NCBI GenBank assembly: GCA_016490735.1
Contig: JAEMWC010000038.1
Location: 412,001-476,000, forward strand
DNA: 64,000 nt
Reading direction: 5' to 3'
Source of the DNA: Pachyseris speciosa
Lineage: Eukaryota > Cnidaria > Anthozoa > Scleractinia > Pachyseridae
Shown: positions 1-64,000 of the stretch, piece by piece
Layout: the number at the start of each line of letters is the position of its first letter
Position numbering within the stretch: the first letter of the stretch is position 1
Notes under the pieces: generated by a model
What the model saw: only the letters and a program-made list of their open reading frames with translations
Told to the model about the DNA's origin: nothing
Database searches by the model: none
Made by a program: the position numbers and the translations under genes

Positions 1-302
1 TTTGCCTAAATTTTTGCGAGACACTTATTTTTGGAGACACCTTTCGAAATGCACCTGATACCTGAATGTTGCTAAGGCTAAATATTAAGTCTCGTTTATT
101 TAAGTTTGTGTCCAGTCACGGTCAGTGAGTGAAGCCAGTTCAGAATGGGAAGCAAAGCTTTGCAGGGTTCTTGAAAGCGCTTTTAACCAACTTCGAGTCC
201 ACAAGCATGCATGAACGCAAGCAGAAACGAACGAAAGAACGATCGAATTGGAATAGCTTGAACTAAATAATCGCAACTGTAGGTGTAACTGAACCATGCA
301 TG

Positions 303-329
303 GATCCATCCATCCATCCATCCATCCAT
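303..329. repeat. (ATCC)n microsatellite
   Basis: Tandem CATC units. A related run lies at 480-506 and a third at 59825-59900 in the duplicated partner copy, so the array existed before the duplication. Confidence 0.85.
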
Positions 330-639
330 TTTTTAATATTGTGTAAATTAAACATTGATTGTATTTTAGCTGTAAATAATGTATTTTACCTTTTCTTTCT
401 TACCTGGTTGCACGGCTCTTGTGAAGAACAAGAATTGTAAATTTTTTAACAAAACTACCGTGATGAAATAAAGTGTTCTATCCATCCATCTATCCATCCA
501 TCCATGCTTTGGGCTTTGATATAGGAAAAGTATGACAGAATTGTTTTCTAACTTAGCAGAAAAAAACCATGATCTTTGAAAGGCTTATAACTCTTTCAGC
601 TTGCGGAATCCCCTCTGAAGCTCTGCTATCGGTAAACCA

Positions 640-1000
640 AGATTTAGCGGATAATATATAATCCTAGGCAAATTGTCTTGGGACACTTTGCTAATTGGCA
701 CACAGAATATACCTTTGTCTAAATATGGTCATATGCAATTGCCCATAATAAGTTTCTTCATATTTGTACCCCCCCCCCCCCCCCTCCCTTCCTCCCCCTG
801 GATAATGTTGATAGCCAATGAAACAATTGCACGTCGTCAGATGCTTCAGTGGATCAACGTTACATTTTAGGAGGGTTAGGGAAAAGTGGGGTTAGTGAGC
901 AGATAAATTCTTTAGCGTGACTGTTTTGCGCAAGTGTCCCAAACAGTCTGGCTCATGATGATTGACCGAATTTGGTGTTAAAACATATATTTAAAATGCG
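640..1000. repeat. Diverged local duplicate of 2140-2480
   Basis: The order of words (GGTCAT..GCCCATAATAAGT, then a C-rich run, then GATAGCC..AAACGATTGCAC, then a G-rich stretch) recurs at 2140-2480 with many differences. This is an old local duplication inside the LRR intron. A poly-C run sits at 769-784. I see no gene in 1-4265 outside the repeats listed. Confidence 0.55.
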
Positions 1001-1150
1001 ATCATTTCTGGGAACTTTACTGGGTTGCTTTTGTCTTCTTGATGTTCAGTGTTTACTTATTGCCCTCGAAAATGCAATGTCCATAATATTCGCTAGAATT
1101 TCGAAATGACTAATATTTACAAGGCTAATAAAATTTAAAAAAATAAAAAA

Positions 1151-1214
1151 CCCGAATGTTTTCGGCAGTAAGCCAACTTCACCCTGAAGATGGCTTTGTG
1201 CCGAAAACGTTCGG
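1151..1214 (+). ncRNA. Hammerhead-like core of a Penelope-type tail
   Basis: CTGAAGA (1184-1190) is followed by a GGC/GCC hairpin (1192-1202) and GAAA (1203-1206), the conserved arrangement of a hammerhead core. An outer stem pairs CCGAATGTTTTCGG (from 1152) with CCGAAAACGTTCGG (1201-1214) with one mismatch. Penelope-like retroelements are known to carry hammerhead motifs in their terminal repeats. No RT coding sequence adjoins this copy. Cleavage activity is not shown. Confidence 0.45.
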
Positions 1215-3079
1215 TTTTTTTAAATTTTTAAAATGTTTCTAGTCAAAAAGAAACATTCCTTAAGTTTCCGGCGCTTTCTTGTAGAACAACTGAGAGGAGC
1301 GTAATGATTTGAGACAATTTTAGGACCTGAACAAATTACTTTGTTGTTGTCGGTGCGTTTCCAGTCTTAAGTTTCGCTTTGGAGTAGAAATCTGTGTCGA
1401 TTTAAAAAGTGGCTTTTCTCCTTACTGTTTATACCCAGAAGTTAGAACCATATAAAGACATCCTATTTATTTGGTGGGATATTAGAGATAAAATACTAAT
1501 TTTCCGTATAAACTTTCGTTCCTTTTCTTTCTGTCGTTTTGGTTACCAGGGAGGCTTTAAAAAGAACTAAGTTTGAGACCACTTCACCGATTAGCTTTAT
1601 TACTTAAAATTCAGTAGACAACAATGATTTTGTCACAAATCGCTGTGGTGAGTCCTAGGACTCATCTCATGAAAAATCATGCGTCCCAGTCGAGAGCTAA
1701 CGAGTCCCAGTCCAAAAACCGGTGAGTTATTAAAAAGATGGTTGAGCCTTCATGTAACCAAACATTTAATCTGTCTGAAGTCAATTTTTTAAATATCAAA
1801 ACTCTGCATTACAGCATACTAAAATTAAAATACAGTCTCTGTTTGAAAGAACAAAAGACTAAAACAAAAATATTAAACTTAACCCTCGTTTAACCGGGTC
1901 GATAAAAGCAGGTGTAGTTAAGCACTGGCAACAACACTGTCAGTCCCAGGATAACTGAGAATAGTCGCCGGGCAGAACACTCTCGGTAGGTTCATCGTTT
2001 GAAGAAGTATGAAGCGGCCGCCCTTGGAAGTTCAGTCTTTTTTTTTTTTTTTTGCCTCGGCAGAGGTTACAAAATCGTTTTACGTTGCATTTTTTGATTT
2101 TTCTTTTTCAGCATTTTACCCAAGAAAAAGGTACCTTTTATCCCGCATCTTAATCTATCAGCCCCGTGAATTCTTTTGCGTCTTTGGGGATTTTTTGCGC
2201 ACAGAATGCCCCTTTTTCTTAAATAGGGTCATTTATATGCGCCCATAATAAGTCTCAATAAATTTCTTTTTTTCTTAATTTCCATACTTGCATCCCACTC
2301 CCGGTGGACAATGGTGATAGCCCGTAAAACGATTGCACATGGTCAAATGTCTAAGCGAAACAACATTGCTTTGGGTGAGGGGGAAGATGGGGCCTTTGGC
2401 CATATGTGCTCTTAAATAGCGAAACTTTTTTCCTAAGTGTTGCAGGAAATTTGGCCATGATTGTAGATTTAATTTAAGGTAATCACTTCATATCGACTTA
2501 AGGGGGTCTTGTACAAAAGACCACTTTTTCTCCCAAAATCAAACTCATTCAGAAGAAACCACCATCATGCAACTCGTTGCCATGAATGACGACAAACACA
2601 ATGATGTTCCAGTCTCTTGTTCCCATGGAAACCAAACAAGCCTTTTTAAGATCACTATAAAAGTGCTTCCTTTTGAAACATAAATGGGCTAAGACACTTA
2701 TTGAGTGAGGCAAGGAACAATTTTTACAGGTTGTGCTTATGTTGATTTAGGTAGTATACCTAAACGTTTGGACTGACTCTGTATATTTGCGTAGAGGAAA
2801 ATCTAAAGAAAAATGGATAGAGTAAAATCTAAAGTGAAATTTCACTTCACTAAAAAAAGGTGATTTTCCCTATACCTACGATCAATCTTTCTGATGTCAT
2901 GCAGGAACAATTTAACAGATTGGCCTCATTGCCTAGTAGGTTTGTCTGTCTCAAATTTGAGCACTAAAAAGCTGGTAAGAGTTAAAGCATGGAAAGAAAA
3001 TAGTGTTCCATGCATATGTGAATGATCATCGCAGTTGTGAACTCTACTAAAACAGTAGTGAAAATAAAGCCTTAAAAAA

Positions 3080-3175
3080 TTCAAGCTTTAACGGGAATCG
3101 AACCCACGACCTCGGCGATACCAATATCAGCCCCTGATGAGCTAGTGAATTTGCCGACCAGAAAGTGAAATCAAA
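3080..3175 (-). repeat. tRNA-derived SINE-like unit
   Basis: On the minus strand a TAGCTCA-type A-box remnant precedes a GGTTCGATTCC B box at about the tRNA spacing. It is followed by a short palindromic AAGCTTGAATTTTTT tail. The fold does not look like a complete functional tRNA, so a SINE or tRNA-like relic is preferred. It lies in the part of copy A absent from copy B. Confidence 0.5.
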
Positions 3176-4265
3176 TGAGCTGAGCGTAGCCACATTACCA
3201 GCTGCATTGTGACAGCATACGTGGATAACGTACCCAATCCTCGATCAAAAAAGTTGGAAAAATTTGAGTTTTAACATCCCTCCGGGGGGGTTACTTGGGT
3301 CAATTTCTGCTGGGTATGTGCCGCTGGCCTCTCAGAACCCCTACACCGTTATAATCTATTCTGTGGCCGATTATAGACCCCAACTTAGTCACTTTCTGTT
3401 TATGCATCTACCTTATAAAGCCTTTTAAGTAGGTCATCCTAAAATGAATTGACACATTTGTTAACGTGAATGTAGGACACTTTACTTTTCCCCTGCAGTG
3501 CAAATATTCTGGTACATTTACCCCCAAAATCCCGAAAATGTTCGACCCCATTCTAGTAGCTCTATTGAAAATGCAACCCCATTACAGTCAATCCAGTCGT
3601 GAAAATGCGACCCCATCCAGCGGCACATCCTCATTAGCCTATGACTAGGAAGTGCCTCCCCCCCCCCCGGAACACCCCCCACCCTCGGTTTTAGCAAAAA
3701 ACCTGATTTTTCAACAGTTACATTTTTTATTGTATATAACCACCTGCCACCTGAAATTGCCATCATTTGTTGTGTTCATTTGTCGATTGCGTGTAAAATT
3801 GTGTTTTAATTTACTATCCCCAGGGTATCAAAAATAAGATAATCAAGAGATACAGAGCTCGGTCTGATGAGAAACGCAGAACTTGATTATATTTCCTGTT
3901 CGGTCAACCGGTGCTCTGTTAGTGTGCATCATGAATCAATAGCTATCTTTCGTGATGCTATTTTTCAGGTCGCGTAGAATTAAATAAAACGGCAATAGCA
4001 ATACACATAAAAAAGCAACAATCCTATGAGATTCAGAGTTATCATCCTCTGCCAACTAAGATGGATATACCACGTATCGTATACTATATGCCTTGTTTAG
4101 TAAACTAACGGGAACCAGAAGTGCGATTGACAACCATTGTCTATTTAACACACAAGTAGTTATTTAAAAAAGACTGAAATTGCTAATGATTTACTAAGCC
4201 AATAATTTATCACCGTGCCATGAATTAAAGAAAGTTAAAGCTGAATTGTCATTTTTCTTTTGTAG

Positions 4266-4337
4266 TGACTTGACTGCCAACCAGCTGAGGGAACTGCCCA
4301 AAGGTGTTTTTGATAACAATACACAGCTGGAATCCCT
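4266..4337 (+). CDS. Leucine-rich-repeat exon 1 (72 nt) of a host gene
   Basis: A 72-nt exon bounded by a TTTTGTAG acceptor and a GTAAGTG donor. Its first base completes a codon from the previous exon and its last two begin a codon, so both introns are phase 2. It encodes a single LRR with the pattern xLTxNQLxxLPxGVFDxNTxLxxL. The 24-residue period and the NxLxxLPxGVF core are typical of extracellular LRR proteins with one repeat per exon, such as LRR receptors. Protein identity beyond LRR cannot be read. Homologous exons lie at 14390 and 61240. Too short to appear as a long reading frame. Confidence 0.8.
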
Positions 4338-4667
4338 GTAAGTGCATCTCCTTTTTGGCAACGCTCGCCTCTAAAAGGGATAAGGACTGTATGAGACTGA
4401 AACTCGAGGAAATGCTTGAAGGCGGCATAGGACATTTCAAGACATTTGATAAATTTGTTTAGCAACAAGGATTTAGCAGTCTCTCCGGAAAATTTCTAGT
4501 TGGTTCCGGCAGCATTAACTATTCGAGTCGCACGATTTATAAAGTCGTTTATTGAATATTATGAGTTGTTACCATGAATTTCAGATGCTAGTCATGAGGA
4601 TTTATTGGTAATGAATTATACACATTTTTTTGACGAGGCATTAGGTTTTGTTCATAATCTTCAAATA

Positions 4668-5586
4668 CCGTACGTGTTTCCTCGAGTGAGCGCCCACGCT
4701 CTAATAAGCACCCTCCACCGAATAAGCGCACCTCTCCCCCACCGTTTAATAACAAACTCTATTTGAGCGATTTCAAGACATTTTGGGCTGAAGTTTTCGC
4801 CTGTTAACATCAAACAAATCGAATCGAGTCACTCTACATAAGTTCGCTGGGCTGACGGGAAGCACATTTGGAGCGCAATAGGTGAATAGGTGGCTATTTT
4901 ACTTGGCTACTGAGGTGAATATTAAAAAAAAGTGGTCGATGGATTTCTTTTAACCTCGGTGATCCTATAGCTAAAGTACTGTTTTCAAAGACCCCTCAAT
5001 CTCAAAGTAATTGAAATAACTTAAGGTGGTCAAACATTGGCATCAAATCGCTAAGATTATGCTTTTACATTTTCGGCGCCTGCTCATTATTTTTGTTGGT
5101 CGCTTATTTGGCTTAATATGAATGTCCATTGTTAAGAATTTTCATACTGGCATGAATTCCAACGCTCCATGCACTCTACCATGAGTAAAAACAATAATGA
5201 CGCCATTGCGTAGCTATGGTAACTCCGATCTAGATAAAATACACCTCACTCGCAACTTTGGTCTATCTCTAGCAAGAGTGTGGATATCGATCTTCTGTAT
5301 TATGTTTGAGTGCGTGGTGATTTATATTTAAAGTTGGAAGGTGTCAGTACTGAAAAATCCAATCAAGCCACCTTAAGCTTCAACTACACCGGCATCAGTA
5401 TATGTAGGAAAACAGTTTCTTTTCCGTTAGTTACATTTCATTGAAAGAAAAACTTTATAAGCGCCCCCCCGCCGCCCCCCCCCCCCCTACCCCGACCTAG
5501 ATTAAGCACCCTCCTTAGAATAAACCCCTTCCTTTTTAGCCGAAACTTTAAATAAGCACCCGTGCGCTTATTCGTGGAAATACGGT
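4668..5586. mobile_element. Inverted-repeat element (AATAAGCGC type)
   Basis: The left end reads ATACCGTA followed by TTCCTCGAGTGAGCGCCC. The right end reads GTGCGCTTATTCGTGGAAA then TACGGTA, the reverse complement with small changes. The related copy in the duplicated segment runs from about 61625 to 62115 with the same ends, so insertion preceded the duplication. No coding sequence is visible, consistent with a non-autonomous DNA transposon. Confidence 0.55.
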
Positions 5587-6857
5587 AAATTAGCAGCTGC
5601 CGCTGATGTTTCCGTACATAAGCTGATATGGGGCCCTTCTCTTATACGGCATGATTATCGCTTTTTGGTATTTTCTAATTCTCTCCGAAATCGTGAAGAG
5701 CAAGTTAGGTTTGGGTCAATAGATATATCTTGTTTTGTTTCGTTGTTAAGTTTGCCGATATTGTTCATATAGACTCGTCACATACCAGGAAAAAAAACAA
5801 AAATAAAAACAAGCAAGCAAACAAGCAAAAATGTGGCAGGACATTTTAGTTCTGTGTGTCACTCTTCCTTCCATTTCTCTGTTGTGCTAAGGAATCTTAC
5901 TGGAAATAATTTGTAATCCCATTCGAGATAATTAAACACATCAGTATTCGGTGAATAATTACCGAGTTTACCTTCATGAGCCAAAACTGGATGTTTGTAT
6001 TTGAGTGAGCCAAAGGACAGCCCATCATAAAATTAGTTCCAAAACATATGTTGAACTGTAATAAATCCTTTAAAGTGCACATGAATCGAAATTTCAAACC
6101 CAGTTTTTTTTCTCTAATATGAAAATTGGTGTTTTAAGAAACATTTTGAGGAGAAAATAATTTACTAAAACAAGCAAGAACTTATTTTAAAATGCGGCGA
6201 AAGTTGGACCTTTCTCGCTAAAATTCTAGACAAAGATCTGGGGTCTGGTGAATAGTCATGACGTCATTCGTGTGTTCTCAGTCCAGTGCGTCACTCTGTT
6301 TTTGTGAGTTCCGTGGAACAAATATATCGGAAAACTACCAAGATTGACTACCGGGGCCGCCAGCTGCGCAAAACTTTCCAAATTTAAGCTTTTTCGCCTT
6401 CTCAGATATGTTTCACGCTTGAACATTACACACGAATGACGTCACAGACACCTTTTGGCCGCGCGCAAAATGTCTCAAATTTCATGCCATGGCGGGAATT
6501 TTTGAACCCCTACAAATGGTGAATCCTTGCCACAAAAAGGAAGGAAACGACTGAAAATGAAATATGGGGATTATAAGCTATCTAAAAACGTAAAAAACAT
6601 TGGTAGTTAATTTTCGATTCATGGGCACTTTAAAAGGCTTTGCATGATTAGCCACTCTTGATAGAGAAAGTCAACATGGTGGGAAATTGCTACCAACTAG
6701 CAATGGAAGTAGCACTGCGTATCAAAGCTCAGGCTCAAACCACGGAGCATTTAAATCGAGAATCTCACCAAAATGTCAAAAAAATTCTGCAGACATTCAG
6801 TTTTGGAATACCCTTGGGCTAAGCCTAAAATGACACGTCTCATAAAATCCCCAGTTA

Positions 6858-6899
<42 letters not shown>
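6858..6899. repeat. (AAT)n microsatellite
   Basis: Uninterrupted AAT/ATA units. A second run at 7386-7431 bounds the other side of the palindromic unit between them. Confidence 0.9.
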
Positions 6900-6901
<2 letters not shown>

Positions 6902-6943
<42 letters not shown>

Positions 6944-7003
6944 CGCGAGTAATTTCAAAATCAGCCGAGCGCGAAGCGCGAGGCTGATTTGAAAATACGA
7001 GCG

Positions 7004-7052
<49 letters not shown>

Positions 7053-7384
7053 TATCTATAACAAATTTCGAGGTCCAATTACTAATTAATCGTATCTATA
7101 ACAAATTTCGGAATTAAAAATTTCTTTTGGGAAGGTCTTTTGAGCGAAAACGTCTTTAGCGCTTTCCATATGTTTTGAAACTGCAGGAAACGTTTGCAAA
7201 GGAAGCCATTAAAGCGCGCGTAATTGACGTGAAAATCACGTGGGTATCCAATTACAGGTGTCCAATTACAAAAAGTTCAAATTGGATACCTGTAATTGGA
7301 CACCCACGTGATCGCGCGCCGATTACGTGACAAATAGGCGCGCGGAGAACCAATCACGATCGAGAATTTTGTTATAGATACGAT

Positions 7385-7385
<1 letters not shown>
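6902..7385. mobile_element. Palindromic foldback / MITE cluster
   Basis: Arms at about 6906-6965 and 6981-7045 pair around an AGCGCGAAGCGCG loop. A 39-bp unit beginning CGAGGTCCAATTACTAATTA is repeated in tandem at about 7029-7107. The sequence TTAATCGTATCTATAACAAA near 7046 returns in inverted form at 7364-7383, and a second palindrome centred near 7270 has CACGTGGG arms. A related family member lies at about 58262-58400. No coding capacity is seen. Confidence 0.6.
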
Positions 7386-7430
<45 letters not shown>

Positions 7431-7431
7431 G
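7386..7431. repeat. (AAT)n microsatellite
   Basis: Uninterrupted AAT units at the right edge of the palindromic element. Confidence 0.9.
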
Positions 7432-8324
7432 GCCATTGATGGCCTACATGAACAACAAATATTTACCAATATTCATTGACTGAGCCTACGAAGAGTAATT
7501 GTTTTAGTATACTTTTCGAAGATACCAAAGATCAATAAAAGAAAAAGTGAAAAACAACTTGCACAGTTTAAAGGTAAAAGAGATGATTAAATGAAGAAAC
7601 GTTGAAAGTTACCTCTATTACAGAATAAAGTGAGCAGAAAACTGATACAGAACCGAAACCGTTAGTTATTTACCTCGTTTTAGTTTTGTAGTTCTTGCCT
7701 GCCGCAAAAAATGTTTGTAGCAATCGTGTGGATGATCCATGGGTTTTGGTCGAAGTAAAGCAGCGTCCGTTATTTATATTAATTAGTGGTTTCTGAGACT
7801 TTTCTTGACAAGGTCTAGTTATAAGTGTCTCGCAAACTATTTCTGTCCACTATTTTCTTTCCAAACCTCTCGAGTCTCGAGTATCATTTGACAGCAACAG
7901 TGTGGAGAGAGACATGTCAAATATTGTAAACATGCAATGGAATCCACAATTCACCACTGGCTGCGGTGAACGTAATGATAACATCAAACGTTAATGCTTC
8001 CAAACCATGGCATCGCAGGGGCGGATCCAGGAATTTTTGATGGGGGGGGGGGGGGGGGCAAACTTACTTCAAATTACCTCTCCTCGCAGCTCCGTCACTG
8101 TTCCCAACAACCCCAACGTTGGAAAAGGGAGTTTAGGGAGCTTTAGCAACGAGGACGGCAATGGCAACGAGAACGCCACAAAACAATAGGTCTAATGGGT
8201 AAAAACAATCACTCTGCACGTGCGTTTTACATTTTGGTACATTTCTTTGCCGTCCTCTACAAAATATCAACATTAAATGACCAAATTTTAGGTTTGGGCG
8301 AGGACGTGAGCACATGATGGCAAA

Positions 8325-8705
8325 TTTTCTTTCTTTTTCTTTACTTTAACGCCGTTCATAGAAATTTAGCTCCTGGATAGTTTTTACAAGTTGAGCAAAT
8401 TGGAATAATCGCGAAAGTGCTATTATAACGAGAAATTGTATTTTGAAATGACGTTTTCGTTGCCGTCGCCATCCTCGTTTCTCTTTTCTTTGCCGTCCTC
8501 TGCAAAATAACGTGAAATGACAAAATTTGAGGTTTTGTTGAGAACGTTAGCACATTATGCAAATGTTTCTTTCTTTTTCTTTACTTTAACGTCGTTTATA
8601 TAAATTTACACTTTGAGCAAATTGGAGTAATCGCACAAGTGCTACAATAACGAGAAGCTAATTTTTGAAATGACGTTTTCGTTGCCGTCGCCGTCCTCGT
8701 TTCTT
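8325..8705. repeat. Tandem duplication of about 240 bp
   Basis: The block TTCTTTCTTTTTCTTTACTT through GACGTTTTCGTTGCCGTCGC occurs at about 8326-8476 and again at about 8568-8697 with scattered changes. Short GGATCC-containing low-complexity repeats (8020-8060 and 8960-9005, the latter a GGATCC palindrome) flank it. I see no gene in 7440-11000; 9240-10200 holds MITE-like sequence only. Confidence 0.6.
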
Positions 8706-10458
8706 AATCAGTTTAAGGAAACGATCATCTGTTGAACGCTGGTTGGACAAAACTGCTTTACGAGCAGAGGTGAGTGACCATCAGAGGGTAACGGGAATAA
8801 TAACATTTTATTGTGGAATATGCCTGAAGTTTAGATTAGTGGCAAAGTACAATGGTTTTTCATCAAAAAGCAAGTCAACCAGTTGAGTAATGATAGGCGA
8901 TTCGGTCGATGCGAGAATGTCGGCGTCAAACAAGTCATAGTAGGAAAAAATTCGGCTAGAGAAGGGGGTTCCGGATCCCCCGACCCTCCCCCTGGATCCG
9001 CCACTGCATCGAACAAAACAAAAACAAGATATGTGCGAGTAAAGGGGTGTGTGATGACGCAGTCGAGTTGCATAATCTGCGCCCAAAACATTTCAAGAAA
9101 AATTTGGCCCACCCTGAAGGCTGTATTTAAGGAAAGGTTAATGCACAACAATAAACATCTGTAAAGACGATCCTGTATTATGCAAACGAATTATATTTTT
9201 CTTTGATCGTTTAACTACATAATAGAACTCAAATGTCACTGCTTAACGGCAAGACGTCCATAATGAGCATGTTTGCAAAGTCTCAGATGCAACTGAGGTT
9301 GTCTGTTCTCTTTTCACTTGAGTGTTGTTGAAACATCATGCAGGGGAACTTGAGTACTTCTGCGTTCTCACTTGAATACTATTGTGTTCGGACTTTCCCA
9401 ATGTTTTCGAAATTAGCGACAGTGTTCTGAGCGTTGCGAGTAAACGTGCATTTTAAGTCACTGCTGCATTTAAAAGGCTTTTGAAAAGTCATCGTCGCCA
9501 AATTCACCCCGCAGTACCTGCTGAGAACAAACAAAGTTACGAGACGAAGTTGTCACAGAAACCACGCGCAAATTACTGTCGTGTGCTTAGCAGTTCATAC
9601 AGGTAGTTTCCGCTGTGGATTCTGCTAGCACGCGCGGTGCTCTCTGGCCGCAAAGAGTCCTCACGGCGATTGTTTGGAGACTTTTCCAGGCTTCCTCATA
9701 TTTATTCCTAGTTATGTTTCTCCTTACCTGCCGCTCTCGCTGAGCATAAATTAGCTCTTATTCTACTGTGAAGGACGATCGAGTCGCTAAAAATGACAAA
9801 CATGCATTCATCAACAATTACAATTGATTTAGCTACCTGGCGGTTCCCACTTAGACACCGGTTCGTTAGACCGCCATCGGCGGGAATTTTGAAATTTTAA
9901 GCCCCCTGTTAAACGATCAAACATTTTCGTCCAACATCGTGTTGGAACAAGGCGTTTGACCCTTTAGCTGCTTCTCTCAACTTGGCATTGAAATGGTTTT
10001 CCATGTTTGATTTAAATCAAGCATTTTCAGCCAACATTTCACGTAACGAACAAGTCGGTTTGATCGTTTAGCCACGTCTGCCAAAGAGCTGGCGCGAGAG
10101 AGAAAATGCAACCAATTCAAACAGATAACGTCGTAATTTCAGCGATCATTGTGAAACTCACTTCTGTAGTATTTGGTCAAACATTGTTTGTCCATTTTAA
10201 TACTACTTCAAAGAAGCGTTGGGAATTCATTAAACGCGCTTGTACCATCCTCCCCCCCCCCCCCCGAAAAAAAAAACCTGATAAGTACACAGAGTCGGAG
10301 TCGGGCAGCATGTGCGCACGTGTTTCTCTGTAGTCCGCGAAAATTTTGTCCGAAAGGAAAAATTTTAAATGAAGCTGCCTCGTCCATACAAAAATTGCAG
10401 TCGATAAAAAAGCTACCAACCTCGAACCCAGGCTCTCTCTCTTTTCCTCCCTTGTCGT

Positions 10459-10459
<1 letters not shown>

Positions 10460-10501
<42 letters not shown>
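10460..10501. repeat. (GA)n microsatellite
   Basis: An uninterrupted 42-nt GA run. The reading frames across it (Arg-Glu or Ser-Leu repeats) are artefacts of the dinucleotide repeat. Confidence 0.95.
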
Positions 10502-10503
<2 letters not shown>

Positions 10504-11039
10504 CTTGTTGGACCTGATCACGTGACCAGTAAAAACAACAATACCGCGAGAGGGTGGGTCGTTAATTGTCACAATAACAGTTTCTTTACTTTGCCACCGC
10601 TCTCTGTCATCAATTTTTTTACCACCCAGATTTTGAATGGTCACGTGATCAGGACGAGGGTTTCCTCAAACGTTTACAGGCACAGGCATTGACAGAAAAG
10701 GTCACAGAAGATCAAGAATATATTTTTCAGTTCTCGTTAAAACCGTTTAACCCTTTCTGTTCAGCTGTGTTCCGGTGAACTGTTCTGACCTGGCTTCATT
10801 AACTGTGGCTTTTCTGGTTTTATGGGTATAATACAAGCTGAAATTTTCCGCTGGTTGTTTTGATCGTAAGCCGTAGACAGCGTTTTACAGGTAACTGAAT
10901 GGAATTAGAAATAAGAAGTTCCTCTGTTAAAATTTAGAGGTATTCAGGAACAGAAATACGATTATTTTGCTAACATATCGTAAAGAATTTGTTAACTACA
11001 TTTAAAAGATCGGTTACGTTGATAATCGTTCTGCTATAA

Positions 11040-11655
11040 GTGCGGTTTCGGTCTTTAGAAGAAAATGAAGGCGGTTTGCGATCTGGGAAGAACAAAACAA
11101 AGCGATTTGCGGAATGCACGGACCCCTATAACAGACCCTCCTTAAAGACGAAGTGTCATCGCTCAAGGAATCGCTCCGTGAAACGAAAGATGATGTGGAC
11201 ATCCTTTTTCTGGATATTTATGGAATCGCCAAATCGGCAGATGAGAGCATCGCTTTAAACATTATCAAGCTTGGAAAGATCGTTAACGTGCCGATATATC
11301 ACCTGACGACATCGACATTTGCCACAGAATGGAAACTCGGAACAGTAGTGCTCCCAAACCCATTATTGTCCGTTTTAAATCGCACAAAACGAAGAGCGAA
11401 TTATACAAAGCGAATGTGTAACACTTTTAAAAAGTCGGGCAGTAAGTTTAAATCAGTATTTGCGTGCCACAAATGTTGTTTATATTAATGAAAACCTCAC
11501 AAACTAGAGGCGCAAATTGTTTGCTAAAGTAAAATATGACAATAAGTGGAAAAGCGCTTGGACTACGGATGGTAAAATCTTTATTAAGAAATCTCAACGA
11601 GATCGCCCTAAGCAAATACTTGCTGATGAAGATCTTGGAAGCTTTAGTTAATTTT
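11040..11655 (+). pseudogene. LINE ORF1-like remnant
   Basis: Pieces in different frames read as a coiled-coil-like segment (near 11140-11260), then a PIIVRFKSHKTKSELYK segment (near 11360-11420), then a segment ending near 11650. This matches the RNA-binding ORF1 protein of L1/Tx1-type LINEs in style. Stops and shifts break it. The family call rests on the RVRF/RFKS-type motif and on the endonuclease downstream. Confidence 0.5.
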
Positions 11656-12068
11656 TACGCTATAAAACCCTTCCTTCTTTCTAAATTTTGTACCCAATAA
11701 CGGAATCAAATCAATATGCATCTTTTTCACACCTTGCCCATTCTGGATTTTGCATTTACAGGCGTAATTAGCGGAGAGATTGTAGGAAGGCGTTTCTTTA
11801 TTTCTGTTCCCATAGATCTGACAAGTCTTTTCACATTTTTGCGTCCCCCTTCCTTCTACATTATTTTATCTGTTTGTTTGTGTGTAAGTCTCCCGTGGTC
11901 TATGCTCTACATTTTACTAGATTATTGTCGTGTACTTTCATGTATTGTATTTTGCAATCGGCTCGCTAATTGTGACGCACAACAATTCGTTAAACGCAAC
12001 CCTTTCGAAATTTGTACAGCCAGAAACACAGAAGAGGCTTGGAAAATATGTCGTGAATCTATTGGAAA

Positions 12069-13610
12069 ATGAGCTTGAAAGCAGTTTCTTTTAACATTAG
12101 GGGCCTCAATAAAGGGGTCAATAAAGCCAACAAAAGAAGGAAGCTTTTTCGGTGGCTTCACCTCAGTAAATTAGATATAATTTTTCTGCAAGAGACATAC
12201 AATGATCCTGGTTTAGAGGAATTTTGCGCATGGCTCCAAGCACAGTAGAGGCGTGATGATATTGTTCAAGCCGTCTTTAAACACAAATGTCTTGAAACCC
12301 ACTGCAGATAAAAACGGCTGCTTTCTTGTCGCGAGCGTAAACATCAATCAAGATGAATTGTGTTTTGTTAACATCTACGTTCCCTTGGACCAAAACCAGT
12401 AAATCAACGTTTTTCGGTTGGATCCTCGATACAGTTCGTCGCAATATCACCACCAAGTTCTTAGTGGGTGGTGAGTTTAACTGTCCAATGTGGGCTCTTG
12501 GTAACGTGGGTGGCAAACACATCCTCCATAAGAAAAAAGTAATCCAAGCGATCCAGGATTGTTGTAACAACTTTGATCTAGTCGACGCTTGGCGAACTCA
12601 ACACCCGGATGAGATGCGCTTTCTCCTGGGCAAATGGCTCTGGTAATATCAAATGTCGCCTGGATTTTTGTTGGTTAATTTCGAAACAGCTACTAAATAG
12701 TGTTACTAAAACTGATGTTAGCGCATACTATGACTCTGATCACTCACCTGTTACCCTCTCAATCGGTCCAGGAGAAAAACAACAACAACGAGGTCCAGGT
12801 TTTTGGAAGTTTAATAACTCACGTCTAGATAATGAAGAATTTGTTTTAAAATATGAGGTTTATTATCAAAAACGCTAACGACAGACGGCTCTTTTGGGAA
12901 ACGGCGAAAATGGAGATCAGGACTTTCTCCATTCGTTTCGCTAAGAGAAAAGCTAAGGAAAAAATACAAAACTGGAACTTCTTCGAAAACTTGAGAATCT
13001 GAACTCACGTATCGACGCGGCGCAGGAAGGAAGCCATCTTGTATGCAAAGCTTGAACGGTGAAAATTAAATTAGACCAAATTGCCGTACAGAAAACTAAA
13101 AGTTCATTGTTCGAAGTAGAGCTCGATGGTATGGATCAGGTGAAAAATGTAACAAATATTTTTTGAATCTATCGTAAAGAAGCTATAACAAAAAGCATAT
13201 AACAAAAATGAAATGTCCTGAAGGTTCCTCTACAGAGGAGCCTAAAATCATACTGAGTGAAGTGTGAAACTTTTACCAAGAACTGTATACGTCTCATGGT
13301 CACTCCCCCGATCGCTTTTCCAACTTTTTAAACTCCTACCGTTGACAAGACTTGACAATGTAAAGCAAAGCCTCTGTGAAGGTCCAATCACTGAAGCAGA
13401 ATGTTTGTCAGCTCTGAAAACATTCCAACGCAAAAAAGGCCCCTGGTACTGATGGTTTATCGACAGAGTTCTTTCTTATTTCTGGAATGAGATCTCCAGC
13501 CCTTTCATTGATTGTCTGAACCATGGGGCGCTATTGGGAGAGCTTTCCATCTCCCAGACTCTAATGGTCATTTTATTTCCTTCGAAAACTTCAAAAACAG
13601 TTCTGGAGTT
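12069..13610 (+). pseudogene. LINE ORF2 remnant: AP endonuclease and start of RT
   Basis: From the ATG at 12069 the frame reads SFNIRGLNKG then LDIIFLQETY, the N-terminal motifs of LINE endonucleases with the catalytic Glu in QETY. Later pieces give a GGEFNCPM-like GDFN motif (about 12470), a YRLDFW-like piece (about 12660) and SDHSPV (about 12735), the catalytic SDH motif. A segment at 13265-13450 ends in KKGPW, similar to the start of an L1 RT. In-frame stops and shifts are frequent and the element ends before the RT core. Confidence 0.7.
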
Positions 13611-14389
13611 CGTTTAGGGAACAAGATGTTAGACGAAAATGTTTGATCGTTCAGCGGGGGATTAAGACTACATTTCGTGCGTTTGAAGGTAGTCTGATCC
13701 GAAATCAGGCAGCTAAAATCAAACGTTGAAACATGGATATTTCTCAAACTTGTTATATTGCCAAATTGATTTTTTACAACTGAAACCGGAGAACTAACTA
13801 TAAAGCGTATGTAGTGTCACAGTTATTCCATGGGAGCGGCAGTCATACTGCACGCAAAAGAAATACACACAAAACAGGCAACTGAACAGCTGGCGTTCGC
13901 TTTCCCTTGTTGCGATGAAATACTACATCGGAAAGCACAGTTGATTACGCATTCATTCAGTCCGTTTGGCAAGTAACTTACCGTAAATTACAGCCACTTG
14001 TCAAGACATACTTACCGCGAACAATATTCAACAGATCTAAAGGTTGTTCTTCTTGTCCATCTTCAGTAAAAGAGCTATATTTACCATTCGTTTTCCGACG
14101 GATGGTCCTGATTACGATCGCACAAAACGCGCTATTTTTATTTTCCGACCAAATCCACTAGAGATGATACCTTTGAAGGCATATACCATGCATTATGTTA
14201 TATATGTGTTGTTTGGCAAACTAACTGGAACCAGCACCATATGATTACTTAATTACACCGTTGTTTAACTGAGAAAGTCATTTAACAAATAAGGACTCTG
14301 GAATTCGCATGTGATTACTTTAATCAATGTTACCAATATAAAAAGTGAAAGTGGTTAATTAATACAGTGTTGTGACTATTCGTTTGTAG

Positions 14390-14461
14390 GTACTTGAGTG
14401 AAAACCAATTGATAGAGCTGCCCAGTGGTGTCTTTGATCACAATAAATGGCTGTGGCTGCT
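14390..14461 (+). CDS. Leucine-rich-repeat exon 2 (72 nt) of a host gene
   Basis: A 72-nt exon with a TTTGTAG acceptor and a GTAAGTG donor, phase 2 on both sides like the exons at 4266 and 61240. It reads YLSENQLIELPSGVFD followed by HN..LWLL, a single LRR. The upstream intron is weakly similar to the one before 4266, so the exon and intron arose by duplication. The Polinton lies 2.1 kb downstream. The stretch 14462-16120 shows no gene. Confidence 0.75.
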
Positions 14462-16126
14462 GTAAGTGCTTCTTTTGTTCAGTAACAATCACCATTATCG
14501 CGATACGAACGACATGCATGGTGAAGACGTTCCACGAATGCACGATTAGTTGGTAATCAGAAATTTGGGGACAATTGATATACATGTTTGCAAACCAATT
14601 TAGCTTTCTCTTATGGAAATTTAATCTACATGTTGGTCGCAAAATGTATTCGAGTCTGGTAAAGCTGCATGTAATGTTGTTGGTTAATATAGTGTCGCTC
14701 TAAAAGCTGCAAATGAGCGGATTTATTGCTTCTCTCGTCTTAATTTGTTCAGTGGTAGCTGTGAAAGCTACCACTTTTAAGGCATCAAATGCTTTAAAAG
14801 CCAAACTGGTTCAATCAGCTTCGATCCAATATTAAAAATGCTCTTTTGAAAAATACTCACAACAATCTTGCATGTTGAGGCAAATGCATGTCCCCTTAAA
14901 AATGGACAGATGTAAAAGTTTGTTTAACAAAGAAAAAAATCGTATCTTCAAATCTCTATGCCTCTTTAAAGTGCCATCATCATAGAGACCCAGAATTGTC
15001 GACGGAGGCGAAACGTTTGTCGCCATGTTTATTGGTTTCTACGATTTTCTCAGTTTCTGCGTGCTTACCTTGCGCATGCGCTAAACAATCACAAATGGTT
15101 ACAACTTTCTATGACTTACACCATAATGTGTTGCCACACCAGAAATGTCACGTTATATGGCATCCGTACATGTAATCACGATGTATTCATAGCCTTCATG
15201 GGCTCCTGGGTATTCGTATGTGTGAATCGCGAAATATATTTTGATTCAACTTTCAAATGCCTTCACTTGACGAATTATGACGAGCTGATGATGATGCAAG
15301 TGCCACTTCTTCTCGTCTACCTTAAACGCTTTCGCTCGGAACGATTCTTTGATCATGGTGGCAGCAAAAGGTAATGTATACATGAATTTGGCGAGAGAAC
15401 GAACACGCATAAAGAAGATGTGTCATATCATACCTAAAGTCTTTTTGTCATGTATGGTGAAAACCCTCTATCGTAAGGTCAAGCATCATCTCTGAATGAA
15501 ACCGTATGAACACAGTTGACTCAAAACTTTAACCAGTTTTTACCATGCAAGTTAATTTGCGCTCTTATGGTCAAGCCTTTTCCCGAAAAACGCTATGCGG
15601 AGAAAGTACCATAGAGTAGAATATTACAACAGGAATAAGAAACTGAACTAGCGCCACTTCTATTCGGGGAGAATAAAACACTGTTATCTCTTATTTCAAG
15701 ATTTCAAGTTCCATGTCCATAGAGCCTTACAGACTGCTAGCACTCCCTATCTGGACAGGGGGAGAAATAAGAAATATTAGGAGACAAGTGAGCATAATTT
15801 GTACCGCCAGGAGATATTCATTAAAATTTCGCATTGTGAGATAAATAAACTGTCTAAGCTTGTTAGGATTTTACAACGAGGTACTGTATCAGCGATTCGA
15901 GTGCAGTTTCACTACCGTGAGAACACGGCTCAGGCAATTATACAAAGCGAAAATCCCGTCACTGTTACTGGAACCGCTGTTAGACCAAAGCAAAAACCTC
16001 AGTTCGTTAGAGAAAAGTCTACTTCGCTTACTGGACGTTAAAATAAAAGAGAACTCGCGATGATAAGCGAAGGTGTGAATATGAATAGAAGAAGCGTGAC
16101 ACTTTTATTACATTTTACGCATGAAT

Positions 16127-16494
16127 AAGGCCCGATTTTCATTAGCCGAACCTAATGCATTTAATTAAGTACATGAAAAGTTCGGCGTCTGAATCAATCA
16201 AGAACGGCTATTGTAATTTGGATCGGCTCAGCCGTTGTTTTGCATGGATGAGGCGAAAACTTTTGACTTTGGAACGGCTTCGATTTAGACGCCGAACTTT
16301 TCATGTGCCGAATCAAATGCATAAATTTTTATGTTGTATATATTTAAGCAGTTTTACTCAGAATTGGAACTGTGTTAGGAACGCCTGTGGTACGGCAAAT
16401 TAAGTTCGACGTCTGAATAAAAAGGGGTAATTTTGTTCATTTGTGTCGGTCCAAATTCGAACTATTAAAGAGCTCGGTGTCTGAATCGGGCCTA
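16127..16494. mobile_element. MITE with GGCCCGATT ends
   Basis: The left end AAGGCCCGATT and right end GAATCGGGCCT are inverted repeats. The interior has several GTTCGGCGTCTGAATC-type words in both orientations (about 16190, 16285, 16405, 16475). A similar end (CTGAATCGGACCTAA) occurs at 35861-35876, just right of the Polinton. No coding capacity. Confidence 0.6.
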
Positions 16495-16552
16495 AGTATT
16501 GATTCCGAGATGTAGACACCTGAAAATTCCACTTGAGAAAGCCATACTGAAT

Positions 16553-16558
16553 ATCTAA
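16553..16558. repeat. Polinton target site duplication, left (ATCTAA)
   Basis: ATCTAA directly precedes the element's terminal AGTAGT and is repeated exactly after the right terminus at 35657-35662. Six-base duplications are the rule for Polinton integration. Confidence 0.95.
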
Positions 16559-16854
16559 AGTAGTATAGTACATGGGTGATCTGGCACATTTTCCATAAAA
16601 TTGTGCAATTTTTCAAAACAGCACACTTTTTGCCAAGGTCAAGGTCACGTGATCCAGCACACTTTTTGCCCAAGGTCAAGGTCACGTGATCCAGCACACT
16701 TTTTGCCAAGGTCAAGGTCACCTATTTAAGTACTTTATGATATAAAAAACACTTAAAGAAATGTCGCTTTAGGTTATTATGGAGAATGAAGAAAGAAATC
16801 TCCGGGCCTTGGAAAAGCCCTCTCAAATCAGGTCAGGTAGCCAGATGGTAAATG
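16559..16854 (+). repeat. Polinton left terminal inverted repeat (296 bp)
   Basis: Pairs with 35361-35656 in reverse complement; I found no mismatch by eye. It contains the terminal AGTAGTATAG, a triple regulatory repeat, an AT-rich leader and the first 25 codons of the DNA polymerase. Identity stops at 16854/35361, inside coding sequence. Confidence 0.97.
16619..16721 (+). promoter_or_regulatory. Triple TCAAGGTCAC/CACGTG array in left TIR
   Basis: Three head-to-tail units of 36, 37 and about 30 bp begin CAGCACACTTTTTGCC and contain AAGGTCAAGGTCAC; the first two continue into CACGTGATC. TCAAGGTCA is the classical extended half-site bound by ERR and NR5A-type nuclear receptors, and CACGTG is a canonical E-box. 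The array ends 57 nt before the polymerase ATG, with a TATTTAAG/TATAAAAA-like AT-rich leader between. A role as host-factor-driven promoter is inference. Confidence 0.6.
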
Positions 16855-19800
16855 GCCTGAGTCAGAAAAATATTGGATCAGGTAGCCAGATGGTAAATGA
16901 TCCAAGTCAAAAAATTATATATCCTAATAGTATAGACATGGAAAATAGAAATAGTATTTTCAAAGAATTATTGAAAAGATTAGGCCGTATGGATGTTGGC
17001 GAGATGAGGCGATTAGTTAGTCTCGCTGATAACATCAAAAAGCAGAAGCCAATTCCAGCACCTCGTCGCAAGGGTGTGAAGCAGATGGTTAAAGATTATG
17101 AAGACAACATAATTCTTCCACCACCACAATTTAGAGATAGACCAATACCAGCACCAAGAACTAAAAAACTAGCCCCAATACCAGAACCAAGGACTAAGAT
17201 AGAGCAAACAGATAAAGCTCTCAAAGGATACACCAAATCATTTCAAATAGATATCAAAAATTACAAAGACCCGCTATTACAACTGCAAAACACAAGAAAG
17301 GCTGTAGCGTACCGTCTTGTAAGTTTACTAAAATCAATGAAAGGACTGAAATTCGTTGAAACACTAAAGGTAACATTCAGAAAAATGTCTGATGGTGAAA
17401 TAATACATAAAACAGCCTTTTTCAACAGTCCACCTCAAACAATTATAAATAATCTCCAGATCAGTGAATCACTTCAAGCGTCAAAACAAAATATATTAAA
17501 TAAGATTGCAGTTTGGATTTCAGAAGGATCTGGCTGGGTTGTGGAATCAGTCGACAAGCATTTTCTAAATGTTGTAATATATCAGCCAATGAAAGGCTCA
17601 TCATATATTAAACTACCCCCAGAATTAATGAATGCAATGAAGGGATTGATTAACATAAAGAATGATGACAATGAATGTTTCAGATGGTGTCATATCAGGC
17701 ACTTGAATCCACAAGAGAAGAACTCTCAGAGAATAAAAAAATCTGATAGACAACATATTAATACGTTAGATTATTCGGGGGTTGAATTTCCAGTCACAAC
17801 TAAACAGTATAACAAGATAGAAAAACAAAATGAGATCAACATCAATGTATTTGGTTATGAAAACAAACAACCATATCCAATTTACGTTTCAAAAGAAAAG
17901 TATGAAGACTGTTTGAATCTTCTATTGATTACAGAAAATGAAAACAAACACTACGTTTTAATCAAAGATTTCAACAGATTCATGCGCAACAAAACAAAGC
18001 ATAATGAAAGAAAACACTTTTGCATGCACTGTCTACAATGTTTCAGCTCAGAAAGAGTCTTGAATGATCATGTGGACAACTGCATACTAGTTAATGGCAC
18101 ACAAGCAATAAAGATGCCAACCAAGGATAACAATACTCTGAAATTCAACAACTTCCATAAACAACAGCAAGTACCATTTGTAATCTATGCTGATTTTGAG
18201 GCTATAACTGAGAAAATACACGGTTGTCAACCCAACAATGATAAATCATACACTGAAGCCTATCAGAAGCATACTGATTGTGGATATGGTTACAAGGTTG
18301 TTTGTTGTTATGATGATAAATACAGCAAGCCAATACAAATATACAGGGGTGAAAAGGCTGTATACAAATTCATGGAAGCTATGTTAGAGGAAGTTAAATA
18401 TTGCAAGAAGATTGTAAAAGAATTCAACAAACCATTGAAAATGACTGAGGATGATGAAGAGAAATTCCAAAAAGCCAAAGAATGTCACGTTTGTGATAAA
18501 AATACACTGAAAAGGATATCAGAGTACGAGATCACTGTCACATTACTGGCCAGTATAGAGGATCAGCTCATCAAGAATGTAACTTGAAACTTAGAGTTAA
18601 CCCAGAAGAAGTGAAGATACCTGTTATATTTCACAATCTAAGAGGTTATGATAGTCATTTTATTATGCAGGAGATTGGAGCCATTGTCAAGAAACACACC
18701 TTCACAAATAAAAAAGGTGAAAACTGTCAAATGAACATCAATGCTATCCCAAATAACATGGAGAAGTATATGGCTTTCATGCTTGGCAATCACTTGACCT
18801 TTCTTGATAGTTTCCAGTTCATGAGCTCTAGTTTGGAAAAACTTGTAGGCAATCTACCAAAAGAAGCCTTGAAATACACCTCACAAGAGTTCAAGGGAAA
18901 AGATCTTGATCTGATGGCACAGAAAGGTGTTTATCCTTACGACTACATGGACAGTTTCGACAAATTCAATCACAAGCTGCCCTCAAAAGAAGAATTCTAT
19001 AGCATACTGAGTGATACGCATATATCAGATGAAGACTATACACATGCTCAGACTGTTTGGAAAGCATTCTCCTTAAACAACATGGGTGATTATCATAACC
19101 TGTACCTTAAAACAGACGTACTCCTGCTGGCTGATGTATTTGAGAACTTCAGAAGAACATGTCTTGAGTACTACAAACTGGATCCGTGTCACTATTTCAC
19201 ATCTCCTGGTTTATCATGGGATGCGATGTTAAAGATGACTGATATCAAACTGGAATTGATGACTGACATTGATATGTTCCAGTTCATTGAAAAGGGTATG
19301 AGAGGTGGTATCAGCTATATTGCAAATCGTTACGGTAAAGCTAATAATAAATACATGAAGAAGTATGATGAGAAGGCGCCCTCAAAGTACATTATGTATC
19401 TTGATGCTAATAATCTATACGGTTGGGCAATGAGTCAATACCTTCCAACAGGCGGATTCAGATGGATGACTGAGAATAAAATAAATAATCTCAACCTGGC
19501 TAAATACAAAGAAGACAGCAATAAGGGTTTGATTCTGGAAGTTGATCTGGAATACCCCCAGGAGTTGCATGATCTGCATAATGATTACCCGCTTGGACCA
19601 GAGAAGGTGAAAGTAACTGGAGACATGCTTTCAGATTACTGTAAAGACATAGCAGAGAAATACAATATATCGACTGGTTTGGTACATAAACTGATGCCAA
19701 CATTAAGCAACAAAGAGAAGTATGTTCTGCATTACAGGAACCTCCAATTATACACAGACTTGGGTTTGAAGGTAACAAAAATCCATAGAGTGCTAGAGTT

Positions 19801-20670
19801 TAAACAATCCCCTTGGCTGAGGCAGTACATTGATTTCAATACACAGAAAAGAACTAATGCCAAAATGCTTTTGAGAAAGACTTTTTCAAGTTAATGAACA
19901 ACTCAGTATTTGGCAAAACTATGGAGAATCTCAGAAAGAGAGTAGATGTCAGATTGGTGACTGATGAGAAGAAGCTATTGAAATTAGCCAGTAAACCAAC
20001 TTATGTTAGCAGTAAGATATTCAATGAAAATCTGGTAGCAGTGCATAAGATCAAAGAAACACTAACTCTAAACAGGCCGGCATATGTAGGAATGTGTATT
20101 CTTGATCTCAGTAAGACGCTTATGTATGATTTCCATTACAACTACATTAAACAAAAGTACGGTAATAAGGCTAAGCTGCTCTTCACTGACACGGACAGTT
20201 TGACATATGAAATTGAAGCTGAAGATGTCTACAGGGATTTCTGGAATGATAAAGATAAATTCGATAACAGTGACTATCCTGAAAGCTCGCCATTCTCCGA
20301 TAAGACCAATAAGAAAGTGATTGGTAAGATGAAAGATGAGGCTGCTGGAGTCCCAATATGTGAATTCGTAGGGCTGAGATCAAAGATGTATAGCTATATT
20401 AAAGATGATCAGAAAGGAGGAAAAACAGCAAAAGGAATCAAAAAGAACACAATCAAAAATGAAATCAAGCATGAAAATTATAAAGACACTCTATTCAATG
20501 ACAAACAAATGTATCATAAAATGAAAACAATCAGAAGTGAAAACCATCAATTAGGAAGCTATGAAATCAACAAAGTATCACTCAGCTGCTTCGATGACAA
20601 AAGATATTTATCAAAAGACGGAATCAACAGTTATGCTTATGGCCATCATAAAATAAATAGCCAGGAATAA
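16779..20670 (+). CDS. PolB: Protein-primed family B DNA polymerase (frameshifted)
   Basis: Replicates the element, presumably from the termini by protein priming. Three frame segments (16779-18587, 18584-19894, 19894-20670) form one gene of about 1,300 codons, with indels near 18525 and 19862. The N-terminus has a 45-nt tandem repeat and three P-x-x-x-P-R motifs (residues 91-138), then a C2H2-like HFCMHC..H..C finger near residues 410-435. Exonuclease motifs follow: FVIYADFEA (Exo I), FHNLRGYDSHF (Exo II), YLKTDVLLLADVF (Exo III). Polymerase motifs: A YLDANNLYGWAMSQ, B LMNNSVFGKT, C FTDTDSL, with the catalytic Asp pair present. The first 25 codons lie in the TIR and are identical to those of the VLTF3-like gene. 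Family certain; both breaks are single indels. Confidence 0.95.
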
Positions 20671-20744
20671 AAATATTCTTGGCTACCAAAATAGCAAATA
20701 CAGTATAATACTGACCTCTCTCACATATATAGGTTAGATAAAAG

Positions 20745-21527
20745 TTAGTCTTTTCTTATACGTGATAAATACAATTTGCTTTCTTCCATGTGTTTGGTTA
20801 TTTCAAAAATTAAATCTTCAAAACAATTGCTCATAATGTATTTGCACTTGTTTTTCTCATACATTTGCTTCATACTTTTTTGTTTATCAGTCACTTGGTA
20901 TACACCAGTGGGACTTTTGAATTCAAGACATAGAGCATTGTATTCTTTTGTTGGATTCATTAACATTAAATCACATTGTCCGGACATATATCCTTTGTTG
21001 TAACTTTTGATTCTCATGTTTGAGCTTATTTGATTCTCACCTAAGCCGGCTATCATTAATGCGTCTTCATATTTCTTTCTGATGAATGAAACAATCTTGC
21101 AGTGTAAATCATTTTCATTTTCAATCAATAGCATGTTATTGTTTCTGTCATTGAACTGTTTTTGATATATTCGTTTTCTGACTAATGGTAAGACCTTTTT
21201 AGTAACCCAATGTTTAATTTCTTTGGCTTCTTGTTTTTTGGATGAGAATAAAAGTGAATGAAATCCTGTTTCATTTATAAAAAAACATTTGAAAGTTTTT
21301 TCGATTGCATCAGCGAAAATTGACTTTGTTTTGGAATTTATGGACAGTTTGAAGTCCAATAAGATTTTATCTTCAGAATCAACATGATCTCTGATTGCTC
21401 TTTGCGGATTTTTATAGTTGAGAATAATGGCTATGTCTCTTCCTCTGAACCATATATCGTTTTTATCATCGAGATAACAATCTATTGAAACGTCTAATTC
21501 TTTATTATCGTAAGAATAATTTTGCAT
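20745..21527 (-). CDS. Bro-N domain protein with nuclease-like C-terminus
   Basis: 260 residues. Residues about 10-140 match the viral Bro-N DNA-binding domain: WFRGRDIAIILNYKNPQRAI, then FINETGFHSLLFSSK and IKHWVTKKVLPLVRK. The C-terminal half has GQCDLMLMNP then LCLEFKSP, a D...ExK pattern as in PD-(D/E)XK/VRR-NUC-type nucleases; this is inference from motifs. Such proteins occur in baculoviruses, NCLDVs and some Polintons, with roles in DNA binding or host regulation. The ATG directly follows the shifted stop of the integrase gene. ATCTAA lies 11 nt before the ATG (21539-21544). A motif-plus-ATG-plus-stop relic follows its 3' end near 20725. Confidence 0.8.
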   Translation of the reverse strand: MQNYSYDNKELDVSIDCYLDDKNDIWFRGRDIAIILNYKNPQRAIRDHVDSEDKILLDFKLSINSKTKSIFADAIEKTFKCFFINETGFHSLLFSSKKQEAKEIKHWVTKKVLPLVRKRIYQKQFNDRNNNMLLIENENDLHCKIVSFIRKKYEDALMIAGLGENQISSNMRIKSYNKGYMSGQCDLMLMNPTKEYNALCLEFKSPTGVYQVTDKQKSMKQMYEKNKCKYIMSNCFEDLIFEITKHMEESKLYLSRIRKD

Positions 21528-22412
21528 CTACATGTATGTTAGATAATTTTCTTTAAATCCTTGATCGGTATCCAAGCTGTTGAAGTCGTCACTATAACCC
21601 TTCCACTTCACCAAAGCTTGTTTCTTCTTGTAATCTCTGCGAATGACTTTATCAATGCGGAATACATCCTGTTTAGCCTTTAATAACTCAGGTTCATAAA
21701 AACTCCCTTCAATTTCTTCATCGTTGTGATCTTTTAGTTTGTATGTTATTGGATTAGTGTATTGGATTTTATCAACTATAAACACTTCTTCTGTCCAATT
21801 TGGTGTATAGCCCTTGTCGAACACAATCCGTTTATACTTGGATATTCGGACCTTATCACCTATTTTAAATTTTAGTTTCTGTTTTAATGGCTCCATATCA
21901 CCATACAAATTGAAGTAAACAGTTCCTTCATTCCTCTTATCAGATGCTTCAACGGGTGTCATCTTTGTGCTTGAATGTTTGGTGTTATTATACTGTTTCA
22001 CTAATTTTGGTAACATGTCTAAATACTGTGTATTACCTTGAACAGTGAACTGCTTCCACATTTTGGATTTAATTGTCCTATTCCATCTTTCAACTACTGA
22101 TGACTTCTCTTCATTCTCAGTTGAGTACATCTGTACACTATGTTTCTCTAGCAAGTCCTTCAAGTGTTTGTTGTAAAACTCTTTTCCCTTGTCGACCCAT
22201 AAATACTGTGGTTTTCTACCTTCCTTGAATATTGATTTGAATGCTTCAGTGACAGATTCACCTTTCTTATCCTTCAATGGGACAATCCAACCATATTTGC
22301 TGAAGACATCAATAACCATAAGAAGATATCGATAACCTTTATTCCATTTACTGAACTGTTGCATTTCAACTAGATCACTTGCCCATATTTCATCAATTTT
22401 ATTTACAATCAC
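21528..22412 (-). CDS. RVE (retroviral-type) integrase with chromodomain
   Basis: Joins the element's ends to host DNA, giving the 6-bp duplication. The DDE core is intact: Asp in WASDLVEM (about residue 13), Asp in WVDKGKEFYN (74), Glu in VVERWNRT (109), with 34 residues between the last two. An SH3-like stretch (KIGDKVRISKYK) and a chromodomain-like VDKVIRR..QALVKWKGYSD end the protein. The 294-residue frame opens with GTG, and the same frame stays open upstream to about 22530, overlapping the PLA2 gene, so the true N-terminus with LADELHAP and KRNFTRRR lies further upstream without a visible ATG. A one-base insertion near 21582 shifts the last 15-20 codons of the chromodomain. Confidence 0.93.
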   Translation of the reverse strand: MIVNKIDEIWASDLVEMQQFSKWNKGYRYLLMVIDVFSKYGWIVPLKDKKGESVTEAFKSIFKEGRKPQYLWVDKGKEFYNKHLKDLLEKHSVQMYSTENEEKSSVVERWNRTIKSKMWKQFTVQGNTQYLDMLPKLVKQYNNTKHSSTKMTPVEASDKRNEGTVYFNLYGDMEPLKQKLKFKIGDKVRISKYKRIVFDKGYTPNWTEEVFIVDKIQYTNPITYKLKDHNDEEIEGSFYEPELLKAKQDVFRIDKVIRRDYKKKQALVKWKGYSDDFNSLDTDQGFKENYLTYM

Positions 22413-22459
22413 ACGCCGCCGAGTGAAATTTCGTTTTATGGGTGCATGTAATTCATCAG

Positions 22460-23098
22460 CTAGTTTTTCTTGCCAGTTTTCTTCACTCGACGGCTTTTTC
22501 CGTTTTTTGAAACACCGAGACCAAGTTTCTGTTTTTTGTCGATTAAGAATCTAGCTGTTTGACCCCATTTTGGCATCTCACCATATGGTATTTGATCTAG
22601 TGACTCGACCATTGTTCTATCACATTCACCTTTATTCTTTCCCATATCATAACAAATATCATGGTAAGCTGCTATTTCATCCACTTTGTTATAAGGTTGT
22701 ACATTCCATTTCAAGACCTCACCTGTATTTTTATCATACTCTAACTGTTTATCGAGGGGATTATAAGGTCCCATGTATTTATACTTTCCGGGTGTCCAAC
22801 CTGCTTTTGGTTTAGGAAGCTTGCCAATAACCTTATGAATGTCAATAGCACCGCCATAATCTAATCCTTTGATATCTGTTTTGTAACGAATATTTGGTCT
22901 CACTTTTGTTGAGAGTTGTTTCAAAGCTTCTGACCCAACCTTTGTGATTGCAGGTTTTGCGAGGGAAAGTCCTTTGTCAATTAATTTCTTTTGCAGCTTT
23001 GGATTTCTCATTGCTTCAGAAGCATAATATCTTCCCATTTCTACACCTTTCTTTGCTAAATAAGGGACTCCATGTTCTAAGAATCCTGTTAGCGCCAT
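22460..23098 (-). CDS. Parvovirus-type phospholipase A2 domain protein
   Basis: 212 residues. YMGPYNPLD (residues 108-116) matches the Ca2+-binding loop and DEIAAYHDICYD (140-151) the His-Asp catalytic helix of the secreted-type PLA2 found in parvovirus VP1, where it breaches the endosomal membrane during entry. A basic tail (SRRVKKTGKK) could be a nuclear-localisation or DNA-binding segment. Similar PLA2 proteins are known in adintovirus/Polinton relatives. The frame is open some 20 codons upstream of the chosen ATG and I see no ATCYAA motif there, so the start is less certain. It overlaps the upstream extension of the integrase. Confidence 0.85.
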   Translation of the reverse strand: MALTGFLEHGVPYLAKKGVEMGRYYASEAMRNPKLQKKLIDKGLSLAKPAITKVGSEALKQLSTKVRPNIRYKTDIKGLDYGGAIDIHKVIGKLPKPKAGWTPGKYKYMGPYNPLDKQLEYDKNTGEVLKWNVQPYNKVDEIAAYHDICYDMGKNKGECDRTMVESLDQIPYGEMPKWGQTARFLIDKKQKLGLGVSKNGKSRRVKKTGKKN

Positions 23099-23142
23099 AT
23101 CTGCGGCTGAATCTAGTATGCCCGCCCCTTCAGACGGGCTAA

Positions 23143-23298
23143 TTAGTTTCCCCGATTTCTGACAAATTTAGTTTTTGTGATTCCACATTCAGCACAAGTA
23201 CATTTCATCACAGTTCGACCATTTTTAGTCTTCTGATATCTTTCACTTCCTGGTACACATTCAGTGACTTTCTTCTGTTTCACACAATATGATCTCAT
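23143..23298 (-). CDS. Small zinc-ribbon protein (DUF5679-like)
   Basis: 51 residues from the preferred start at 23298. A longer frame opens at 23331, but the ATCCAA element (23309-23314) sits 10 nt before the second Met, as in other genes of this element. Two Cys pairs (ECVPG.. and CTCAECG) surround KTKNGRTVMKCTC, resembling the short viral zinc-ribbon family with NGRP..G.C..C. Function unknown; a nucleic-acid or packaging role is possible. It ends 44 nt upstream of the PLA2 gene. Confidence 0.65.
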   Translation of the reverse strand: MRSYCVKQKKVTECVPGSERYQKTKNGRTVMKCTCAECGITKTKFVRNRGN

Positions 23299-23303
23299 AT
23301 ATA

Positions 23304-23450
23304 TTAAGTTGGATAAAATAGCTTTCCACAATTTATCACCTGCTCTTTTTTCAATCTGATATTAATTATTTTATCAATTTCATTAGCTTTCTTGATCTTC
23401 TTTCTTTGTCTAGTAGTTAAATCGACATACATTTCCACTAAGTTTGTCAT
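23304..23450 (-). CDS. Mini-ORF, basic 48 residues (truncated core-protein paralog?)
   Basis: Begins MTNLVEMYVDLTTRQRKK and ends at a TAA embedded in the next gene's upstream element. LTTRQRKKIKKA..I..INIRLKKEQ resembles the N-terminus of the core protein at 24299-25150 (SGSQKQRLAKAI..VTLRL). It may be a decayed paralog, or the 3' half of the overlapping ORF 23410-23565 after a one-base shift near 23440. Too short to be sure that it is translated. Confidence 0.4.
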   Translation of the reverse strand: MTNLVEMYVDLTTRQRKKIKKANEIDKIINIRLKKEQVINCGKLFYPT

Positions 23451-23565
23451 AGAATACTGTTATATTATCCAAAGTGCATTTGATTACAACTCGTAAACCA
23501 ATCAATCTGTTGACAACTATTATAACAAATATATTAACATCATCAATTATTTCGAATTCTATCAT
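23410..23565 (-). CDS. Mini-ORF, hydrophobic 51 residues
   Basis: Begins MIEFEIIDDVNIFVIIVV. Its ATG overlaps the TGA stop of the degenerate protease gene (ATGA), and its 3' third overlaps the mini-ORF 23304-23450 in another frame. The central run NIFVIIVVNRLIGLRVVI could be a beta-strand pair or a membrane segment. No family recognised. It may be one gene with the next ORF, broken by an indel. Confidence 0.4.
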   Translation of the reverse strand: MIEFEIIDDVNIFVIIVVNRLIGLRVVIKCTLDNITVFYDKLSGNVCRFNY

Positions 23566-23840
23566 ACTTTTATGTTAGATAGAAATTTATTAAATCTTTC
23601 ATCATCAAATAATATTGTTAATATCATAGTACCTTTCTGACGTTCTAAAAGGTAGTACAAACACCATTGTTTACTCAATAACGGATCTCTAATACACATT
23701 GATTCATTGAAACAATTCTTTTCCTCCATTTGAGTAGGTATCTCCTGTCCTGATGGATCAAAGTATTCTTTCTCATTATAGCACGCGTAATATTTGCCGA
23801 CTTTTATTATCCCACTGTTTTTGTTTAACTTAACAGACAT
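23562..23840 (-). CDS. Degenerate adenain paralog (pseudoenzyme)
   Basis: 92 residues, uninterrupted. It aligns with the C-terminal half of the adjacent protease: GKYYACYNEKEYFDPSG against YRIGDRYCEYFDSFG, and then an identical 13-residue WCLYYLLERQKGT. The catalytic His-Trp is replaced, and the CG..C nucleophile segment reads SKQWC, so activity is not expected. At DNA level the shared 13 codons differ at eight positions, all synonymous, which argues against recent duplication and for selection on the protein. A role as assembly partner or protease cofactor is speculation. Confidence 0.65.
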   Translation of the reverse strand: MSVKLNKNSGIIKVGKYYACYNEKEYFDPSGQEIPTQMEEKNCFNESMCIRDPLLSKQWCLYYLLERQKGTMILTILFDDERFNKFLSNIKV

Positions 23841-23849
23841 ACATATACA

Positions 23850-24290
23850 TTACATATTTTTGAAATAATTGATTATGAATCTATGATTGACTCTTGTGTC
23901 TGTGGGATTGAATTTTGCATTATGAATGACTTTCAATATGGGGGTCCCTTTCTGTCTTTCCAATAAATAGTACAAACACCAATATCCACACAAGACTGAA
24001 TCTCTTTCTTGTATCTCATCTCCAGAGTATTCAAGTTGTTTTCCACTTGTAGCCATGTATTTCTGTACTTCTGTTGGCATCATTAAACCAAATGAGTCAA
24101 AGTATTCACAGTATCTATCACCAATTCGATAACATACCCAGTGAGTACCAGGTCCAATCTTACTGTCGAGATTGACTATCCCACATTCATTCTTTTTTAT
24201 TTGTCTAGGAAGATTGTCTCTTGAAAATACTCCTCTAAAATGTTTTATTCCAAGTTGTTTAACCCAATTGATTAAATCAAAGTTGGATAA
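23850..24290 (-). CDS. Adenain-like cysteine protease (C5 family), start codon unclear
   Basis: Matures capsid and core proteins. The frame contains LGIKHFRGVFSRDNLP, GTHWVCYR (catalytic His), EYFDSFG (Asp), IQERD (oxyanion Gln) and LCGYWCLYYL (Cys nucleophile), in adenain order. The frame is open from within the end of the preceding core gene through 24290, but it has no ATG before 24083, and starting there would remove the His. Either the initiator was lost, it uses a non-AUG codon, or a small indel hides it. It ends in FKNM at 23850, just before the degenerate paralog. Length of about 145-150 codons is slightly short for the family. Confidence 0.88.
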   Translation of the reverse strand, partial: LSNFDLINWVKQLGIKHFRGVFSRDNLPRQIKKNECGIVNLDSKIGPGTHWVCYRIGDRYCEYFDSFGLMMPTEVQKYMATSGKQLEYSGDEIQERDSVLCGYWCLYYLLERQKGTPILKVIHNAKFNPTDTRVNHRFIINYFKNM

Positions 24291-24298
24291 GGGTTTGT

Positions 24299-25150
24299 TT
24301 ACAAAATGGTTCCTAGTATGGGGATTGAATTGAATGGACTGTTTTTGCCCAGTAGAAGTCCTTTTCCTTTGTTTTTTTTTTTCATTCCATAACCGATTGG
24401 GTTATTCCATGTACCAAAAACAGGAGGAGATTGCCATGGAATCATAGCATGTTTCCCACCTTTCTTTCTGGGTACAATGTCATCTGGAACATGAACAGGT
24501 ATTGACCGTCTTGGACGGCTGCTTTCAACATGCAAACCTTTTCCAGTTAATTTTCTGATTGCTTCTATAGCCAAAGGAATTCCAATGCTGGCGAGTATTG
24601 TTCCAATACCCTTTCCAGTCTGCGCTTTTGTTGGTTTTATAACAACGTCTCCACCATACTGCATTTTTTGGATAACATCAGCCATCTGTCTCGTATTCAA
24701 TAAATTTCCTACATTCAATAATTGGGATAAATTGGCATTAGGAATAAGAAATCCTCCTTTTTGTTTCTTTCCAAATAGTTTATCAATGCCGAGACTTGCT
24801 AATGAAGAAAGAGCACCTGTAGCCAATGCTGGAGCCGCTTTAGCTACTGCTTTACCTGCATAAGGCAATAGTCTTGTTCCAAGTGAAAAAAGACTGGACC
24901 AAAGAGAACCTCCTTCTTGGACTGATTTTCTGATCTGTGCTTTGGATATCTTTACATCAGCACCTGTTCCATTTCTCTGTGATTTGGCTAATTTTTTTAT
25001 CTGTGTTTTTGTCAACATCATTTGATCACCTCCAGTGAGATCTCCATGTGCGAGTCTCAATGTTACCGGTGAATTTGTTTGTATAGCTTTTGCAAGCCTT
25101 TGCTTCTGACTTCCTGAAAGTCTTACTCCATGAGGATGATAAGTAGTCAT
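24299..25150 (-). CDS. Adenovirus pVI/pX-like minor core protein
   Basis: 283 residues. The N-terminus HGVRLSGSQKQRLAKAI with VTLRLAHGDLTGGDQM and LTKTQIKKLAKS is basic and repetitive. A central Ala/Gly-rich amphipathic stretch (about residues 82-125) could interact with membranes, and the tail is Lys/Gly-rich. Core proteins of this type condense DNA and link it to the capsid in adenovirus-like virions. L38-T-G-G-D fits the adenain cleavage rule (M/I/L)xGG|x, consistent with cleavage by the neighbouring protease. The AT-rich upstream region lacks a clear ATCYAA element. It overlaps the protease frame at its 3' end. Confidence 0.7.
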   Translation of the reverse strand: MTTYHPHGVRLSGSQKQRLAKAIQTNSPVTLRLAHGDLTGGDQMMLTKTQIKKLAKSQRNGTGADVKISKAQIRKSVQEGGSLWSSLFSLGTRLLPYAGKAVAKAAPALATGALSSLASLGIDKLFGKKQKGGFLIPNANLSQLLNVGNLLNTRQMADVIQKMQYGGDVVIKPTKAQTGKGIGTILASIGIPLAIEAIRKLTGKGLHVESSRPRRSIPVHVPDDIVPRKKGGKHAMIPWQSPPVFGTWNNPIGYGMKKKNKGKGLLLGKNSPFNSIPILGTIL

Positions 25151-25193
25151 ATAATATATGTTTATACTAAATTGTATTTAATATAAAACAATC

Positions 25194-25238
25194 ATTTAAT
25201 TTATTTAATTTATTTAATTTATTTAATTTATTTAATTT
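25194..25238. repeat. Five perfect 9-bp tandem repeats (ATTTAATTT)
   Basis: Five exact ATTTAATTT units between the capsid gene and the core-protein gene. The capsid TAA stop (25237-25239) lies in the last unit. It could act in leftward transcript 3' processing or upstream of the core gene; this is inference only. Confidence 0.9.
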
Positions 25239-26522
25239 ACATTGATCTCAGAATTAATTTTCCATCAGTCTTTCTCATCTCAATATCCTGCTCATAGAGG
25301 ACCAATGCATACACACTGTAATCAGCATTTGTTGCAGCACTAAAGTGTATTTGAAAGTCAGTTTTGTCATTCCATCTTTAATATCCTGTTTCTGTTTTGT
25401 CAGATCGAAATAAACAAAAGGGAATATTGTACCGAAAGTTGCCCCTGTTAAGAAGGGTACTTTCACTGAAATCATTTACAGCTTGAACATATTTCAAAAC
25501 ATCTCTAAATACTCTTGTTGGTTCTGTTGATGGTTTATAATGAACCTCTGGATAATCATTCCATTGCCAACTTCAAGATAACAATCAGTCAAAGTTTGTC
25601 ATTTGCAACTGAAAAGTGTTATAGAGAAATTTATTGGCTGTCTGAGATGCATCACTTGCATCATTGATGATGAATACAAAGACATGCCTGGGTTTGTTTA
25701 TTCCTGTGGAAATACGGAAATTGGCTGTCTGCTGTCTTGTTGAATTGCCTCTCTCAACCATTTCTCTCATGTAAGTCCACTTTCTGTTGTCAAGATACTT
25801 GCTCATGTATAAGGACTTTCCCGCAGAATTAAAAATAATGCGAGGAACAATTAGCTGGAATTTAGTTAGTACCACACGACAATCATCAGCAGCTTGCCAA
25901 ATCATATTGGCATCACTCTCAAGTGTCAATTTCACCTCTATTTTTGAGTTAGGCATAAGTTCATCCCAAAAGCTCTTGAAAAAACCGTATCTGTTCAATG
26001 CAAGCTCTGCATTTACTTTACCAGCTGCACCATTCAACAGTGCTTTGCGAGCTGCGAAACCTTTGTTATAAGTAGCCGCCTGTGCCACTCTATCATCAGC
26101 ATTCCTATTTGTGTCAAGATAGAAGAACTCATTGGTTCCCTGACTTACAGCATAACCCTGTGAATACTCAAGCAATGACTTAATATTTGTGGCTTGGTTG
26201 GCATCTCTGCACTCATAAACATCAAGACCATTCATTTTCACATTAATGGTGTTAATAAGAGCGTGAACTGAATTAACAATACCATTTCGATCTCAGCAGC
26301 AATGTGGCCTCCATCTGCAAGCTTTTTCACAATGAAATCGACATTAAAACGGGCATTATACCAGTCAAATGGTGTAGTCTCTCCACTGTTATCAACAACG
26401 AAACGGTAACCTGTTTTCCTCTGATGAGCATTGTTTGCTACTACAGTATTAAGTGCTGTCTCTAGTTCGAACACTACATCTTCATATCTTTCGATATATT
26501 TTGAGTCACGATAGTTTGACAT
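25237..26522 (-). CDS. MCP: Major capsid protein, double jelly roll (frameshifted)
   Basis: About 425 codons over four frame segments: 26522 to about 26288, then to about 25586, then a short piece to about 25560, then to the TAA at 25237. Recognisable landmarks are the N-terminal TTPFDWYNARFNVDF segment, a central FKSFWDELMPNSKIEVKLTL and the C-terminal YSVYALVLYEQ segment of the Polinton/adintovirus hexon-like capsid family. Each break is a small indel with the next frame resuming at once. It sits between the core-protein gene and the AT-hook gene, the expected morphogenesis block. ATCTAA lies 11 nt before the ATG (26534-26539). Confidence 0.88.
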
Positions 26523-26544
26523 ATATTATTGTGTTAGATAAAAG

Positions 26545-26775
26545 TTATTTTATTTTACGTGGTCGACCTCTCTTTCTTTTGATTAAACCACCAGTCTGGC
26601 TCACACTCTCAGTTCCACTTTTTCTCTTTTTCAAAAGTTCTATGATTTTGTCACCAGCTTTTTTGCCAGCATGTTCACCAATTGTTGTTGCTGCTTTTTT
26701 TCCAGCTGTTTTGATCATATCAGTCACAATACCTTCACCATGTTGTTCATATTTTTTAAACTCAAACCGTTTCAT
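26545..26775 (-). CDS. Small basic protein with AT-hook
   Basis: 76 residues, strongly basic. A helix-like middle with repeated HAGKKAGDK-type words is followed by a C-terminal KRKRGRPRKIK, a textbook AT-hook (GRPRK). It is likely a DNA-binding virion core protein comparable to adenovirus VII or pX by position next to the capsid gene. An ACCTAA variant of the upstream element lies 6 nt before the ATG (26782-26787), closer than in other genes. Confidence 0.7.
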   Translation of the reverse strand: MKRFEFKKYEQHGEGIVTDMIKTAGKKAATTIGEHAGKKAGDKIIELLKKRKSGTESVSQTGGLIKRKRGRPRKIK

Positions 26776-26788
26776 ATACTATTAGGTT

Positions 26789-27574
26789 TTATAATTCCAC
26801 ACTTCTCAAGAACAACTCAATATACCAATCTATCCCATTTAAATCGACTGGAGCTCTAGAAGAGTCTGTGACATAAAAGCGTATTGAGCTGATTGTATGT
26901 GTTGAGACTGGATTCCATGAAAGAAAACGAGGTTTGTAAGTGAAAGGTAAACTTCTAACGAGATCTGTGACAGGAATAACAGCGATTGTATTTGTGCTAT
27001 TTCCATCAACAATGCTATCTGTCACCAAATCACAATTGATATAAATTTCATCTACTCCTCTTGTAATATCAGGTAGATTTGTTCCATATTCTGTGGCTGG
27101 AACTAATTTTGAATCGAAACCGATAAGTTTTCTGAAATCAAGATTCCTCAGATCCACACGATAATTTTCATTGAGTTCAATCAAAATGCGATATGTTGAC
27201 AAAACGAAATACATGTTAATACCATACTTGAATTTTGATTTGTCTGTTTCAGATGGATTCAGTACATGGCTGTTTTTTCTCATATACTCATGAATGTAAC
27301 TATTGATATCGTCGTATGAATACATCCCGTTAACGAATGTTATTGTTTCCCAGTTTACACCTTTGTCATAGCTGTATTTCATTTGATTATTCCCAAAAAT
27401 ATCTCTGATATTGTACCAACTGTATGTCATATTGATGACATTCACAGCCATTTCATATTTTAAATCATTCGTTAATTTAAGAGGTGTATTGAATCTTTTT
27501 TCAAAATCATGACTCTTGCTGACACCAATTTTGTCTCTGTTTTTACTGTTGAATCGTAATGAAATTTCTGTCAT
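26789..27574 (-). CDS. Penton / minor capsid protein (single jelly roll)
   Basis: 261 residues, intact. NVINMTYSWYNI near residues 45-57, then a W..ITFVNGMYSYDDINSYI segment (about 75-95) and a long beta-rich C-terminus ending in IDWYIELFLRSVEL match the Polinton minor capsid protein that forms the pentameric vertices. The gene lies directly downstream of the coiled-coil gene. ATCTAA is 11 nt before the ATG (27586-27591), overlapping the stop codon region of the coiled-coil gene. Confidence 0.85.
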   Translation of the reverse strand: MTEISLRFNSKNRDKIGVSKSHDFEKRFNTPLKLTNDLKYEMAVNVINMTYSWYNIRDIFGNNQMKYSYDKGVNWETITFVNGMYSYDDINSYIHEYMRKNSHVLNPSETDKSKFKYGINMYFVLSTYRILIELNENYRVDLRNLDFRKLIGFDSKLVPATEYGTNLPDITRGVDEIYINCDLVTDSIVDGNSTNTIAVIPVTDLVRSLPFTYKPRFLSWNPVSTHTISSIRFYVTDSSRAPVDLNGIDWYIELFLRSVEL

Positions 27575-27580
27575 ATACTT

Positions 27581-28385
27581 TTACATTAGATATTTCATCA
27601 TTATTTTATTCAACTCACCGGTTTTCAGGATTCCCAGTCTGTTCAATGTATGCAATATATTTGTGAATTCATTTTTACACCCATGCTGTTGTTGCCGGCT
27701 GAAATAGATCCACCAAGCAACTGTAAACTTGAAAGCATGTCACCCAAAAATGCACCCCTTGAACCCATTCCTTTCCCTGTTTTGTATTTGTAAGAAGCTA
27801 ATACATCATCAATCGTTTCTCTGTATTTCTTCAAAGTTTGTATTTCTCTTTTATGAGATTCATTTTCTTCTGGAGTGAATGATTTTTTTTTCTTCTTCCC
27901 ATATTCTGGGCTATTTCTTTAGCTTTTTTCTTTTCCTCGACAAGTTTTTGTGGGGCGACTTGAGTCAAATCGCTTGGTTTCAAAAGCCTGTTATTTTTTA
28001 ATATAATTCTATCATCTCTATCGAAATAGTTATCGATCGATAATATGTTGGGTGCCTGATCCTCTTTTTCAGGTGCTTCAATTGTCAAAGGAAGTTCCGT
28101 TCCCATTGTAATTGCTCTGCGATTAGCTTCAATAACATCATCAAGTCCTTGTGTTAAAGCCTGTTGATTTTTTTTCAACTGTTTAATGACTTCATCCTGT
28201 TTTTTGTCGACACTTTCTTTCACACTCTTCTGGACATCAATAGAGGGTTTCAGCAATTCTGATGTTGTATCATATGCATCCTGTTTTCTGTATTCATAAG
28301 TCTTGATAACATCACGAACTTCTCTTGTTTTGTTTCCAGCTTCAATTCCACTTTTAAGAAGCCTTTTCATTCGTTCTATATCCAT
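27581..28385 (-). CDS. Coiled-coil virion protein (frameshifted)
   Basis: About 265 codons in three segments, broken near 27887 (poly-A run) and 27665 (five-A run). The ATG at 28385 follows GTCTAA by 11 nt, which favours it over the TTG at 28391. The N-terminal half is a long charged helix (VKESVDKKQDEVIKQLKKNQ), the middle holds RDDRIILKNNRLL, and the C-terminal part has KKYRETIDDVLASY, GKGMGSRG and a hydrophobic LSSLQLLGGSISAGN. L-L-G-G-S fits the adenain cleavage rule. Conserved next to the penton in Polinton-like elements; precise role unknown, probably a structural or cement protein. Confidence 0.65.
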
Positions 28386-28421
28386 ATACAATTGTGTTAG
28401 ACTAATCTAAACTATTTACAT
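28386..28421. promoter_or_regulatory. 36-bp divergent late-type promoter
   Basis: The whole gap between the coiled-coil gene (-) and packaging ATPase (+) is 36 bp. It contains GTCTAA read leftward (28397-28402) and ATCTAA read rightward (28405-28410), each exactly 11 nt from its ATG. This is the centre from which the two gene blocks diverge. Confidence 0.6.
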
Positions 28422-29059
28422 ATGGAAATCCCTAATTATGATATTCAGGGTTTAAAGAATTCATTCAGACAGTTGTATCCGTATATGCCAAAAGACACTT
28501 TCAGGATGCTGCTGGCTGGTAATTCTGGATCTGGAAAGACAACATTGTTCATGCATCTGATTATGGAACCGTTGGTTTATTATGATCAGATACATCTTTA
28601 TGCAAAAAATTTGGATCAAGACAAGTACAAATATCTTCGGAAAGTAATGGATGAAATAAGCAGTCACATTGGATATCCTGCCTTGGTTTGCAGTCAAGAA
28701 GAGATATTGCCAGTTGAACAAATAAAAGACACAGATTTGCAGCGATTGGTTGTTTTTGATGATTTTGTCACTGATAAAAAACAAGATCAATAATCAGCTA
28801 TTTCATTCAGGGGAGACACAAGAACTGTTCAGTCATATATCTCACACAATCATTCTATGGCTGTCCAAAATCAATCAGACTCAATTGCAGTCACTTCTGC
28901 CTTTATGATTTCCCATCCTCAAGAGAAAGGAACTTGATTGCACAAGAACTTGGAATCGACAAGAAGAAATACATTGAAGCAACCAAAAAACCATATTCCT
29001 TCTGTTATGTCGACAAGCCGATGAAAACAATCAAGAGAAATTTTTATGGTGCTGTTTAA
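28422..29059 (+). CDS. FtsK/HerA-type DNA packaging ATPase (A32-like, frameshifted)
   Basis: Powers genome packaging into the capsid. Walker A GNSGSGKT is at residues 33-40 and Walker B LVVFDDF at about 109-115. After an indel near 28787 the other frame gives YFIQGRHKNCSVIYLTQS, the sensor/arginine-finger region, followed by ERNLIAQELGIDKKKY and a stop at 29057-29059. Total of about 212 codons is normal for Polinton ATPases. ATCTAA lies 11 nt before the ATG. Confidence 0.92.
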
Positions 29060-29075
29060 TCTAATCTAATATTAT

Positions 29076-29315
29076 ATGGCAATCAATAATTTTCAAAATC
29101 CAGAAAAACAGGAGAATCCCAGAACAGAAAGAATCGAAAAATTGATCAAACCTGACGCTGCTGTTAAAACACCATTTGAAATCGCTGAAAAAATCAAAAT
29201 GGAAGTATATAGGAGGACACAAAAAGTATTGAAAAACAATAAGAGACTACCTGTCATCTATGAAACCATACCACCTAAATTCTCGGAAGATGAAAGCAGT
29301 GATGAAGAAAATTAA
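29076..29315 (+). CDS. Small protein with acidic tail, unknown
   Basis: 79 residues: a charged start, PFEIAEKIKMEVYRRTQK in the middle and an acidic tail ending EDESSDEEN. No family recognised. It lies 16 nt after the ATPase stop and is preceded by two overlapping ATCTAA elements (29059-29064 and 29064-29069), the first 11 nt from the ATG. It ends 17 nt before the fibre gene. Likely a real co-regulated gene. Confidence 0.65.
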   Translation: MAINNFQNPEKQENPRTERIEKLIKPDAAVKTPFEIAEKIKMEVYRRTQKVLKNNKRLPVIYETIPPKFSEDESSDEEN

Positions 29316-29332
29316 TCTAACAAGATGATATA

Positions 29333-32300
29333 ATGGGAGTTTTTAATGCTCAAATAAATCAAGATAAAACAGAAACTGGTACTGGTGAAAGAGGCCCAGC
29401 TGGTCCAGTTGGTCCCAAAGGTGAAAAAGGTGATAGAGGTCCAAAAGGTAATACAGGTGCAATTGGTCCACAAGGAGCTACTGGAGCTGTTGGTCCCAAA
29501 GGTGATGGATTTAGATTAACACAAGATGGTAATTATGACATTGAAAATAAACGTTTGACAGATGTTGGTGATCCAGTAAATCATTATGATTCTGCTAACT
29601 TGGGATATGTTAATGATGCTGTTTTATCAATTGAAGGAACACGTGTTAATCCATTCAAATTTCTTCTTGAAGATACATCAAAAACAACTATTCTTAGAAA
29701 TGCGAATAATCTGCAATTGGAAGATTTTGACAAAAGCCCTTACTCATTTAATAAAATAGCCTTGTCTTTTGTTATTCCTTCTGCTGGTCTTACAACTGTT
29801 CTTCGTTTTGATCTGACACAATTGGAAGTTTCAAAGTACACTTTAGTTGTTGAGTTTTATACTGATGGTAGCCCAAATAATGCAACAGTCGATGACGACA
29901 ATCTGTCATCTAATTTAATTGAAAGAAAGGATTCAATAAAAAGAGCATTTCCAAAGACTCATCTTGTTGATGGTTATCTCAAAAGAATATTCTTCCTTGA
30001 AAAAACAAGTCATGGTTCCACATCAATGGAGTTATTGTTGATTTCACCATATTTACAAAATAATAAAAAACATTATGTTATAGTTTATGGTGTTTATGGA
30101 TTTTCTAATATCATTTTATCACATATTCACGACCCAGCTTTTGAAATAGAAGAAGGAAGAATTGTATTTGATCGTGAGCTTAAAATGAGTTTTCATAGAA
30201 TAGTCAATGTTGCAAGCCCTATACTTCCACAAGACTGTGCAAATAAAAAATACGTTGATGATGCTGCCATATATCTGACGAATAATAAAGCGAATATAGC
30301 ATATGTTAATTCTAACTTTGTGAAAAAAGATGGAAGCGTTGCAATGACTTCTGATTTGAATCTTGGAGGTAACAAATTGACTAATGTAGCAGCGCCAACA
30401 GCAAACAATGATTCAGCCACAAAGGGGTATGTTGATACTGAAATTGCTGGAATTACTGGCATTGATGTTTCACCATTTCTTAAAAAAGATGGAAGTGTTG
30501 CAATGACTGGTGATCTTGACATGGGTGACAATAAAATAACAAATGTTGGGCTCCAACTCTGATAAAGATTCTGCCAACAAAAAGTATGTTGATGACCTTG
30601 TTTTTTCAGCATCAGGAGCTCAACGCAACCCATTCGCTTTTCTGTTAAAAGATATATCCAAGTCTTCTGCAGTTAGTGATGCAACAAACCTTCAAATTGA
30701 GAATTTTGACAGATCACCATACCACATAAACAAGTCCTCATTGTCTTTTTTCATTTCACATAGTGGCAACTTTACATCCAAAATTCGTTTTAATGTGACA
30801 TCTTTAAGAAACAGTCAGTACACTTTTGTTGTTGAGTTTTACTCACCATCAGATCCAAGAAGTGCAACAGTTAATTATTCCTTCCAACTGTAAATATACG
30901 AGATGCGGGACAGCCGTTTCAAAAACCTTTTCCTGAAACTCCACACGTTGATGGTTATATGAAAAACTTTTCCAGATAGAAAAAACAAGTGGTGGTCAAG
31001 CGGCAATACAGGTGGAACTTTCCAGCACAGCTCCTGCGTCTAACACCAAAACACATATCATCGTTTATGGGGCCTATGGCTATCATACCAATTTGTCTTA
31101 CTTTGTTCATGACCCAGCTTATGAAATTGAAAACGGTCATGTTGCGTTTGGTAGTAATGTTGACATGAAATTGAACAAAATCATCAACCTGCAGGATAAC
31201 CCCTCAAACCCACAAGACGCTGTAAACAAAAGTTATGTGGACCAGAGGTTGCAAACCAAACTCGATGCGATTGCACAACAAAATCTGAATATGAACAACA
31301 ATGCCATTACTGATCTTGCTCCACCTGTCAACGCAGACGATGCGGTGACAAAACTTTATACTGACGAATATTTTCTCCGACGAGACGGTTCGACTGCAAT
31401 GTATGGCGATTTGTCGATGGGTGGAAATAGAGTGACTAATTTAGCGGACGTGGTGAATGAAACTGATGCAGTGAACTTCAGAGTTTTAAATCAAGCTTCA
31501 CAAACCATCAGAGCAAACACTTTATTATTGAATGGAACAAATGCGATGGCAGCGGATATGAAACTTGGAGGGCATAAAATCATTGACTTAAAAGAAGGAA
31601 CAAATAAAACCGATGCCGTAAATTTAGATCAATTAGAAAAAAGTCATATTTCATCTGCTTCTCATCCAAAGAATGCTTTCAAATATTTGATGAATGATAT
31701 CGATGAAATTAGCACTGAATATGGCTTGACAGTTAATGGATATGTCAATTTACCTCGTTCACCACATTTGATTTCAAAAAAGGTCATTGATATAGACTTG
31801 AATAAAGAAGCTAATCATATTTACAGAGCTAAATTGGATTTAATATGTACACAATAAAAGATGGAAAATACACTTTCATTCTTGAATGGCTATTTCCTGA
31901 TTATGAAGGAATGAGTCTTAGTAGTGTAACATTCAGTGCAAGGTGGAATTACAATTCATAAAACTGTAGGGAGAAAATTTGATAACAGAAATGAAGATCA
32001 TTCGAGATATTTATTATGGATTGAAAAACCATCAGCAAGTTCACCACCTGAATATTTATATTGTACGATTCATATTAATGCTAACCCAACTTATCCAAAT
32101 AAGTACAAAGTTCATTGTGTTGCATATGGTATTGATTTTGAAGCTGTAGACGTTCCATCAAGTGTTTACGACTTCGCAGAAGCTTATAAAATCGTGAATG
32201 AAAAAATGCAATTACAAACTGATTTAGATTTGAATGGACATGCTTTGATTAATAATTCATCAAACTTATTTGACGGTCAAAATGGTGAATTGACAATGCT

Positions 32301-32882
32301 AAATAATATTAATATGAACAGCTTTCTTATAAGTGAGGCTAAACTTGGTGGTGATTTAAATCTGAATGGCTATAGAATTCATAATAATAGTTTGAATCTA
32401 TTTCGTTCAAGCGTTACAGGTGTAATCATGGAAACAGCTTTCGATCTCGGAGGATTTGCTCTCTACAGCCAAAATTAGGAGGTGATCTAAATTTGAATGG
32501 GAATGGAATAATCGGTCAAATACAATATTTAAATTGCTCTGTCAAAGCCAAACAAGGACATAATAAGAATGCTTTAAAGCCTGTATTGATAAATGGCTCT
32601 GATTTTTTAGTCATTCATAACAATAACTTTTATATTAAGAAAATGTATGTATTACAAGGAACAAAACCCGGAATATTCTACTTCAAGACAAAAGCTGAAG
32701 GTGGTAGGCCTTTGCCATTACCAGCAACTATTTATGAACACAGACATAATACTATGAGTAGAAACATCACAACGGTCAATATCAACAAATCATTATCGAG
32801 AGGCTATTTAATCATTGATTATTCACATCCTAATACAGGCGCATTTGATACAACATTCACACTTGAAGTGGTCATGAATTAA
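29333..32882 (+). CDS. Large collagen-stalk fibre protein (frameshifted)
   Basis: About 1,180 codons in several segments (29333-30562, 30543-30893, to about 30980, 31012-31857, to about 31965, then to 32478 and 32493-32882), all broken by indels. The N-terminus MGVFN.Q.NQD is shared with the next gene. Fourteen Gly-X-Y triplets (residues 18-59) form a collagen stalk. About eight copies of a phage-tail-fibre motif LxNVxxPxxxxDAxNKxYVD alternate with four diverged beta-rich modules that begin NPFxFLLxD in the first two. This is the architecture of a trimeric attachment fibre. ATCTAA lies 12 nt before the ATG. Receptor unknown. Confidence 0.8.
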
Positions 32883-32899
32883 TCTAAATTAATATTATA

Positions 32900-33910
32900 A
32901 TGGGAGTTTTTAATTCTCCACAAAATCAAGATAATAAAGGTGATAAAGGCGATACTGGTGCAATTGGTCCTAAAGGTGATAATGGAAATGGTTTTACATT
33001 AACACAAGATGGTCACTATGATCTTGGAAACAAACATTTGACTAATGTAAAAGCAGGCAATGATTCTGATCATGTTGTAATCAAATCACAAGTTTCAGAT
33101 ATTGTCAGAGATAGTTTTTTGGATTTGTGGGTTTCTGAATTCATCAGATTATACTCTAAATGTACTTATCAAATCGACAGAGCGAATAATAATTTTCTAG
33201 ATATGAATGCAGACAGAAAAGTTGAAACATTGTACGATCTCTCGAATGAAGAAAATAATGCAACGCAACCGACTTTGAACATAAGACCCACTGTTTGTAC
33301 CAAGGCTGAGAAACATAATGGACGTTATTATTTAGACTTTAATGGATCACAGAGAATGATAAGTCAAATCAATTTAAATAATGATGTTGTTAATATCTTC
33401 ATTGTTTATAAATTAAATTCAAATACAGGTGGAAATCCATGGAAAAATGGGCTTTTTGGTCATGATAATGGAGGTTATGATAAGTTTGTCAGCTATTACA
33501 ATGGTTCAAATTTAGTTATAAGTGGTGTTGATCAATCAAATTGTGTATATTTTGGTCCAGCAGCATCTATACAGAACTTCAGAAAGATATCTGATTATTC
33601 CTCAAATGATTTGGGTCAAATAAATGTTTGGTACTGCTTGTCTGTTCACTGGGATAATTTATCTTCTCCAAAAACAAACACAAGTAAAATCTATTGGAAT
33701 AAAAAACATATTGGAAGTTTTACAGCGGCTAACAGAATTGGTAGTCGGCAAATGACTTTTGGTGATTTGGATCCTAGCTCCATCGCACCTCTTGACGGTA
33801 GTGTTATTTTTTTCTGTGTGTACTTGGATTCTATATTAGACGAAAAAACAATTTCAGATCATCATCAAATTTTAATCCAACGATATAATATAAATGAACA
33901 AAATAATTAG
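32900..33910 (+). CDS. Second collagen-stalk fibre with lectin-like head
   Basis: 336 residues, intact. MGVFN.PQNQD, six Gly-X-Y triplets (about residues 13-32) and GFTLTQDGHYDLGNKHLTNV copy the layout of the larger fibre's N-terminus. The rest reads as a beta-sandwich of LamG/concanavalin-A type: FNGSQRMIS, VNIFIVYKL, WYCLSVHWDN, TFGDLDPSS and an LDEKTISDHHQILIQRY end. This suggests glycan or host-surface binding. ATCTAA is 12 nt before the ATG. The next gene starts 17 nt before this one's end. Confidence 0.78.
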   Translation: MGVFNSPQNQDNKGDKGDTGAIGPKGDNGNGFTLTQDGHYDLGNKHLTNVKAGNDSDHVVIKSQVSDIVRDSFLDLWVSEFIRLYSKCTYQIDRANNNFLDMNADRKVETLYDLSNEENNATQPTLNIRPTVCTKAEKHNGRYYLDFNGSQRMISQINLNNDVVNIFIVYKLNSNTGGNPWKNGLFGHDNGGYDKFVSYYNGSNLVISGVDQSNCVYFGPAASIQNFRKISDYSSNDLGQINVWYCLSVHWDNLSSPKTNTSKIYWNKKHIGSFTAANRIGSRQMTFGDLDPSSIAPLDGSVIFFCVYLDSILDEKTISDHHQILIQRYNINEQNN

Positions 33911-34313
33911 ATATGTGAGATGGTTTACTCGGGATGCTGAACGGAAAAACCCTGGTGTTGACAAGAGGATTTTGAAATCAGCTTTGGTTTATCAGTATTT
34001 GCATCACAAACATTTTAACAAATATATTGAAGTGAGAGACATTATCCAGGAGCATATAGGCATTGGATTAATCGGTCCCGGTGAGGGCTGCTTAACACAT
34101 TTTTTGGAGCATACTCTTGGTTGGATTGATACATTACAGACACATGGTATATTACACGATGCCTTCGGTAGGTTTTATGTCAAACATGCACTTGATAGAG
34201 GATATTCTTATGCTCTACCGTCTTTCTTAACGACTAAAATTAGTAAGTTATCACCTCTAAGTGGACAATTGTCTGGTTTGTGGTACTGTGTGTTGAACAG
34301 AATCGTTATATAA
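33894..34313 (+). CDS. Unknown 139-residue protein
   Basis: Intact frame overlapping the fibre's last codons. VRWFTRDAERKNPGVDKRI, IGPGEGCLTHFLEHTLGW and LSGLWYCVLNRIVI are distinctive, but I do not recognise a family. Central His and Cys residues might bind metal. An ATCCAA element (33875-33880) lies 13 nt before the ATG. The position between the fibres and a membrane protein suggests a virion or entry function, which is inference. Confidence 0.65.
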   Translation: MNKIIRYVRWFTRDAERKNPGVDKRILKSALVYQYLHHKHFNKYIEVRDIIQEHIGIGLIGPGEGCLTHFLEHTLGWIDTLQTHGILHDAFGRFYVKHALDRGYSYALPSFLTTKISKLSPLSGQLSGLWYCVLNRIVI

Positions 34314-34322
34314 GCAATAAAT

Positions 34323-34808
34323 ATGAAAGAGCGAAAAAGCATATTCAGCTGGAACCATATTTCAGGTGAATTAACAGAAGATCAGGTAAATGAATTAAAA
34401 TCCTATTACCGAACATATCACAGAAAGTGTTGGGCTTATAAACAAGCTGTTAAACGGTTCAAAAAATGGAAATTACTGGGGAATTCAGCATCCATTATAT
34501 TTGCAACTGGCGGTCTTGCCGCAAGTATTTCGACTGGTGGTGTTAGTTTAGTTGCCATCAGTACGGTATCACTTTTAATACAAGGTTGGATGAAACACAA
34601 GAACCTTGACATGAAAATACAGAATTGTACATATGCTTATCAAAGCTACCAGCATCTTCTCAATACAATAAAAGAAACCATGAGAAGCGGTAATTTTGAT
34701 AATTCCAGCATACACAATACAATGAAGAACATAGACGATTATGTTGTTGATAATAGTCCAATTATTGATAAGTACCTACTGAAATATGATGAAAAATTCA
34801 CTGTTTGA
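34323..34808 (+). CDS. Putative two-helix membrane protein
   Basis: 161 residues. A cytosolic N-terminal helix rich in Tyr/Lys (YYRTYHRKCWAYKQAVKRFK) precedes a hydrophobic hairpin at about residues 52-88 (SIIFATGGLAASISTGGVSL then VAISTVSLLIQG), and a long C-terminal helical part follows. The shape recalls two-TM effector-like domains such as SLATT, but I cannot claim homology. Starts 9 nt after the previous stop, without a clear ATCYAA element. Its 3' end overlaps the convergent VLTF3-like gene by 11 nt. Confidence 0.6.
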   Translation: MKERKSIFSWNHISGELTEDQVNELKSYYRTYHRKCWAYKQAVKRFKKWKLLGNSASIIFATGGLAASISTGGVSLVAISTVSLLIQGWMKHKNLDMKIQNCTYAYQSYQHLLNTIKETMRSGNFDNSSIHNTMKNIDDYVVDNSPIIDKYLLKYDEKFTV

Positions 34809-35436
34809 TAATACGAATAATCTTACCAAATATTAACAATAGAATCTCAACCCAATATTGATTATAAAATTTCAGTGTTTTCTTTGAGTTGGTTAATATG
34901 ATATACTCATAAGGCAGATCCATCATCATAAACAATTGTTTCAGAATGAATTTGGTGTTTATCATTCTTTTACGATTCTTATTCACCGAAGGGATGATAG
35001 TGTCTATCTCCTTGAATATTCTTAATATTTTACCCTTATCTTTTACTGAAATTTGAAATCTATTCTTGCAACATATACCATTTATCACATTTTCAATATG
35101 GTACTTCCGATGATATATAGATTTCCGCTTTATTTTATACATATTATTATGAAAGTCAACGTACTCCTTACAATAATCATAACCATGGACTGAACCACAA
35201 TTTGTACAAACATTTTCACCATTGTCATTAATCATTTTCTGATTATCACAACATGGTTCATTTTTGACACTATGTTCTGCTATCTTCTGATCACATAAAG
35301 GACATGTTAGATATTTTTCTACTTCACTAAAATATTCGTGAATATCCGGATTGCAAGGATCATTTACCATCTGGCTACCTGACCTGATTTGAGAGGGCTT
35401 TTCCAAGGCCCGGAGATTTCTTTCTTCATTCTCCAT
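34798..35436 (-). CDS. VLTF3-like late transcription factor
   Basis: 212 residues, intact. Zinc-binding Cys sets CPLC (45-48), CC (62-63) and CTNCG (77-81) precede YDYCKEYVDFHNNMYK, IYHRKYHIENVI and the C-terminal INTKFILKQLFMMMDLPYEY and SKKTLKFYNQYW. This is the signature of the poxvirus VLTF3 (late factor 3) family found across NCLDVs. It would activate late viral promoters. It starts inside the right TIR, so its first 25 residues equal those of the DNA polymerase, and it has the same TIR promoter. The link to the ATCTAA elements is inference. Confidence 0.78.
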   Translation of the reverse strand: MENEERNLRALEKPSQIRSGSQMVNDPCNPDIHEYFSEVEKYLTCPLCDQKIAEHSVKNEPCCDNQKMINDNGENVCTNCGSVHGYDYCKEYVDFHNNMYKIKRKSIYHRKYHIENVINGICCKNRFQISVKDKGKILRIFKEIDTIIPSVNKNRKRMINTKFILKQLFMMMDLPYEYIILTNSKKTLKFYNQYWVEILLLIFGKIIRIIKQ

Positions 35437-35656
35437 AATAACCTAAAGCGACATTTCTTTAAGTGTTTTTTATATCATAAAGTACTTAAATAGGTGACCT
35501 TGACCTTGGCAAAAAGTGTGCTGGATCACGTGACCTTGACCTTGGGCAAAAAGTGTGCTGGATCACGTGACCTTGACCTTGGCAAAAAGTGTGCTGTTTT
35601 GAAAAATTGCACAATTTTATGGAAAATGTGCCAGATCACCCATGTACTATACTACT
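35361..35656 (-). repeat. Polinton right terminal inverted repeat (296 bp)
   Basis: Reverse complement of 16559-16854 with no mismatch seen. It contains the start of the VLTF3-like gene, the AT-rich leader and the triple regulatory array (35494-35596). After the inner boundary the sequence reads ATCC, matching the second unit of the polymerase's 45-nt repeat for four more bases. Confidence 0.97.
35494..35596 (-). promoter_or_regulatory. Triple TCAAGGTCAC/CACGTG array in right TIR
   Basis: Mirror copy of the left array, directed toward the VLTF3-like gene. The same three units carry ERR/NR5A-type half-sites and two CACGTG E-boxes, 57 nt from the ATG. Confidence 0.6.
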
Positions 35657-35662
35657 ATCTAA
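35657..35662. repeat. Polinton target site duplication, right (ATCTAA)
   Basis: Exact copy of 16553-16558, directly after the terminal ACTACT. Confidence 0.95.
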
Positions 35663-38600
35663 CTTCCGCCATAACACGACAGTGCCATGTTGGCACGCTC
35701 CGATGACTTCTTATGACGTTGTGCTCAATAGTTGCGCAACTTCCGTTTCGAAGGGCACCTTAAAATAACTTTAGTGAAATTCACAAATCCCAGCCAACGC
35801 CTCTACTCTCCCTCTCTGTCGCTCATTTTCTCTTGGTTCGGTTTATGAAAAGATAGGTGGCTGAATCGGACCTAAATCTTTGTAGGGTCAGATTTACCTG
35901 TGCTATCTGATCGGTTTATCCCAGATATAAATTATCAAAAAGCAAGTACTAGTTCCTCCTAGTTCCAAGTACTAGTTCCTAGTCTTTTGTAGTTACTTAG
36001 TGAAAAAGTTAGTTTTTTCATTTGAGCGCACGATCGCAATTTTAATTGTAAACTATGGGCGTTGGATGGTTGAAATTTTAGATGCACTATGCGCAATGTA
36101 TGCCAAGCGTTATCCACTGGCCAGCGAATGTACAAAATATTTAACAGACAGCGAAGGAGCGGGTCCGCAAATGATCTCAGGACCGCAAATGATCCCGACC
36201 AAAAAGCAACGAATGGTGTGGATGGTAAAATGAGTAGCGGTTATTATAATTAAAACCATCGTAAATTCGTCACGGCTTACAAATAGGATCTTTTTCCTTA
36301 CTTTCGACTGAATTTTGTTACTAACTACGATTTTATGAATTGTACCACTCAGTCATCAAAAACGGATTGAGTTGCAGGCCGGAAGTTTGTTTTCTTTGCC
36401 GAATTCTTGTAAACTGGATTCATATCAGTAGTATAGCATGCACCAATTAGGCCCCGTTTTTGCGCAGGAATCTAATTAATTTGCGCAAGAAGACATTAAC
36501 GTCGGTGGCATCCTTGATCTCATGAATAAAATGACGATGAATCTTATTAAGGTGGGGAGGGAGACATTAACGTCCATGACGTCATAGGCTGTTGCCTGTA
36601 TCTCATGAATAAAATGCGCAGGAATCTCATTAACGTGTGGAGGAATACATTAACGTCATGTATAGGCGTCTCAGTAAGAGTCCCGAACAATAACCCGAAA
36701 ATGGGACTTCAGACCCCACACGTGTACCGTCAGGGTGATTGCACTTGACCACTCAAACTGCCTTGGTGGATTAGGTGAAATGTCTTCCCGCATACTAATG
36801 AGTGTCTTCCTCCATACTAATTAGCGTCACTCTTAGACAATGGAAACAATAGCGTTGCCTAGACTTGCCTGCTGTTCGTTAACGCAGGAATCTGTTATGT
36901 TTTCTAAATAAAAGCGCTCTCTCCGATATTCTTGCGACTGGAAACAACTCGATTCCTCGCTATCGCCTGTTATTTTTCATTACAAGATGGTTCGAAACAT
37001 GCAAGTCGAATCAAGCACTACGCAAATAATTTATACAGCTACCATAAACCCGTTTCGCATAAATTATCAATAACGATGGTTTGGTCCGATTCAACTCAAC
37101 TGTACATAAACAATGGCAGGACCATGCGATAAACACGTGCATTTTACAAGAAAATGACACTCAGCCCTTGACAAAGAATAAAATTCAATTGAACAACACA
37201 CAAGATATTCTTTTATTGATACCAAAAACACAAAGGCCCAAAACATCTTGTGGAATGGGTTCCTTCACAAACAATCGATTAAGCAAGAATTTCCGCTTAT
37301 TTATGGCTAGTTCTGTCGATTCGGGCCAATCGCATCAGTATCTCTGAGATCTTTTTGGGTTTCGATCACTTTCTGGAGAGTGTAATCTTTCTTCATTGCT
37401 CGCATCTACTGTACATATACTCCAAGAGTACTTTTCTCAGTTCTTTCCCGTGTGAAGAGAAAGAAGAACGTTCTGGGCTTTAGCGGTAGCCCCGTTTTCC
37501 GAATCTCCGCTCCTTTCGTACTGGGCTCGTGCTGGGCGTCGTAGTGTTCCTGAGCTTCATCTAAAATGCGCGACCAAGGGTTTAAGTACTCTGTCTCTTC
37601 TTGGGAATATTCCGTTTCTTAGCTTTATTAAGACTCTTCACTTTCTTCCCCATCTTCGAAATTTCACATTACACTGTTGAAGAATTAAAAAAAATTTCGA
37701 ATTACACTGTTGAAGAAAGTAATCATTATAGCATCCGCTTCAAGCCATTTCTTGTTATGAACAGCACAGGGTCTGACAAGAAACTAAACATTCAAATGAC
37801 GCGCATCATTTAAAAAAAGCGACGAAAACGTAAAGCTTGTGGGATTTGGGTATTGATATTTAAGTCGACGTTACTCTGTGTTCGTTCCTTCATCGTCCTC
37901 GTACAAAGTTAGCCACCTAGGCATTAAATCTACTGTTCTGTTACAGTGTTTAATGCTGTCGGTCGCTTTTCCAATGCCTCTTGGTAGACATTTCAGCGAT
38001 TTGTTTACTCGTCTTGGTGTTGATAACTGATGGACGACTGTATCCTTTTGCTCTTCCTGCACTGAAAGGAGTGTTTCACTTCTTGAACGCTCCTTTTTCG
38101 TGGTTAAATCATCACTCTTAGCTTAGGCTTTAATTACGCTTTTTGTAACCACTTTCCTCGATTGATATAACCTAATTCATGTACATCTCAGATGATTAGA
38201 CAATTTAACGAGACATTTTGCCCCACAATTTGGAATTGGGCAAACACAGCATACTCGTTTAACTATGTTAACCGTTCGAGATCTCAGCAGAAATAAAACC
38301 GTTTCAACAAATTTTAACCTTATATTCGAAGGACAGACAGGACATAACACAGGACAAAAAGAATATTTTAGGGACAAAAGAGACAAAACAAGGCCATTCA
38401 GGACAAAAGGAGACAACCGGAACATTTCAGGTCTTTTCTTTCCACAAGGGTATCGCGCGCGAGGGTCTCGCAAGCGTATCTCTTGCTCGAAATCGCGTGA
38501 CTTTGAGAGCCCTACTAGCGGGGTGGTGCCAGTAATTTGCCACGACATATTTACGTTTTACTGTACTTTTATCGTTTCTTAATATAACTCCTGTAACACT

Positions 38601-38790
38601 TTGCGTTGAGGATACAAATATGAAAACGCGTCCTTGAAGTGGCGTTTTTGGCGAATGTGAATTTGTATACCGTTTATCCTTGCCCCCAAGTTTTGCAAGC
38701 GTTGTATCGAGAAACGATAAAGTACAGTTTGACGGAAATATCGCGTAACAAAGTACTAACACCACCCTCACTAGTAAGGCTCTCGAACTA
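35663..38790. other. Host intron or intergenic sequence, no gene seen
   Basis: Contains a MITE-like end at 35861-35876, a small cluster of AAGTACTAGTTCCT repeats at 35940-35990 and repeated GCAGGAATCT..ATTAACGT words at 36458-36650. Reading frames here are short and show no family signature. Confidence 0.4.
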
Positions 38791-38799
38791 AAACTCATC

Positions 38800-38995
38800 T
38801 GTAAATGGTTTGAAACTAGGAGTCATGTCATAACTAAGAGAAGTTCGATCGTCCGGGTGAGTGTAGTCCAGAAAAGGACTGTTTGAAATGACATTGACTG
38901 ACGTTTCGACAACCTGAGCGGAAGTCATCATCAGAGTCAAGTGATTTGTGTAACGGCAGTGAATAGTATAAATACTCTGGTCGTTGATCTGATTG
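38800..38995 (-). ncRNA. Penelope-type terminal repeat with hammerhead-like core
   Basis: On the minus strand CTGATGA (38934-38928) is followed by a GAC..GTC-capable loop region and GAAAC (38907-38903), then CGTCAGTCA. The surrounding words CCGCTCAGGTTGTC and CACCCGGACGATCG are typical of Penelope-like element tails in invertebrates. The RT fragment at 40622 is on the opposite strand, so it may be a separate copy. Confidence 0.5.
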
Positions 38996-39984
38996 GTCAA
39001 CTTGTACCGACTAACTTACTTGATGTTGTGCGAAACAGTAAGCGTTCATATTTCAAATTCTGAGTAGACTCAAGTCACACATCTGTCAGTCACAGTAGCT
39101 ACGCATAGATTTGCTCAAGTTTCTTTTTATCGAAATATGCGACCTCGAAACGCCAAAAATTGCCTTTCTAATCTTAGCTTTTTTCTACTCGAAGGCGAGC
39201 GGGCTTTTCTGTTTCACCAAACTTATCACTTTCTCGTGTAGAGAATTAGTTTAAGACACGACAAAAAAACCAACAGCGGATGATCTTGATGACTTTGCCA
39301 AGTCGGTCTAAGTAACGCTCCACGAAGAAGGCCACATTGACTTTGGCCTCGTCCACAAAACTCAGTGTTCCGTAAGTTATTAGCAAATCCAGAGCTAAAT
39401 TTTCTTGGGAAAGCGAGGGGTGCGAAAATAATGGATGAGATTGGAACCGCTTGTCATCAAAATTTCCACAAAACGCGAAATTGATTGACGTTCAATGTCC
39501 TGTACTTGAAAGTGCGTAAGTAAGCTGGTAAGCGTAGTTGAAACTTGAAAGTGTACTTTGGCTCCTTTGAAGAAGACACGTTACCACGGCTACAAAGTAG
39601 CCTACTAACGCTGAAATCAGTTAGACCCGTTCACATATGAATCTGAAGTAAGCGCCATGCAAGTATACTTGGGGTCTACTTACCAAGCTAATATGAACCC
39701 ACCTATTGCCGACCGACGAGCTGTCAAAACAACTGAACACTGCCGCACTAAAACACAACAAAGACTAACGCGACTACAACGTTTTAAAGATTAAAAAAAA
39801 AATCAGAACTCAGTTGAATGCAGTGTACTTACAATGCGTACCAGCGCTTAGAAATTCCGGCGACGTTTGAAAGGAAAACTAAGCCGTTTTAAACGCACTT
39901 TTCAGTGCCTAAATTAAAACGAATTCAAAAGAATAGTGTTCTAGGAATCTTCATCATACCTTATTAATATTCACGAAAATAATG

Positions 39985-40040
39985 GGACCAGAAGAAATGG
40001 TCCGGATAATCAAGAAGTCCAGATAATCGAGGTTCGACTG
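39985..40040. repeat. Tigger/pogo-like terminal repeat fragment
   Basis: GGTCCGGATAATCAAG then GATAATCGAGGTTCGACTGTA resembles the TIR of pogo/Tigger-type DNA transposons. Only one end is visible. The stretch 39000-39985 has no gene that I can support. Confidence 0.4.
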
Positions 40041-40046
40041 TACTCA

Positions 40047-40618
40047 GACTAGGTTTACACTAGAGGATATTATTTCGGATTCATAAATGTATACGGATTC
40101 ATCAATTTTTGGGTTATCGGACTCGTGGGCGTTTATGTCGTAGTTCAATGTTATCCTTGGTTCAATTTTTATTGTCTTTTGTTCTTGTGTATGGTAATGT
40201 ATGATAATGAGTACAAAACAGGAGAAAACAAAAATTGAACCAAGGATAAAACTGAACCACAACATTCACACTGAATGGGTATCCGGATTCCTAATCGTTT
40301 ACACACGTGGATAACTCCGGGAACATTCCTAATTGAATGTTTACAAAGCTGGCAGCTTGGTAACCATCGTAGGCAAAAAAATAACCGGGTTCGTCCTTGC
40401 AAATCGTTTACACGACTAACCTCTCCGAATTCAAAACGTTTTAGATTCAAACTTCTCACTTTAGATTCCGGATTCAAAATCTCCGAAGACATGACCAAAC
40501 CGGGAAGATTTTATTTTCGATTCGTCCACTTACGTGTAAACGTCAAAACGAATCCGGTACTAAAACGTATCGGATTCGTCACGAATTCGGAACAATTTCT
40601 TCTAGTGTAAACCTAGTC
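40047..40618. mobile_element. MITE with GACTAGGTTTACACTAGA ends
   Basis: 18-bp perfect terminal inverted repeats (40047-40064 and 40601-40618). The interior contains many inverted ATCCGGATTC-type words. It abuts the Penelope RT fragment, which starts right after its right end. The reading frames within are byproducts of the inverted words. Confidence 0.7.
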
Positions 40619-40621
40619 TCA

Positions 40622-41140
40622 GTGACGCCTAAACGTGTACTGACCATGGACATTGTATCCAGTGTTGAGGCGGCCCTGTCTCGTCAAAGAGAGCAATCAG
40701 AACCGACCAAGGATAACATCAGAAGTAGAATAGCTTCTACGATACAATCAGCCTCTCTCACAGACAACAACGTAACTAGAGACGAAAGAGAAGCACTTAA
40801 ACGACTTATAAACGACAATGACAATGTTGTACTTCCCGCCGACAAAGGACGTGTTACCGTTGTTAAGGATAAGAAAGACCATCATGACAAAATGGACGTA
40901 CTTGTTAGTGACAAACAGACTTACGAACTACTTAAACGAGACCCGACGCCAGCACTTCAACGACAACTTAACAACAAACTACTTTCACTGAACACTGAAA
41001 CTGAGGTTATTGACATACGACGTTACAACAGGCTGAGGTGCCACGGGCCACAACCACCGAAACCTTACGGACTGTCCAAACTACACAAACCTGACATAGC
41101 TATGCGACCCATAGTCTCATTCTGTGGTTCGCTGACTTAG
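40622..41140 (+). pseudogene. Penelope-like element RT N-terminal fragment
   Basis: 172 residues open. DNDNVVLPADKGRVTVVKDK, a TYELLKRDPTP segment and YGLSKLHKPDIAMRPIVS are the conserved N-terminal RT region of Penelope-like retroelements. The frame stops right after this block at 41140, before the catalytic YxDD motif and any GIY-YIG endonuclease. 5' flanked by a MITE. A truncated, dead copy. Confidence 0.8.
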
Positions 41141-41699
41141 CAATTGTGTAAATAGTAAATTAGTTTACGTGAAGTAAAGAAATAGCAGCAGCTTCATGGC
41201 CCAGCAAGGCCATATCTCCAGTGGCCTGTGCTTCGTTTTGACAATCAGCTGGATAGATGACATTCAATCCCGTTTCTGTTTACGTCAATACCCTTCGAAA
41301 ATATGGGGAATTTCTGATTTGGCCCGGCATCACGTATTCCCACTGGATAACTCGCTATTTGCTTTTACAAAATCACATCGCATCACAATTCTCCTTTGTC
41401 CTTGTGATTATACAATTGATTTACGTAGGCTTGATTTTCACTGAATTAAATCAAGCGTGCATTTGCTGCCTAAATTTGACTCGTTACCTCATACAAACGT
41501 CAATTAAAAGTATTTTCCCGTCCTTCTCAATAATTGCTAATATCGGTCAAGAAAAAGAAAACTGCTCAAAACTTAGCTTTAAAAAGTTGCTCGCAAATAT
41601 TGCGAAATTTAAGAATTCTCTCAAGTTTTGACGGAACATGTGCAGAAAATGTCGTTCCTTTGATTCGTCTTGTCGAAAGATATGAGGGAACTTGAACAA

Positions 41700-42010
41700 A
41701 AATTTATTCTAAGGGCCTGATTACATGGCCGGAATTTCAGCCCGGTTAACCGGGTTGAGATTTTAGATCGGCTTGCAGAAAAATCTTGTTAAAAAGGCGT
41801 TTGAGATTACATGAAGAGAATTTTAGCCCGGTCTCATTCCCAGAGCCCGCACCCCCTTGACCAGGGGAATGCAGGGGTTGGGCGGGGGTATTGAGGTAGG
41901 ATCAGGGTGGGACGCCCAAACGCCCTGGATGAAATTTCAACCCGGGATGAGATTCGCGATGTAATGGCAACAAAATTTCAGCCCAGTAGGCTGGGCAAAA
42001 TTTCAAATTT
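41700..42010. repeat. MITE-like repeat (CCCGG-rich)
   Basis: Begins GGGCCTGATTACATGG, contains repeated TTTCAGCCCGG words and ends with the inverted TGTAATGGCAACAAAATTTC near 41980. The remainder of 41141-42590 shows no gene. Confidence 0.4.
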
Positions 42011-42590
42011 GCCCTGACTCTTCCTGTGTTAGCTTCTGTTCATCGTGACTCTACTTTCTCAGAGTCTAAAACCATGTAAGAAAACAAACTGTTACACCCT
42101 CTTTGTATTGTCTTATCGAAACATGACAGAGGCTTCAAGGTAATGTTGAAGGACAGACTTTTGCTGTGAGTCAAATGCATTGGTTAGAAGACTAAAAACC
42201 ATTTCTTGGTTATCCGTTACAATATTAGACAAGGACAGCATCGAATCATTCGCTTCTGACAAGGATCGCAATAGTCCCGTGATACGTTATTACGTGACAG
42301 GTTATTTGTTCGAAAAGTTGATAAATTAAACATCCAATAAATTCTCAAAAATGGTGGTTTTCTATCAAATTATTCAGTATTTCGTGCCTGATATGTGCTT
42401 TATTTGCGCAAAAGTTGCTAAAATAGGGAAACCTTGCTCGCGGTTGCTAAAACCGTAAAAAGTTGCTCGAAAAGCCAAAAGCTGCTCAAACTTAAGTCTG
42501 AGTTGCCGAGCACAGTCAGGACAGGCCTGCATATACCCGATAGCAATGTAATCTAATTAAGCTTGTTCTTGAACTTTCTAGAACATTCTA

Positions 42591-43042
42591 AAGTCAAACC
42601 TCTATAAAGCGGCTCTTTACTGAGCGGCCACCCTCTATTAAACGGACCATTACCAAATTCCCAAAAAGCGGTCCCCGTATTTACTGTAAAAGATTTCACC
42701 CCTATTAAGCGGACGCGGTCACCATTTAGAATTCCCAGTTGGCTATAGCTAATTTTATTGTCTTCCACCTCCATTAAGCGGTCACATAATCAATTACATG
42801 GGATATTTTGACACAACGATACGCATGATACACATGTAATATAGTTTACAACATAGACGATTGCTATTTTGTGTTACTGGTGTTGTTAACCGATACAATA
42901 TACTGTATACATTCTACAGTTTCGTTTTTACCACATTACATCAGCTTTCTGCATTTTATAAAACCTCTTTTAAGCGGTCAACCCCTATTAAGTGGTCAGT
43001 TGGCTCTTTCCCGAGGGTGACCGCTTAATAGAGGTTTGACTG
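42591..43042. mobile_element. Tigger/pogo-like MITE, 452 bp
   Basis: Ends AAGTCAAACCTCTAT and ATAGAGGTTTGACTG are inverted repeats flanked by TA on both sides (TA target duplication). Internal AAGCGG/CCGCTT words repeat. No transposase is encoded, so it is non-autonomous. Confidence 0.75.
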
Positions 43043-43919
43043 TACACAATAAACAGAGAACAACAAGCGAAACTGGCAGTCCACGATCACAACAAGTGTC
43101 TTCCCACAATCAATTACTGTGCTACGCAAAAGGTCCTGAAATCAACAAAATTTTTGACCCTTAAAACGGGGTGTGTTACTCAGCAGAACGTCAGATTTTC
43201 CACACAAAAAAAAGAGACAGCAATAACAACAGCAACTATGGGATATTTTAACATTCGTTATGTATATAAATTCGGGATCATTTGCGGTCCCAGGATCATT
43301 TGAGGACCCACACAGTTTGGCATTTAAGCCAAAATCTTGCGGGAACAAATAATTAAATTTAAAGACAGTAGAGACAGATTAAAGCTATTCCGATAAATGA
43401 AAACGAGGAGCCCGTGGCCCTCTCTGTCGTCGCCCCAGCTCTTTTCTCCTCGTTAGCGCGGGTTAGTTGAGACCTGGAAACGACTTAGTCAGCGGTGTCT
43501 AGTAAGGGTTTAGTCTTGTCTTGTATGTGTGACACTTTGTTGATCGAGTGATCGTTTCAAGAAACTTTGCTTTCCATTGTGGACTGGCTTCACTCACTGG
43601 CAAGATGAACAAAAAATAAACGAGGTAAGCTACATTAATTTTAGCCTTTGCACGTTCGGGTAGTGACGAATGCGGTAAGATTCAAAGTAAGTTTCAATAG
43701 TACCCTAGCTGTCAATCAGAATACTCTTTGTACAGCTGTGCACAAACTTTTAGTACTCAGTCTTGTGTTTTTGTCTTTAGAAGGTTAAAGTTGTTGGGTT
43801 TCCACTTTGAATTAAGCTCATATTAAATTATGCTTCGGAATGTCATCAGTTGTCTTCATGCATGTACTGTACCTTTCAAATATTCCAAGAGTACACAAGC
43901 CAAGCGTGGATAAATAAAG

Positions 43920-43920
<1 letters not shown>

Positions 43921-43960
<40 letters not shown>
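43921..43960. repeat. (GATT)n microsatellite
   Basis: Ten uninterrupted TTGA units. Confidence 0.95.
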
Positions 43961-43961
<1 letters not shown>

Positions 43962-44107
43962 GCCAAATACTCTAATGTAAGCTTACATGTGTTAATTTTT
44001 TTGTGGTTTGGAAAATATTCAAACAAGCACAAAGGGGAGCATTGATGAAAATTAACCACACTTGCCTCATTTCTGAAAATCATTTGTGACATCAACTGTC
44101 GAAGCAC

Positions 44108-44949
44108 AGGTGACCCGAAAACACTAACCGCTGGTCCATGGCATGGACTATGTTACAGACTGGTCCACAGACTACCCCTACTGACCCCCCTCAGAAACAA
44201 CGGTAACAAAAAATGGTAACTAGAGATTTGATTTACTTAGTTTGTCTGGATAAGCCACTTGTGTGGGTGAAATTTCGACTATTAAGTGCAAATATTGCTG
44301 CCTCCTTATCTTTGGCGACATATGGAGGACCAAAGTACTTCGAAATATCGCCAACTTGCTAATGGGGTTGAGAGCTGACATTAAGAGCACCACCGATAAC
44401 TTAGTTTTACTTGTATGCTGTCCTTTCTGTCCTTGTGTAAATATTTACCTCCATCATTTTGTTTGGCTCATTCCCCCAACACATGGGTTCATTATCTCAT
44501 CCCAGGCTTCACAAAATAGTGCTCCTTCGGCAAAGAAAGATGTGTTGATGTCCATTTCACTGTTATGAGTTTAGTTGCCAAATCTTTAAACAGGGTGACT
44601 TTGTTATGAATGATAGAAAAGGGAAAGTACTGCTAACGGAATAACTCACAAAATAATGAAAAGCAGCAACTTTTACATCACAACAAGACAATACAGCAGC
44701 AATATTTGCGCAGCGTACTAGTTGAAATTTCGCCCACATGAGTGGCCTATACAGACAAACAGTAAGTAAATCAAATCTCTACTTGTCACTTTTTGTTTCC
44801 ATTGTTTTTTTAGGGGGTCTGTGTGGGGGGTGGTGGGAGGGGGGGGGGGTGTCAGTAGAGGTAGTCTGTGGACCGGTCTGTAAAGTAGCCCATGGACCCG
44901 GGCAGTAGTGGGATCCATGGACCGGGGGTCAGTGTTTTCTAGTCACCCG
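44108..44949. mobile_element. MITE with long inverted repeats (about 180 bp)
   Basis: The outer arms (44108-44200 and 44850-44949) share GAAAACACT and GGTCCATGG blocks. The inner parts (44215-44275 and 44715-44790) pair through AGAGATTTGATTTACTTA and GAAATTTCG. The centre is unique. No coding signature. The stretch 44960-46900 is AT-rich, with an AAAC microsatellite at 46621-46652 and no gene seen. Confidence 0.65.
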
Positions 44950-46906
44950 CTGAAGGTAGCACTTATAGGTATGTAGTATGTGAATTCACCCATCTGAAAA
45001 ATTAATAATTATTCTGGTAACAGTGAAAAGTGTCTGAGTTGTGGTTTTACAGTAGATCATTACCTGGTTAATGATTACTTCTTGTCGCGGGTGCAAAACC
45101 AGTGACACAAATAAACATAATACAGCCTGCGGTAATTATGCATATATGGCTGACTCATGGCACTGCTATTACACGATTGTATAGTTAATAAAATGCTAGA
45201 GTAACTCCATACATAGAGTTGTACAAATACACCGTTAGGAATGTTTGTATTCTACCAACTCAAAATTTTACACTGGGAAACTGAAATTGGCTTTGATATG
45301 CCTTGAAAATTTCAGGAAGTTCTTGAGTATTTCTTGAGTATGAGGCACTTGCTTTACTGCGTGCCTTTATGTTCACCTTTGAAAATGTATCCTCGTAAAA
45401 TAATGGAGAGCAAGCACATACAGTTTACATTAATAAGAAGGTTCATTTATGCTTAGTGTAGAAGATAAACAAAATACAGATCACAATCAAACAGAGTTAT
45501 TACCTCGTGATGAGCAATAAATTATTTTCAATGAATTTTAAACCAATGAAATATTTGATAAAGCTCCAAGCTTATTCTTCCTGTGCAATTATAGAATACA
45601 ATACCAAAGTGTTGGAAACAGTTATTTTGTACTAGTCTTATTTTAGGCTATCCGCAAAAAGCAAAAACTTAAGCTGATTTTGCCCATATTTTACATGTTA
45701 ATTAAAGTGGAACATTTTGGGGTAACAACACATTACTCCCAAAGTGGAGCTTTCATTTATATCTGAAAAAGTTTTTTTAGAATCTGGTACCCAGGTAGCA
45801 TTACACTCACACATAAATTGCACCTGTGTTTGAATGGACAGAATTAGCCAGCTAATAGACAAAATAAATAATTATTACAAAGAGGAACATTTCTGTTAAC
45901 TCCATTCAGAGTCTTACCATTGTACTTAAAAAATTAAATTCCAGTTGCCCTTTGGTAATATCTTTTTTATATATGTATTTGTCGCTTCTCAGTGATCAGC
46001 TGTGACTACTATTAATAAAAAAGCAAATTTGGATCTTGAGGCATGGCCCTTCCAAAAATTGATTTTCTTGGACTATTATCTGCAGTCATGTTTAGGGCAA
46101 ACAAATATTACCGGTAATTTTATGTCCCAACAAACTTGGTCAGCCATTACTCAAGACATGCCATTGAGTCCATTGGTCTGACTAATGTATACACATAGGT
46201 TTCAGTGTTTTACTCATTCTAAGCAGTTTGATTTATAATGAAAGTTTCACAGAATAGTTTGGGCTAATGACAATGTAATTACTTCATGTTGGTTATCATG
46301 CGTGCATAAAAATTTCTTGTATCCAATGATACAGCAAGCAATGTTTCAATATAAAGGAGCAATTCTCTAAGAAAAATTCATTGTTCATCAGGCTGATGTT
46401 TGAAGCATGTAAGACTACATTTAACACTAATTATTGGTTGATGCTTTAGTTTGCATACAGTACAAGATGATGTATATCAAGTTGTCATGGACATACACTG
46501 TAGAAAGTTTGGATAGCATGAGGGAAGCACAAGACTTAGGCGAGAGCAACTCTTCCTCTTTGAGAGCTCTCCAAACTTTTCAAGTGCCATCTCAGTATTA
46601 CTCAATAATTTATGCACATCAAAAAAAAAAACAAACAAACAAACAAACAAAAAACACTGCCTTTTAGAAGTTACATTGCCTAAAATATGTGTGGCAAAAC
46701 CCGGGCAAACTATAAACAGCAACCTGTCATTTTTTCTACTTGTCTAACAATAATAATTGTTAACAATAAAAAATGCTAAAGAATATTTAAGACTTTCAAC
46801 CAAAAATATTTACAGTACCTTGGAAAGGTACTATGGACCAGTTAATTGCTGTTCTTGTTAAACCTCTAATGTCACACTGCAGTAAACATAGGTCAATCAT
46901 CTTTAT

Positions 46907-49017
46907 AGCCTGCATAACAGGTGCTTATTTAGTCAAATGCCAACTGGGAGAGATGGAGCACGAAGCGTGACATGTGAGTGCGGAGTGCAAGACGAGGGGA
47001 AGAGGAAAATAAGTGCCTGTCACCAGTCTATTGTTCATGCTCTTCCAACTGATCGTCCGGTGATCGGAAAACGCTGATTGGTCAATTCGTACCACGTGAT
47101 ACTAATGTGAGAAAATACACCACAAATAACAAACATCTCGTGTGGAGACTGTGAGTTTTCAACAAAGCTATCAAGCTCATGCTTGATTTCTTCCCTCACA
47201 TTGAAAATCTCAAGAATTAACAGAATTTAGATGTATTGCGTCGTTGCTAGAAGGGAGAGATGTGTTGGGTTTGTTCCCTACTGGGTTTGGTAAGTTTGAT
47301 TTACCAGCCTTACCCAAAAGTCTTTGAGCTACTGAAGTGCAAGGCAGGCCATGCCATATCCTCGTTGGCAATAACTACAGTATAGAGCAAGTCCAAGAGT
47401 TGAATGAAATATCTTGTGCCTTAACAACCACCATGCTGAAGAACCACTGTTTCTATAAGTTAAATAGGCTGACAACTTCACTCTCGTTGAAAGACGGGAG
47501 GCAGTGCTGAGCGCCATTTTGTTTTACTCCACAGCATTCTTTATGGCATCTTGTAAAGCAGAGTAAAAGAAAAGCAGAGTTTCTGAAATCAGCAATTAGT
47601 GCTGTTGTTCAGCGAATTCTTTGAATTAACCAACTTTTCACACTCCATTGAAATTTTTTACCTTTAATTTAAAACGTCCCTCAAATGCAAGTGCTTTGGT
47701 TTCAGTTGAATTCATGATCGTTTAAACAACAGACTCTTGTAATTGCTTCTGCTGCTTGTAGAACTATCCATGCCTGAAAGTGCCTATAACACGAATATTT
47801 TTTCGCTCGTTTGCAATATTATTGTTGAACATGTATGAAAAATGTCTTAAACTGCTTGAATCTTTGTAAAAGCCATTTTTGCACATTTAAATTACGCGCT
47901 ATTTAGCCTCCAAAGTCTCTTGGAAACTGGGATCTAACTTACCATTCACACATCCAGTGTGATGTCAGACAGGGTGCCACGAAAATGTCCTGCTGCCACT
48001 CGGTTCAGATTTTTGGTTGAATGAAAATATTGAGCAACACAAATTATTCAGCAACGTCAGACTATTAGTGCAACTCATCATATTGGACTCTCTTTTTCTC
48101 TTTGTCTGCCCTGCATGTTGACTTTGGATGGAGATCCACGGTGTTACGTCACAGACATGTGTCACATGATGCTTTGGCTGCGCGATGCATGAGACACTTC
48201 CAAGGCAAAACACATTCTACACATTCAAGTCGTTTTTTTATACATGTTGAACTATTAAATTGGGGGGAAAATTTTCATGTCACATGCACTTGAAGTAGCT
48301 GGCTTATTCTGCCTGCCTGCAATGCTTACAAAAATCGCTTATTCTGCTCAAAATTCTGCTTGGACAACTAAATGCACAAGAAATCTGATAAGTTTTCCTG
48401 CGAATGATTGAAAGATTTTTTTCATTGGTCAATTCAAAACTAACTATTAGTCAAATTTGTGGGTGTTTTGGGGGGCGGAAGAGCAGGAAAAATAGACTGG
48501 CGACAGGTGCTTATCCCAGGTTAGGAGGACACGAGCACTCCCCATAATGGCTTATATGGGGAGGCTCCGCCTGAAAGGGTTACATGTACCTTTTTCATGC
48601 TTCAGGGATATGAAAGAGTAGGCTGGGATAAATTTTCACAAGTCGAAGTATATGAAAGGGTAGGGAAATCTGTCATTTAGGTACATGTATTTAAAAGGGC
48701 TTCATTAAAATATTTTGAACACACATACTTTACGACTGTACTGTTCCAACTTGGAAAATATACAAAATGGGTACCATTTCTTAATGGAAGGTATACAAAA
48801 GAGGTACCTTTTCTGTCAAAAATGACATATAAAAGGGTAAGCTAGGGGTCTGACCTCAGGGCAGAGACTCCCCGTATTAATTTTAGTACCCCCCTCCCCC
48901 CGGGGGCGCTTATTTTTCTCTTTTTCTCGTCTCACGCTCCACACTTGGTGTTGCGCTTCGCGCTCCATCTCTCCCACTTGCAGGCGCTCAGCTAAATAAG
49001 TGCCTGTTATACAGGCT
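46907..49017. mobile_element. 2.1-kb TIR element with 11-bp target duplication
   Basis: Left end AGCCTGCATAACAGGTGCTT and right end, inverted, AGCCTGTATAACAGGCACTT. The flanks ATCATCTTTAT (46896-46906) and ATCATCTCTAT (49018-49028) are an 11-bp duplication with one mismatch, as in Mutator-like elements (9-11 bp). A second internal inverted pair (about 47008-47032 and 48492-48516) suggests nesting or long TIRs. No transposase domain is readable. Confidence 0.6.
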
Positions 49018-49988
49018 ATCATCTCTATCGACCAGTGCATGCATGTGCTTAAATTTAATTCAAGACATTCTTAATACCAAAATTTTGGTACTGGTTTCTT
49101 TTTTATCACACTAGGCTGCTTGAAATCTTATTAACACTAAGTTAAATTAAGTTAAGTGCTGCTTGAACAAGGAAAAAAAATTATCTTGCAAACATTTGCT
49201 CATACCATCAGTATGCTCAACAAGATCATAATAGATGATGCATGCTGAAATCCACTGAATTTGATCGCATGGCTAAAATTGCTGCTGTACTAGCTTAGTG
49301 CAGCTATCATTATTCAAGAACAATCAGAGAACCAAAAGGAGTCAAACAGCATGAGTGCCATCTGCACTTAATTTACTGACAAGCACGACTGGGTTGAACT
49401 CCAGTCATTATTGTATGCCATGACTGGCTCTACCATGAACCATTTTTGTTTTAAGGTTCCTTCATTTTGCATGCTAACAGTTTCCAGTCTTTGAGAAGCT
49501 AAACAAGGTGCTTTTCCTATTGCACTGTAAGCTACGAGTTAATCAGGCATTAAAGTCAAGGATTGGTCTACGGAGCTGACCCACCATAAGGTTCCAAGGT
49601 ACCCTGAATTTAGGCTAAGCACCTTTCAAAGTGTGTTTCTATGGTAAAATTATTTCAAAATAATTATACCGGTACACACTTGCAAGGGTCACTTTTCTTC
49701 TCAGGCAAATCCGTTTGATTAATTGTCATTTTCCACCTCTAATTGAACAGTAGCTGGCTCCATTTTAGCTTAAATGAACATGAGAGAAACACTAAACTAA
49801 TACTGAATAATAAATTGGCCTGACATGAACATGCAATTGGTAATAAAATTAGGTCATGTATTTAGCTGAAACCACTTTGAACAGAAATACTTATTAACTG
49901 AATTCACTGTTTTCCTGCACTGTATATAATGGAGGAGACAAGTGAAAGTGAAACAAAAATAATTTATACAATCATGTATATGCATTAC

Positions 49989-50384
49989 AATTGAAGGGCT
50001 CGGAGCATAACCATCCTATGTCGAATTTTGAGTCGTTTTTCGATTTTGCTTGGATTTGTCTGAATTTCTGCATGTGAACTGCAATTCGATGGAAACACAT
50101 TGTATGGTATTTTTTTGACTGATTCATCCAGAATCCAGAAATGCATTTTTTCTTACGTACACCAAGAAACCAACCTTCCATGGGAGTGGTTTGCAAGTTG
50201 CATTACATCTTCTTAGTAAGAAAAAATGCATTTCTGGATTCTGGATGAATCAGTCAAAAAAATACCATACAATGTGTTTCCATCGAATTGTAGTTCACAT
50301 GCAGAAATTCAGACAAATCCAAGCAAAATCGAAAAACAACCCAAAATTCGACATAGGATGGTTATGCACCGAGGCCTTCAATTG
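49989..50384. mobile_element. Foldback hairpin, about 169-bp arms
   Basis: Arms 49989-50157 and 50215-50384 are nearly perfect reverse complements around a 57-nt loop. Because of the symmetry both arms translate to the same peptide in opposite frames, which is not a gene. The stretch 49022-49988 has no gene seen. Confidence 0.85.
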
Positions 50385-51489
50385 AAGTGAAGCTCATTTG
50401 TATGCGTACCGTATTAATATTCATACGTGAATTATGTGAACATTTGTGAGGAGTACAACTAAAACTGGAGGTGAAATGATTGACGGGTAGAAAGGATTGT
50501 TTGATAGTGTGACGTAGACTATAAATTTGGCGGTTAAAACATCGATTAAGCTCATCGCATACGAAACTTACGTGAGTGCTGGAGCTGCCGCGGATCGCTA
50601 CGTATTAACTGCATTATCGGTTTGCCTTCCCGCTTGGTGATCGAAAGACGTCATGAAAAGTCTGGAGATCCGCAAGTTCTTAACGCTTCTGAAAGAATCC
50701 AGTTAGCGTTTTCTCTGTGCTTACCAAATCACGATGAGATATTAGCGTTTTGGGGTACAGAGTAGAAGCCAGGCGGAAAAAGTCTGAAAACAACTCTCGC
50801 CTCAAAAGCGGCGCGTCGTTGCTAGTCTTGTTCCATTTCTGAAAGGTTGCGGTGCTAAAAGCTGGGAAAGCGAGAGTGGTTTTTGGAGTTAAGGGCGAAA
50901 AGTGTATGTTTGAAGAGTTGTTGTTCTTCGCACTTGGAGCAGACAATGATCCCAGAATTCATTGCGGTCAAACAGGGCGCTGTCTGAAGTCAAAACCTCT
51001 CGCGGGGGGACGGTGGGTTGGGGCAGATTATTACTTGTTTTCAGTAAAAACTCTACCTTATAAAATAACTTTGAAAACTGTCTAGCTGCTGCACCGAGGT
51101 TTCCATTGTTCATTAATTTTGAAGAGCGCATTTTTTGAAACCAATCGTGACATGAAATCGCAGCTTGCTTTTACTGTTAGCCGTGGAATAGTTAGTCGAA
51201 CTTCGGAAACGCTACCGAAAATTCATTCGGCTCGAAGTGAAGTCTGCCCGTTTTCGATGAGTATCTTGAACACAATCCATGGAAAAGAGTTGCATTGGCG
51301 CGCACGGCAAACATTCAAAGCAATATTAAGCGGTACTCCTCGCGATTCGTCTGTGTGAATCAGATGTACGTAAACAACGGATTATAACGTGAACGATCGC
51401 CGCAGTTAGGAACACAACTTAAGCAGTAGTGAAACCAAAAAAAAAACAAACAAACAAAAACAAAACAAAACAAAACGAAAAAAAAAAAA

Positions 51490-51560
51490 ACCGCTTGTAC
51501 GGGATTCGAACCAACAACCTCTGCGAAACCGGTGAATTGCCGTAACATCCGCGCTTGTTA
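51490..51560 (-). repeat. tRNA-like unit / SINE relic
   Basis: The minus strand has a GGTTCGAATCC B box (near 51500) preceded by TTTCGCAGAGGTTG and GTTACGGCAATTCACCGG. It adjoins an A/C-rich AAAC tract at 51438-51492. Not a convincing full tRNA cloverleaf. The stretch 50390-51490 has no gene that I can support. Confidence 0.4.
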
Positions 51561-52404
51561 GTTCGTGATATATCCGTGACTGATGAACAAGTGAGAATGA
51601 ATATTTGGTAAACACGCTGCCGAATTTTAACACAGAAATCACTTTTGCGTTGATCGCCTCGGTTTTTTGCTTCTATGGAGGCTAATAAACTACAGCAAAA
51701 AGTATTCTCACGCGAGATAAACATTTGTGCGCGACTACAGTCATTGTGATGAGACAATCCATCACGCGTGATAAAGGGATTGAATTTCATGCAAATTTTT
51801 TTACGTTTTGGAGCCAAGTTAATTTCACAAAAGAGTTAAGTATTTCTGTCAAATTCTTTCACTGTCGTCATTTACGTTAATTTTAATAAGATTTTCATTC
51901 CATTGTTTTCCACTTGACGATGAAAATGAATCCATCAAAAACGTTTCAACTGACGAAACCACGCGCAAGTTTTAATTTACTACGCAACACAACGTTCTGA
52001 GTAAACGAAACATGACGGAAAACAGCGTACTCTTAGGACTCTTAATTTTTGCTCTAGGACATCTGATTAACTCAAATTTTTGCTGTAGGTCACCAATAGG
52101 ACTTGTCTTGGCAAAAAGTTTCTTCAAGTCAAAACAGCCGTCTTTAATATTTTGTGATTTTTCAGCCGTCGGCAAGCTTTTTGCGCACTGATTTAGAATC
52201 AACCGAGGTTTTTGTACGCTGGATTTAAGATGTACGCTGTATTTAAGACAAACAACCGACTTTAGCGCTGTGTTATATCGGCCAAAGCCTTTCCGAAAGA
52301 ACTTAGAGTCAACCAAGGCAACTAGGCGCTGTTTTCGACTCGGACGAACCCTTAAGTCAAGCTGATTCGGACTAAAACAACCGCGCTTTAACGCTGGCGT
52401 TGAC

Positions 52405-52500
52405 GTTAACATCAACACTAACCCTAACCATGTCCCTAACCCTATCCCTAACCCTATCCCTAGCCCTAGCCGACGCTCTAGCCCTAATGTTAAGTCCAAC
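52405..52500. repeat. Telomere-like CCCTAA-variant tract
   Basis: CCCTAACCCTATCCCTAACC-type units alternate with CCCTAG. It is the complement of TTAGGG with regular variants, located inside ordinary repeats, so it is interstitial and not a chromosome end. Confidence 0.7.
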
Positions 52501-52589
52501 CTAAACCCAACAATAACCCTGAATCTCTTCGGAGTGAGTGCTGTTTTCAGGTCGGACAAAATCTTTGCGCGCTGACCTGAGATTAACCA

Positions 52590-53027
52590 CAGGGGCATCC
52601 AACGAGCCAAACCAGCCAAAAGTTGTAGAAAGGCATTTTTAAGTACGTTATGGTGTTTGAAGTCTGTTTAAAGTGATGTTTTGGTTAGCTAGAAAACTTT
52701 GATCTGTTCGGATTCCCTAGCTGAAATGTTAATTGCCCGAAAATTTTAGGGAACAAAATCTTTCTTTGAGAAAATACTAGCTGAAATGAACTTTCTAGGG
52801 AACCTTTTTTTCTTTCCGAAAATGCTAGCTGACGTTTTTTACTGCCAAAAACAGCAATAACGACCTTTCCGAAAACCTCAGGGGTTAAGATTGCCACATT
52901 ACGAATCTTTTAGGCCACGTTTTACTTACGAAAATCCGAGTGCACTCTTTAATCGGCGCCGAAAGTTTTAGGCGAACTACCCTCCACCGAACAGATATCT
53001 ACCGAAACTTGTCGTTGGGTGCCCCTG
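52590..53027 (+). mobile_element. hAT-like MITE copy 1 (438 bp)
   Basis: Ends CAGGGGCATCCAACG and CGTTGGGTGCCCCTG are inverted. The target duplication TTAACCA flanks both sides (52583-52589 and 53028-53034). Internal words GGGAAAGAAA and TTTCAGCTAGGGAATCCG repeat in copy 2, which lies inverted at 57713-58159. Confidence 0.85.
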
Positions 53028-53313
53028 TTAACCAAGGCTGCTGTGTGCTGTTTTTTTTAAGTCAACCACGAATATTGTGCACTGTTTTCGTGCCAAGCGA
53101 GCTTGTCGAGTGTTATGATTAAGCAAAAAAGACACATTGCGCATTACGTCTAACTGAACAGAAACGTTCTGTGTTCTCTTAAATCGGTTACGAGCATTTG
53201 GCGCTTAGTCTTTCACGCAAAGAATACCCTTGGGCATTGTTAATTAGCATACTCCACCAGAGATAATATTAATATTAATTGTTTCGAATGACTAACATGG
53301 GTTGTTTCCCACC

Positions 53314-53414
53314 TAGCCTGCGAGCAAGCTCTCTCGGGGGGTGGGGGTGGAAGGAGGAAAAATGGAGAATTCCTTCCCCACCCCCTACCCCCGGGAGAGC
53401 TTGCTCGCAGGCTA
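53314..53414. mobile_element. Short foldback element, 101 bp
   Basis: TAGCCTGCGAGCAAGCTCTC (53314-53333) and its exact reverse complement (53395-53414) enclose a G-rich and C-rich inner pair around AGAATTCCT. A compact MITE-like hairpin. Confidence 0.8.
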
Positions 53415-54580
53415 TTTCCCAGCTGATATATTGTACATTACCCAGAGGAAGTAACAACTTACACTGTGGACAACTCGAGCTCCTACCTGTAACTCGTCAG
53501 TTTAGCCCAATAAGGGTCATTTTTGGTTTATTTAATAATCTTTAAATGAGCCTCACAGTTGGCTTTATTACTTAAATTAAATAGTGAGGATCAGTATACG
53601 GTACATGTATTAATTCTGTTACATGTGAAATATGACATTTACCAGTCATTAATTTTTGCTGGGTTAATTATCCTCAACTGCACAAATTTTTGAAATGACT
53701 GTAATGGAGATAAAACTAACTGAAGGTTTTGCTGATTTACAAAACAACAAAAAGCTGAAACAGTAAGGTAATTACAGTGTTACAAGTCATCATAGAGATA
53801 TTCTGCCAGGTACTGCTAAAACATTAGTTACTTTCATTGAGTTAAACTGACCTTCTCATTAGATTTCTGCAGTATTTGCCTTCCACTGCCAAAAGGTTAA
53901 GTTTCTGCTGCACTTTTATACATCATAGGGTTTTCTTTGTTTAGTGACCCAAATGGAATACATGTATTGTGATCTGCAAGTTGGACAAGTTCTAGTTTGT
54001 TCTTAGAGATAAAATATTGGGAACTGTTTTAAAATTAGGTCCTGGATTTTTCTTTGCAATAGACAAAAATATAATTACTTTCAGTTATAATTCTCTGTTC
54101 TGGAGACTCAACAGCATGCAGCAGCTGTTGAGAGGTTTAAGTAGATTATATAGAATAGTCTATAACATTTGTTAGTCATTTAATGATTACTGTAGTATCT
54201 TTAGGCTCTATATTTAACAATAGTGATTATCACTAGAATAATGCTATTCAAAAGTGAGAACAGGATACCAGTTTTTCAGTTCAGTTCTCAGTTCTTTATT
54301 TTTCTAATTAGTATTTTTTTACAAATTCGACATGCCCACAGGTAGCTGATGCTAGTCTAGGTGGGTCATGTTTTAACTAAAAAGAATAGGTAGGCAAGTT
54401 TACAGAAATCAGGAAGATAAATGTACAAGTGTATAAATTATAAAATTAAGTTTGTGAGTTAATCAGTACCATATGAAGAGAAAGCGCTATTTAATATCTT
54501 ATTTTTACAAAAATACTTAACAAATCTAAATCTGCAATACAATTAGGACGATACTTATTATTCCGAAAACGCAACAAAAT
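53415..54580. other. Host intron or intergenic sequence, no gene seen
   Basis: AT-rich non-repetitive sequence. The last 280 bp (54300-54580) are probably the 3' untranslated end of the LINE fragment that follows on the minus strand. Confidence 0.4.
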
Positions 54581-54581
54581 T

Positions 54582-54784
54582 TTAAGAAAAATTGACCTTT
54601 TGTATTATGTTTCGTATATCGAGATAAGAGTCTTCCGAGGTCAGAATATCGAAAAGTGCTCTTTTAATTTTTCTTTTAAAGTCATATTTTGAAAGATTTC
54701 TTAATGTAAGAGGCATCTCGTTCCAAATTGTTGTTCCAATTCTAGAAAACGAGTTTAGTTGAACAGAGAGTCTAGATACCCGAT
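54582..54784 (-). pseudogene. 5'-truncated LINE: C-terminal end of ORF2
   Basis: Open minus-strand frame reading NSFSRIGTTIWNEMPLTLRN and Y-D-F-K-R-K-I-K, ending TAA at 54584-54582. R-x-G-x-x-x-WNxxP..LR is typical of the last residues of CR1/jockey-clade reverse transcriptase ORFs. The fragment begins abruptly near 54784, the usual result of incomplete target-primed reverse transcription. Confidence 0.6.
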
Positions 54785-55396
54785 TGTAGCAGCATCATTC
54801 TACTGTTTTGTGGCTTAATTGAAGCTACAGTACATTGTCTACTCAGTACCTTTACCACTGAGACTTACTGGCACTTACAGTGTCAATGATACTTCTGAAC
54901 TTGTCAGTGGAAGTTCATTCAATGATACTTTTGAACTTGTAAGAGTTTATTACATTGTTGCAGGTAGTTTCATTTACATGTCTAGCTTACCAACCGTTTG
55001 CAAGGCATACAACTTTACATTATTAGCCATGTCTCACTGTGTCAATTTAAGCATGATGGTGTCACATTTGCACACTACAGTGTGTATAGTCATGTATGTT
55101 TTTGTTTTAGACTTTGTGGGTTTGAAGATAATTGTTTACAGTGCACCTAAATATTTATCACATCATGACTGGTCAAATACATGTAGTTAGACTAATTTTC
55201 CCTAATACATGTATTTATGACAGGCATCTTGTTCATACTCAGTTCGAGTTGAAATGGAAATTTTGTTAGGCTGGCCGGAACCTTCAAAGTCGATCATCAA
55301 CTGTACTGTACTGAAGGAACACTAAACAGACTTTTGATTGAGATGAAAACGTAATGTAGAACTTTTAAAGAATATGCTACATGTGTATATGTGCAT

Positions 55397-55428
55397 GTAT
55401 TAATTAATTAATTAATTAATTAATTAAA
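55397..55428. repeat. (AATT)n microsatellite
   Basis: About eight TTAA units without interruption. Confidence 0.9.
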
Positions 55429-55454
55429 GCTAGCATAATTATTACTTGCTGGGG

Positions 55455-55580
55455 AGCAGGGAATTGGCATAATGGTGAGAGCACTCACCTCCCACCAATT
55501 ATGTGGCTTGGGTAAGAATCCTGCATGAGCTGAGTTTGTGTTGGTTGTGCGACCCTGCGCAATGAATTTTCTCCAGGTAC
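55455..55580 (+). repeat. tRNA-derived SINE
   Basis: TGGCATAATGGTGAGAGC (A box) and GGGTAAGAATCC (degenerate B box) are spaced as in a tRNA-derived SINE head, with TGAGTTTGTGTTGG and TTCTCCAGGTAC in the tail. The body is diverged. The stretch 55580-56430 has no gene seen. Confidence 0.55.
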
Positions 55581-56430
55581 ATACAGCTTATTTGAACTGA
55601 CTGTAGGCTGTGCTCCAAAAGCCTTGTATATGCTTTCAGTTCGACCTTGTTTTTTTTTTTTTTTTGTACTTTGCAAGGACAAGTAGCAGGACAGTTTAAT
55701 TGTTGTTGTTGTTGTTTAATTATTATTATTATTGATTATTATTTTTTTTGAATTTTACATGTCAGCTTGGTTGTAATTGCTGTTGACTGCCATTTTTGTT
55801 CCAAGTAACTGATGTAGTGTCTCCATCCACAGAGATCAACAGCAGTCTAAGATTCAACAGTTATGAACTTGCATGGACTCAGTAATAACATTTTGTGTTG
55901 AAAAAGTTGTAAACATTAAATATTTCATTACTGCATGTGGATCAAATTACTAGTCACCAGGAGACAAACACAATCATCTTCCATTCAACATTTTTATCAA
56001 AATTCTACTTTAAAGACTGCTAAACTGGTGCTACTGAATTGTATATTTTGGAAAAAAAGAATGAGATCGAGCGCCTCTATCCGGTAGTTCACATTTTTAA
56101 AGTATATATGGAGTAGTTAATACAAGTGCCATGACTTTTATTTTGGCCAATGAGATAAGTAGCTTAAACACATCTAGAAAATCAGTAACAAAACTACAAG
56201 GATGACAGTTGAGTTGAGGGTTGACTTGAAGTTTATTTATCACCCATTTTGTTTTTATTTCCTCTGAAAAAAAATAAAAATATATATTAATTATTTTCAA
56301 TATTTTTGCTTGTAGCAGTTACCCTTTCAAAGAATGAGAATGGACTTTTTCTTTGTATGCTCCTTTGTGTGGAAGTTTGAATCAATTTTTTTTTCCGCAA
56401 AGCATTCACTTGATAAACTATTTTACTAGA

Positions 56431-56745
56431 GGGTTGAAATTTTGCAGGGTTGATGTGCTGCCAGAACTACACATTATGACCTCTACCTTCCCAAATGAGA
56501 AATGCCTTATTTATTGCTCCAGAGTCTAACTTACTTTCTTATACTTGTGCTGTCTAATGTCCATATTTGCTCCCACTCACTGAATGAACATCAAGAGCAA
56601 ATAGCAATTCTTGGGGAGGGAAACTCTTATTTTATCGTTTGAAAAGGTAGTGGTCTGATAACGAGTATGTTGTTATGGTGACATCATCACCCCTATCACA
56701 ATGTGTAGTTCTGGTAGCACATCAACCCTGCAAAATTTCAACCCT
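56431..56745. mobile_element. MITE, 315 bp
   Basis: Terminal inverted repeats of 48 bp (56431-56478 and 56698-56745) read GGGTTGAAATTTTGCAGGGT and its complement with few changes. No coding. The stretch 56750-57700 has no supported gene. Confidence 0.75.
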
Positions 56746-57712
56746 GTAGACTTAGTATTTGCAGAGATATTCCATATTTTGTGATTTTACTCCATTTTGT
56801 GTCCACCTTGTGACGTCACAAGTCCTCTAATTTGCATAAATCAAAATCTTGAATCAAACTCGACAGCCAAGAGTGCTATCACAATAAACTAAACGCCGTT
56901 CTTCATCATTTTGAAAGTTCTTTCGAACAAGCTAATGAAAAATTTCGCTTCATATGCACTTTAAGTTGAGTTTTCATGATTTGCCAATTTTCTGGTTTAT
57001 AAATTGAGAAATAGCGAAACTGGCGAAACAACAGTAATGGTGATTCAAATAAAACATGTATACTTTTAGTGAAACTGATGTGATGCATTCTGCTTTATCA
57101 GTCAATAAAGTAGATGTAGATGTGCACCAGTTTGTGCTTGTTTTGAATGTGTAACCAGACATCACTATTGCATTGTTCTATTAAAACGTACAGAATTATT
57201 CAGACGAAACAAAAAAACTACGACCTTCGGGAGAAACAAAAACTGCTATCAGCCATCGCTGTTAACTCCTTTCTCCATTCACTAAAATACAAAATTGGAC
57301 AAAGGTTACTTACCTGCAGGATTATTGTGATGCTCTATAATGCATACCACCAGGGATTCAGATTGAATTTTTTTCCATGGCTAGTCGCGAGGCCTTCCAA
57401 GGGGTGGTCTGGTGTCGCTTTGTCGCTCGATTACGACTCTGTCGCTTGTTTCATTAGGGAAAAATGTTGCTATCGCAAAGAAAACAAAGGAGAATGGACA
57501 GTGAATTGTCGCTGTCGCAATCGCAGTCGCATAGCCAAGTTCAGCGCACGTCCTTAATAGAAGAGGAGAAAACATTAAATGGGGAAATGGATACTATGGT
57601 TTATCAGGAATAATTGCTTTAAGAGTTATTGACATCTTGCTATTGTTTCAAAGCCCTGGGAGATTCAAATTTTATTTTAAACTTTTGATCATAAAGCCTG
57701 GGTGTTTTTAAG

Positions 57713-58159
57713 CAGGGGCACCCAACGACAAGTTTCTGGAGATATCTGTTCGGTGGAAGGTAATTCGCCTTGGGCTTTCGGCGTCGATTAAAGAGTACAC
57801 TCGGATTTTCGTAACTAAAACGTGGCCTAAAACATTCGAAATTGGGAAATCATAGCCCCTGAGGTTTTTGGAAAGGCCGCAATTGCTGTTTTTGGCAGTC
57901 AAAAACGTCAGCTAACATTTTCGGAAAGAAAATAATTCCCTAGAAAGTTCGTGGAAAGGTCATTTCAGCTTGCATTTTCTCAAAGGAAGATTTTATTCCC
58001 TAACATTTTCGGGCAATTAAAATTTCAGCTAGGGAATCCGAACAGATAAACTTCTTCTAGCTTATAAAAACATCGCTTTAATCAGACTTCAAACACCATA
58101 AGGCACTTAAAAGTTCCTCTCTACAGCTTTTGGTTGATTTGGCTGGTTGGGTGCCCCTG
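57713..58159 (-). mobile_element. hAT-like MITE copy 2 (447 bp, inverted)
   Basis: Same ends as copy 1 (CAGGGGCACCCAACG both ways). TTTAAG occurs at both borders (57707-57712 and 58160-58165). The interior is the reverse complement of 52590-53027 with some changes. The two copies could pair across a 4.7-kb interval. Confidence 0.85.
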
Positions 58160-58261
58160 TTTAAGTTTGGTGTAGGCTTTTGTACATTATGCTTTTGTTT
58201 CCCTACTAAAATGCTTCACCTTAATGCTCCAATTTTCCCACTAAAAGGCTCGGATAAGTAA

Positions 58262-58400
58262 TGGTAATTAGGACTGAGTGGAGTCCAATTCGGTCTGTAA
58301 TCATACGAGTGATAACAAAATCGCGGGAGTCCGATTTGTTTATCACGAGTATTTGGACGACACGAAGTCTTATTACCAGTTAATCATAAAAATTACAATT
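58262..58400. mobile_element. Diverged palindromic MITE (family of 6902-7050)
   Basis: GACTGAGTGGAGTCCAATTC and GACGACACGAAGTCTTATTA form imperfect arms in the same layout as the element at 6902-7050. Confidence 0.5.
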
Positions 58401-58779
58401 TCCGAGAAAAGAAGAAGAGCCCTACAGACTGATTCAAATTCAGTCGTAATTCAATTACTTGGGCTTTGAACTGATCCTACTGTATTCGCACATGTAACAA
58501 AGATTGGAGATGGTAAATCTGTGACTTTGCGACGCAGTTTCAGTTTAGTTTGTTCTTTTTTGCACTATTTACAAACATATCTACATTAAAATACATAGCA
58601 TGGGTAGAGAGACAAGTCATGAAATTAAATTACAGAGGTGATGAAAAGCAAATGTGCGCAGTGACCAAAGTAGCTTAAGCTTTTCGTGTTGGTCACGGTG
58701 AGTCCACAGTTTTTTCTCTGCGAACCCGACGCAATCGCTTATGATCGCTTAAGAAGTCAAGACACCGAGACGGCTTCGC

Positions 58780-59700
58780 GCAGAATTTCGATTAGCATGC
58801 CTGCAGACATCTCCTATTTCCTTTGTTGCACGCGGAAACGGGACGTTTGCGAAACAGCGTCGCTAATCGTGTTCCAGTATCCTGCTGTTCGGTTTTAAAT
58901 TTCGCATAAATAATGAAGCATTATCCACCGCTATGGCTATCTTATCATTGTACGCCGACACGACATTTTCTCGGCAAGCTTTCCAGCTCTTCAGTCAGCG
59001 TGTTCGGTTTAGTCGGGCTCAGCCACTGAACCTTGACTTGCACTACAGTCATACAGTCTTCAGCTACTCCGCACTTATTGATTGTAAGCCTAACAGGAGA
59101 ATTGAGAATTACGTGTGTAGAATGCGTGGGGTCCAAGACCTTGACGAGTGTTGAATATTGCATTAGCGGGAAGCCATGATCGTTCAGCGAAAAAGAAACC
59201 AATTCGTCTAAGAGATTCGTCTCTCAGGAGATGTCTATGCTACTGCTCTGAACATTTGCGACGGTAATCTTCGAGTATCTTCTCGGCGATTTTTTGACGC
59301 TGGATAAACATTGAACTGAAAAGAAAAAATTTCTTCGCACACATTAAACGCGCTGTGGCCTTGCACAAGATTCTTGTCGCCCAACATTTCGATGGCTGAT
59401 AAATACAGTAAACATGACAGTGTTTTGATCCGTTTTCAATGGAAAACCCCGCTAGATTTGAGCGGCATCATGTATGCATACATTATGATATCTACTTTAT
59501 AATGAGATAAAAAACAAACAGAATTCCCTCGAACAATGACCACTATCTAGCTACCAATCACAGTTCTTTCCCAAGACCCTAGGAAAACAGCAGGATACTG
59601 GAACACGATTAGCGACGCTGTTTCGCAGACGTCCCTTTTCCGCGTTGCAACAAAGGAAATAGTAGACGTCTGCACGCAAGCTAATTAGATTTCGATACAA
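58780..59700. repeat. Long inverted repeat (about 110-bp arms)
   Basis: 58780-58888 and 59588-59700 are reverse complements with scattered changes; shared words include GCGTCGCTAATCGTGTTCCA and CCTATTTCCTTTGTTG. The 700-bp centre has no recognised domain. It may be a DNA transposon derivative. Confidence 0.6.
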
Positions 59701-61239
59701 GCTGCGAGATCCGTAAAATTTGTCAAATTTTTTTTGCGAGACACCTTTCAACGCAGCTGATACCTGAAAGCGCCTTTAACCAACCAAATTTTTGGAAAAA
59801 ACTACCGTGATGAAGTAAAGTTTTCTATCCATCCATCCATCCACCCACCCGTCCACCCACCCATCCGTCCGTCCGTCCGTCCGTCCATCCATCCATCCAT
59901 GCCTTGGGCTTTGATAAAGGAAAAGTATGACAGAACTGTTTTATAACTTAGCAGAAAAAACCGTTATCTTTCAAAGGCTTATAACTGTTCAGCTTACGGA
60001 ATCCCCTCTGAAGCTCTGCTATCAGTAAACCACGATTTAGAGGATAATATATAATCCAGGAAAATTGTCTTGGGACACTTTTGATAAATGCGCACACAGA
60101 ATACACCTTTGTCTAAATATGGTCATATGCAATTGCCCATAATAAGTTTCTTCGTATTTGTACCCCCCCCCCCCTTCCTCTTCCCCTCCCTGCTCCTTAC
60201 ATTTTAGGAGGGTTTGGGAAAAGTGGGGTTAGTGACCACATCTATTCCTTAGCGTGACTGTTTTGCGCAAGTGTCCAAAAAGTCTGGCTTATGATGATTG
60301 ACCGAATTCATATTTTTCTTATTTCCCTCAAAAAGAAACATTTCCGGCGCTTTTTTGTAGAACAACTGATTGGCGTGAAATGGTTTGAGACTATTCTAGG
60401 CCTGAACAAATTACTTTGTCGCTGCGTTTCCCATCTTAAGTTTCGCTTTGGAGTACAAATCTGTGTCGATTTAAGAAGTGGCTTTTTTTCCTTACTGTTT
60501 ATATCTAGAATTAAGGCACCCTATTTAGGTGGTGGGATATTAGAGACAAAATACCAGTTTTCCGCATAAACTTTCGTTTCCTTTTCGTTCTCCGTTTTGG
60601 TCACCAGAGAGGCTTTAAAAAATGATTTGAGGCAGCGTCACCGATTGTGTTATTACTTAAAATTCAGTAGACAACAACCATTGTTTACTTGACCACGTTT
60701 CTCGCCAACATTTCCCATTACCGGTATCGCGAGGTCACGGGTTCATTTTCTGTTGCATAAGACCACCTTAAATTGCGATTTTTTTGTTGTGTGGACTTCT
60801 TCAGGGTGACAAAAACCACAACAAGACAAGAAAAGCAGGACTAGCTTACATTTCCCGTTAATTTCAACCTAATTGCTGTTCAGTTGTTAGCCGGTGCCCT
60901 GTTAGTGTACATCATGAGCCAATAGCTATCTTTCTTGATACTATATTTCAGGTCGTGTATAATTAAATAAAACGGCAATAGCATTGCACATAAAAGAGCA
61001 ACAATCCTATGAGATTCAGAGTTATCATCCGCTGCCAACTAAGATGGATATAGCGCGTATCGTATACTATATTCCTTGTTTAGTAAACTCAGCAACGGGA
61101 ACTAGAAGTACGATTAATAACAATTGTCTGGCTAACACACAGGCAGCCATTTAATAAAGACTGTGAAATTGCCAATAATTTATCACCGTGCCATCAAACA
61201 CAGAAAGTTAAAGCTGATTTATTATTTTTTCGTTTGTAG

Positions 61240-61311
61240 GAACTTGACCGCCAACCAGCTAAAGGAACTGCCAAAAGGTGTTTTTGATAACAATACAAGG
61301 CTGGGACTCCT
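61240..61311 (+). CDS. Leucine-rich-repeat exon 3 (72 nt) of a host gene
   Basis: A 72-nt exon with a TTTGTAG acceptor and a GTAAGTG donor, phase 2 on both sides. It reads NLTANQLKELPKGVFDNNT and ends with a Leu-rich LGLL, almost the same as the exon at 4266. It is the duplicated partner of that exon. Whether it is the next repeat in the same transcript or part of a neighbouring gene copy cannot be told here. Confidence 0.8.
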
Positions 61312-63012
61312 GTAAGTGCGTCTCCTGTTAACGCCTCCAAAGAGATAAGGACTGTATGAGACTGAACTCGAGGAAATGCATGAAGGCGGCATTGGACATA
61401 TTGGGACATTTGATAAATTTGTTTAGCAACAAGTATTTAGCCGTCTCTCGTGAAAATTTCCGGCTGGTTATTAACTGATTTCGAGTCTCACGATTTATAA
61501 ATTCGTTTATTAAATGTTATGAGTTGTCATACCATGAATTTTAGATGCTAGTCATGATGACTTATTGGTAATGAATTATTCCAATTTTTTGACAAGTCAT
61601 TAGGTTTTGTTCATAATCTTCAAATACCGTACTTCCTCGAGTAAGTGCCCACGCTCTAATAAGCACCCTCCCCCGAATAAGCGCTCTACTCCCTCGGCCA
61701 AAATGATCAGGGAGCCTTAGCAGCGACCACGGCGATGGCAACGAAAACGCTCCCTAATAAGTAAGCGCTTCTCTCGAATAAGCGCCTCCTCCCCTCCCCG
61801 TTCCTTTCTTGGATGGTAGGGATATACAAGGAAAACCTGTTCCTATTTTCACTTTATTTATAATCGTTTAAGCTTCAACTACACCGCCATCAGTACATGT
61901 AGGAAAACAGTTCATTTTCCGTGTAGGCGCTTCCAGTCATTTCCACATCAATGTGCTTTCAGAGTTCTTTTATGTGCAAAATTCAAAAAGTTACAGTTCG
62001 TTAAAAGAAAAACTTACTAAGCCCCCACCCTAGATTAAGTGCCCTTAGAATACCCCCCTCCTGTTTAGCCGAAATTTTAAATAACAGCCCGTGCGCTTAT
62101 TTGAGGAAATGCGGTAAATTAGCAGCTGCAGCCGATGTTTCCGTACATACACTGATCTAAGACCCTTTTCCCATACGGCATAATTATGTTATCGCTTTTT
62201 GCTATTTTCTCCTTCTCTCCGTATTCGTCACTTAGTTTTGGGTCAAGAGATATATCTTGTTTTTCTTCGCGTTTTGGTATTTTCTACTTCTCTCCGTATT
62301 AGTGAAGAGCAAGTTAGGTTTGGGTCAAGAGATATATCTTGTTTTCCTTCGTTTTAGGTTTGCCGATATTGTTCATATAGATTCGTCACATACCTAAAAA
62401 AAACACAACAACAGCAACAACAATAACAATCAAACAAACAAAAATGTGGCAGGACATCTTGGTTTTGTGTGTCACTCTTCCTTCCATTTCTCTGTTGTGC
62501 TAAGGAATCGTTCTAGAAATAATTTGTAATCCCATTCGAGAAAACACATCAGCATTCGGTGAATATTTACCGAGTTTACCTTCACGAGCCAGAACTTTAT
62601 GTCTGCATTTGAGTGAGCCAAAGGACAGCCTGTAATAAAATTAGTTACAAAACATATGTTAAACTGTAATACATCCTTTGAAAGGCTTTGCATGATTAGT
62701 CACTCTTGATAGAGAAAGTCAACATGGTGGGAAATTGCTACCATTTAGCAATGAAAGTAGCACTGCGCATCAAATCTCAGGCTCAGATCACAGGTCATTT
62801 GAATCCAGAATCTCACCAATATATATATTTATTATATGACTGGCTCTTTCAGAGGTCAAGATGAATCAATTCTCCTGCTGTGATTGGCTACCCGCGAGGT
62901 CAAGATGGAGCCATCTTGACCGCTCGGGATAGCCCGTTCGTCCCGCGTTTTACTATCTTTTAATTGCGTCCTTTGAGTCATATAATAAATCCTTTATTGA
63001 CCACGCTTGTTC

Positions 63013-63054
63013 GGTCAAGATAGCGGGATATTGGCCTCGTTCTTTTTTTGCGTG

Positions 63055-63087
<33 letters not shown>

Positions 63088-63129
63088 CACGCAAAAAAAG
63101 AACTTGGCCAATATCCCGCCATCTTGACC
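63013..63129. repeat. Near-perfect hairpin, 52-bp arms
   Basis: Arms 63013-63064 and 63078-63129 pair around a 13-nt loop (TCGACTTCGTCTC), with only a few changes. Confidence 0.9.
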
Positions 63130-63223
63130 TCACGCTTGGCCAATAACCCATATATATATATATAGGAAAACTATGTTTCCATTATTCCGTAGCACAGTGC
63201 TCGATACGTTCAAGTAGAGAAAA

Positions 63224-63294
63224 ATATTGAAAAATAGAAAAAAACTACTCTTTTTATCCCCCAAAAAGAGTAGTTTTTTTCTATTTTTCAATAT
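63224..63294. repeat. Perfect hairpin, 32-bp arms
   Basis: 63224-63255 and 63263-63294 are exact reverse complements with a 7-nt loop. Confidence 0.95.
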
Positions 63295-63379
63295 ATATAT
63301 ATAGAAACTGTAAACTGTGTCGAATGAAGATACTAAAAACAATGAAAAACGAAAGTCTTCTGTTACTTTACTTTTACGC

Positions 63380-63412
63380 TAAACGTTTCACCGCTGTTGC
63401 GGCTCTTCAGGC
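63380..63412 (-). ncRNA. Hammerhead-like core
   Basis: On the minus strand: CTGAAGA (63410-63404), a GCCGC-AACA-GCGGT hairpin, then GAAAC (63389-63385). All core positions and a strong stem II are present; stems I and III were not resolved. The stretch after 63605 shows no gene. Confidence 0.5.
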
Positions 63413-64000
63413 ATAGCAAAGAGTGTTTATTGACTTATTACGTCACAGATGTAATTGTAATTACAATTATAATGGCTATTGTAATTCTAAGCACGCGCGA
63501 GCAATTAGCATAATTTCAAATCATTAAGAACGGGTTTATACTATAAACATTCTGCAGACATTCAGTTTTGGAATAACCTCGGGCTAAGCCTAAAATAACA
63601 TGTCTAACAACACTACGCCAATTTGTTTGGAGGGGGGTAGGGGTTGGGAGTTTCACTTTCTGTCCTATGGCTTACAAGAACAACAGTTATTTAACAATTT
63701 TCCTGCGAAATCGCGCGGAATATCTTCTGATAATTAGCCGACGAGGCGATAGGCCGAGTTGGCTAAAATCAGGGGATATTCCACAAGATTGAGCAGGATA
63801 ATTGTTTTATTATTTAACACATTAATGACAAAGCACAATTAACAATTCTCTACATGTTTATTGCAAAAAAGCTGGAAAATCCGCTAGTTTTCTCCGCGAC
63901 ACAGAAAATTACGTATATCGCAGGATATCAGTTGAGTGCGCGCGACGAATATTGAGCGCGCTATGACCATATTTGGACATTGTTATAATGTGCTGAATAA

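Follow-up and report, generated by a model that had tools for sequence, protein, structure and literature searches.

A two-block ATCTAA-N8-TAT element before the genes of a Polinton in the coral Pachyseris speciosa, a probable core promoter

The window, that is the whole stretch of 64,000 nt analysed from Pachyseris speciosa (contig JAEMWC010000038.1, positions 412,001 to 476,000), contains a Polinton, a virus-like transposon with many hundreds of copies in this one large genome. Its terminal inverted repeats (TIRs) are 296 bp long and 100% identical, and the starts of the polymerase gene (16779, plus strand) and of the VLTF3-like gene (35436, minus strand) lie inside them:

16559..16854, plus strand, left TIR, containing the upstream region of the polymerase gene
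35361..35656, minus strand, right TIR, containing the upstream region of the VLTF3-like gene
34798..35436, minus strand, VLTF3-like zinc-ribbon protein (PF04947), candidate late transcription factor, no box upstream

Among the other genes, the retroviral-type integrase matched PF00665 with 34.8 bits (cut-off 32.6), and the A32-type packaging ATPase matched PF04665 (cut-off 22.8) with 29.9 bits in the window and 57.2 bits in the relative L062. The putative protein-primed PolB ORF has a DTDS-type motif; its pieces gave no polymerase match in Pfam, PHROGs or (one piece) PDB. The adenovirus-type protease candidate matched PF00770 only, weakly (E 0.041). The capsid- and penton-labelled proteins gave no convincing profile or PDB match, and these names are labels.

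A hexamer of the form RTCYAA, the box, or a derivative of it, is found before the following genes and ORFs:

21539..21544, minus strand, ATCTAA, 11 nt before the Bro-N gene (20745-21527)
23309..23314, minus strand, ATCCAA, 10 nt before the zinc-ribbon gene (start 23298)
23575..23580, minus strand, box followed by TAT at 8 nt, upstream of an unannotated 51-aa ORF (23410-23562)
25162..25167, minus strand, GTATAA, an apparently decayed box, before the 283-aa gene pX (24299-25150)
26534..26539, minus strand, ATCTAA, 11 nt before the capsid-labelled gene (start 26522)
27586..27591, minus strand, ATCTAA, 11 nt before the putative penton gene (26789-27574)
28397..28402, minus strand, GTCTAA, 11 nt before the coiled-coil gene (27831-28385)
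28405..28410, plus strand, ATCTAA, 11 nt before the packaging ATPase gene (start 28422)
29059..29064, plus strand, ATCTAA, 11 nt before the 79-aa gene (29076-29315)
29315..29320, plus strand, ATCTAA, 12 nt before fibre 1 (29333-30562)
32882..32887, plus strand, ATCTAA, 12 nt before fibre 2 (32900-33910)
33875..33880, plus strand, ATCCAA, 13 nt before the 139-aa gene (33894-34313)

The coiled-coil and ATPase genes are divergent, and their two boxes stand back to back in an intergenic stretch of 36 nt (28386-28421). The Bro-N box lies within the 3' coding end of the integrase ORF. The 51-aa ORF had no homologue among the fetched loci, so the box before it may be a chance occurrence. Relatives of the element in the same genome showed the box at several of these genes: before Bro-N it was kept in L067 and decayed in L069; before the zinc ribbon it was ATCTAA in L068 and L069 and ATATAA in both copies of L067; before pX, ATCTAA or GTCTAA stood at 11 nt in L067-L069. 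The box of fibre 1 was also found in L062 and L065, and that of fibre 2 in L063 and L064. Before the 139-aa gene there was ATCTAA at 11 nt in L065, ATCTGA in L064, and ATCTAA 3 nt from the ATG in L062. The 161-aa gene had no box in the window but had one in relatives.

An initial annotation had proposed a fixed-spacing ATCTAA element as a candidate late promoter, and the box positions and spacings it gave (11, 10, 12 or 13 nt, depending on the gene) were all exact on re-check. Its claim that the box is absent before the polymerase and VLTF3-like genes was borne out in the window; for the polymerase gene this absence refers to the window only, as no relative's polymerase start was recovered, and VLTF3-like genes were without box in the window, L064 and L065. 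No own box was seen for the integrase, protease and PLA2 ORFs. In the left TIR there is a TATAAAA-like stretch upstream of the polymerase gene and no ATCTAA box; the same repeat holds three tandem units with AAGGTCAAGGTCA, and in two of them TCACGTGA comes next.

The 6-bp target site duplication of the window copy also reads ATCTAA on both sides. Other copies showed matching 6-bp pairs about 19 kb apart (e.g. C24, C45, C139; the pair of C353 was mismatched). A target preference for ATCTAA was rejected: among 68 repeat ends genome-wide with A or T at the first duplication base the hexamers varied, and ATCTAA (TTAGAT when read at the opposite end) occurred at the window copy alone. It means that the letters shared by target duplication and box are a coincidence.

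We tested 17 gene starts of the window's Polinton, and 10 of them had RTCYAA 10-13 nt upstream; these 17 were our choice, with those of the initial annotation among them, and adding three further candidate starts without box (the integrase ORF, a 92-aa ORF at 23840 and a 79-aa ORF at 32643) gives 10/20. An equal frequency of the motif at internal ATGs had been named in advance as evidence against a promoter; by the same test, other ATGs carried it in 6/828 cases within the element and 10/1545 in the flanks. The shuffled-control count that the annotation had proposed also favoured the claim, since 2000 dinucleotide shuffles gave a mean of 0.13 and a maximum of 2 boxed starts against the 10 observed. 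An unsupervised motif search likewise returned ATCTAA. The ATGs look like genuine starts, with conserved N-termini and in-frame stops closely upstream.

The element is bipartite, ATCTAA-N8-TAT. TAT follows the box by 8 nt in 59/69 upstreams, including 11 of the 17 with other ATG spacings (57/67 and 9/15 without two duplicated fibre rows), while the distance from box end to ATG ranges from 8 to 13 nt. The second block thus keeps its place relative to the box, not to the ATG. The near-constant distance to the ATG proposed initially holds as a fixed geometry, for which box-N8-TAT with a variable ATG position is the better description. The fuller form of the upstream block is (T)TATCTAA, and the second block is a stretch of about TAAT-NN-TAT, which starts about 2 nt past the box and ends in the TAT at 8 nt. 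Column information was 0.36-0.95 bits at -19 to -12, 0.27-0.88 bits at -8 to -1, and at most 0.20 bits from -24 to -45. Not every box-N8-TAT site is followed by a gene: in the window element, 5 of 13 are not.

Across the genome, window included, the box was present in 67/81 non-redundant upstreams, compared with 32/3485 other ATGs (a control taken from 17 of 70 genome loci). Non-redundant means that each upstream differed by more than 20% over 45 nt from others of its gene. Rows were dropped beforehand where the match started past query residue 6, had no ATG nearby (a few codons at most) or lay at the edge of its locus; the coiled-coil gene lost most (29), followed by fibre 1 (23), and two duplicates between the fibres were removed as well. 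The box preceded the capsid-labelled gene in 18/19, the putative penton gene in 11/13, the coiled-coil gene in 9/10 and the packaging ATPase gene in 10/10 of these upstreams; the 14 of 81 without it included Bro-N (2/3), zinc ribbon (2/4) and the 139-aa gene (2/4). Before exact penton-gene starts genome-wide, ATCTAA stood at 11 nt in 1323/1465 cases, and TATCTAANNTAATNGTATATG occurred 360 times, with 0 in a backward control. All these relatives belong to one genome and are apparently recombining mosaics, not independent cases. Two loci around the 43%-identical penton of L044 (L061 and L066) gave no Polinton genes by tblastn. In IMG/VR, no regulon-bearing contig was confirmed with the penton protein and alignment, a polymerase piece, the ATPase alignment or the VLTF3-like alignment as queries; a scan for the two-block pattern there hit 47 contigs with one match each, and boxed ORFs (>=70 aa) were 3/414, which is background.

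The PF04947 match of the VLTF3-like protein in the window is weak (26.3 bits, cut-off 25). In an alignment of 31 sequences (the window and 30 of 75 homologues found), 23 matched PF04947 at E 1e-3 and 8 missed; the proteins of L064 and L065 had no PF04947 match. A PDB sequence search returned weak matches alone, the best being NusA (E 0.038 and 0.092). Seven PF04947 matches in the same genome score higher (47.7-81.5 bits) than the remaining 77 (27.8-34.7 bits) and are perhaps remnants of other viruses. A 2024 paper reported the VLTF3 family as not detected beyond Nucleocytoviricota (PMC11253617). The adintovirus-like elements of Amoebidium are a contrary case: like the present element they are Polinton-related and integrated. 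They carry VLTF3, capsid genes and a family B DNA polymerase, reside in another host, and the passages of PMC11244446 on them describe no promoter motif.

The window element has a TCTA core in AT-rich context upstream of ORFs, as published for the late-gene motif of mavirus, type 4 EMALEs and Cafeteria roenbergensis virus (CroV) (PMC8547959); the likeness to a TCTA-type late motif suggested at the outset agrees with this. The comparison is with the motif as published, and these systems likewise include a small integrating dsDNA virus. The box here is longer, (T)TATCTAA, lies mostly 11 nt from the ATG and has a second block that follows at a fixed distance; it also belongs to a Polinton with its own VLTF3-like gene, whereas the mavirus motif is attributed to giant-virus machinery. 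Mimivirus and Sputnik likewise have an AT-rich late motif common to a giant virus and a small dependent virus; 8/16 late genes of Sputnik carry it, and a fixed two-block geometry is not described in the passages concerned (PMC11998528). The UCS (ATNTGA) of yeast cytoplasmic linear plasmids and the early UCE of vaccinia are also short elements before each ORF, and transcription starts at an almost fixed interval after them (medians 11 and 12 nt); the UCS differs in its TGA core, in lying usually 20-40 nt from the start codon and in serving the plasmids' own RNA polymerase (PMC6211774). Our literature search returned no report of a TCTA-type motif in animal Polintons.

Because TAT follows the box even in most cases where the ATG has moved, the geometry fits a core promoter and not a translation signal or trans-splice acceptor. 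CTAAC resembles a splicing branch point and everything sits directly before the ATG, as expected for an RNA-level signal (a trans-splice acceptor with CTAA-like branch point, or a translation-initiation context); such a signal is very unlikely, since an AG lies between box and ATG in only 16/67 upstreams and the second block holds its distance to the box in those 11 of 17. Mere shared ancestry, with copies of a young family simply being alike, might be argued from the at least 147 near-identical penton copies (97-100%), but we give it hardly any credence: the motif precedes ten different genes within one element and persists while neighbouring columns vary, those outside the two blocks being clearly less conserved.

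The element is integrated in the nuclear genome and requires a polymerase, and its downstream TAT block is initiator-like, so an ordinary host polymerase II core promoter (TATA-like or initiator) that needs no viral factor could be considered. We regard this as unlikely. A TATA box at 8-13 nt from the ATG is too near and would place the transcription start inside the coding region; TATAWA ahead of the box, within the 45 nt examined, occurred in 5/67; the box was near background at the flank ATGs as a whole (10/1545), and RTCYAA-N8-TAT occurred once in 44.9 kb of flanks. A virophage-like dependence, as proposed for mavirus and CroV, seems about equally improbable. In this reading the structural genes would be transcribed by the polymerase and late factors of a co-infecting giant virus, with the box as a mimic of that virus's late promoter. 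The TCTA core common to mavirus, type 4 EMALEs and CroV late genes (PMC8547959, PMC10945749), the RNA polymerase gene not seen in the element and the seven strong PF04947 matches in the genome speak for it. On the other side, the element has a VLTF3-like gene of its own, and the TCTA core is short and could be convergent; the NCLDV capsid PF04451 had 0 matches in the genome, but control genomes also had 0, thus this count is uninformative.

We consider it probable, on the sequence pattern, that box and TAT form the core promoter of the Polinton morphogenesis genes, perhaps under an early/late two-step control. The box (T)TATCTAA and the initiator-like stretch (TAAT-NN-TAT) would be its two parts, and transcription would most likely start within that stretch, which predicts an mRNA leader of 0 to about 10 nt. 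By analogy with the medians of 11-12 nt from promoter to start in yeast linear-plasmid and vaccinia early promoters (PMC6211774), the start here may lie near the TAT or ATG. Transcription would begin with the polymerase and VLTF3-like genes, from host-type sequences within the TIRs, and a factor would then bring a borrowed RNA polymerase to the boxes, co-activating the Bro-N, zinc-ribbon, pX, capsid, penton, coiled-coil, ATPase, 79-aa, fibre, 139-aa and 161-aa genes, which we infer to be the late class. The best candidate for this factor would be the element's own VLTF3-like protein. Since no RNA polymerase subunit was seen among the element ORFs or Pfam matches, the polymerase reading the boxes would likeliest be that of the host.

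A tentative extension of this model, which we hold as possible rather than probable, is a private two-stage programme: host-type sequences of the TIRs would drive polymerase and VLTF3-like genes, the VLTF3-like protein would steer host polymerase to ATCTAA-N8-TAT, and near-leaderless late mRNAs would result, with TCTA as the ancestral late promoter of the Polinton-virophage-giant virus assemblage and not a virophage adaptation.

The element bears on the way in which animal Polintons may turn on their capsid genes; for vertebrate Mavericks, particles are reported as unobserved so far (PMC8097293). A conserved promoter of strict geometry marks a gene set, helps to find unannotated genes and allows direct testing. 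If the VLTF3-like protein reads the box, this transcription factor family would operate in Polintons together with a polymerase that is borrowed; should a giant virus read it instead, these elements would be hidden virophages.

The window belongs to a 984-Mb assembly (G000:C38:412001-476000) and carries the following features.

16559-35656: Polinton, identified by its inverted repeats, target duplication and gene content
16553-16558 and 35657-35662: target duplication ATCTAA, the same letters as the candidate promoter box
16635-16720 and 35495-35580: tandem units, three AAGGTCAAGGTCA units in each terminal repeat, two of them with TCACGTGA
23410-23580 (-): 51-aa ORF and its perfectly matching box-N8-TAT site

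The terminal inverted repeats are 296 bp and identical to each other, and the target site duplication is 6 bp. Because duplications varied at the other listed Polinton copies, the ATCTAA of the window duplication is a coincidence. Profiles supported a retroviral-type integrase (PF00665), Bro-N, PLA2-like, A32-ATPase and VLTF3-like genes. The polymerase, capsid, penton and protease ORFs of this copy had no strong profile match, and we assume these labels from the initial annotation and typical Polinton gene content. Several genes are fragmented, for example the polymerase is split over three ORFs. The 161-aa gene (34323-34808, +) weakly matched the two-helix membrane effector domain SLATT_1, at 18.7 bits and so under the cut-off of 26.3.

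An ATCTAA-type element 10-13 nt before about ten genes had been proposed as a late promoter, and all its reported spacings to the ATG were exact on recheck. The box RTCYAA was present 10-13 nt upstream of 10 of the 17 gene starts (10/20 when three more candidate starts without box are counted), against a mean of 0.13 and a maximum of 2 in 2000 dinucleotide shuffles. At other ATGs it was found in 6/828 within the Polinton and 10/1545 outside it. An unsupervised scan of all hexamers in 3-nt distance bands gave ATCTAA at 11-13 nt in 7/17 genes; over 1000 shuffles no hexamer got beyond a count of 5, which was reached once. RTCYAA-N8-TAT occurred at 13 sites (both strands) in the 19.1-kb Polinton versus one in the 44.9 kb of flanks. 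Seven of these sites lead to a listed gene, one to the 51-aa ORF, for which the retrieved loci gave no convincing homologue, and five to neither.

At least 147 penton copies in the genome were 97-100% identical to that of the window, and a more distant penton query gave at least 146 best matches, 30 of which were fetched and were 43-96% identical to it; the two lists may overlap and each is a lower bound. Upstreams of 13 genes were collected from the window, 60 penton loci and ten additional stretches, all in one host genome. After removal of fibre duplicates and of upstreams differing by 20% or less within one gene, 81 were left, and in 67 of them the box lay 8-14 nt before the ATG. The background in the relatives was 32/3485 other ATGs (17 of 70 loci).

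Box per gene in non-redundant upstreams
Capsid 18/19, penton 11/13, coiled-coil 9/10, ATPase 10/10
pX (283 aa) 3/4, small 76-aa gene 3/5, fibres 5/5, 79-aa gene 1/1
Bro-N 1/3, zinc ribbon 2/4, 139-aa gene 2/4, 161-aa gene 2/3

The Bro-N miss in relative L067 is a matter of start-codon choice, with an in-frame ATG 10 nt past the box, and others are altered boxes, such as ATATAA upstream of both L067 zinc ribbons. Two of the genes that are box-less in the window have one in relatives: L067-L069 carry ATCTAA or GTCTAA 11 nt before pX, while the 161-aa gene has ATCTAA at 11 nt in L064 and at 8 nt in L065. Since other families have the box before both genes, the window boxes look decayed. Columns -19 to -12 carried 0.36-0.95 bits of information and columns -8 to -1 carried 0.27-0.88; none from -24 to -45 exceeded 0.20. 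Exact ATGACAGAAATNNCATT matches numbered 1465 genome-wide, many of them near-identical copies and so not independent, versus 2 in the backward control; ATCTAA stood at exactly 11 nt in 1323 of them and in none of the control. TATCTAANNTAATNGTATATG occurred 360 times (control 0). Some capsid or coiled-coil matches at L001-L030, 30 loci with penton 99-100% identical to the window's, were just 54-66% identical to their window counterparts, which suggests from sequence comparison that these copies are recombining mosaics.

Anchored on the box, TAT lay exactly 8 nt downstream in 59/69 upstreams, and in 11 of the 17 whose ATG was not at 11 nt (57/67 and 9/15 without two duplicated fibre rows). Because TAT mostly keeps its distance though the ATG moves, box and TAT block are mostly a single unit, with the ATG floating a few nt behind. 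The divergent coiled-coil and ATPase genes hold two back-to-back boxes within a common 36 nt. The annotated ATGs look genuine, since the penton N-terminus MTEISLRFNS was kept in 52/58 copies and the share of copies with an in-frame stop no more than 45 nt before the ATG was 57/59 for penton, 60/60 for capsid, 50/50 for coiled-coil and 51/56 for ATPase.

As this fixed-geometry element stands directly before many unrelated genes, box-N8-TAT is best read as a candidate core promoter. By its spacing the box is not a conventionally placed TATA box, and TATAWA upstream of the box was present in just 5/67. A trans-splice acceptor needs AG, yet AG was present in only 16/67 upstreams. For the candidate core promoter, the available text of PMC6211774 offers an analogy: genes of yeast linear plasmids, like the early genes of vaccinia, have a median distance from element to start of 11 or 12 nt. 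The same distance would fall here on the TAT block or the ATG, so that transcription starting there would give nearly leaderless mRNA.

The reported lack of a box before the polymerase and VLTF3-like genes of the window, both starting inside the repeats, was borne out. VLTF3-like genes of L064 and L065 also had no box, and for the polymerase the absence refers to the window copy, no start having been recovered from relatives. The common upstream of the two window genes also holds a TATAAAA-like stretch. Its AAGGTCAAGGTCA and TCACGTGA units, which in our estimation resemble nuclear-receptor and E-box sites, look like putative host-factor sites.

Two overlaps were also observed, in the window and in L067 and L069. 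At window 24299-24401 (-) the end of pX and the protease frame overlap, and at 22460-22550 (-) so do the end of the PLA2-like ORF and the integrase frame, in both cases in the -1 frame. In the window and L067 the stretch from the preceding stop to the conserved protease sequence showed no ATG; the L069 frame is open further up and contains ATGs. The first ATG of the window integrase ORF is just 62 codons in. By our reading, poly-A heptamers in slippery phase are present in the window, L067 and L069, A AAA AAC before integrase and one ending AAC, AAG or AAA at pX; the fourth pX copy, in L068, is itself shifted. By sequence both are candidate programmed -1 frameshifts in gag-pro-pol style; the single paper that a literature search listed for them concerns a weevil virome.

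A TCTA motif in AT-rich context is described for mavirus, type 4 EMALEs and CroV late genes, and other EMALE types are without it (available text of PMC8547959); only type 4 EMALEs respond to CroV (PMC10945749, in part). Compared by this published description, the likeness to the late motif proposed in the initial annotation holds for the common TCTA core, and the Polinton box adds a fixed two-block geometry. Among the open-licence papers listed in literature searches, no title or abstract beginning described a promoter motif of metazoan Polintons, Mavericks or adintoviruses, and in the available text of the vertebrate Maverick paper PMC8097293 'promoter' appears just in the discussion and one reference title.

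VLTF2 and VLTF3 homologues are stated to be undetectable outside Nucleocytoviricota (PMC11253617). As VLTF3 is reported from Amoebidium adintovirus-like elements (PMC11244446) and, as an isolated homologue of asfarvirus-like type, from the cnidarian Exaiptasia (PMC5294986), VLTF3 in Polinton-type company is not new, going by the available portions of these papers. We found 75 VLTF3-like homologues; six cysteines were invariant in 31 aligned sequences, 23 of which matched PF04947. The window protein scored barely above the cut-off, and those of L064 and L065 had no PF04947 match. Seven genomic PF04947 matches (C743:37301, C283:899025, C435:84384, C234:72449, C234:845432, C402:481964 and C10:495256 of G000) scored higher, at 47.7-81.5 bits, than the remaining 77, at 27.8-34.7 bits, and may be relics left by other large DNA viruses. 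Some of the weaker 77 have a match to the more distant penton query some 7 kb away (e.g. C1032, C391).

Since no RNA polymerase subunit was found among the ORFs and Pfam matches of the window Polinton, the RNA polymerase reading the boxes would probably be borrowed and not Polinton-encoded, and the VLTF3-like protein is a natural candidate for the factor that would direct transcription from the box.
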